DNA of 37,643 nt, taken from IMG/VR virus record IMGVR_UViG_3300036944_000513, positions 1 through 37,643 of that record; one strand, 5' to 3'. Shown in pieces: positions 1 through 37,643 of the stretch (position 1 is the stretch's first letter; each line of letters starts with the position of its first letter). Position numbers and translations under genes: made by a program. Under the pieces are notes generated by a model. The model was given only the letters and a program-made list of their open reading frames with translations. It ran no database searches and was not told the DNA's origin. Origin of the DNA: a virus.

Positions 1-288
1 AACCATTTTTGACATATTGGAACGAGCAACTTCATCCCATACTGCTTGTTGATTAATTCCAAGAGTGTGTTCCATGCCTTCAATTACCCATTTAAGATCG
101 GCACATGCATCTGCAACTTCCACGATATCTTCTTCATTCCATGCATACAACAATTCTTCAAACTCTTCTTTAATGAGTTTCATGTAAAGAGTTCCTTGAG
201 CAACTCTATCATATGGGATTCCGGGCGTGGTCTCAACATTTTGCTGACCCGCCAACATAAAAACTTTTACATCATCATTACTGTTCAT
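1..288 (-). CDS. MazG/HisE-like NTP pyrophosphohydrolase, 3' end outside window
   Basis: The first 96 residues are visible and the frame runs off the window edge. They show the all-alpha NTP pyrophosphohydrolase pattern: an acidic helix KEEFEELL at residues 40-47, then EVADACADLKWVIEG at 57-71, which supplies the second metal-binding pair (D60, D64), and a VARSNMSKM segment near 88-95. In this superfamily (MazG, phosphoribosyl-ATP pyrophosphohydrolase, dUTPase-like phage members) these acidic residues bind Mg2+ and hydrolyse nucleoside triphosphates to monophosphate and pyrophosphate. The ATG overlaps the last bases of thyX, so translation is probably coupled. Its place after primase and ThyX suggests a role in cleaning or shaping the dNTP pool. 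The exact substrate cannot be read from sequence. Confidence 0.82.
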   Translation of the reverse strand, partial: MNSNDDVKVFMLAGQQNVETTPGIPYDRVAQGTLYMKLIKEEFEELLYAWNEEDIVEVADACADLKWVIEGMEHTLGINQQAVWDEVARSNMSKMV

Positions 289-928
289 TTACATACTCCA
301 TAATCATTGGAAAAATTGGTTCAATTGCGGCAGCACATGCGAGTGCAATTTCTTGATGTTCTTTCTGAGTTCCGTTTGCTGATCTAAGTTGAATGTAATG
401 AACCCATGACCGCAATGTCCCATTCATGTACATGCGAGATTTGGTATTACCTTCCGGTAAGACTGCACGGGCTTGTTCTTTTGCAATGCCATTATCAAGT
501 GCCCATTTGTATGTTTTTTGCACTTGTTCCAAAAGTTTATTTTGTTGAATTTGCCACATATCATCCAGAGTAAAGTCTGTGCTAGGTAAACTATTTTGAC
601 GATTCTTCATATCTTGAAGACGAGCATCACGAGTAACAAAACCTAGCTGAGATGCATCAGCATATCGCTGAGAAAACTCTTGGAACGAGAAGGAACGATG
701 ACGTAGAATTTGTCTAGCGATATCTCGCGTAGTATCAATCTCAAGACATACCGATACCATTTCCAGTGGGCTAAAATGCTGGTGTTTAATAAGATAACGT
801 ACCAATTTTTCAGCAGTTTCGGAATTATTTTGATTTGTTGGATTTGATACTCTTGCCGCAAATGCAACTTGCTCAAGCAAATTCATGCCATCGGGGCTCT
901 GGGAATAATTAATTAACTTCACATTCAT
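278..928 (-). CDS. thyX: Flavin-dependent thymidylate synthase ThyX
   Basis: Converts dUMP to dTMP using methylene-tetrahydrofolate, FAD and NADPH. The ThyX signature RHRX7S is intact as RHRSFSFQEFS at residues 76-86 (counting from the chosen ATG) and continues QRYA. An upstream block HFSPLEM corresponds to the HxSPFEH region, with Met where many bacterial enzymes have His; I recall the same change in marine phage ThyX. The C-terminal block with RAVLPEG, RMYMNGTLRSW and LRSANGTQKEHQEIA completes the family pattern. The length of 216 residues is normal. A longer frame to 943 would need a TTG start; ATG at 928 gives MNVKLI and is preferred. It lies just after primase and overlaps the following MazG-like gene. 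Confidence 0.96.
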   Translation of the reverse strand: MNVKLINYSQSPDGMNLLEQVAFAARVSNPTNQNNSETAEKLVRYLIKHQHFSPLEMVSVCLEIDTTRDIARQILRHRSFSFQEFSQRYADASQLGFVTRDARLQDMKNRQNSLPSTDFTLDDMWQIQQNKLLEQVQKTYKWALDNGIAKEQARAVLPEGNTKSRMYMNGTLRSWVHYIQLRSANGTQKEHQEIALACAAAIEPIFPMIMEYVNEQ

Positions 929-946
929 TATATTTTCTTTCAATTT

Positions 947-1966
947 TTAACAACGTTTCCATGCCATGAATTTAACCTTTGCAGTCAATCCACTACATGT
1001 ATTCTTCTTTATGATATTAAGTGGATCAAGTCCAGCCAATACCATATCATTTACATCTTTTTCTTCAAGTGTCTGGGGCCAAATAACTGTATTGTAGTCT
1101 TTGTTGACAATATCACCAAGTATCTTAGAAACATCTTTGTTTCTTGGTTGATTGTCTACGACTACTACCAGCTTATCCTTTGGCAATCCCAACATTTCTA
1201 TTTTGTTAAACGCAGTGCCGGTTACAGCAATTGCATTTGGTAAAAATAGACTATCAATCGGCCCCTCAACTACGTATATAGTCTTTGTAATGTCTACGTC
1301 TGCTAATCCAAAGGACAATATAGCATCTTCTTGGATTTTAATAGTTACATATCTTAAAGACTCTCCGCGCAATCCTCTACATGTAACACCAACCAATTTA
1401 CCATTGATATCATAGAATGGCAATACCAATCTTGGCTCAGAGGTTTTTAGTTTATCTTTGTATTTATCGGATAACTGCTCAATTTTCCTAATATCATCAA
1501 TAAAATAAAGAAATTTAAATTTATCTTTTGGTATTTTTCTAGCTAAACAAAACTGAACAGCTTCGTTATCTTCTGGCAGTTTATCCAGCCTATCAAATAA
1601 CTTATCAATCAACTTTTCTTCCACAAAATTAAATACAGGCGCTGCCATCTTAAACATGGACTCTGCTTTTTGGTGTGGTTGATTTGCTGGAAGACCTTCG
1701 GAATATCTCTCTAGTACATACTCTCTATATTGCAGAGAGTCAACAAACTTCAAAATTCCACCGAAATGCATTGATGCGCTACAGTTGTGGCATTTATAAT
1801 AAAGATTATTTTTTGCACTGTAGAAATACCCCCTTGCTTTGTTCGCTTTAGTCGAATCTCCGCATAGGGGACACCTACAATTATAAAGATTGGTATTCTT
1901 CTGTTTGAACAGAACTAACCTATTGCTTATGAGTTTTAGATATTTTAAATCAACGAATAGTGACAT
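947..1966 (-). CDS. T4 gp61-like DNA primase
   Basis: 339 residues, close to the length of T4 gp61. The N-terminal zinc-binding domain has two CxxC pairs, CPLC (32-35) and CHNC (59-62), with the GDSTKANKARGYFY block between them. The C-terminal half carries a Toprim fold: VVEGPIDS (232-239) supplies the conserved Glu, and VVVVDNQPRNKD (267-278) the acidic motif. By family knowledge it makes short RNA primers for lagging-strand synthesis together with the gp41-type helicase, which is not in this window. It is the first gene behind a sigma70-like promoter at 1989-2017 and leads the block primase, thyX, MazG-like, consistent with early or middle expression rather than the late expression of the genes upstream. 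Confidence 0.93.
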   Translation of the reverse strand: MSLFVDLKYLKLISNRLVLFKQKNTNLYNCRCPLCGDSTKANKARGYFYSAKNNLYYKCHNCSASMHFGGILKFVDSLQYREYVLERYSEGLPANQPHQKAESMFKMAAPVFNFVEEKLIDKLFDRLDKLPEDNEAVQFCLARKIPKDKFKFLYFIDDIRKIEQLSDKYKDKLKTSEPRLVLPFYDINGKLVGVTCRGLRGESLRYVTIKIQEDAILSFGLADVDITKTIYVVEGPIDSLFLPNAIAVTGTAFNKIEMLGLPKDKLVVVVDNQPRNKDVSKILGDIVNKDYNTVIWPQTLEEKDVNDMVLAGLDPLNIIKKNTCSGLTAKVKFMAWKRC

Positions 1967-1968
1967 GT

Positions 1969-1988
1969 AGAGCCTTATTGAAGGCGCT
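1969..1988 (-). promoter_or_regulatory. Inverted repeat over primase leader and ribosome binding site
   Basis: Read on the minus strand, GCCTT and AAGGC pair perfectly around a four-base loop (CAAT), with two more pairs outside a single mismatch. The AAGG half is also the likely Shine-Dalgarno sequence for the primase ATG at 1966. The predicted start of transcription from the adjacent promoter falls inside the repeat near 1982. The structure would therefore form only in read-through RNA, or the repeat could be a DNA operator. No T-run follows, so it is not a typical terminator. Confidence 0.4.
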
Positions 1989-2017
1989 AATGTATCATAG
2001 AAAGACTAAGTTGTCAA
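1989..2017 (-). promoter_or_regulatory. Sigma70-type early/middle promoter for primase block
   Basis: The minus strand shows a perfect -35 TTGACA (2012-2017), a 17-base spacer and a -10 TACATT (1989-1994, four of six bases) preceded by TG one base away, an extended -10. It lies in the only clear gap in this part of the window, between a late-type block and primase. No TATAAATA late element is present here, which fits host RNA polymerase transcription of the nucleotide and replication genes. Confidence 0.65.
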
Positions 2018-2024
2018 GAAATTT

Positions 2025-2279
2025 TTAAGAAAAAAGTCCAGAAACGTGTTTTACATTGGAAAGTAGGTAGCCCAAGACTACCGATCCACCAAAAACCATC
2101 CATCTCCATTGCTCAATTACAGACAAACGAGAATCAATTTCATTGATCAAAGCCAACATTTCTTTGTGTTGTTGCTTCGAATCTTCGCGGAATTCTTGTA
2201 AAGAAATAGATAAATTCTTTAATTCATTTTGTAGCACGGCAACCTTGGTATCAGTATCAAATGATTCCATATTATTCAC
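2025..2279 (-). CDS. Small coiled-coil protein with C-terminal membrane segment (XhlA-like architecture)
   Basis: 84 residues. Residues about 10-57 look like a long amphipathic, charged helix (coiled coil) ending in ALINEIDSRLSVIEQWRW. One hydrophobic segment follows (about 60-76, WMVFGGSVVLGYLLSNV), then a short tail. This layout, an N-terminal coiled coil then W-rich junction and a single transmembrane helix, matches the XhlA/haemolysin family that works with holins in some phages. The match is architectural only, and a virion or membrane role unrelated to lysis is possible. The start overlaps the end of the preceding gene by eight bases, indicating translational coupling. Met4 is an alternative start. 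Confidence 0.6.
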   Translation of the reverse strand: MNNMESFDTDTKVAVLQNELKNLSISLQEFREDSKQQHKEMLALINEIDSRLSVIEQWRWMVFGGSVVLGYLLSNVKHVSGLFS

Positions 2280-2532
2280 CTGTCTTCTTTACAGATTTTT
2301 TACGGGGAACCGGAACTCTTTTCTCTTCTTCCAATTTTTTAGGAAACTGACGTTTTTTTGCAGGAGTCGCTTTTTTTACTTCTGGTGCTGGGACTTGAGT
2401 TACAGCATCTGTAATTTGATCATTTACTGCGGTTGACTCTGTTTTGTGTGGTGCCGAAGGCGAAACTGGTTTATCCGTTCCACCAGTAGTTTCAAAAAAT
2501 GAAACAATTTTATTTATTAATTTCTCTAACAT
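2272..2532 (-). CDS. Lys/Pro-rich small protein of unknown function
   Basis: 86 residues, not recognised. The N-terminus (MLEKLINKIVSFFE) could be a short amphipathic helix. The rest is low complexity: Pro, Ala, Thr and Val up to about residue 52, then a strongly basic tail (KKATPAKKRQFPKK, VPRKKSVKKTGE). It is likely disordered and able to bind nucleic acid or acidic partners, but that is inference. It overlaps the preceding gene by 23 bases and the following one by eight, so the three genes form a tightly coupled string. Confidence 0.6.
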   Translation of the reverse strand: MLEKLINKIVSFFETTGGTDKPVSPSAPHKTESTAVNDQITDAVTQVPAPEVKKATPAKKRQFPKKLEEEKRVPVPRKKSVKKTGE

Positions 2533-3061
2533 CTGGTCTCCTAAACATTTTAAATTTATTTTTTGGTTTTATTGTTGTATTTAAAAATTCATCACCAGCG
2601 GGAGAATTTCCAATTGGTGTTGCTGCAGTATTATTTGCAGGAGCACCGTCTTCGGAAAATTGCTTAAATGTAAATAATTTTTTTTCGTTTAAATATGTAT
2701 TAACTTCTTCAATCTCAAATTCAAGATTTTCATTTAGTTTATTTTCATATTCAACCTCTACATTATTTATAGTATAATCATTTTTCATGCCTTCTTTAAC
2801 TAATGCTAAAGCGGCAGCATATGATACCAATTTTTTGTTTTCAATTGGTGTTCTTTCAATTATGCGCTTAATTCTATACACTAAACGGTGTAATAAAGTG
2901 TATGAATCACGAGTTTTGACCGTATTTAGGTCTTTCATTTTAATAAGCTCTTTGCCCTTAGCATCAATTATGCCAAACCTATACGCATCCGTTTCCACGA
3001 ATGGGGTAGTAAGCATTTTTAAAATTTTATATGCTATGACTGAATCTACAAATTTGCCCAT
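2510..3061 (-). CDS. Conserved T4-superfamily phage protein, function unknown
   Basis: 183 residues. The N-terminal two thirds look globular and helical (FVDSVIAYKILKMLTTPF, AYRFGIIDAKGKEL, YTLLHRLVYRIKRIIE, VSYAAALALVKEG). I recall this pattern from proteins encoded near structural genes in marine T4-like phages, without an assigned role. The C-terminal 60 residues are acidic, then Asn/Pro-rich and probably disordered. Its ATG shares a base with the TAA of the upstream gene (TAATG), a classic coupling arrangement. A virion or assembly role is possible from position alone. Confidence 0.72.
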   Translation of the reverse strand: MGKFVDSVIAYKILKMLTTPFVETDAYRFGIIDAKGKELIKMKDLNTVKTRDSYTLLHRLVYRIKRIIERTPIENKKLVSYAAALALVKEGMKNDYTINNVEVEYENKLNENLEFEIEEVNTYLNEKKLFTFKQFSEDGAPANNTAATPIGNSPAGDEFLNTTIKPKNKFKMFRRPDVREINK

Positions 3062-3450
3062 TATAGTGTTCTCAATAATTCTACGATTTCAACATCTACT
3101 GATATATCCGAATCAATTATGGATAAGTCTTTAGATATTACTATTTTTTCTGGCATGTAATTTAAAAATATCAGAAATGTTTTTAAATGAGGCCAATATT
3201 CTTTTTCTATTTTAAAAAACAGCATTTTAGTTGCTGCCTCTGAGCCAAATAAATTATAAAGTATTACGATATGATTTAAAATTAAACGTTCCCTGAGTTC
3301 TTTCCCAGCAGAATGCTTTCTCAATAATCTTTTAATATATTTGAATCTGTTTAAATCATCTAAAAATTCTGACATTCCCTTGCAAGCAGGGTTATCATAA
3401 TTTTTAATTGCATACATTTCAAAGTTTAAGTCAGTCAATTCAAAGATCAT
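3061..3450 (-). CDS. Conserved phage protein, function unknown
   Basis: 129 residues, mostly helical by eye, with conserved-looking blocks YAIKNYDNPACKGMSEF, RFKYIKRLLRKH, LRERLILNHIVILYNLFG and LKTFLIFLNYMPEKIV. It resembles a small protein that recurs next to the 183-residue protein in marine T4-like phages, and the pair is adjacent here too. No catalytic motif or membrane segment is evident. The ATG follows the stop of the 77-residue gene by three bases. Confidence 0.72.
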   Translation of the reverse strand: MIFELTDLNFEMYAIKNYDNPACKGMSEFLDDLNRFKYIKRLLRKHSAGKELRERLILNHIVILYNLFGSEAATKMLFFKIEKEYWPHLKTFLIFLNYMPEKIVISKDLSIIDSDISVDVEIVELLRTL

Positions 3451-3453
3451 TAA

Positions 3454-3687
3454 TTATACGACTATACGTAATTCGCCCGTCGATGTTTTATATACGGTAC
3501 TTGCAACTAAACCGGCACTCACTGCCATTGAATTATTTGCGTATGTTGGGATATTTGCAAGTTTCATATTCGCAAATAAGTTTGCAACAGTAATTTGACT
3601 GCTAGTAGTTCCATGCACAATATATAGCGCATCTGTACTGCTAACTGCTGTTACTGCTGGGAGTTCTGTTAATTTAAATTTTGCCAT
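3454..3687 (-). CDS. Short virion-type protein with fibre adaptor domain
   Basis: 77 residues. The first 45 (KFKLTELPAVTAVSSTDALY, SQITVANLF) closely parallel the N-terminus of the 1275-residue protein at 12226-16053 (LKITDLARASVVKTGDTFYV, KQIDAANLF), so this looks like a shared adaptor. The C-terminal VYKTSTGELRIVV is a motif often found at the end of phage fibre modules. It is probably a minor structural or fibre-attachment piece, or a minimal fibre that has lost its shaft. The end of the protein is a natural stop with no sign of frame disruption. Confidence 0.72.
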   Translation of the reverse strand: MAKFKLTELPAVTAVSSTDALYIVHGTTSSQITVANLFANMKLANIPTYANNSMAVSAGLVASTVYKTSTGELRIVV

Positions 3688-3695
3688 AATTGTAT

Positions 3696-4208
3696 TTATG
3701 CTAGTGGATTAGTGGGCCAGACAACAGTATCTATACTAGAATATGTCTTTGTAATATCTCTTAGTTGCTGACGATATTCTAACACTGCAGTTAATTGCAC
3801 ATCGGTGATTGTATGAGCAATATTTAATAATGCTTCTTCTTGATGGCGCTGTAATACCCAATCAGTTGAAAATAATAAAGAATTTCTCATTATATCTAGT
3901 GTTGGAACATATGTTTGAGGTGGATTTGCCGCAAGATCATCTTTTGCAGCCTGTTTAATAATGTCAATATTTGAAATTATCCAAGCCATTTCATCTGAAT
4001 TTTGCCCACTTATACATTCCCCATTTAATCGCTCAATTGCATAAATATTTCTTTCTGGTTCATATGCCATGATTCTAATGGTTTCCATATATGGAAATCC
4101 AGTAAGTTCTGCAAATTTTTCAGTTGAAGAAAATAAATATGTAATTTCATCGAATTTACATGAAATTGAATCATTATATAAGTCTATGGATAGGTAAGTA
4201 TGAATCAT
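3696..4208 (-). CDS. Probable tail-fibre assembly chaperone
   Basis: 170 residues from the ATG at 4208. The frame also extends to a TTG at 4241 that overlaps the upstream stop; the ATG is preferred although neither has a good Shine-Dalgarno. The C-terminal half shows the pattern of phage tail assembly chaperones: RNSLLFSTDWVLQRHQEEAL, then a helix ending LEYRQQLRDITKTY and a WPTNPLA tail (the YRQxLRDI...WPxxP block). Such proteins help trimerise or attach the fibre encoded just upstream, here the 794-residue collar-domain fibre. The N-terminal half (YLSIDLYNDSISCKF, FPYMETIRIMAYEPERNIY) is not recognised. Confidence 0.75.
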   Translation of the reverse strand: MIHTYLSIDLYNDSISCKFDEITYLFSSTEKFAELTGFPYMETIRIMAYEPERNIYAIERLNGECISGQNSDEMAWIISNIDIIKQAAKDDLAANPPQTYVPTLDIMRNSLLFSTDWVLQRHQEEALLNIAHTITDVQLTAVLEYRQQLRDITKTYSSIDTVVWPTNPLA

Positions 4209-4230
4209 AGTAATTTTTAAATTAATGGAG

Positions 4231-6615
4231 TTATGGAACAAATTTTATAAATGCTAGTTTTATATGTGCAGGTAAATAATCAGAAGTGGCAGTTGGTGTT
4301 CCGGATATTATATGAGTATGACTGGCGCTATATGTAAGATGTGAGCCAAAATTTGGACCGGCATCATATGTATACGTCTGTACAGGTCCATAATGGGAGT
4401 GAGTCCATGTTGAATTGGAAAGAGATCCCAGAGAAGCAGGGAAAGTATAATTAACAAGGGATTCTTGGCCGTGAGTCTGTCCAGTTGTTGCATGACCGAA
4501 AAAATAATTTCTCATATCAACTGTACCATTTGTTCCGTCGCATATTTTCCAATATGAAGGCAACAAAGATAAATCACCACAATACATCAATATATCATTT
4601 GTACATAAAATAGTAGAAGTTGCGTCATCCCATATTGACAATAATTTTCCTGCCAATGAATCTAAATATATGGTAAGAGATGAAGGAGCATGGGTATGCG
4701 ATCTAAGATCTGGAGTAGCTCCACGTGTTGCACCAAGTTGACTTGCAGTATATAATTGTTCAGATGGATAAACTTGCAAATCAACATTATGGCTATGTGC
4801 GCCGCCGCCGTAGCCGGTAGAAATTGTAGAAGATGCACCAACCTGTGCAGAAAGAGCGTGTCCTAAATTATACCCAACAATATATTTATTTCCAGCTACA
4901 GTTGTAGCTAGATCGATTGAACTATTTAAAGATCGAGAAGTTTCATTTATAAATTTAGTATTTGGCGGAAAACGTTTTTGATCGGAAATAGCTCTCAATA
5001 ATGTAAACTTACTTTTTGCTGGAATTGGATTTCCGGTAATTGCTGACGCAGATAATACATGGGTATGATCTCCATCAATATCGTTGTATATGTAAGCACT
5101 ATATGCAGATCCACGCCCCTGTAAAGTTGTTGTATTATTTACGTGGGCACCGGCAATACTTGCAGTTAATCCACTGACACTAATGCTTGTAGATCCAGAT
5201 TCAGCAACAATAGTTCCAATTTCACCTTGAGTGGCAGTTCCCTTAATAAATTTATCAGTTGCATCGGCAAAAAATTCCCACTCATAATAATTTGGATCTG
5301 CTCCATTATACAATATTATACTGTCTTTTGGAATAATATACTGAGTAGAAGTTGGGGGAGCTACGACTTCTCCAATCCCAGAAGCAATATTAACTACACC
5401 TGAAATTGCCCCACTGTTTGACCCAAACTCGGAATAATATGTTTTGCCATTTCCAATAATTACATATCCACCCACGCCCCCAATTTGTGGTGCTCGTATG
5501 CCACTTATTAATGGGGTAGTATTTTGTATAGTAGTACATGATTGGCGAATTAATAACCCATTTGCACCAAGAAGCCCCGAGCCTGCGCTTTGACCATATA
5601 TCCCACCATGACTACTATTTCCCCCTTTACCAGAAATAGAACCTAGATTTCCTGCACTGCCTACATTATAATTTATTGCTAATTGAGCATATCCTGCCCC
5701 CGGCGAATATGCGCCCGGATCACCGCCCACCCCATAATTAACTATAATCGACCCAGCATTATTATACAAAAACCCGTTTGCACCATAGCCCCCGCGACCA
5801 CCAGCGCCGCCGCCAGCAAGTAATTCTCCAAAATTAACTACCTGCAATGTTCCATCAATAGAACTAGGCATATTTATTACATTTCCACCATTAACTGCAC
5901 CACTTTTTCCCGGAGCACCCATAATTACGCCATAGTTTACTAAGTCTATGTTTCCTGTCCATGAAACGGTTACTTGAATTGGGGATGACGTAGATGTAGT
6001 AGCACCAATTAACACATCTGTATTAGCAATCGCTTTTTTGCTATTTATTTTATCTAGGTCAGTAGAAAATAAAGTAGTTAAGTTTACTCCGGAACTGGAA
6101 TTAGAAAGATATTTTATAATTTTAAATTCTTTATTTGCGAATTCAGAAAAAGATCTTTGTACACCGGTTGCAGTTGCAGCTACACCAGATTCACCACCAG
6201 AATAGAGTCTAATTTTACTATTGGTCGTTGTTGAATTAAATTCCGTTGCAATATCCCGCAAAGATATATTAGATACAGGAATAGATCGTCTGATATGGGT
6301 GGAATTAATAAATCCAAAGCTAATAATATCGCTTAAACTTGGACTGGAATTTATTTTAACTAGTAATGCTGCTGCGCGTCTGGCAATCGTGGTGCTAACA
6401 GACGATCCCGATACAATATTATTAATACTAATTGAATCAGCATTAATAATATCACCCCCATGTTCAGATAGATCCCCGTAAAAATATCCAGAATCATCAG
6501 CAGTACGAAGAATATTCAATATTGCAGTCTCTCCTGCATTTGCTGGAGTAAATCCAACAAGATATCGTGTTATTGCGGTGCCAGTGGTTACATTAAATGA
6601 TAATGACTGATTCAT
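4231..6615 (-). CDS. Tail fibre with glycine-rich region, HxH motifs and tail-collar domain
   Basis: 794 residues. The N-terminal third is beta-rich, with no recognisable family. Residues about 225-410 form a glycine-rich region resembling phage tail-tip and adhesin proteins (GAPGKSGAVNGG, GELLAGGGAGGRGGYGANG). The C-terminal third has five HxH motifs (DHTH, AHSH, SHTH, THSH, SHTH at roughly 518, 607, 638, 738 and 766). A tail-collar-type domain lies near 675-706 (LMYCGDL, WKICDGTNGTVDMRNYFFG). It ends with LPAHIKLAFIKFVP, a typical closing strand. In T4 gp12 and gp37 HxH repeats coordinate iron along the trimer axis, so a metal-bound needle-like tip is likely. It is followed immediately by its probable chaperone. 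Receptor unknown. Confidence 0.88.
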   Translation of the reverse strand: MNQSLSFNVTTGTAITRYLVGFTPANAGETAILNILRTADDSGYFYGDLSEHGGDIINADSISINNIVSGSSVSTTIARRAAALLVKINSSPSLSDIISFGFINSTHIRRSIPVSNISLRDIATEFNSTTTNSKIRLYSGGESGVAATATGVQRSFSEFANKEFKIIKYLSNSSSGVNLTTLFSTDLDKINSKKAIANTDVLIGATTSTSSPIQVTVSWTGNIDLVNYGVIMGAPGKSGAVNGGNVINMPSSIDGTLQVVNFGELLAGGGAGGRGGYGANGFLYNNAGSIIVNYGVGGDPGAYSPGAGYAQLAINYNVGSAGNLGSISGKGGNSSHGGIYGQSAGSGLLGANGLLIRQSCTTIQNTTPLISGIRAPQIGGVGGYVIIGNGKTYYSEFGSNSGAISGVVNIASGIGEVVAPPTSTQYIIPKDSIILYNGADPNYYEWEFFADATDKFIKGTATQGEIGTIVAESGSTSISVSGLTASIAGAHVNNTTTLQGRGSAYSAYIYNDIDGDHTHVLSASAITGNPIPAKSKFTLLRAISDQKRFPPNTKFINETSRSLNSSIDLATTVAGNKYIVGYNLGHALSAQVGASSTISTGYGGGAHSHNVDLQVYPSEQLYTASQLGATRGATPDLRSHTHAPSSLTIYLDSLAGKLLSIWDDATSTILCTNDILMYCGDLSLLPSYWKICDGTNGTVDMRNYFFGHATTGQTHGQESLVNYTFPASLGSLSNSTWTHSHYGPVQTYTYDAGPNFGSHLTYSASHTHIISGTPTATSDYLPAHIKLAFIKFVP

Positions 6616-6642
6616 AATTTGTATTCAATATTCAACAAAATA

Positions 6643-7161
6643 TTAAACTAATCTAAAGTATCTTACGTCGATATATGAATTTGATATGCTATTAGACGTA
6701 AAAGTCAATACATTACCCGATACCGTATAATCAACATTTGGCGCAGCAACCAACCCATTAACATGGACAAAAATATTAGCGGGGCCACTAACCGTTCTAT
6801 TCATTATAAATGTTGTATTTGTACCATCACCGGTAAATGATTGATTCTCAAAAATTCCAGAAACTAACGCAATAATAGTATTTGCATTTGTGGAAAGGGA
6901 AATTGTTCCATCCGTTATAATAACGCCGCTACCAGCAGTAAATGCTGCTCTTGCTCTATCATTGGAGAAGTATAAATTTAATCCCTCGGCGATTGAAGAA
7001 GATGTTACTGTCGAGGCAATTTTTGAAGATGTGACAGAATTATCTGCAATTTTCGCAGTAGTAACTGATGAATTGGCGAGACTATTACTAGTTACTGCTC
7101 CAATCGCTATATTATTAGATTCTACTAATCCAAGTGATCCAAGTCGTGCTCTAGAAACCAT
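6643..7161 (-). CDS. Short fibre protein with NLYFSN repeat and DYTVSG beta domain
   Basis: 172 residues. The N-terminal part is made of short Ser/Thr/Asn turns typical of a beta-helical shaft (SVTTAKIADNSVTSSKIAS). One copy of the fibre repeat follows (EGLNLYFSNDRARAAFTAG). The C-terminal 75 residues (FVHVNGLVAAPNVDYTVSG ... YIDVRYFRLV) match a domain that also appears in the 668-residue and 1561-residue fibres, so this is a minimal member of the same family. A near-consensus late promoter lies 25 bases upstream, and CGGAG precedes the ATG. Confidence 0.8.
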   Translation of the reverse strand: MVSRARLGSLGLVESNNIAIGAVTSNSLANSSVTTAKIADNSVTSSKIASTVTSSSIAEGLNLYFSNDRARAAFTAGSGVIITDGTISLSTNANTIIALVSGIFENQSFTGDGTNTTFIMNRTVSGPANIFVHVNGLVAAPNVDYTVSGNVLTFTSNSISNSYIDVRYFRLV

Positions 7162-7178
7162 TATTGCTCCGAAATATT

Positions 7179-10100
7179 TTATTTAGTATTTATTTGTTGC
7201 TTTAAGGTGTCAACTTCTGACTTCAATTCCTTAATTGCCTGAATTAATAACGGAATAATTTTTTCATATTTTACCGCCTTATAACCAGTATCACGAGTAG
7301 TTACTACCTGTGGCAATACTGCTTCAATTTCTTGAGCAATAACACCAATGTCATTATACGTTCTATCTGGATACATTGCAAGTGCTGCATCATTCCAATC
7401 AAAAGATACGCCATTAATGTCATCAAGTTTAATTAATGCATTAGTAATTACATGGATATTAGTCTTTAGATTTCTATCAGATGAATAGAATGCAGTAATG
7501 TCATTGGTTGCACGAATTTCGCCCGCAAGTCCAGATGCAGCAGTACCAACACCTAAAGAGGATACTTGAAGATCAGTTGCAGTTCCAACTACCGATGAAG
7601 ATGAAATTCTACCATTGGCTTCAATTACAATGCCGGAACCAGCAATTAATGCATCCTTAATATCAACATTTGATACTCTGGTATATGTAATTACACCAGT
7701 CGAGCTATTGTATGCTACATTACCATAACCCTTTGTGCCAGTAACATTGGCATTAGTAACACTAATTGCACTTCTAGCACCGGTATCAGAAAAGGCGGTT
7801 AAGGTTGAAAGAATTTGACCGTTAGCTTCAATTACAATACCATTACCAGCAGACAATGCAGATTTAATGTCGGCATTGGAGACACGAGTATATGTAATTA
7901 CGCCAGTGCTACTATTGTATGCAATGTTACCATACCCAAGTTTATTTACAACATTTGCATTAGTAACACTAATTGCACTTCTAGCGCCAGTATCGGTGAA
8001 TGCAGTCAAGGTAGATAAAATTTGACCATTGGCTTCAATTACGATGCCGTTTCCAGCAGACAATGCGCCTTTAATATCTGCATTAGAAACACGAGTATAT
8101 GTAATTACACCAGTTGAACTATCATATGCAATGTTACCATACCCAAGTTTATTAACAACATTGGCATTATTTACTCCAATTGCACTTCTAGCGCCAGTAT
8201 CGGTGAATGCAGTTAAAGTCGAAAGAATTTGACCATTGGCTTCAAGTACAATTCCATTACCAGCAGACAATGCAGATTTAATATCGGCATTTGATACTCT
8301 GGTGTATGTAATTACGCCCGTTCCACTATCATAAGTCAAATTACCATATCCAAGTTTATTAACAACATTGGCATTAGCAACGCTTATTGACCCTCTAGCA
8401 TTTGTATCACTGTACGAAGTAGCAGATGTAGCAATAGTTCCATCTGCCGCAATGGTAATTCCACTTCCAGCTTTCAATGCATCCTTAATATCAACATTTG
8501 AAACACGAGTATATGTGATTACTCCGGTTCCGCTATCATAGGATACATTCCCATAACCTTTTGTTCCAGCAACGTTTGCACTGGTAGCACTTATTGACTC
8601 TCTAGCACCAGTATTAGTGAAAGTAGTTAGAGTAGATAAAATTTGACCGTTAGCTTCAATTACAATACCATTACCAGCAGACAATGCATCTTTAATATCA
8701 ACATTTGATACTCTAGTGTATGTGATTACACCAGTGCTACTATTATATGCTACATTACCATAACCTTTTGTGCCAACAACGTTTGCATTATTTACGCTAA
8801 GTTTACTTCTGATTGTGCCATCTGTTGCCGAAATAATATCGGTAGAAATTACGCCAGTTGACTGAACATAACTTATACCACTTCCGTTGGAAATAGCGGC
8901 TCTTGCTCTAGAATTACTAAAATATAAAAATCCATCAGAATTAAATTCCGCGACATTCGCAGTAATCAATGATACTGCCCCAGTTTGAGCATTAACCGAA
9001 GTAACTGGGTATATAATTGCAACATTTGTCGCAGAAGAAATAATACCGTTTGCGCCAACTATAAACGAAGGAACAATGGTTGCATTTCCATACCCGCCAG
9101 CCGTTACTCCACTAGTTGGAATATTTGCGCCAACATCACTTGCAGAAAGTCCGCCCGTAGACGCGATTACACCATCGGTAATGGTAATATTATCACCGGC
9201 AGTAAATGCTGCTCTTGCTCTTGCATTAGAGAAGTATACATTTCCAGCAGTAGTATTACCAGATTCAATTACATTTCCGGTATACAATATTATAACGCCA
9301 GTTTTTCCATTGACAGATTTTACATTTGCGGTAATTGTGCCGTCTGTGCCAATGCCAATTCCATTGCCAGCAGTAAATGCTGCTCTCGCCCTAGCATTGT
9401 TAAAGAACACATTGCCGGAGGTAGTATTGCCATCTTCATATACATTTGATGCATCAATTGCACCCTGCAACTTTCCACCATTTAAAACTGAACTGGAAAT
9501 TGTACCTGTTCCAGAAATTGAAATTCCAGTTCCACCAGTTAATGCATAGATTGCACGAGTATTGGTAAAGTATAGGTTAGAGCCTTCATGCACATTACTC
9601 GTGTTAATATTATCTCTTACAGCAGCAATTGCTCGTACATTAGTAAAGTATACATTAGAAGTTAAATTTGAACCTTCTGGGATACTATCTGTTATAAATG
9701 TGGGGTTGTTTGCTTGCTGAACATTAGAATTTGTTATTGATAATCCACCGTTCGCGCTTTGACTTAATTTCAATGTTCCAATGTTAAGAGTGCTTCCAGT
9801 CAACCACACATCGCGCCATGGTCTTGTAGGGCTACCAAGATCATATACTCCGGCGGCAGCAGGAATAATATTTCCAGTTACCAGAGTTGCAGTATTTGCA
9901 ATATCAGCAATCACTCCTGATGTTACACCAGTTAAAGATGAAGATATTACTCCAGTATTACTAATTGCTACCCCAGTTCCTGCAGTAAATGCTGAAATTG
10001 CACGGGTATTTGTAAAGTATACATTTCCGGTAGTAGTATTACCAGATTCAACTATATCATTTGCAGATAAAATAACTTGCCCAATTCTTCCTGCAACACT

Positions 10101-11864
10101 TACTACGTTTGCATATACTGCGCCGGTAGAAGGATTATAAAGCATTCCCGGAGCAAACGTAAATGCTGCTCGTGCTCTTGCATTAGTGAAGTATACATTT
10201 CCAGTAGTGGTATTACCGGATTCAACTATGTTTGAAGTATAGATTGTTGGTAATCCAGTAATCGTAGCAGAAGATGATATGCGACCATTAGCTTCAATGA
10301 CAATGTTATTACCAGCAATCAATGATGATATTGATCGAGTATTCGTGAAATAAAGGTTAGCAGAGCCTTCTGAAACTGAATCAGTCGATAGTCCACCAAC
10401 AGCAATAGTTCCAGTTAATGCTTCATATGCAATACCCGTTCCCGCAGTTAGAGAATCTCTCGCTTTTGCAGTTGTAAAATATTGATTTGTGCCTTCGGCT
10501 ACATTGGTGGTTGTCAATCCTGAAACCGACACAGTTCCAGTAGAATTAATCCCAATTCCAGTGCCACCGGTTAATGCAGCAATTGCTCTGGCGTTTGTAA
10601 AGTATACATTTCCAGTAGTAGTATTCCCCACTTCAATTATATTAGGAGTATATAATTGTGGGATTGCGCCGCCCAATGTTGCAACTGATGATACGCGACC
10701 ATTTGCCTCAATGACAATATTATTACCCGCAATCAATGATGATATTGATCGAGTATTCGTGAAGTATAAATTTGCACCTTCAATGATATTACTTGTGCTG
10801 ATATTATCTTTTACTGCTGCAACTGCGCGGGCATTGCTATAATATAAATTGGAGCCCTCTGGAATGAAAGAGGTCGAAATTGATGTTGTAGTTGTGCTAT
10901 TAACATTGTTGGTAATAATCAAATTGCCAGAAATGTCTTTTAAGTAAATACTTCCAATAGAAAATACTTGTGCGCTCATGTTCCACTTGTGGGTGGAATT
11001 TCCTAAATTTCTTCCAGTGGTAGCAGACGGAATTAAATTACCAACAATCGTAGTAGGATTAGATGCTAAATTGGCAAGTACTCTCGTATTCGTGTAGTAT
11101 AAATTGCTAACACCTTCTGGAATAATATCTGTATTCCCAGAAAATGCAGTAACCAATCCAGTTATTAAACCATTTGCATCAAGTATAATATTTTGACCAG
11201 CAGTAAACGCAGATCTTGCGCGAGTATTTGTAAAGAATACATTACCGGTGGTAGTTGTCCCATCTTCAATTACATTACTTGCATAAATTGTACCTGAAAT
11301 CGTTGCATTTCCGCCGCCGCCTGTAGCTGGCCCCTGTCCAAATAAAGTTGGAGAAAATCTTACAATAGATACAATACTGTTGGCGAATGAATTGACTGCT
11401 AATGTTACATTAGAAACACCAGTTCCAACTGCAACGGAGTAATCTTCAGTTGGCTGAAGTAAAAATCCATCAATATAGACAAATACCGTATCGTTTGCAG
11501 TAAATTCAAGCGGGTTACCATTTAAGTCATTGCCATTAAATATTGCTCGTGGAGTAGCTGTAACATAATCAAATCTTGTTACACCAGTTCTAGTAATATT
11601 AGAAAGATCTAGATCTAAATTGATATTTGGCTGAACTGAAATAGTTCCATTCGCAGTAATAGTAATACCAGCGCCCGCTGTAAGAAGCGTACCAATCTGT
11701 TTTAGGTCACGCGAACCATCTGTATTACTAATTACGACATAGTTATTTCCCGCAGAAACGCCAAGATTTGGCTCGGCGTTATTTAGGGTTAAAAAACTAT
11801 ATCTATTTGGGTCAAGATTACCGGGTGTTGCTGGAACTACCGCGCTACTAAGTCTATTAAGCAT
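7179..11864 (-). CDS. Giant tail fibre with S74 self-cleaving chaperone
   Basis: 1561 residues. The N-terminal part includes a beta domain shared with the 172- and 668-residue proteins (FVYIDGFLLQPTEDYSV). About 14 copies of the NLYFTN/GNVYFTN-xARAxxAF repeat form a long shaft. Near residues 1022-1420 are six 69-residue repeats with GVITYTRVSN. The last 100 residues are an intramolecular chaperone of the endosialidase/S74 type: SDRNLK supplies the expected Ser1462-x4-Lys1467 pair, followed by GVSFDWND, DIGVIAQEIEAVLPQVV, YEKIIPLLIQAIKEL and a terminal coiled coil. In this family the domain drives trimer folding and cuts itself off before the Ser. Mature fibre would thus end near residue 1461. 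Confidence 0.92.
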   Translation of the reverse strand: MLNRLSSAVVPATPGNLDPNRYSFLTLNNAEPNLGVSAGNNYVVISNTDGSRDLKQIGTLLTAGAGITITANGTISVQPNINLDLDLSNITRTGVTRFDYVTATPRAIFNGNDLNGNPLEFTANDTVFVYIDGFLLQPTEDYSVAVGTGVSNVTLAVNSFANSIVSIVRFSPTLFGQGPATGGGGNATISGTIYASNVIEDGTTTTGNVFFTNTRARSAFTAGQNIILDANGLITGLVTAFSGNTDIIPEGVSNLYYTNTRVLANLASNPTTIVGNLIPSATTGRNLGNSTHKWNMSAQVFSIGSIYLKDISGNLIITNNVNSTTTTSISTSFIPEGSNLYYSNARAVAAVKDNISTSNIIEGANLYFTNTRSISSLIAGNNIVIEANGRVSSVATLGGAIPQLYTPNIIEVGNTTTGNVYFTNARAIAALTGGTGIGINSTGTVSVSGLTTTNVAEGTNQYFTTAKARDSLTAGTGIAYEALTGTIAVGGLSTDSVSEGSANLYFTNTRSISSLIAGNNIVIEANGRISSSATITGLPTIYTSNIVESGNTTTGNVYFTNARARAAFTFAPGMLYNPSTGAVYANVVSVAGRIGQVILSANDIVESGNTTTGNVYFTNTRAISAFTAGTGVAISNTGVISSSLTGVTSGVIADIANTATLVTGNIIPAAAGVYDLGSPTRPWRDVWLTGSTLNIGTLKLSQSANGGLSITNSNVQQANNPTFITDSIPEGSNLTSNVYFTNVRAIAAVRDNINTSNVHEGSNLYFTNTRAIYALTGGTGISISGTGTISSSVLNGGKLQGAIDASNVYEDGNTTSGNVFFNNARARAAFTAGNGIGIGTDGTITANVKSVNGKTGVIILYTGNVIESGNTTAGNVYFSNARARAAFTAGDNITITDGVIASTGGLSASDVGANIPTSGVTAGGYGNATIVPSFIVGANGIISSATNVAIIYPVTSVNAQTGAVSLITANVAEFNSDGFLYFSNSRARAAISNGSGISYVQSTGVISTDIISATDGTIRSKLSVNNANVVGTKGYGNVAYNSSTGVITYTRVSNVDIKDALSAGNGIVIEANGQILSTLTTFTNTGARESISATSANVAGTKGYGNVSYDSGTGVITYTRVSNVDIKDALKAGSGITIAADGTIATSATSYSDTNARGSISVANANVVNKLGYGNLTYDSGTGVITYTRVSNADIKSALSAGNGIVLEANGQILSTLTAFTDTGARSAIGVNNANVVNKLGYGNIAYDSSTGVITYTRVSNADIKGALSAGNGIVIEANGQILSTLTAFTDTGARSAISVTNANVVNKLGYGNIAYNSSTGVITYTRVSNADIKSALSAGNGIVIEANGQILSTLTAFSDTGARSAISVTNANVTGTKGYGNVAYNSSTGVITYTRVSNVDIKDALIAGSGIVIEANGRISSSSVVGTATDLQVSSLGVGTAASGLAGEIRATNDITAFYSSDRNLKTNIHVITNALIKLDDINGVSFDWNDAALAMYPDRTYNDIGVIAQEIEAVLPQVVTTRDTGYKAVKYEKIIPLLIQAIKELKSEVDTLKQQINTK
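7187..7194 (-). promoter_or_regulatory. Near-consensus T4-type late promoter (AATAAATA)
   Basis: Seven of eight bases match TATAAATA on the minus strand. It is 25 bases before the ATG of the 172-residue fibre, in the same spacing range as the exact copies elsewhere. It overlaps the end of the 1561-residue fibre gene. It would start the unit running to about position 2025. Confidence 0.4.
7600..8801 (-). repeat. Six tandem ~207-bp coding repeats in the S74 fibre
   Basis: The block GYGNxxYxSxTGVITYTRVSNxDIKxAL recurs six times at about 207-base intervals (69 residues), just before the S74 domain. The units are similar at DNA level, with long shared runs around the TYTRVSN and IEANGQILST codons. 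The last copy is shorter. Boundaries are approximate. Confidence 0.8.
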
Positions 11865-11874
11865 TTCTTATTTT

Positions 11875-12216
11875 TTATTGGTTAGATGTTTCTAATACAC
11901 TCATTACGATCTTTAATTTATTATTTTCACTGGCGTGTGCATAAAATCCTTGACTTTGCTCTAATACTAATTTTCCAGTTAACACAGTAGATGCGTCATT
12001 TGGTGGAATTGCATACTGCTTAACTAATTCCACTGCTGGCTGATTATTTGCTTTATAATAGCAAGTAACATTTGCAACTGTATCGCTTATGTTTGAAACT
12101 TGCGCCATCAATATAATTGACGTTACTTCGGTTGGAGCGACATATAATAGTGTACTTGCGGTTGTTAAATTTGCGCCAAGTGATTTAAATACATTTAATG
12201 GTACTGTAATTGCCAT
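11875..12216 (-). CDS. Small beta-sandwich virion-type protein
   Basis: 113 residues. The pattern (LLYVAPTEVTSIILMAQVSN ... YAIPPNDASTVLTGKLVLEQSQGFYAHAS ... LKIVMSVLE) matches the two tandem C-terminal domains of the 857-residue fibre at 30578-33151 (IYVTN ... IPVPARSSLELL ... VVYE), so it is a free-standing copy of that module. No catalytic motif is visible. It sits between two large structural genes, with a strong AAGGA Shine-Dalgarno, and is likely a minor virion protein or fibre accessory. Confidence 0.72.
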   Translation of the reverse strand: MAITVPLNVFKSLGANLTTASTLLYVAPTEVTSIILMAQVSNISDTVANVTCYYKANNQPAVELVKQYAIPPNDASTVLTGKLVLEQSQGFYAHASENNKLKIVMSVLETSNQ

Positions 12217-12225
12217 TTTTTATCC

Positions 12226-15200
12226 TTATTGGATTGCTAAAATATAGGGAGTCAACACTGCAAACAAACTCTTATCAAATGTTCTACCAATAATTGTTCC
12301 CGTTGCTCTATTTATAACCATTTCATTTCCAATTCTAAAGTCACCTATGTGGTCAGTACTGGTATAATACACTGCACCGCCGCGCAATTCAACGACTTCA
12401 TTTTCTTGGATTGGAATTCCTCCAGATGATGGAAGAGCGGTTGCCAAGTCATTGCCAGAACCAACATATTCAAATGTTTGACCAGATGCAGAAATATAGC
12501 TTCTTTGGTGGAAAGATACTCTTGTATTTGCACGAGGAAAGTCCGCAGCCAATAACTTTTCATCCAATACAATAGTAGTCTCGCCAACGCCACCTAAAGT
12601 TGGATATGTGACATTAATATAATTAATAACACTAGTCTTGACTGTACTAATATTATTTAGTACTGCAGTCTTAGCTAGAATTTTATTCACATCATAGCTT
12701 GTAGTTGTCACACTTAGCGGCACAAGCGTGGATGTATTATACACACCATCTGGAACAAAATCAATAATAATGTTAGAAAGCGTAATTAATGTATTAGCTG
12801 AATCCGATGACCCAACTCCCAATGATCTATTTTGAATCAATGATAAGTTTGCGTTTGCTGATCTAACGATTGCCGTATTTAGTACGACATTAGAAACAAC
12901 ACGTTTTAAATGATTGTAACTATTGGCAGTTGGCAATCTTTGTGCAACTGGCAATGTTGCAACTGCACCATTATAATATGCGTTTGCCGCAGTTGCTGTT
13001 TGACTAGTTCCGCCATATGCTAAGTCATATGTAAATGCATCTAATACATAGCCAATATCTCTAGCACATAATGTTGGACTATAGGTAGCTGCAATTGTTG
13101 GTTCGTTCGCAGAGATCCATGAAGTTATTTCGTTCTGAATGAATGCTTTGTTTACCTGCAATATAGAAGCGGCATTAGAATAACCAGTGGGCGTTGTAAG
13201 TGGGGGTGCATAGAATATAGGATCTACTGCAGCTACACCACTATTAATAATTTCAGTAACATCAGAAATTCTAGCTGCAACGGTTGCTTTAATAGCTCCA
13301 TCACCAATGTATCCCAATACTATTTCTTTTGCTTTATTGATTCCATCAATTGTGGGGTCTTTTTGAACCGTAGCAGTTACGTTGGAGCTATATGATCTAA
13401 GGTATGCTAATCCAGCAACAATAGATTTATAATTAGTGCCCAAAACCATGTCATCCAATGCAGCTTCAACAATGTAACCAACATCTCTTGCACATTTAGC
13501 TTGGTCATAACCACCAACAACATTGGCTAATGGAGTAGATGAATTGACAGTATAAAACTGAACACTTCCATTGCTGATTGTTGCCCAGTTAGAATTTACA
13601 TATTCTAATACTTCTGCTTTAATGAAGTCTCTATTTGACAACAATAATTTAGTAGCATTCACCATATTTGGTGATGTATTTGCTGTCAATTCTATTGGAG
13701 TTTTTGCTGGAGCAACTGCTGGCCCATTTTCAATAATATTTACAATTAAATCTAATTTAGTATTAATAAAATTAGATTCAGCAAATGTGGCAGCAGGTGC
13801 AGCAGTTGTATTTTGTGTAACAGCAGTTTGCAATGTTGTTAAAATTGGCTGCGCAGTTACGATTCTTTGCGTCAATGATTTAATATATTCGTATGCAGCA
13901 CCAGTTTGAACTACTTGATTAACAATTCTAGTAGTGTCAGCATTGTAATTATAATAATAAACACCAGATTGAATGGATTGTTTATTTCCATCATGACGCA
14001 AGTCAAATGTAATGCTATCTAAAATAAAACCAACATCTCGTTTACACTTATCATTGTCGTACAAGAATTGTGGATATGTTGTATTAACATATGCTACGGT
14101 TTCTGCTGCAATGAAATCCTTATTCAATTGTAGCAAATTAGATGAATTTTGAACCGCTGTTGCAGTATTTGCTGGGTACTTATCAGGAACAATTCTATCA
14201 GTTACACCAACTGTTCCATTATTAATAATATCTATGATTAAATTAAAATCGGTATCAATTACATTTGCGGTCTGGAATGTTCCAACTGCTGTATTAGCAA
14301 ATACTTGAGAAAATGTAGATTGACGTTTAATTGGAACTCCAACGCTTCTAGAAATTACATTTGCTAAACTTTTTGCATATGTCAATGCAGCAACTGTCTC
14401 TGGCATTTGTCCCGGAATAGATGATGCAGTTTGAGTATAATATTGCAATCCAGCAAATGTTGATTGTGAATTACTTGTATATGCAGCATCAAATGCAACG
14501 GAGTCTACAATTAATCCTGTATCACGAGAACACAATGCTTGGTCAAAATTTGCAAATAATACAGCATCCCCAATACTTGGGCGCTTAGATACATTCTCCA
14601 ACAAGAATGTTCTAGAATTTATTTGTGACTTAACTCTGCCGGTATAAAGAGGAAAACTTACGCCATCGGCTACTAATCCATATGTACCAAAGGACGTATT
14701 AGAGTTGGTGATAGAACAGAATCCACCCGCCTCACATAGAATACCAATATTACAGCAAATTGTAAATACGGATACCAACTGTGTATATCCGCGATTCAAC
14801 ATATGGATGCCGATACCACCAGAATTTGTCTGAGTATATGCATCACACACCATTGAACGCAATCCACCAACAAATGCTCCATCAACTCTCATACCGGTTC
14901 CGGTAGTAGTAATAGAACTTGAGTTTTGAATATATGGGCTTGTTACAATCGTACCAGCAGATCCATCTGGATTATATGAAAATACTGCAGCGGGTGCAAC
15001 GTGATCCCTGTAGGTAAATCCAGTTGCATATGAACCGTTTTCAACATAAAACATGTCTTTTGTTGGCTGCGAAGGGCGAACTGTAGTTGTACGCAAATTA
15101 TCGCCAACCAAAGCAACCCGAGCTTTAATAGTGACAGGTTGATTGTGTAATGTATATTCTCCGGGATTTACTCTAACTGTTGTCCATGCATTCGCTCTAG

Positions 15201-16053
15201 CCAAAGCAACGTGAATGTTTGCAACGGCATTCGCCATTGTTCTTCCATCAAGGGTATCATCGCCATTACCGGATACCCAAATAAGATTTGCAGTTGGCTT
15301 TTGAATTTGCGATCTTAATACTGCTCTAGCATTTGCAGTGGCATTAATCGCTAATGTATTTGAGAAATAAAGATTAGCCTGACCCTGTGGAAGATCATCT
15401 GTGGTAAATGTTCTTAAATCAAGATTTGCCAAATATGAAATATTTGCCTTGATAGTTCCATTACTTTTATCATATATGATAGTAACGTCGCCAGCACTAA
15501 TTGCTGCTCTTGCTCTAGCATTAGAATAATAAAGATTTGCGGTTCCCGGAGCTTCTAAAATATCATCGGTATACCCAGAAATATCTGATTTAAATCCCGG
15601 AGAAGTACCAAGAATTCTCCAGTTATTATTATCATAGATAAAAAATGCAGTGTCACCAATGTTGTCGAAAAACAGTGTGCGATTTCCAACAATATTCACA
15701 TTAGGTGAGCGAAGTGTTGCTCTTCCGCCAGCGCCTTTGCTCACCAATGTGATAATTTTTAGCTGCCCGTTATCAATTCCATTTTCTAGTGTTGGAAAAA
15801 CTTCGGTCTGAAATAATTGTAATTCAGTAATAAGTTTTTTATTGGTGATCGGAAATGTATAAACGTTACTTACATCTAATACTTGCTTATTAGTATCAAG
15901 GAAAATATTTCCTTTAAATGTGGGATTACTAATGCTGGAAAATAAATTCGCAGCATCAATTTGTTTACTATCGCCATCTTGCACAACATAAAATGTATCA
16001 CCGGTTTTAACTACCGATGCTCGTGCAAGATCCGTTATTTTCAAATCAGCCAT
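12226..16053 (-). CDS. Large structural protein: adaptor, beta-helix and four helical repeats
   Basis: 1275 residues. Residues 1-45 are the adaptor shared with the 77-residue protein at 3454-3687. Two fibre repeats follow near 175-235 (NLYYSNARARAAI, NLYFSNTLAINAT). About 250-500 looks like a right-handed beta-helix of the pectate-lyase kind: an opening SGNGDDTLDGRTMANAVANI, VRVNPGEYTL and stacked short strands; no lyase active site was identified. From about 500 to 1050 four repeats occur with the core CxRDxGxIxDxxxxD (near 508, 671, 855 and 997), each followed by helices. I recall such proteins in cyanophage-like myoviruses as virion structural proteins. The C-terminal 130 residues are a beta domain. 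Confidence 0.82.
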   Translation of the reverse strand: MADLKITDLARASVVKTGDTFYVVQDGDSKQIDAANLFSSISNPTFKGNIFLDTNKQVLDVSNVYTFPITNKKLITELQLFQTEVFPTLENGIDNGQLKIITLVSKGAGGRATLRSPNVNIVGNRTLFFDNIGDTAFFIYDNNNWRILGTSPGFKSDISGYTDDILEAPGTANLYYSNARARAAISAGDVTIIYDKSNGTIKANISYLANLDLRTFTTDDLPQGQANLYFSNTLAINATANARAVLRSQIQKPTANLIWVSGNGDDTLDGRTMANAVANIHVALARANAWTTVRVNPGEYTLHNQPVTIKARVALVGDNLRTTTVRPSQPTKDMFYVENGSYATGFTYRDHVAPAAVFSYNPDGSAGTIVTSPYIQNSSSITTTGTGMRVDGAFVGGLRSMVCDAYTQTNSGGIGIHMLNRGYTQLVSVFTICCNIGILCEAGGFCSITNSNTSFGTYGLVADGVSFPLYTGRVKSQINSRTFLLENVSKRPSIGDAVLFANFDQALCSRDTGLIVDSVAFDAAYTSNSQSTFAGLQYYTQTASSIPGQMPETVAALTYAKSLANVISRSVGVPIKRQSTFSQVFANTAVGTFQTANVIDTDFNLIIDIINNGTVGVTDRIVPDKYPANTATAVQNSSNLLQLNKDFIAAETVAYVNTTYPQFLYDNDKCKRDVGFILDSITFDLRHDGNKQSIQSGVYYYNYNADTTRIVNQVVQTGAAYEYIKSLTQRIVTAQPILTTLQTAVTQNTTAAPAATFAESNFINTKLDLIVNIIENGPAVAPAKTPIELTANTSPNMVNATKLLLSNRDFIKAEVLEYVNSNWATISNGSVQFYTVNSSTPLANVVGGYDQAKCARDVGYIVEAALDDMVLGTNYKSIVAGLAYLRSYSSNVTATVQKDPTIDGINKAKEIVLGYIGDGAIKATVAARISDVTEIINSGVAAVDPIFYAPPLTTPTGYSNAASILQVNKAFIQNEITSWISANEPTIAATYSPTLCARDIGYVLDAFTYDLAYGGTSQTATAANAYYNGAVATLPVAQRLPTANSYNHLKRVVSNVVLNTAIVRSANANLSLIQNRSLGVGSSDSANTLITLSNIIIDFVPDGVYNTSTLVPLSVTTTSYDVNKILAKTAVLNNISTVKTSVINYINVTYPTLGGVGETTIVLDEKLLAADFPRANTRVSFHQRSYISASGQTFEYVGSGNDLATALPSSGGIPIQENEVVELRGGAVYYTSTDHIGDFRIGNEMVINRATGTIIGRTFDKSLFAVLTPYILAIQ

Positions 16054-16066
16054 TTTTTACACTTCT

Positions 16067-16594
16067 TTATTCTGGAATTACTGTGTCGTCGTTAGCATCA
16101 ACTTGCAAATCGTTTGTCGTATTTGCATTGAAGTTTTTAGACATTGCAACCAATACTTCAGATTTATTGCGAGTCTGACCAAAAGCATCTGTATAGGTAG
16201 AATAATTAACCCATCCAGTATGACTAATACCTTTAGCTTTAACTAAAGTATTTGCAACTTCGTCACGATCAACGCCATAAACATTTTGTTTACTTTGTGT
16301 ATTTGATCCAACATGACCTGAACTCAATAACCATTTTGGTGATTCTTGAACCGCAACGGTCAATCCGGCATTTGCGCCAGCGCCCGGAAATACATAGTTT
16401 GTATCCAATGTCAATACAACATTCGATAAAATTGAAGCAATTGCATAATTGACATTGGCAATAACCAATGAATATCCAACCTGTGCATTTGTATCAAATG
16501 ATGTACCTGTGCCAATGATGTATGCATTTCCTGATACATTTGCATTAGCTGTGCCAGTAAGCACTTTTCTATCTAATTTTCCCCATTCTGACAT
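16067..16594 (-). CDS. Conserved virion-type protein of T4-like phages
   Basis: 175 residues. It starts SEWGKLDRKVLTGTANA, has a beta-rich N-terminal half (GTGTSFDTNAQVGYSLVIAN) and a C-terminal block SPKWLLSSG, VYGVDRDEVAN, KGISHTGWVNY, SEVLVAMSKNF that resembles a small structural protein widely shared by marine T4-like phages. Its precise place in the virion is not known to me. It has the best translation signals in the window (AAGGGGA before ATG) and is the first gene behind an exact late promoter at 16614-16621, so high late expression is expected. Confidence 0.78.
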   Translation of the reverse strand: MSEWGKLDRKVLTGTANANVSGNAYIIGTGTSFDTNAQVGYSLVIANVNYAIASILSNVVLTLDTNYVFPGAGANAGLTVAVQESPKWLLSSGHVGSNTQSKQNVYGVDRDEVANTLVKAKGISHTGWVNYSTYTDAFGQTRNKSEVLVAMSKNFNANTTNDLQVDANDDTVIPE

Positions 16595-16613
16595 AATAGT
16601 CCCCTTTTTGTTT

Positions 16614-16621
16614 TATTTATA
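16614..16621 (-). promoter_or_regulatory. T4-type late promoter TATAAATA
   Basis: Exact TATAAATA on the minus strand, 19 bases before the ATG of the 175-residue gene. It overlaps the stop codon of the upstream 332-residue gene. It likely drives the unit from 16594 to 7179 with a phage-encoded late sigma factor. Confidence 0.7.
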
Positions 16622-17615
16622 CCTTACGTACAACACCGGATGCTGTATGAATAGTAATTGATGTTTTACCGTTATTGGTCTTGGAATATTTAAATCCCGG
16701 TTTACCTTCAAGTACAACCGATTCTGGATTAGAAATAGTCGTATTAATATCAGCTTTTCTTAGACTTTCAACTACGCTATTAGCATGAGCCATAGTTTTA
16801 GCTTCAATCATAACGTTCATATCTTGGGTGTCATATGCTTCTGCAGCAATGGAAATAATTTCACTTTGAATTGATGGGTCATCTGAATTTACAATTGTTT
16901 TAACTGCATTCAAATAATCAGAATAAGAAAGATTTTCTTCTAATTCAATTTCAAAATCGTTATGCTTAAAAGTGGTTTCTGAAACTTCTTCTGCAATTTT
17001 CTTTTTACCAAAGTTTTGGAATACATCCAATACCTTATCATGCATAGCATTAGTTGTTGCAGTGATTGGATCTTTTTTGAAGCTAACTTTTTGTTTTGGT
17101 GCTTTTGCAATTTCAGCGGCTTGGCGAACTGGACTTGCTTTATTTGCATCCATATAATGTTGAGTGTATGCGCCTTCGCTCATTGATTTAGAATTCATGA
17201 GCTTAACTTGATGTTCTGCGGTATCTTGAGCATCTTTTTTGCCCTCTTTACCAGAACCATGATATCCAACTGGGCCTTCCCCCATATGCTCTCCATCCTT
17301 ATAGAAATGGGATTGATATTCTTGATATTCTGGATCATATCTTACTTCTGCGTGATATGTGCCCGTTCCTTTACCGTGCTCAGAAACTTTTCTAAGAGCT
17401 TCGTTAAGTTCTTCAACTTCTTCATCAATTTCGGCTTTTTCTTTTAGTTTTGCTTTTGCACGAAGCATCTCAAAATCTTTTGCTGTCAATTCATCCTTTT
17501 CAGGTTCATGCAAATCTAATTTTTGTTGCTTTGGTGTTAATTTTTCATCTAATTGTTGTACTTCTACGGTCTTACCTTCAAGAACCATAGTAATAGCATT
17601 CATAAAATCTTTCAT
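16617..17615 (-). CDS. Charged protein of unknown function, in late structural region
   Basis: 332 residues, not recognised. Residues about 25-75 are very charged and probably coiled coil (EKLTPKQQKLDLHEPEKDEL, KAEIDEEVEELNEALRKVSE). A middle block (YHAEVRYDPEYQEYQSHFYKDG, GYHGSGKEGKKDAQDTAEHQ) could be a small beta fold. The C-terminal 110 residues look globular (NDFEIELEENLSYSDYLNAV, EIISIAAEAYDTQDMNVMIE, KTSITIHTASGVVRKV). The start MKDFMNAITMVLEGK resembles the opening of the neighbouring nucleotidyltransferase-like protein (MDFKAFIKEEKEK) only loosely. GGGGAA precedes the ATG. Core or head-internal protein is a guess. Confidence 0.65.
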   Translation of the reverse strand: MKDFMNAITMVLEGKTVEVQQLDEKLTPKQQKLDLHEPEKDELTAKDFEMLRAKAKLKEKAEIDEEVEELNEALRKVSEHGKGTGTYHAEVRYDPEYQEYQSHFYKDGEHMGEGPVGYHGSGKEGKKDAQDTAEHQVKLMNSKSMSEGAYTQHYMDANKASPVRQAAEIAKAPKQKVSFKKDPITATTNAMHDKVLDVFQNFGKKKIAEEVSETTFKHNDFEIELEENLSYSDYLNAVKTIVNSDDPSIQSEIISIAAEAYDTQDMNVMIEAKTMAHANSVVESLRKADINTTISNPESVVLEGKPGFKYSKTNNGKTSITIHTASGVVRKV

Positions 17616-17643
17616 GGCGCTTCCCCTATTTGTTTATTATTGT

Positions 17644-17651
17644 TATTTATT
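17644..17651 (-). promoter_or_regulatory. Near-consensus T4-type late promoter (AATAAATA)
   Basis: Seven of eight bases match TATAAATA, 28 bases before the ATG of the 332-residue gene and within the gap after the Dps-like gene. The spacing agrees with the exact copies. Confidence 0.45.
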
Positions 17652-17672
17652 ATGGTTAAATCCGGCGTCAAT

Positions 17673-18110
17673 TTATTTCAAAATTGACTTAATCATCCAT
17701 CCGTGTTTCTGATGTGCAGTTATACGATCTTGGAGAACATTGGAAATACCAATCTCCCCCATTGTTTCTGCGGTACGATATGCTTGTAACAATGCAAGAA
17801 TAACTGTATCATTGTCTCTGGATAAATCCATAAACATATTTCTTGCATCAGCAGGAATCATATCAACTTCCTGAATACTTGTTATATTTTTAAATGATGT
17901 GTATGAAGCATTTACTTTAACATCAAGTGTACGAATTAATTCTGCAATAGAATCAACTGCTGAAAATGCGTCAGTGTATAAATCATTCAAGAATTCATGA
18001 TATTGAGGAAAGTCATTTCCTTCAACATTCCAATGATAATTATGCGTTTTTAAGTAAAAGCTAAATGTATCAGCCAGTGCTTTTTGTAGTAATTGTGCTA
18101 ATGGGTTCAT
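17673..18110 (-). CDS. Dps-like miniferritin (DNA protection/iron storage)
   Basis: 145 residues, the usual length for a compact Dps. The Dps signature is clear: FYLKTHNYHWNVEG (18-31), YHEFLNDLY (37-45), AVDSIAELIRTL (51-62) and a last helix RITAHQKHGWMIKS. Family members form 12-mers that oxidise Fe2+ with peroxide and store iron, sometimes binding DNA. Aligned to E. coli Dps, ligands H51, H63, D78 and E82 are kept (H26, H38, D53, E57), but the D67 position is Asn42, followed by Asp43. There is no lysine-rich N-terminal tail, so DNA binding of the E. coli type is doubtful. A strong AAGGA lies before the ATG. It sits between two genes of the late structural region. Confidence 0.93.
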   Translation of the reverse strand: MNPLAQLLQKALADTFSFYLKTHNYHWNVEGNDFPQYHEFLNDLYTDAFSAVDSIAELIRTLDVKVNASYTSFKNITSIQEVDMIPADARNMFMDLSRDNDTVILALLQAYRTAETMGEIGISNVLQDRITAHQKHGWMIKSILK

Positions 18111-18122
18111 TTTATTTCCTTG

Positions 18123-19892
18123 TTATTCCATCATTTTTGCTTTGCGCATCATAGGGTATGCTGGGCTATATAATGTTTTTGCATCAGCAGATTTAATTTC
18201 TGCTTCATGTTCATGCTCGACTTCTGGTTTCATCTTTAATGACTTTGATGGAAAATCTTTAAAGGATACCATACCAAGTGGCTTTCCTTCAATTCCTTGA
18301 TCGTGAATTGGAGCATCAATTCCAGTAAATGTGTCCTTTGGAGTCCCTCCAATTTCTTCCTGCACAACTTCTTCTTCAACCGGAGAATTATATCCAGCTA
18401 ATTGTTGTTGTACAGTTTGAGCCTGTTTAAATTGGCTTAGTGTTTTAGACATTGGGGGTGCTCCGATTAGATATGGGCCGTTTGAATTTAAATCCGATTG
18501 CTTTTCTTTTCTTTTATTTGTAGTAATTCTACGTGCTCTAACTTTTCTACCAGAGGTAGTTATCTTATAATCTGAGCTATATGCAGTTTCTTCAATTTCT
18601 CCGGGCTCAGAAACTACCGTAGTATGTGTTCCATATTCATTTGCAAATGATGTATCTGGATGCAAACTGAGTTTAGACATAACTTTAGTATGTTTTTCCA
18701 TGTATAACATGTCTTGATCGGAGATTCCCAATAAATTCATTGTATCATGTGCAATACTAAGTTTCATAATATATTGATGAACCATTTCTTGCGTAGCAAA
18801 TCCGCCTTTAACCGCTGCTTTTTCAATGCCAAACATCAAATCCAATGCTTGAATTGCTTGAAGAACAAATTTAGGATTAAGATCAGTTCTTTTAACCAAT
18901 TCACCCATTTGTTTTGTGGCAGTTGGACACATATCAAAGTGTTTTGTAGTATAACCTTGATAAGAAATTTGTTTGTGAGTTCCTTGCATCTCTTCTAATT
19001 GAGATTTTGTCATGCAAAGAGCAGGAATTTTCTTTTCGCTAAATTTATTTCTATAAGTTGCAGGAAAATTTTCTTTTAATGCTGGCTTAGAACTTCTTTT
19101 AAAAGAATCATCCATTTCAGAAATATCTTTGATCCAATGTTTTACACGCGCCCCAGAATTTAATTCAACTGTAACATAAGATGCACCGCAGGAAACAATT
19201 TCTCCAGTTCCACCACCCTTAATTTGAACCATTTCACCCAAATTAAATATTTCACCATCTACATAACGCTCTCGAATATCTCTATGTTCTTTCAATGACA
19301 TTCCTCTGCGAACATCGTTAAACATTTGTCTAACATAGCTTTCTTGCATATAGATTGGCGCAAGTTCTTTGAATTTTTTGAAGTCGTTTTCTTCTGCGAC
19401 TTTTCTCATTTTTGATGAGCTACTTCCTTCTGCACCATCGACGCCGGGGTTTCTATCGCCGGATGACATTACTTTAATTGTTTCAAAATTAAAATTGCCG
19501 TGATCGCCCTCGACGCCATTATACTTATTAATTAGATTCTCAATTTCATCTTTTCTATTGGAATCAGTGAATACTGTTACATGTTTATTTCCAGAAGAAT
19601 ATAATTTGCTCAAATGATGCAACATTGAAGGTGCATTTTTTGTAGATAGCTTTATATTTGTTTTTGGAAAAACAGTTTTCGCATATGCTAATTTCTCAGT
19701 TGGAGATAGTGGATTATTTTTTGGATCTTTTGAATGTGTTAAAACAACCTCATGGATAGCTCCTTGAGATTTAGCTTCTTTCATTAGAGAATTTATTAAT
19801 TTCTCATGCCCAGAAGTTAGCGGATTCATTTGCCCAAATGCAAATACAACTCGCTTTTCTTTTTCTTCTTTGATAAACGCTTTAAAATCCAT
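18123..19892 (-). CDS. Nucleotidyltransferase-like protein with SH3/KOW-like region
   Basis: 589 residues. Residues 13-165 have the cytidylyltransferase/NMN-adenylyltransferase fold: VVFAFGQMNPLTSGHEKL carries the (H/T)xGH nucleotide-binding motif as TSGH (26-29), and SSSSKMR (157-163) matches the C-terminal (S/T)xxxK(M/V)R motif. Residues about 215-260 look like a small SH3/KOW barrel (GEMVQIKGGGTGEIVSCGASYVTVEL). About 320-420 is helical and unrecognised; the last 150 residues are low complexity and acidic. Similar proteins in T4-like phages are annotated as nucleotidyltransferases with no proven substrate. Being behind an exact late promoter, between virion-type genes, suggests it may be packaged or act at assembly rather than in NAD synthesis. 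Confidence 0.75.
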   Translation of the reverse strand: MDFKAFIKEEKEKRVVFAFGQMNPLTSGHEKLINSLMKEAKSQGAIHEVVLTHSKDPKNNPLSPTEKLAYAKTVFPKTNIKLSTKNAPSMLHHLSKLYSSGNKHVTVFTDSNRKDEIENLINKYNGVEGDHGNFNFETIKVMSSGDRNPGVDGAEGSSSSKMRKVAEENDFKKFKELAPIYMQESYVRQMFNDVRRGMSLKEHRDIRERYVDGEIFNLGEMVQIKGGGTGEIVSCGASYVTVELNSGARVKHWIKDISEMDDSFKRSSKPALKENFPATYRNKFSEKKIPALCMTKSQLEEMQGTHKQISYQGYTTKHFDMCPTATKQMGELVKRTDLNPKFVLQAIQALDLMFGIEKAAVKGGFATQEMVHQYIMKLSIAHDTMNLLGISDQDMLYMEKHTKVMSKLSLHPDTSFANEYGTHTTVVSEPGEIEETAYSSDYKITTSGRKVRARRITTNKRKEKQSDLNSNGPYLIGAPPMSKTLSQFKQAQTVQQQLAGYNSPVEEEVVQEEIGGTPKDTFTGIDAPIHDQGIEGKPLGMVSFKDFPSKSLKMKPEVEHEHEAEIKSADAKTLYSPAYPMMRKAKMME

Positions 19893-19922
19893 ATTTACCT
19901 ATTAAATGTGACAGATATCTCT

Positions 19923-19930
19923 TATTTATA
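19923..19930 (-). promoter_or_regulatory. T4-type late promoter TATAAATA
   Basis: Exact TATAAATA on the minus strand in the gap after the cupin gene, 30 bases before the ATG of the nucleotidyltransferase-like gene. It probably also serves the Dps-like gene, which follows with a 12-base gap and no promoter of its own. Confidence 0.7.
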
Positions 19931-19938
19931 ATACTAAA

Positions 19939-20454
19939 TTATTCATATAATTCAGCCCATGATAAAATACTCTCATCCCATTTATATAATTTTCCATCAA
20001 CTGGATATGGAACTGGAGCAGTCCACATCTTAGTTCTTTCATTAAATGACCATGATGCATGAGGACTATCTTCGATTGATAGTTTCTCTAATTTTAATCT
20101 ATTTTTCCAGTATTCACCTGATACGCCTTCAATGAAATATGGCGAATTACTCTCGGGTGCAATATCAGATAATTCACCATCTTCATCTCGAATAGCAAAT
20201 ACACAATACCACAATACATCATCAGTAATTGCAGTAAATTTATGCGAATGTTCTTTTTTAATAACAATAAAAGTTGGAGCTACAAATATTTTAGGTGGAT
20301 GCCCATCAATCTGAACTTCAACCGAGCCTGTTGCCAATAAACTAACATGGTCAAATAAATGATAATGTCCATGAGTTGACTCGCCTGCTTTTTTTAGGAC
20401 ATTTTGACGAACCCAAATATTTCCAATGTATCCTAAATCATGCTCAATCTTCAT
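19939..20454 (-). CDS. Cupin fused to W-rich phage end module
   Basis: 171 residues in two parts. Residues about 10-90 are a cupin barrel: GESTHGHYHLFDH gives an HxHxH metal site (H28, H30, H32), a second motif PTFIVIKKEHSHKF adds H69/H71, and G43 closes motif 1. Residues about 132-168 are a W-rich module (ASWSFNERTKMW, PVPYPVDGKLYKWDE, LSW) also found in the proteins at 20464-20838 and 33233-33859. Cupins can be metal enzymes or sugar-binding domains; no substrate can be assigned. The module shared with virion-type neighbours suggests this cupin is attached to the particle. AAGGAT precedes the ATG. Confidence 0.75.
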   Translation of the reverse strand: MKIEHDLGYIGNIWVRQNVLKKAGESTHGHYHLFDHVSLLATGSVEVQIDGHPPKIFVAPTFIVIKKEHSHKFTAITDDVLWYCVFAIRDEDGELSDIAPESNSPYFIEGVSGEYWKNRLKLEKLSIEDSPHASWSFNERTKMWTAPVPYPVDGKLYKWDESILSWAELYE

Positions 20455-20463
20455 AATAAATCC

Positions 20464-20838
20464 TTACGGCATAGTTGCAATAGTAGTAACCTCAATCCAA
20501 GTTAATGCATCTTTATCCCATGCCAATGTTTTTCCATCATCCGTATAACGAACTTTTGGTTCCCACTGACAAGTTTCTTCAATTAATGTCCATCCTTCAT
20601 ATGGGATAGGCGGAATAAATGCATCTCTGTCTGCATCATATTTATAACCAAATCCAGCATAATTTTTTCTAAATTTACCATTGTAGCTAGTTTGTTTCCA
20701 AGTTCCGCCAAATAAATTTTCACATAAGTCTATTCCGGCTTGTTCGCTTTCAATGCCATCTATTGTGATATCTTCGTTATTAACCACTACCCCATCAATA
20801 ACTATGTTGTTTTCATCTAATTGTACAAAATGTGCCAT
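20464..20838 (-). CDS. Small virion-type protein with W-rich end module
   Basis: 124 residues from ATG 20838, which has AAAGGA eight bases before it. A longer frame to 20892 overlaps the upstream gene and lacks such a signal. It begins MAHFVQLDENNIVIDGVVV, matching MSHFAKVENGIVTQVIVI in the 208-residue protein at 33233-33859. Both continue with W(K/V)QTSYN, RKNYAGxGYxY, DAFxxPxPYxxWTL and the W-rich end module. This arrangement is common in marine T4-like phages, as small proteins next to fibre genes; their role is not established. It follows the LamG/glycine-rich protein and precedes the cupin fusion. Confidence 0.78.
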   Translation of the reverse strand: MAHFVQLDENNIVIDGVVVNNEDITIDGIESEQAGIDLCENLFGGTWKQTSYNGKFRKNYAGFGYKYDADRDAFIPPIPYEGWTLIEETCQWEPKVRYTDDGKTLAWDKDALTWIEVTTIATMP

Positions 20839-20849
20839 AATATTATCCT

Positions 20850-23666
20850 TTACGTTACTGCGAATGTACCGGCACCGGTAAATGTATGACAAACATACCC
20901 CGGCCTAACAGTCGTACTAATTGTTCCACCGGTTGCCAACGCAGATGTTCCCGCATAAGATACAATTACAATCCCACTTCCACCTTGAGCGCCTAATCCG
21001 TTATCTTGAGATGAGTGAACGTCTGATGTTCCACCGCCACCGCCACCAGTATAAGCATTTCCATCATACCCATATGCTTTAGTTTGAGAACCATACACAT
21101 TTCCGCCATATCCGCCGCCGCCAAGACCACCGGGGCCACCGGAAGCAGCATCTGCAAGCAAGCCACCTCCACCACCGCCGCCAGCAAAATATCCAGCAGG
21201 AACACCGCCAATTAAAGCAAATTCAGGATATTGATATCCATTTCCACCAGATCCACCCGTGTTTGTTGCAATAACTCCGCCAGTTCCACCCTGAGTAGCT
21301 GCACCGCCGCCACCGCCTTGACCACCATTTGCAGTTACGCCGCCGCCTTGACCCTGCCCCTGAGTCCATAGTTTAGTTCCAACACCGGCAGAAGAGCCAC
21401 CAATAACAGTTGAGTTATTACCTTGACCGCCATATGAAACATATGATCCAAATGATGAGTTTGCGCCGCTTACGTTTGTTGCTCCACCGAGTCCAACTGC
21501 AACCGAATATGATGCACCCGAGTATGCAATAATTGGCGGGCCATTTGGAATTTTGGTAGTTTTATTATTTCCATAATAAAGTAATCCACCAGCACCGCCA
21601 CCAGCAGTTCGTTTTCGTCCGCCACCACCACCACCTGCAACAACTAATACTTCAAGTGCAAGAGTTTTATCCTGTTCAAGTGGAGCAGGAGTAAATGCCG
21701 ATGTATATCTTGCTACGCCCCGCGTAATACGAAGATCATCGATGTAACCATTTAAAGGAGAAGCTAAACTTCCATCAGCACCAATTACTGCGCGAGTAGC
21801 ATTTCCCCAAATAGCAGTTGAAACACTAGTAGTAGTTCCCGCCAAAGCACCGTTGACAAACCCACGAACAGTACTGCCGGAACGAGTAAAAGCAATATGA
21901 TTCCAAGTATTAATAGTTGGAACAACTGTAGTGTATCCAGTTGTTCCACTTGATCCATGAACATCAAATCTTATTTTTCCATCAGAGTTAAAGAAAAATA
22001 CTATTCTACCGGCACCTTCTGTGCCAATTGTAAATATAGATGGATTTCCAGAAAAACTAGTTGCATATACCCATGCTTCAACTGTAAAATCTCCAGCAAG
22101 TAATAAATCAGTGGCATCTGAAATTAATACATAATCTCCAGTACCATCAAAATACATAGAATATGGGTTAAATTTAGTAACTGCACTTGATAATTTAGCA
22201 TCACCAGCAGTAATTAAATTAGTGTTAGTATTTTTATCATAAATTGCAGCGTTGTCAAAATTTAATAGTAAAGAAGTATTTGGAATTGCAGTTAATAATC
22301 CAGTTGGGGGAGTAAATCTGGAAGTATACACTAATGACTTAGTAACTCTATAACTACTTATATATCCTTTAAAAAAGCCTGCGTTGCCGTTGTTAATACC
22401 ACCCACATTAAATGTAGATCCAGCATCATATGTAGTAGAACTATAAGTACCAATTGCACCCGGAATACCGTTGAAATAAGTTTTAATAGACCCTGCACTA
22501 TATGTCACTGCAATATGAAACCATTGATTAAAGGGATATTGACCGGTTACATTTGCACCCGAGCCATCATTGCCCTGCCAGCCAAATACATTTCCGGGGT
22601 AATTTCGTATAATGTTAGATTGTCCAGAGCCACCATCAAATAATCCAACCAAAGAAGTTCCGGTTAAATATACCCATGCTTCAATTGTCACGCTGCCAGA
22701 GGATGTTAAAACTGACCCCGGCATAGATAGATAATCAGTAGTGCCGTTAAAATACCCACTCGTGCCATGAATATTTTTATCATACTCAACAGTTTGATTA
22801 AATGGTGAATTGGCAATGCTTCTTGGGGTGCCTGCGACGGTTGGTGTAATATTAAATGGAGAGTTATCTTTGAATCTATTATCCTGACATGTCAATAAAA
22901 CTGTCCCCGGAATTGCGGTTAATGGGGAAGTTGGTGGAGTAAAGTAGGTGGTGTAAAGTACGACCCCATTTAGTATGCGTACATTACTAATATATCCATT
23001 AAAATATACTACATTTGAAACTCTTCCAATTTGGAATGCTGCAGTGCCACCTAAATTGACACTTCCAGTGTATGTAGAGCCTTCTTGTACGCCATTCAAG
23101 AATAGTTTCCAGTTACCAACCGATCCAGATAGTGCAACGTGATACCACGTATTAGGTAACAGTGTTGTTGTGCCGGTAATATTACTGGTATTACCATTTA
23201 AAAATATTAATAGTTTAGATGCATTTGTTCTAATTGCAACGCCAGAGTTACCATCAGTATATCTAGATACTATCGTTTGATCTACTGACGGAGTAGATGT
23301 ATTAAACCAAGCCTCTATAGTAATCGCGGAGGCAGAAGATCCAGAACCAAATGTGGTTCCATATGCTACCTCAATCGCATCGGTGCTGCCATTAAAATAA
23401 GCACTCCACCCAACTGGACTAAATGGAGAAAATGATCCCTGAGTAGGGGTTCCGACTGAGGTTATCGCCAATCCATTGCCACTAGAATCTACCAATGTTT
23501 TATTTTGAAACCCTACACTATTTTTTTTCTGCCCCTGTATCAGCAATGCGGTATTTCTATTAAGACTTTCTGGAGTGAGTGTCGGCGTTGCAGGAAAATA
23601 TCTCGCTACTTGACGATCATATGCACCCGATAAATCAAAAATACCTTTGGAATTTTTTTCTGCCAT
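20850..23666 (-). CDS. Adhesin: three LamG lectin-like domains plus glycine-rich domain
   Basis: 938 residues. A short N-terminus (GIFDLSGAYDRQVARYFPA) parallels that of the 1283-residue neighbour and is a likely virion anchor. Three concanavalin A/LamG-type domains start near 88, 305 and 502, each with YFxGxxDxxxx, (I/V)EAW, WxHxAxxx, G.I.(N/D).R and a closing LTAIP segment. From about 670 to 910 there is one uninterrupted glycine-rich domain (LEVLVVAGGGGGGRKRTAGGGAGG ... SGIVIVSYA), ending in a VCHTFTGAGTFAV strand. LamG domains commonly bind glycans; the glycine-rich part resembles T4-like adhesins of the gp38 kind. It is probably displayed on the virion for host attachment. Confidence 0.85.
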   Translation of the reverse strand: MAEKNSKGIFDLSGAYDRQVARYFPATPTLTPESLNRNTALLIQGQKKNSVGFQNKTLVDSSGNGLAITSVGTPTQGSFSPFSPVGWSAYFNGSTDAIEVAYGTTFGSGSSASAITIEAWFNTSTPSVDQTIVSRYTDGNSGVAIRTNASKLLIFLNGNTSNITGTTTLLPNTWYHVALSGSVGNWKLFLNGVQEGSTYTGSVNLGGTAAFQIGRVSNVVYFNGYISNVRILNGVVLYTTYFTPPTSPLTAIPGTVLLTCQDNRFKDNSPFNITPTVAGTPRSIANSPFNQTVEYDKNIHGTSGYFNGTTDYLSMPGSVLTSSGSVTIEAWVYLTGTSLVGLFDGGSGQSNIIRNYPGNVFGWQGNDGSGANVTGQYPFNQWFHIAVTYSAGSIKTYFNGIPGAIGTYSSTTYDAGSTFNVGGINNGNAGFFKGYISSYRVTKSLVYTSRFTPPTGLLTAIPNTSLLLNFDNAAIYDKNTNTNLITAGDAKLSSAVTKFNPYSMYFDGTGDYVLISDATDLLLAGDFTVEAWVYATSFSGNPSIFTIGTEGAGRIVFFFNSDGKIRFDVHGSSGTTGYTTVVPTINTWNHIAFTRSGSTVRGFVNGALAGTTTSVSTAIWGNATRAVIGADGSLASPLNGYIDDLRITRGVARYTSAFTPAPLEQDKTLALEVLVVAGGGGGGRKRTAGGGAGGLLYYGNNKTTKIPNGPPIIAYSGASYSVAVGLGGATNVSGANSSFGSYVSYGGQGNNSTVIGGSSAGVGTKLWTQGQGQGGGVTANGGQGGGGGAATQGGTGGVIATNTGGSGGNGYQYPEFALIGGVPAGYFAGGGGGGGLLADAASGGPGGLGGGGYGGNVYGSQTKAYGYDGNAYTGGGGGGTSDVHSSQDNGLGAQGGSGIVIVSYAGTSALATGGTISTTVRPGYVCHTFTGAGTFAVT

Positions 23667-23695
23667 TTTTTATTTAACCAATAAATTTATTTTAA

Positions 23696-23703
23696 TATTT
23701 ATA
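23696..23703 (-). promoter_or_regulatory. T4-type late promoter TATAAATA
   Basis: Exact TATAAATA on the minus strand, 29 bases before the ATG of the 938-residue adhesin and in the gap after the 1283-residue gene. It likely covers the genes down to 19939. Confidence 0.7.
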
Positions 23704-23709
23704 CCAATT

Positions 23710-26700
23710 TTATGGCAGTAAACCAAGTCTTGGGGGTGGAGTAAAGTTAGTTGTGTATTTTGCAGCGCCACCTATTGCACGTAAATCATCTATATAGCCA
23801 AATATATTTGAACTAGTAGTATCCCAATTACCACCACCGATTCTAGAGCCATTATTATCATTAAATTGGAATGCAGTAGCAAGCGTCAAAGGAGTTCCAG
23901 CAACACCATTTGTAAATACTTTAATAGTAGTACCACTTCTAGTAACAGCAACATGTGTCCATTGATTAAGTGAAAGATTTGGACCAGTTGCAGTATTAGA
24001 CCCGCCACCGGGAGCAACATTAATCATAGGAGTTAATCCATCAACCCTAAATGCACAGGCACTTCCAGAATATGCGGCAGTCGCAGACGATAAAATAGTC
24101 GCATAAGTATTTTGAGCAGTTAAATAAACCCATGCTTCAATTGTAAAATCACCAGTACCAAAGTTAAGATTTGGATTTGCTGGCAGTGTCAAATAATCCC
24201 CAGTACCATCAAAGTACATGCTATTATTGCCATATTTTTTAATACTTGTGCGAAGTTTCGTATCAGCAATCGTACTTATATTATTTCTTCCAGTAGCATC
24301 ATACATACCGGCATTGGCACCTTTTACTAATAGCACAGTTCCGGGAACATCTTTTAATATTGTTGGTGGTGTAAATGAGGCGATATAAAGTGCAGTGCCT
24401 TTTACTACACGAACTGAAGAAATATATCCAAATGAGCCACCATTATTTGTACCATTTCTTCCAATTTCAGCCGTTCCAGCAGCAAAATTAGTGGTAGTTG
24501 CAACGGAAATAACTTGAACTCCGTTAAGATATCCTCGCACCACTCCATTATTTCTGGAAAAAGCGATATGCTGCCATGTATTTAATACTACCGTTCCACC
24601 GGAAACTTGCCCAATTGCAGAATTATACCAGTACAAAGTTCCCCCAGACGTAAAAACTTGTATAGAATTACCGGTCATTGATATCAGGGTAAACTGAGAG
24701 GATGCAGTTGGATATACCCAACCTTCAATAGTGAAATCAAAAGTACCCATTCCCAGTAAAGGCGAACTTGGAATATCTAACCTTTCATTGCCACCATTAA
24801 AATACATACTACCATTTTCAATAATATCATATTGCGCAGTAGTAGTTGCCGTAAATGGTGTCAATGACTGTATTTGTGGAGAGCCGGTTTGAGTAAAAGT
24901 CAATGCATTTATTGAATTATCTCTAAATAAACTGTCTTGACAAGTCAATAAAACTGTTCCGGGAATAGCTGTTAATGGCGCAGTTGGTGGAATAAACGAA
25001 GAAGTATATACCGCAGTACCTTTTACAACTCTAACATTGGAAATATATACGCCACCACTGCCACCAGTTGGGCCAATATATCTTGCCGTACTGTTATTAG
25101 TATAATCAAATGTATTTGCAGCACTATATAACTGCACCCCATTAATAAAAACTTTTAATACCCCTGATACTCGACATACAGCAAAATGTGACCAAGTATT
25201 TAAAACTATAGATCCAACATTTAATAAATTGCCACCATTTTCTTGCCAATATAGCTGACTACTATATGTCAATAGAGACCAAGAACTGGAACTGGTTGCC
25301 GCCGTCAATAAATTATGAGCGGTGCCAGTATTGTATGCCCACATTTCAACCGTAAAGTCACTGGTACGAAACATTTGACCATCGCCCATACTTACAGTTA
25401 AGTAATCTGAAGTAGTTGGAAAATAATTACTATTTCCAACATAATCAACCGTTGTACCAATTGCTTTTTGAGCAGGATAAAAAGGCGAGAATGGTTGTAT
25501 TGAGGGTGTGCTAGTAATAGTTAATGCTATTGCATTGACTGAATTATCTTTGAATCTATTATTTTGACAGGTTAATAATATAGTTCCGGGGACTGCAGTT
25601 AGTGCATTTGTAGGAGGTAAAAAATTACTAGTATATAAAGCAGCCCCATTTACTAATCTAACATCAGACAAATATCCAGTCCATAGATATCCCCCAGATG
25701 GATTCGCCCCTATTGTAACACCGCCGCCATTTCCAACGGTTCCAGAAATAGTGTTAGTTCCTATAGAAATTCCATTAACATAACAGGTTACGGTTGAACC
25801 AACTCTAACCCATGCAATATGTGTCCACGCATTTAATGGAACCGACGTAGAAGTACCCCATGAATAATCTGCACCGCCATACACATTTACCCATGGTTGA
25901 CCGCCGCTACCAGTTAATGCGAAATACAATCTGCCTGACGCTTCGCTTCCAACGGTAAAAAATGCAGATGTTGATCCATAGGCAGTTATATATGCCCAAC
26001 ATTCAAAAGTAAAATTTCCAGAGCATTCTACATTATACGATGCGGTTTTTAAATAGCCGCTATTATTTAAATAATTACTCCATCCATTTGCACTAATAGG
26101 AGAAAAAGTTCCCTGTGCCGGAGTTCCTGCGATAGTAATTAAATTTTTAGCCGAACTAGAATCATAAAAAGTACTATTTACAATTTCATTATCATTTTGG
26201 AATGTCAATAATGTAGTATTAGTAATTGCAGTTAAGGGGGCAGTTGGAGGAATAAAATTACCACCATAAACAGCAGTTCCATTAACAACTCGGAAATCGG
26301 ACAAAGATAATCCTGCTGCAATTTCGCCAGCATCGTAATTTCTTCCAATTGATAATGTAGTAGAGGCATAATTGACTGCCTGTGTAAATGGCGTATTTGC
26401 TAATTTCCCATTTATATAAACATAGACTGCAAGTAAACTTCTAACAACTGCAATATGATACCATACGCCGGGAATAAATGTATATGAAAATCCTCGCTCA
26501 GTTCCATTTAAATATAATCTAAGTCCAGTTGAAGTTCTACCAATAATAGTTCTAGTAGTTCCATAGAATTCATAAGAAGTTTGATTCGAGGCAGTAGTAG
26601 CTCCCCATTTCATCCAAGATTCAATGGTAAAGTCTGCCGAAGTACCAAAATTCGCACCAGTAAATGCGGTATTATTCAATAATGCTGAATTTATATAGGC

Positions 26701-27561
26701 AGAGCCATATGATGAATATAATGAAGGGATAGTTGAAGAAAATGGAGTAAATGATTTTATTGACGGGACTCCGCTTACAACCATTGTAGTTGGATTACTT
26801 CTTTCTACGTGATACGAATCCATGCATGCCAATATGGCAGTTCCGGGAATTATTGTCAATGGGGAAGTTGGTGGGACAAAATTTGAAGAATATAGTGCAA
26901 TACCATTAACTAATCTAAAATTTGATATATGACCAACCCATGATCGAGAATTTCTTATATCAGATCCAATATTATGAACTCGCGCAGTTTGCGACATTGC
27001 CGCCAATGCCTGACTTGCATTCAATATTCCATCGATATATAATTTATAATTTGTGCCATCATATACAAATGCAATGTGATGCCACTTACCATCAGTAACG
27101 GTTGTCGTACCATTTAAAGTAAGAGTACCCGAACCACCATATATCCAAATAGAGTTTCCAGACGAATCTAATCCAATTACAAAAATATCAGTCACCGACC
27201 ATTCAGCAGTAGCGCCATTTTTACATAATCCAGCATACGCAGTTTTATTTACGGTATTCACCCAACACTCAAGGGTGAATGCAGTTGCGCCCATAAAAAC
27301 TGCCGAAGTGGTAACATAATCCGCAGATGTAGCAAAATAATTACTATAATACCCCGGCTGATATGGATGCTCATTACTGGCTCTTGCAGATGTTGGAGTA
27401 AGCATCCATTTATTCGTAGAAGCATCATCAATATATGTAACTTCGTTTGTCCCAATTAATAGGGAAGTCTTTTCAAAATAATCATAAAAAGCGGTAGGCC
27501 AAACTCCACTAAGTTGTTTATTATAAACTTCAGATAGAGTAAATGTTGATTTAAATGACAT
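23710..27561 (-). CDS. Six-domain LamG lectin-like virion protein
   Basis: 1283 residues. A short anchor-like N-terminus ([20 protein letters not shown]) is followed by six LamG/concanavalin A-like domains, each about 200-215 residues, recognisable by FTxExW (AFTLECW, DFTIESW, NFTFECW, DFTVEMW, DFTIEGW, DFTIEAW), W.HxA.xR and YISxxRxxxGxAxY. Between domains a linker repeats: [18 protein letters not shown], then DNS. The protein ends in the last LamG with no other C-terminal domain. Known LamG folds bind sugars with Ca2+, so a surface-glycan role is a fair inference. No enzyme motif was seen. It is joined to the preceding gene by a six-base gap without an obvious Shine-Dalgarno. Confidence 0.85.
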
Positions 27562-27567
27562 AGAATA

Positions 27568-30500
27568 TTAGTAAGTTATTGAGCCGGATGAAGTCCACTT
27601 ATACACATAATTACCATTTACAAGCGTAATGGTAGGACTTCCAGTTGTTGATGTAGCTAATCCATATTTAGCTGCGCTATAAGATATGATAACTACACCG
27701 GAACCACCCGATCCACCGTAATTATTAGCTCCACCGGGATTACTTCCCGCACCACCGCCACCCCCAGTATTAGCTACTCCAGCAACTCCGGGAGAACTGT
27801 ACCCCATATTTCCACCGCCACCCAATCCACCAGTAGAAACATGAGTAGTGTAGCCATTTTCTACGCCGCCTGCTCCCCCGCCACTATAATATGTTGGAGT
27901 TCCAGTAATGCTACTTATTAACCCATTTCCACCATTGCCACTCCATTTTTGTTCACCGGTTGAGCCAGAAAATCCATATTGACCAGCGCCGCCACCGCCA
28001 CCGCCAACTCGTGGGCCTCCGCCTAAGCCGCCCCGTGATCCCTGTCCCTGAATAATAGTTGCTGTAGGTGCAACAAATCCGCCATCGCCACCTGCTCCGC
28101 CGCCACTAGATGCCCCAGAGAATCCCGGATTATTGGCCCATGATGCTCCGCCTCCGCCGCCATATGAAATTATATCACCAAAAGTACTATTTACCCCAGC
28201 AAACGCATTTGCTGCACCAGAAGCATTATCAGAAAGACCGCCTGCACCAACAGTAACTGTTACTGTATTTCCGCGCATTATTAAATAATCTTCAACTGCA
28301 ACAAAACCACCAGCGCCACCGCCACCGCCAATAGTAGATCCTCCGCCGCCACCGCCACCAATAACTAAGCAACTAACTGATGCTACGTTTGGAGTATTAA
28401 CAGTTGACCCCTGATTAAAATATACTGTATCATTTGCACGAATGGTATATATTTTATACCCAGAAGAATATGATACATCAATTGCGTTTGCAGATTTTCC
28501 AACTATATCATATGCAATTGGGTGGCGTAAAATTACAACCCCAGTGCCACCATATCCACCATAATTCGGGCCAGCATCAGATGCGCCGCCGCCGCCACCT
28601 CCGCCGCCCAAATACATTCCACCATAGCCGCCGACAGCAATATTTGCATCACCACCGCCGCCGATGCCACCGTATCCAGAACCATAATATGAATTATATG
28701 TTTGTCCACCGCCGCCACCAGCATATGCAACATTTGAACCAGTTATACTAGAATATAATCCGGCTCCACCATTTCCGCCATTGGTTCCGTTTCCTTGCCC
28801 CCCAATGCCACCAGCACCACCACCGCCGCCGGAACCATATAATGACCCAGCAACAATTCGAGTTCCGCCGGGTGAACCTTGCCCATATATTCCAGATGAA
28901 CCACGACCTGCTCCGGCACCAGTTCCAGCATCCCCGCCACCGCTTGCCCATCCATTTGGAGCAGTTCCATTTTGATTTGATCCACCGCCACCACCACCAA
29001 TCATTTTTATCTCAAATGGAGATGTTGAATTGGTAATAGATGAAGACCCCAATTTAGTAATAACATTAACAAATGATGAATTATCTATAAACGCCGAATT
29101 TTGTAAAGTTAATAAAACTGTTGCAGAAATTGCGGTTAACGGAGAAGTCGATGGCTTAAAATTTGTAGTATAGAGTGCAGTACCTTTTAAAAGTCGTACA
29201 TTAGATATGTACCCCGACCAATTATTACCTGTGCCCCAGTTAATTCCACCAATAAATATATTATCAGCAGAGATATTACCGGTACTAGTAGCAGTAGCAA
29301 CCGATATTCCATTTATATACAATTTTGTTTGATTTGATCCAGTACCTTCTCGCACCAATGCAAAATGATACCACTCTCCAAGGACGGGATTAAAGTCATA
29401 AGTTATAACTGAAGACCCTTCAATCTGAACTACGATATTATTGCTATTGCTTCGGTAAAGTACAATACCATAATGACCACTTCCACCGAGGTGGAATAAA
29501 TGTTGCCAATGTGTGTAATCCACACTTTTAAACCATCCTTCTACGGTAAAGTTTCCAGTTCCAATTGCGAATCCGGTAGCATTTGAATCAACTTTAATTA
29601 CATCAGATGTTGAGTTATTAAAAAATCCAGACCAGTTTGAATTTACGATTGTATTTCCACCATTTCCACCCAAAGTTCCGGTAGCAGGCGATCCAGTTCC
29701 ACCAATTCCAACATTCACGAATATCGGAGATTCAAATGGGCTTCTATTTGAAATTTTTGGATTACCGTTTTTAGTAATTACTAAGTTATTTGTTGAACTA
29801 TCGTCAAATGACGTTCCCAATGTTAAAAAACTCGTGTTGGTTATTGCGGTTAGTGGTGCAGTTGGTGGAGCAAAGTTTGCAGTATAAAGTGCAGTTCCTT
29901 TTAATACTCGCAAGTTTGAGATATATCCGGGGAAATATTCGGTAGAATATGTAGGATAATCTCTACCAATCACTAAATAATTTGATGGTATTTGATAAGT
30001 TCCAGTTCCTTGCCCATCCAATACCCCGTTAAGATATAACTTAACATTATTTGTAGCAGAACCACTGCGAACTAACGCAATATGATACCATGTAAAATTT
30101 AAAATTGGAGTGGAGCAAGATACTATTCCAGTTTTTGTACCAGTTCCACCTGCTCCACTATTTGATCCACCTAACCAAAATTGTAAAACACCAGAACTTA
30201 TTCTAACCAAATTACTATCTGGATCTTGAGATCCTATGCCAAATATCCCATTTCCGTCAGCCGCTGGATTAGTTTTATATATCCAGCATTCAATCGTGAA
30301 ATCTCCAGTCAAATTAAATTGACTAGATGATGGAGTTATTAAATAATCCGTACTACCATCAAAATATCCAGAATATGAAAATGGAGCAACTGTGACTGGA
30401 ATTGTCCCAGTTGAAAATCCACCAGCGCCGCCACCAGCGCCTGCAGCAGACCCGCCACCGCCGCCACCACCAACTGCCAAATATTCTAACGATGTTATTG

Positions 30501-30576
30501 GGCTGTATGCTGGATAGGTTCCATCTAATATATCATCAACGGTGGTATTTAAAGTCAGTGCGCCTTTAGTTGCCAT
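27568..30576 (-). CDS. Adhesin with LamG domains nested in glycine-rich domain
   Basis: 1002 residues. After a short N-terminus, a glycine-rich adhesin domain starts at about 30 (LEYLAVGGGGGGGSAAGAGGG). It is interrupted by a LamG cassette at 67-283 and resumes as FVNVGIGGTGSPATGTLGGN (286-305). A second LamG cassette interrupts it at 314-521, and it finishes at 522-687 (GTGVVILRHPI). A second, unbroken glycine-rich domain spans about 733-960 and ends in SGVVIISY, then a VYKWTSSGSITY strand. LamG signatures: DFTIECW and NFTVEGW, WYHIALVR and WYHFALVR. Likely a receptor-binding or glycan-binding virion protein. It begins one base after the upstream stop; GGAAG lies within the end of that gene. 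Confidence 0.85.
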   Translation of the reverse strand: MATKGALTLNTTVDDILDGTYPAYSPITSLEYLAVGGGGGGGSAAGAGGGAGGFSTGTIPVTVAPFSYSGYFDGSTDYLITPSSSQFNLTGDFTIECWIYKTNPAADGNGIFGIGSQDPDSNLVRISSGVLQFWLGGSNSGAGGTGTKTGIVSCSTPILNFTWYHIALVRSGSATNNVKLYLNGVLDGQGTGTYQIPSNYLVIGRDYPTYSTEYFPGYISNLRVLKGTALYTANFAPPTAPLTAITNTSFLTLGTSFDDSSTNNLVITKNGNPKISNRSPFESPIFVNVGIGGTGSPATGTLGGNGGNTIVNSNWSGFFNNSTSDVIKVDSNATGFAIGTGNFTVEGWFKSVDYTHWQHLFHLGGSGHYGIVLYRSNSNNIVVQIEGSSVITYDFNPVLGEWYHFALVREGTGSNQTKLYINGISVATATSTGNISADNIFIGGINWGTGNNWSGYISNVRLLKGTALYTTNFKPSTSPLTAISATVLLTLQNSAFIDNSSFVNVITKLGSSSITNSTSPFEIKMIGGGGGGSNQNGTAPNGWASGGGDAGTGAGAGRGSSGIYGQGSPGGTRIVAGSLYGSGGGGGAGGIGGQGNGTNGGNGGAGLYSSITGSNVAYAGGGGGQTYNSYYGSGYGGIGGGGDANIAVGGYGGMYLGGGGGGGGASDAGPNYGGYGGTGVVILRHPIAYDIVGKSANAIDVSYSSGYKIYTIRANDTVYFNQGSTVNTPNVASVSCLVIGGGGGGGSTIGGGGGAGGFVAVEDYLIMRGNTVTVTVGAGGLSDNASGAANAFAGVNSTFGDIISYGGGGGASWANNPGFSGASSGGGAGGDGGFVAPTATIIQGQGSRGGLGGGPRVGGGGGGAGQYGFSGSTGEQKWSGNGGNGLISSITGTPTYYSGGGAGGVENGYTTHVSTGGLGGGGNMGYSSPGVAGVANTGGGGGAGSNPGGANNYGGSGGSGVVIISYSAAKYGLATSTTGSPTITLVNGNYVYKWTSSGSITY

Positions 30577-30577
30577 T

Positions 30578-33151
30578 TTATAATGTTCTTCCAGATAATA
30601 AAACTGATACTTGCGATGCGGTAGTTGCTAATGCGCGAATTTTGTGTCCAGATGGAATTCTTTTTGGTGCTTCGCATAATTCAACTGAAGAATTTTGTGG
30701 TACAATAAAAGTAGAAGTTAAATATGATTGAATTACATTAGATGCATCAGTCCAAGTAACGGTAATTGCAATATTACCAATATCGCCGCTATTAACTAAC
30801 TTAATACTATCAATAATTGTAGATACACCAGTTGAAACATATACATCACCAGTTGCTGTGTCAGCATTAACGCCAACCCCAACATAACCTTCTACGCTTG
30901 ATTTGTTTTCATATACTACGATTGAGTGCAATACGTTTCCGATTGCGACACCAGAATCAAATGATTGCAATTTAATCAAATCATTTGCTTGTAAAATCTG
31001 TGGCTTGCGTAATAATTCTAATGAACTTCTAGCTGGAACTGGGATTTTATTTGCAAAAGATACATTTGCCGATGGAGATGAAAATACAAAGTTTCCAGTG
31101 ACAGCAACGTTATTACTTAAATTTGAATCGATATTTGTTACATAGATAGAATGAACAATATATGTATTTGCTGCACCAGAAGGAATAACTAATGCATTTG
31201 CTAGTGCAGATGTAATAGGATATGGAACTGCATTATTAATTGTTCTATTATATTTTTCTGAAACATTGCCAGATGTTCCACCACCACCGGATGCAGCAAT
31301 TGTACCGCCAGCAGAAATTGTAATACCTGTGCCAGCAGTTAATGCAGAGATTGCACGAGTATTTGTAAAGTAGAGGTTAGCGCCTTCTGTTACATTACTT
31401 GTACTAATATTGTCTTTTACTGCCGCAATAGCTCTAGCACTTGTGAAATATAAATTAGCAGAACCTTCTGGTACAAAATTTGTATTACCAGTGAATGCTT
31501 GAGTTGCACCGGTAATTGTACCAGTATCTGAAATAGTAATATTTTGACCAGCAGTTAACGCATAGATTGCGCGAGTGTTAGTGAAGTATAAATTACTACC
31601 TTCAGTCACCGATGATGTACTGATATTATTTTGAACTGCTGCGACTGCTCGAACATTGGTGAAATAAAGGTTCGCAGAACCTTCTGGTACAAAGTTTGTA
31701 TTACCAGTGAATGCTTGAGACGCCCCAGTAATTGTACCATCAGTTGCAATGGTAATATTTTGACCGGCAGTAAATGCTGAAATTGCTCTGGCATTTGTAA
31801 AGAATACATTTCCGGTGGTAGTAGTACCACTTTCCACGATTTGGCTTGCCGTAATTCCGCTAATTCCAGTACCGTCACCAAAGAATGTTCTAGCTTCTAT
31901 ATTTGCTAATCTAAATGAAGCATGAGCAGTGTTGATATATATGTCTGCGTCCGGTTCTGGAGTATATCCCTCAAAGAATTTCCATCTTGAATCAGTTGCA
32001 TCTCTAAAAACGCCGGTGTGAGCATATGTTCCATCATTATAATTACCAGCAAATCCCAAATCTGGATTAGTAATATCACTGTTAGAATTCAGATAAATCA
32101 TATTATCTGAAACTTTTAAGTTCAATACATTTATAGAAGCAATATTTCCAGTTACAAATAAATTGCCCTGAACAGTTAGATTACCAGATACATTTTGATT
32201 ACCCAAAACAGATAAATTGCCACCAATTGTCTGATCTCTAGTAGTTCCAACTAAACCATTTGCAGCAATTGCAATATTTTGACCAGCAGTTAAACTTCCA
32301 ACTGCACGAGTATTGGTAAAGTATAGGTTAGCAGTGCCTTCTGGTACTGAATTCGTGTTTCCAGTAAATGCTTGTGCCGCACCAGTAATTGTACCAGTAT
32401 CCGAAATAGTAATATTTTGACCAGCAGTAAATGCGAAAATGGCTCTAGTATTAGTAAAGTATAAATTACTGCCTTCTATAACATTGGAAGTATTAATATT
32501 GTCTTTTACTGCTGCAACTGCACGAGTATTCGTGAAATATAAATTAGCAGAACCCTCTGGAACTAAATTGGTGTTTCCAGTAAATGCCTGAGATGTTGCT
32601 GTAATTGTACCTGTGCCAGATATACTAATATTTTGACCAGCAGTTAACGCATAAATTGCACGGGTATTTGTGAAGTATAAATTTGCACCTTCTGTAACAT
32701 TGCTTGTGCTAACATTATCTTTTACTGCTGCAACTGCTCGTGTATTGGTGAAATAAAGATTGGCACCTTCTGTAACATTACTTGTGCTAACATTATCTTT
32801 TACTGCTGCAACTGCTCTGACATTACTAAAATAAAGGTTATTACCTTCTGCTACAGAGGTTGTAGTAATGCTATTTTGAACTGCGGCAAGTGCTCTTGCG
32901 TTTGTAAAATATAAATTTGTAGCAGATTCAACAACGTTGCTGGTATTAATAAATCCATTTACGGCAGTCAATGCTCTGGCACTAGTAAAGTAAAGATTTG
33001 CGCCCTCTGGAACATTGGTCGTAGTTCCAGTGAAAGACGAAGATGCTCCGGCAGCAGCAAAAACAAAAGTATTACCCTGAACAACGAGGGTATTTCCGTT
33101 ATTTCCTATTCCTGCGCCGATTTGTGTAATATCTATGCTTCTTTGAGCCAT
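30578..33151 (-). CDS. Long repeat fibre with C-terminal beta-sandwich pair
   Basis: 857 residues. About 13 copies of the fibre repeat (EGANLYFTNTRAVAAV and variants, 26 residues where adjacent) make a shaft. This is broken near residues 310-430 by a domain with stacked GNLTVQGNLFVTGNI strands and NMIYLNSNSDITNPDLGF, GVFRDATDSRWKFFEG. That domain is shared with the 668-residue fibre (GMFRDATDGRWKFFEN). The last 220 residues contain two related beta-sandwich domains like the 113-residue protein at 11875-12216. The N-terminus MAQRSIDITQIGAGIGNNG is not shared with the others. An exact late promoter lies 26 bases upstream. Confidence 0.85.
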   Translation of the reverse strand: MAQRSIDITQIGAGIGNNGNTLVVQGNTFVFAAAGASSSFTGTTTNVPEGANLYFTSARALTAVNGFINTSNVVESATNLYFTNARALAAVQNSITTTSVAEGNNLYFSNVRAVAAVKDNVSTSNVTEGANLYFTNTRAVAAVKDNVSTSNVTEGANLYFTNTRAIYALTAGQNISISGTGTITATSQAFTGNTNLVPEGSANLYFTNTRAVAAVKDNINTSNVIEGSNLYFTNTRAIFAFTAGQNITISDTGTITGAAQAFTGNTNSVPEGTANLYFTNTRAVGSLTAGQNIAIAANGLVGTTRDQTIGGNLSVLGNQNVSGNLTVQGNLFVTGNIASINVLNLKVSDNMIYLNSNSDITNPDLGFAGNYNDGTYAHTGVFRDATDSRWKFFEGYTPEPDADIYINTAHASFRLANIEARTFFGDGTGISGITASQIVESGTTTTGNVFFTNARAISAFTAGQNITIATDGTITGASQAFTGNTNFVPEGSANLYFTNVRAVAAVQNNISTSSVTEGSNLYFTNTRAIYALTAGQNITISDTGTITGATQAFTGNTNFVPEGSANLYFTSARAIAAVKDNISTSNVTEGANLYFTNTRAISALTAGTGITISAGGTIAASGGGGTSGNVSEKYNRTINNAVPYPITSALANALVIPSGAANTYIVHSIYVTNIDSNLSNNVAVTGNFVFSSPSANVSFANKIPVPARSSLELLRKPQILQANDLIKLQSFDSGVAIGNVLHSIVVYENKSSVEGYVGVGVNADTATGDVYVSTGVSTIIDSIKLVNSGDIGNIAITVTWTDASNVIQSYLTSTFIVPQNSSVELCEAPKRIPSGHKIRALATTASQVSVLLSGRTL
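31300..33030 (-). repeat. NLYFTN fibre repeats, in part tandem with 78-bp period
   Basis: Copies of the NLYFTNxRAxxAx repeat, including tandem ones with a 78-base (26-residue) period. The pair starting near 32686 and 32764 is almost identical at DNA level over more than 50 bases. The run is interrupted at about 31850-32240 by the shared RDATD domain. Boundaries are approximate. Confidence 0.75.
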
Positions 33152-33177
33152 GTTAAACCTTTTTCGTTAGATACTTA

Positions 33178-33185
33178 TATTTATA
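33178..33185 (-). promoter_or_regulatory. T4-type late promoter TATAAATA
   Basis: Exact TATAAATA on the minus strand, 26 bases before the 857-residue fibre gene. The following two LamG genes have no promoter of their own, so this element probably drives about 9.4 kb down to 23710. Confidence 0.7.
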
Positions 33186-33192
33186 GTTATTT

Positions 33193-33208
33193 TATTTTCC
33201 GAATAATT
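33193..33208 (-). repeat. 16-bp intergenic repeat, copy 1
   Basis: The minus-strand sequence AATTATTCGGAAAATA is identical to a second copy at 33894-33909. This copy lies seven bases upstream of the exact late promoter at 33178-33185, in the gap after the 208-residue gene. Confidence 0.6.
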
Positions 33209-33232
33209 TTACAAGTAGCGGAAGAACTATTT

Positions 33233-33436
33233 TTAAATTTGAGAAGTTGATAATGAAGATACTTGCGATGTACTTAATGCTGAAATGCTATCTGTGCTCA
33301 ATGATGAGATACTACCAGTACTTAATGCTGAAATAGTTTCAGTGGTTAATGCTGGAATGCTACTGGTACTTAATGCTGAAATAGTTTCAGTGGTTAATGC
33401 TGGAATGCTATCTGAACTCAACTCGGGGATAGTTTC
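33233..33436 (-). repeat. 24-bp tandem coding repeat (8 residues x 8.4)
   Basis: Encodes the 8-residue repeats at the end of the 208-residue protein. Two units together form a higher-order 48-base period: the 45 bases at 33318-33362 recur exactly at 33366-33410. Such identity suggests recent expansion by slippage or unequal recombination. Confidence 0.85.
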
Positions 33437-33859
33437 AGCAATCATTTCGGAAACTTCTGTAAAAGTGATAGTAGTTGTGGGCTCAAGTCCTTCGACTACA
33501 ACACTACTCATTGGAATGCTTTCAATCCAACTCGTGGTTTCTTCATTCCAAATATACATTTTACCATCAATTGACATTGGAACTGGCGGTAACCACATGC
33601 AGGTGTCAGTATTCAATGTCCAGCTTGGATAAGGCTGGGGTGCATAAAATGCATCTAATTCAGAATTATAAGTGTAACCAATTCCTGCATAATTTTTACG
33701 AAGTGGAATTCCACCTAAACGATGAACGCCACCGTATGTATTATAACTTGTCTGCACCCATAACGCAGGATCGCCAAATAATCCAGTATCAACCACATCT
33801 TGTTCAATAACAATAACTTGTGTTACAATTCCGTTTTCAACTTTTGCAAAATGACTCAT
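33233..33859 (-). CDS. W-rich module protein with 8-residue repeat tail
   Basis: 208 residues. Residues 1-115 are the same two-part unit as the protein at 20464-20838: MSHFAKVENGIVTQVIVI, WVQTSYN, RKNYAGIGYTYN, then the W-rich module SWTLNTDTCMW, PVPMSIDGKMYIWNE, TSW. Residues 142-208 are eight copies of an 8-residue unit, consensus (D/E/S/G)(S/T)I(P/S)ALST, plus a partial SQI. Similar LTTxQIxAL-type repeats occur in bacterial surface proteins, where they may form a regular solenoid. The protein stops in mid-unit. AAGGA is placed well before the ATG; no exact late promoter is present upstream, only a weak TATAAAAT. Confidence 0.78.
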   Translation of the reverse strand: MSHFAKVENGIVTQVIVIEQDVVDTGLFGDPALWVQTSYNTYGGVHRLGGIPLRKNYAGIGYTYNSELDAFYAPQPYPSWTLNTDTCMWLPPVPMSIDGKMYIWNEETTSWIESIPMSSVVVEGLEPTTTITFTEVSEMIAETIPELSSDSIPALTTETISALSTSSIPALTTETISALSTGSISSLSTDSISALSTSQVSSLSTSQI

Positions 33860-33893
33860 AATTTTTTTCCTTGAATGAAATATAAATTTTATA

Positions 33894-33909
33894 TATTTTC
33901 CGAATAATT
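33894..33909 (-). repeat. 16-bp intergenic repeat, copy 2
   Basis: Identical to 33193-33208. It lies 34 bases before the start of the 208-residue gene, followed on the minus strand by an AT-rich TATATAAAAT stretch rather than an exact late promoter. Confidence 0.6.
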
Positions 33910-33929
33910 CTATTTTTTAGCAGAATCAT

Positions 33930-34805
33930 TTAAAACATTAAAAACATTTTATTAGTTGCTGCCGTTACGATTGGAGTGTAGGTTATGATAATAATACCGG
34001 GAGCGCCAGCGCCGCCGAGTGAGTTTATAGCAGAGCCACTACCACCACCACCGCCACCATAGTTTCCACCCGCTCCACCAGAAGTGCCACCTGTCCCGTC
34101 ACCTGCGCCGCCACCACCACCGCCTGAATAGACCGATGTTCCCGCTCCACCAGCACTGCCACTAGTATTAGAAACGCCACCTGCGCCGCCAGCGCCAGCG
34201 CCTGTGCCAGCCGCGCCAGCAGCACTACTAGTACTTGATCCCGCTCCACCACCATTTCCACCGCCACCGCCACGCCCAGTTGATCCAAGTGTCGAGGTAT
34301 TTGTTCCTCCAACGCCGCCAGCACCATTTGGGCCAGCAGCACCACCGCCACCACCGCCTGCGGCAGCCGAATTCAGTCTGTTTGCGCCGCCGTTTCCCCC
34401 GTTAAAAGCAATAGTTTGGTAGGATACTGTATTTATAATGCACTGCGCCGAGCCGCCACCAGCTACACCAATACCCCCGTTGTTTCCATCTCCACCTTGA
34501 CCGCCTTTTACCAATGTCCCGTAAATCGGGTCTCCGGTTTCTCCGTCGTAAGACTGAATACCTTGCCACAATCCATCGCCAGAATATGTTTGCGCACTCA
34601 CATAGCCAAAGGTGTTTGAGGACTTTAGCGGTACATTGACAGCCCTTACAAAACCACCACCGCCGCCGCCACCGCCAGAGTAAGTTGTAACGCCCGTTGT
34701 TGCTCCCCTTCCCCCTCCGCCATAAACATCAATAACATTGTCAGCATCGTTCCAGTCAGACGGCAGCGTCCAAGTACCACTTCCCGTAAGAATAATCTGC
34801 GCCAC
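33930..34805 (-). CDS. Glycine-rich adhesin-like protein
   Basis: 291 residues, more than a third glycine. The N-terminus is a beta segment (ILTGSGTWTLPSDWNDADNVIDVYGGGG) typical of phage glycine-rich domain proteins. It is followed by long glycine runs separated by short turns (GGQGGDGNNGGIGVAGGGSAQ, GRGGGGGNGGGAGS, YSGGGGGGAGDGTGG) and a closing hydrophobic strand PGIIIITYTPIV. T4-like gp38 adhesins use polyglycine-II helices with variable loops to bind receptors; the resemblance is in composition and not in an aligned domain. It directly follows the 668-residue fibre gene (three-base gap), so it could sit on that fibre's tip. GC is raised locally by the glycine codons. Confidence 0.8.
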   Translation of the reverse strand: MAQIILTGSGTWTLPSDWNDADNVIDVYGGGGRGATTGVTTYSGGGGGGGGFVRAVNVPLKSSNTFGYVSAQTYSGDGLWQGIQSYDGETGDPIYGTLVKGGQGGDGNNGGIGVAGGGSAQCIINTVSYQTIAFNGGNGGANRLNSAAAGGGGGGAAGPNGAGGVGGTNTSTLGSTGRGGGGGNGGGAGSSTSSAAGAAGTGAGAGGAGGVSNTSGSAGGAGTSVYSGGGGGGAGDGTGGTSGGAGGNYGGGGGGSGSAINSLGGAGAPGIIIITYTPIVTAATNKMFLMF

Positions 34806-34808
34806 AGT

Positions 34809-36815
34809 TTAAGCCTCCTGTGACACGGCTATTGCATCCCAGCGGGAATCAGTTGCGTTATATATGCAACCAACATACATCATTTTCAATGCAACGGTAG
34901 TCGTAGGCAAAGTTATGCCAATCGCCCTAAATGCATTCGTAGAACCAGTAGTCCATGTTAAAGCACGGGGAGTTCCATCATCTTCGAATCTAAACATCAT
35001 TTTTTGACCATCGGCAGGTGATGTATTTGCATCAGCATTAATTGTCAGCGCATTAGCCAATGCTGAAATAGCATAAACATCAAAAGAAGTACTATCCCAA
35101 GCCAAAGGAGAAGTGACACTTACTGCACTATTTACCTTTGGTTTAATGCTAGTCGTAATATTTACACGACCAGTTCCTTTCGGTGTAAAAGTTATGTCGG
35201 TATTTTGACTTGTTCCTTGGGCTGAAAGTGTAACCGCAGCATTACTAACTCCACCAACAATTTGCAAATAATTAGCATTATTAGCACTGAGTCTTGCTGT
35301 TCCATTAATATTAATAATGGCACCATTTGTCGAGCCAATTGTAATATTACTCTCAGCAACTAAAGCTGAAATTACTCTGGCATTAGTATAATATAAATTA
35401 ACTGAGCCTTCGCTAATTGAATTAGTATTTCCAGTAATTGATGTAGCAGGGATATCAGTTAACCCAAGCCCACTCCCAAAGAATACATTAGCCTGCACAT
35501 TTGCAAGTCTAAATGTAGCATGTGCAGTATCAATAAATGCAGATGCATCTGGTTCCGGCGAATAATTTTCAAAGAATTTCCATCTACCGTCAGTGGCATC
35601 CCTGAACATACCAGTGTGATGATAGGTTCCATCATTATAGTTAGCTGCAATTCCAATATCCGGATTAGCAATTAAACTATTAGAGTTCAGATAAATCATA
35701 TTATCCGTAACACTAAAATTTGCAACATCAATTTTTGCAACATTGCCCATAATAAGCACATTACCATTGACTGTCAAATTACCTTCAATTATCTGATTGA
35801 TTGTAGTGGTAATTACGCCGCCTGCTGAAATATTTAAGTTTTGACCAGCAGTGAAAGCAGATATTGCACGAGTATTTGTGAAGTATAAATTATTACCTTC
35901 TACGACATTACTGGTATTTAAATCAGCAGTATTAGCTTTAACATTTATCAAACCGATTACATTAGAATAAACTCGTGCATTAGTATAATAAAGATTGGAT
36001 GATACTTCAGGAACTGACCCAGTGTTTCCGGCGAATGCCGGTGAAACGCCGGTAATTAAACCATTGGCAGCAATACTAATATTTTGACCAGAAGTTAATG
36101 CCGAAATTGATCTTGCATTGGTAAAGTATAAATTAGTTCCTTCTGGAACTGAGCTAGTATCACCATTAAAATTAGAATACTCTCCATCGGAAATTCCAAC
36201 TATCCTAACATCAATCGTGGCATTTGATATAGTATTTCCAGTGAATGTTAAATTTGCACCACTTATATTATAATCAATTATCGGAAGTTGAATTAATCCG
36301 TTAACCACCACAAACATTCGATTTACATCTAAAGGAACGGCATCTAAAGTATAATTTGAGTCTCCACCAACAAGCGTCTGTTGAATTACAGAAGAACCTA
36401 AAATATTAGCAGTCGATGTAATTAAACCGTTTGCATTTATACTAATTCCATTGCCAGCAGTTAACGCTGAAACTACCCGTGCATTAGTAAAGTATAAATT
36501 AGCTGTGCCTTCTGGTACAACATTAGTATTACCTGTGAATGCGCTAGAACCAGTAATTAATCCGTTTGCATTTATACTAATTCCATTACCAGCAGTTAGT
36601 GCCGAGACAACACGAGAATTCGTGAAGTATAAATTAGCTCCCTCTGGAACTAAACTGGTATTTCCAGTGAAATTGTCAGCAACAGGAATTCCACCAACGG
36701 TCACGCCATCGCCGATATAAACTAATTTAGTATCGGTTGCATATATAACCTCACCCTCTAAAGGAGTAATAGTTAATCTATCGGAATTTAATCCTCTGCG
36801 TAGTTTAAATGCCAT
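34809..36815 (-). CDS. Tail fibre with Mtd-N-like adaptor and conserved C-terminal domain
   Basis: 668 residues. Residues 1-48 (FKLRRGLNSDRLTITPLEGE, YATDTKLVYIGDGVTVGGIPV) fit the N-terminal domain found in the Bordetella phage tropism determinant and many fibres. Six NLYFTN/NLYYTN repeats follow. A beta domain (VVVNGLIQLPIIDYNISG) is shared with the 172-residue protein, and the RDATDGRWKFFEN domain with the 857-residue fibre. The last ~95 residues (DGQKMMFRFEDDGTPRALTW, LPTTTVALKMMYVGCIYN, RWDAIAV) form a C-terminal domain I recall from many marine phage fibres. Its place next to the glycine-rich protein suggests a fibre-plus-tip pair. An exact late promoter lies 29 bases upstream. Confidence 0.87.
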   Translation of the reverse strand: MAFKLRRGLNSDRLTITPLEGEVIYATDTKLVYIGDGVTVGGIPVADNFTGNTSLVPEGANLYFTNSRVVSALTAGNGISINANGLITGSSAFTGNTNVVPEGTANLYFTNARVVSALTAGNGISINANGLITSTANILGSSVIQQTLVGGDSNYTLDAVPLDVNRMFVVVNGLIQLPIIDYNISGANLTFTGNTISNATIDVRIVGISDGEYSNFNGDTSSVPEGTNLYFTNARSISALTSGQNISIAANGLITGVSPAFAGNTGSVPEVSSNLYYTNARVYSNVIGLINVKANTADLNTSNVVEGNNLYFTNTRAISAFTAGQNLNISAGGVITTTINQIIEGNLTVNGNVLIMGNVAKIDVANFSVTDNMIYLNSNSLIANPDIGIAANYNDGTYHHTGMFRDATDGRWKFFENYSPEPDASAFIDTAHATFRLANVQANVFFGSGLGLTDIPATSITGNTNSISEGSVNLYYTNARVISALVAESNITIGSTNGAIININGTARLSANNANYLQIVGGVSNAAVTLSAQGTSQNTDITFTPKGTGRVNITTSIKPKVNSAVSVTSPLAWDSTSFDVYAISALANALTINADANTSPADGQKMMFRFEDDGTPRALTWTTGSTNAFRAIGITLPTTTVALKMMYVGCIYNATDSRWDAIAVSQEA

Positions 36816-36844
36816 GGTTTGACCCGAAATTATAATTGTTCATT

Positions 36845-36852
36845 TATTTATA
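36845..36852 (-). promoter_or_regulatory. T4-type late promoter TATAAATA
   Basis: Exact TATAAATA on the minus strand, 29 bases before the 668-residue fibre gene and overlapping the stop codon of the 190-residue gene. Confidence 0.7.
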
Positions 36853-37420
36853 TGACACCCAAATCGTATATAATACCAGAAGGGCCAGTAAAAGTACCAA
36901 GATCCAATAAAATATTAGAATCATTATTTAATGTACCGGCATCGATGATTGCACTCTGAACAATCGGAGCCATATTTATCTCAATCAAACGCTGGATATA
37001 GGCTGTAGTGTAAGCGTTGGTTGCATAATTCTCAATATGCAACTCGTTTATAGCATTAGTAACGAAATTAGCAGTAGCAAAACCACTTAAATTTATATTG
37101 GCAATAGAATTAGTGACAAACTCCGCAGTGGCATACCCACTTAAATTAATATTACCAATAGCAACATTGGCTATTTTTGCATCAACCGATGAAATTGTAG
37201 CGAAATTTGATGTAACATAGGCATTAGTAGTATAAAACTGTGCAACATTTGCATCGGTTGCAATGCCAGAAAAATCCGCACTAATAACATTATTAGAAAC
37301 AGAAATCCGATTTCCACCACTTATATTAACGACAGACCAGCGATCCCCTACCCAAATCCAAGATTTAGTTCCATAAGTATAAACTTGATTTAAAACAGGA
37401 TTTGCAGGAAAACTAATCAT
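36848..37420 (-). CDS. Short fibre-type protein
   Basis: 190 residues. The start (FPANPVLNQVYTYGTKSWIWVGDRWSVV) resembles a common phage module of the form PxxPxxGxxYxxxxxxWxWxGxxW. The middle has tandem repeats around NINLSGYATAEFVTNSIA and NINLSGFATANFVTNAIN, which suggest a coiled or beta-helical trimeric shaft. The C-terminus is a short strand-rich tail (LLDLGTFTGPSGIIYDLGVI). Probably a small fibre or a piece connecting fibres; exact location unknown. It begins right at the stop of the partial gene upstream. Confidence 0.75.
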   Translation of the reverse strand: MISFPANPVLNQVYTYGTKSWIWVGDRWSVVNISGGNRISVSNNVISADFSGIATDANVAQFYTTNAYVTSNFATISSVDAKIANVAIGNINLSGYATAEFVTNSIANINLSGFATANFVTNAINELHIENYATNAYTTAYIQRLIEINMAPIVQSAIIDAGTLNNDSNILLDLGTFTGPSGIIYDLGVI

Positions 37421-37643
37421 TTACATGGCAACCCATTGACTAACTCCAGAGACTTCCAAGTAAATATACATAGAACCATCAGATGTATTGTACCATAACT
37501 TACCGGCAATAGGATCAGCAGGAGCAGTATCAGAAATAGTTGCAACCGCTTCTGCACCAGAAGTAACAGGAGTATCAAATACTAACTTTTGACTTGCACC
37601 ATCATACTTCAAGTATTTACCATTACCAACCGTAGAAGATACT
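37421..37643 (-). CDS. C-terminal end of a fibre-type protein, start outside window
   Basis: The frame is open to the window edge: the visible part begins VSSTVGNGKYLKYDGASQ and continues to a stop at 37421, about 73 residues. A TTG at 37612 could be taken for a start but lies inside this open frame, directly after GNGKY. The C-terminal block (PADPIAGKLWYNTSDGSMYI, SQWVAM) is the familiar PxxPxxGxLWYNTxDGxxYxYxxxxxxQWV ending of marine phage fibre and structural proteins. Size and N-terminal domains are unknown. Confidence 0.75.
   Translation of the reverse strand, partial: VSSTVGNGKYLKYDGASQKLVFDTPVTSGAEAVATISDTAPADPIAGKLWYNTSDGSMYIYLEVSGVSQWVAM

What the first reader, a model, noticed from the sequence alone, without database searches (positions are those of the whole stretch)
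29014..30378. Two LamG cassettes inserted into one glycine-rich adhesin domain
Read without residues 67-283 and 314-521, the N-terminal half of the 1002-residue protein becomes one continuous glycine-rich domain: PVTVAPF joins FVNVGIGGTG, and GGNGGNTIVN joins IKMIGGGGGG. That order matches the uninterrupted glycine-rich domain of the 938-residue neighbour (SYSVAVGLGGATN, then SYGGQG). Both inserts start with (Y/W)SG(Y/F)F and end in SPFE, the same boundaries seen between LamG units elsewhere in the locus. Lectin domains would then be displayed on loops of a polyglycine adhesin. I know of no described example, though I cannot search for one.
Basis: partly seen in the sequence, partly recalled or inferred. 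Interest (0 to 1): 0.68.

Follow-up and report, generated by a model that had tools for sequence, protein, structure and literature searches.

The report
Lectin domains inserted into glycine-rich fibre domain
In an uncultured tailed phage, a glycine-rich tail-fibre-type domain is split in two places by whole sugar-binding-type (LamG) domains, and related phages carry the same kind of insertion at the same few turns, which points to a plug-in site for swapping host-recognition parts.

Summary
Protein 27568-30576(-), 1002 aa, has one glycine-rich domain (PF21722) cut by two LamG domains (residues 67-283 and 314-521). A profile of uninterrupted domains fits the three pieces in order without loss (30-61, 280-313, 523-686 = model 1-32, 33-66, 67-234). 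Inserts aside, it scores like uninterrupted domains and keeps 49 of 50 core glycines, so it is not three stubs or a wreck. Seven further domains in five other phage contigs carry LamG the same way. AlphaFold of the intact second copy (pLDDT 92) matches the Pam3 fibre TNF-like/glycine-rich fold. It places all three insertion sites at turns between adjacent strands: inferred to be the base of the fold, not the poly-glycine tip. Inserted LamGs carry a strand at their end that array LamGs carry in front: they are circular permutants. Their nearest relatives are array LamGs in other phages. One case is a LamG apparently nested in a LamG. The whole-protein model was too weak on the scaffold to test compactness; a public predicted structure shows a comparable core with a long insert. 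Ligands and host are unknown.

The parts
27568..30576 (-). gene of the 1002-aa protein (P0001)
   Evidence: open reading frame
30394..30489 (-). first piece of the interrupted TG (TNF-like/glycine-rich, PF21722) domain, residues 30-61 = model 1-32
29728..30378 (-). inserted LamG 1 (residues 67-283), at hairpin turn 'site 1'
   Evidence: PF13385; well-predicted fold
29728..29805 (-). closing strand segment of LamG 1 (residues 258-283), which array LamGs carry in front of the core
29638..29739 (-). middle piece of the TG domain, residues 280-313 = model 33-66 (first residues shared with the LamG 1 end; exact border uncertain by about 4 residues)
29014..29637 (-). inserted LamG 2 (residues 314-521), at hairpin turn 'site 2'
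   Evidence: PF13385; fold close to pentraxins
29014..29118 (-). closing strand segment of LamG 2 (residues 487-521)
28519..29010 (-). third piece of the TG domain, residues 523-686 = model 67-234
27676..28377 (-). second, uninterrupted TG domain of the same protein (residues 734-967), natural control
   Evidence: AlphaFold pLDDT 92
20850..23666 (-). neighbour (938 aa): three LamGs in an array, then an uninterrupted TG domain at about 20952-21653
23710..27561 (-). neighbour (1283 aa): array of six LamGs with leading strands

Best explanation
The protein is a structural, probably tail-fibre or other host-contact, protein of a T4-like myophage. Its first TG (TNF-like plus glycine-rich) domain folds as one unit although two LamG domains are inserted in it (order and completeness of the pieces: shown by sequence; joint fold: inferred). 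The inserts sit at hairpin turns at the strand end of the fold, so the poly-glycine tip stays free and the LamGs stand out at its base like a collar (inferred from strand order in the model, no coordinates seen). LamGs can plug in there because they arrive as circular permutants whose two ends lie next to each other (segment order shown; adjacency inferred from the pentraxin-like fold). LamG cores move between ordinary tandem arrays and these turns in different phages (shown as relatedness; direction and mechanism inferred, probably recombination between similar LamG genes). The likely benefit is adding or swapping glycan-binding specificity without disturbing the TG receptor-binding tip (inferred, untested).
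For: Consecutive model positions for the three pieces; 49 of 50 core glycines kept and a score at the median of 67 held-out intact domains. Seven further LamG-interrupted TG domains in five other contigs: L001, L023, L240, L415 (the last three on one contig), L094, L076, L418. Six of these seven use site 2, one (L076) site 3; site 1 is used by LamG only in the window. Intact copy folds confidently; PDB matches Pam3 fibre Z 13.2 (2.7 A, 169 residues) and Bxb1 tail tip Z 13.7 (3.5 A, 174 residues). Sites fall at turns 53-55, 85-86, 174-179 between strands 43-52/56-60, 82-84/87-89, 171-173/180-182. Closing strand behind 7 of 8 tested inserted LamGs directly, the eighth (L023 first LamG) after the nested LamG; array end units have it in front in 160 of 166 and behind in 7 of 166. 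All 8 inserted LamGs have their best match among array LamGs, up to 84.5% identity; the tree needs 8 changes of context, at least 6 forced by strong branches. T4-type primase, S74 chaperone and tail-fibre family matches in the window. BFVD A0A6J5L2W1.
Against: The AlphaFold model of the interrupted region does not resolve the scaffold (pLDDT 30-50 over most of the third piece), so a compact core in this protein is not shown. The middle piece is weak on its own (6 of 300 shuffles as good). Base versus tip position rests on strand order and on the Pam3 description, not on coordinates. No binding data; no named cultured phage with this arrangement was found. Tree rows were chosen as nearest relatives, which favours interleaving.
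Confidence: 0.7

Rival explanations
1. Beads on a string: three separate glycine-rich linkers between LamG domains, with no joint fold.
For: The predicted model leaves the scaffold pieces of this protein unfolded; the middle piece is short and weak alone.
Against: Pieces match consecutive, non-overlapping model positions; the intact copy is a confident single fold; seven other domains are cut at the same few turns; a long-insert TG core is predicted in BFVD. The model failed where its alignment was shallow, which says little.
Confidence: 0.07
2. A decaying copy: the first TG domain was broken by the inserts and is kept only as a carrier, while the intact second TG copy does the work.
For: An intact copy lies directly behind it in the same protein; L094 and L240 also carry intact TG copies next to the cut one.
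Against: Core glycines 49 of 50 and a score at the median of intact domains; similar values in the other seven (46-49 glycines); L418 is a 524-aa reading frame whose only TG domain found is the cut one.
Confidence: 0.1
3. The LamGs are structural spacers or oligomerisation parts rather than glycan binders.
For: LamG and pentraxin folds also serve in protein-protein contacts (general knowledge); no ligand residues were tested here.
Against: Strong sequence divergence among inserted LamGs (26-38% identity) fits specificity change better than a fixed structural role; not decisive.
Confidence: 0.25
4. Chimeric assembly of a metagenome contig.
For: The record is an uncultured virus contig.
Against: One open frame with no stop and the same architecture in five other contigs.
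Confidence: 0.01

Closest known systems
Pam3 myocyanophage fibre gp24 (PDB 7ypx, 7yfw; PMC9608196, abstract and passages read)
   Same: TNF-like sandwich whose strands run into a lattice of glycine-rich motifs; model of the intact copy matches at Z 13.2
   Different: No inserted domains described in the passages read; a separate chaperone gp25 is described
gp38 adhesins of S16 and PP01 (PMC6851490, PMC12892980, passages read)
   Same: Poly-glycine lattice with variable loops used or proposed for receptor binding
   Different: Built on a beta-helix; specificity lies in short distal loops, no whole domain inserted; not found by the fold search here
ALK/LTK TG ligand-binding region
   Same: Same TNF-like/glycine-rich fold, Z about 5-6
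   Different: Animal receptor; to my knowledge no LamG inside
Phage LamG (PF13385) arrays, as in the 1283-aa neighbour
   Same: Same LamG family and even the same LamG lineages
   Different: Arrays carry the closing strand in front of each core; inserted units carry it behind
Domain shuffling in phage proteins (PMC10684548: start of abstract seen in a listing; a term search of its text found no LamG, lectin, glycine, inserted or nested)
   Same: General mosaic exchange of protein fragments in phages
   Different: Nothing on insertion into glycine-rich domains found in it

Membership tests
Gly_rich_2 / TG domain (PF21722) | Profile match above the curated cut-off | tested here: met
   Whole-protein score 100.9 bits over the cut-off of 24.3, three stretches; first piece 24.3 bits and intact copy 78.2 bits, both marked over the cut-off
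Gly_rich_2 / TG domain (PF21722) | All model positions present in order in the interrupted copy | tested here: met
   1-32, 33-66, 67-234 of my own profile; 49 of 50 core glycines
Gly_rich_2 / TG domain (PF21722) | TNF-like plus glycine-rich fold | tested here: inconclusive
   Met for the intact copy; scaffold of the interrupted copy not resolved
Laminin_G_3 (PF13385) | Profile match of both inserts | tested here: met
   (77.1 and 68.8 bits, cut-off 27.6)
LamG units as ordered in phage arrays | Leading strand segment, then core | tested here: not met
   Strand segment lies behind the core instead; they are LamGs by profile, but permuted relative to array units
Pentraxin-like fold | Fold matching pentraxin domains from end to end | tested here: met
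   LamG 2 region of the model aligns with PTX3 and CRP over nearly their whole length, Z 20-22
Pentraxin-like fold | Calcium and ligand site residues | not tested
   No residue-level comparison was made
gp38 adhesin of T-even phages | N-terminal attachment helices, beta-helix, ten glycine-rich motifs | tested here: inconclusive
   No gp38 row in the sequence or fold searches; absence there is not a refutation

The most novel reading that the evidence does not exclude
The hairpin turns of the phage TG fold are a general docking site for foreign domains. LamGs enter as circular permutants and can stack inside each other (LamG in LamG in TG, L023). A small beta-rich segment (L105) and even a second TG domain (L414) use the same turns. 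Phages would thus diversify lectins at the base of an otherwise constant receptor-binding fold, with cassettes moving between tandem arrays and these slots.
Probability: 0.5. Interest if true: 0.75.

Novelty: new variant of a known kind. Interest (0 to 1): 0.62.

Why it matters
Poly-glycine and TNF-like/glycine-rich fibre domains are known to change specificity through short tip loops. Here whole lectin-type domains are plugged into fixed turns of such a fold, repeatedly and in several phages, with their chain order rearranged to fit. That would be a distinct route to host-range diversity in environmental phages and a natural example of tolerant domain insertion. It also warns annotators that such proteins read as a string of unrelated domains when they hold one split domain.

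Tried and rejected
Searches of named phages for the TG domain found only two weak hits, and Phage DSL-LC04 was fetched because its LamGs match: its annotation table names no glycine-rich domain; its sequence was swept into the later screen and gave no case. Glycine-rich 'inserts' flagged in L054, L142, L194, the second L240 domain and L393 were mis-parses of tandem TG domains. L033, L172, L085, L192, L134 and L061 were set aside as loose repeats or short (40-52 aa) extensions on the outputs; the L419 and L410 parses were not followed up beyond. Diversity-generating retroelement: no reverse transcriptase in the record. Alignments mixing all domain types misplaced rows and were not folded. The sample was enriched for LamG, so 6 of 103 distinct complete TG domains with LamG (two more found later in targeted stretches) is not a frequency; partial domains, domains under 60 bits and duplicate loci were dropped before that count. 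Fold-search absences are not used as evidence. The genome-contig scan (80 loci kept of 190) gave no LamG-in-TG case in the screen. Papers: searches returned nothing; others returned no description of this arrangement in titles, abstract starts or the passages read.

Full report
What was claimed. A reader saw that the 1002-residue protein at 27568-30576 (minus strand) becomes one glycine-rich domain if residues 67-283 and 314-521, two LamG domains, are set aside.

Setting. The window is part of a 101,643-base virus record. It carries a T4-type DNA primase (best phage matches about 40% identical), ThyX, an S74 chaperone domain, an Mtd_N domain and several tail-fibre family matches. The target gene lies between a repetitive 857-aa protein and two LamG-rich neighbours. 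This is a fibre-type locus of a T4-like myophage; host unknown.

Check of the observation. Pfam reports two Laminin_G_3 stretches and three Gly_rich_2 (PF21722) stretches in the protein. I built a profile from 12 uninterrupted domains and aligned it with a flat cost for long inserts, scoring against the domain's own glycine-rich composition so that glycine content alone earns nothing. The first domain parses as residues 30-61, 280-313 and 523-686 at model positions 1-32, 33-66 and 67-234. The flat cost favours abutting positions, so I also aligned each piece alone: N ends at 33, the middle covers 29-66, C starts at 60 and ends at 234. Shuffles: 0 of 300 reach the N piece, 0 of 60 the C piece, 6 of 300 the middle piece (23 of 300 for the shorter cut), so the middle piece is carried by its position more than its score. 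Insert costs aside, the domain scores 117.8 bits; 67 held-out intact domains have median 117 (92-151), 34 of them at or below 117.8. It has glycine at 49 of the 50 most glycine-rich model positions. It is neither three unrelated stubs nor a wreck.

Relatives. Scans with the protein and with LamG and glycine-rich alignments gave 382 sources to screen, window included. LamG inside a TG domain was found in L001, L023, L240, L094 and L076. A family search of 49 records behind 50 chosen loci, and seven stretches from six of those records, added L415 (same contig as L023 and L240) and L418. Total with the window: 8 domains, 10 LamGs, 6 contigs. Seven of the eight domains are cut at the turn before the model-67 strand ('site 2'; in the window this is LamG 2), the window also at the turn near model 33 ('site 1'), and L076 at model 162/163 ('site 3'). 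For L001, L023 and L415 the parse puts the cut 13-19 model positions early; the LamG borders read from the sequence put it at site 2. Among 103 distinct complete TG domains at 60 bits or more, 6 held LamG, in a sample enriched for LamG.

Structure. The intact second copy, folded with 79 sequences, has mean pLDDT 92.0 and pTM 0.90. Foldseek's best PDB match is the Pam3 fibre; VIA-align gives Bxb1 tail tip Z 13.7, Pam3 Z 13.2 (2.7 A over 169 residues) and ALK/LTK Z about 5-6. The Pam3 paper (passages) describes strands running along the fibre axis into a distal glycine-rich lattice, with receptor contact proposed at the distal ends. In the model the three insertion sites are turns 53-55, 85-86 and 174-179, each joining two strands with no glycine lattice between. 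By that topology they lie at the strand end, away from the tip. I saw no coordinates, so this is inference. In intact domains these turns are mostly short: medians 7, 3 and 8 residues between the anchors used, with ranges 7-7, 3-17 and 4-25.

The model of residues 20-705 (32 sequences) has pLDDT 68, pTM 0.51: the LamGs with their closing strands are mostly at 75-95, the third scaffold piece mostly at 30-50. It does not test compactness. In BFVD, A0A6J5L2W1 (named ConA-like lectin, uncultured phage) aligns to the intact domain over 518 columns, TM 0.76, and A0A6J7XNJ3 over 437 columns, TM 0.79: TG cores with long extra stretches, though where they sit was not shown.

Permutation. The LamG 2 part of the model aligns from end to end with pentraxin domains (PTX3 Z 22, CRP Z 20). 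A profile of the strand segment found between array LamGs was mapped around every core. In arrays of three or more, the first core has it in front in 108 of 130 and the last in 160 of 166, behind it in 7 of 166. Of 8 inserted LamGs it lies directly behind 7; the eighth, the first LamG of L023, has it after the second LamG. None has its own in front (the hit before the window's LamG 2 is LamG 1's closing strand). L415 and L418, read by eye, also have it behind. Relative to array units the inserted LamGs are circular permutants. L023 reads core A, core B, strand, strand, most simply LamG B nested in LamG A.

Movement. All 8 inserted LamGs tested match an array LamG best, not another inserted one: window LamG 2 is 84.5% identical to an array unit of L001, LamG 1 72% to one of L023, while L001's inserted LamG is closest (47%) to an array unit of the window's 938-aa neighbour. 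On DNA the shared stretches cover the core only, codons 316-481 (77%) and 71-239 (73%). A tree of 72 LamGs needs 8 changes between contexts, at least 6 forced by well-supported branches; rows were picked as nearest relatives, which helps interleaving.

Other guests. L105 carries a small non-LamG beta-rich segment at the site-2 turn (the gain from allowing the insert is small, 24.1 against 23.7 bits, so this rests on reading). In L414 a divergent TG domain sits at the site-1 turn of another. These are single cases.

Verdict. The architecture is real, recurrent and orderly. What it does is inferred: a receptor-binding TG fold keeps its tip while permuted LamGs add lectin-type surfaces at its base. 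No description was found in the held library by searches; a jumbo-phage review reports LamG lectins on tail fibres but nothing like this in the passages read. Most subscription papers and bioRxiv preprints are not covered.

Noticed in passing
L023 residues 137-554 of frame 1576-6531(+): Two LamG cores followed by two closing strands inside one TG domain: apparently a LamG nested in a LamG nested in TG.
   Followed up: partly
L414, frame 3399-8033(-), residues about 794-1250: A divergent TG domain inserted in another TG domain at the site-1 turn.
   Followed up: partly
L105, frame 704-1930(+), residues about 161-236: A non-LamG, beta-rich segment of about 65 residues at the site-2 turn of a TG domain.
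   Followed up: partly
window 33233-33859, 20464-20892, 19939-20454 (all -): Three genes next to fibre genes share phrog_7759 (the third only at its C-terminus); possibly fibre accessory proteins.
   Followed up: no
window 30578-33151 and 34809-36815 (-): Proteins with many copies of a short 'EGxNLYFTNxRA' repeat, and an Mtd_N domain at the start of the second; no reverse transcriptase in the record.
   Followed up: partly
window 17673-18110 (-): Ferritin/Dps-like protein within the structural gene region.
   Followed up: no
L413 (5545-18999 -): Very long frame (over 4400 aa in the stretch) with several TG domains and a different repeat type between them.
   Followed up: no
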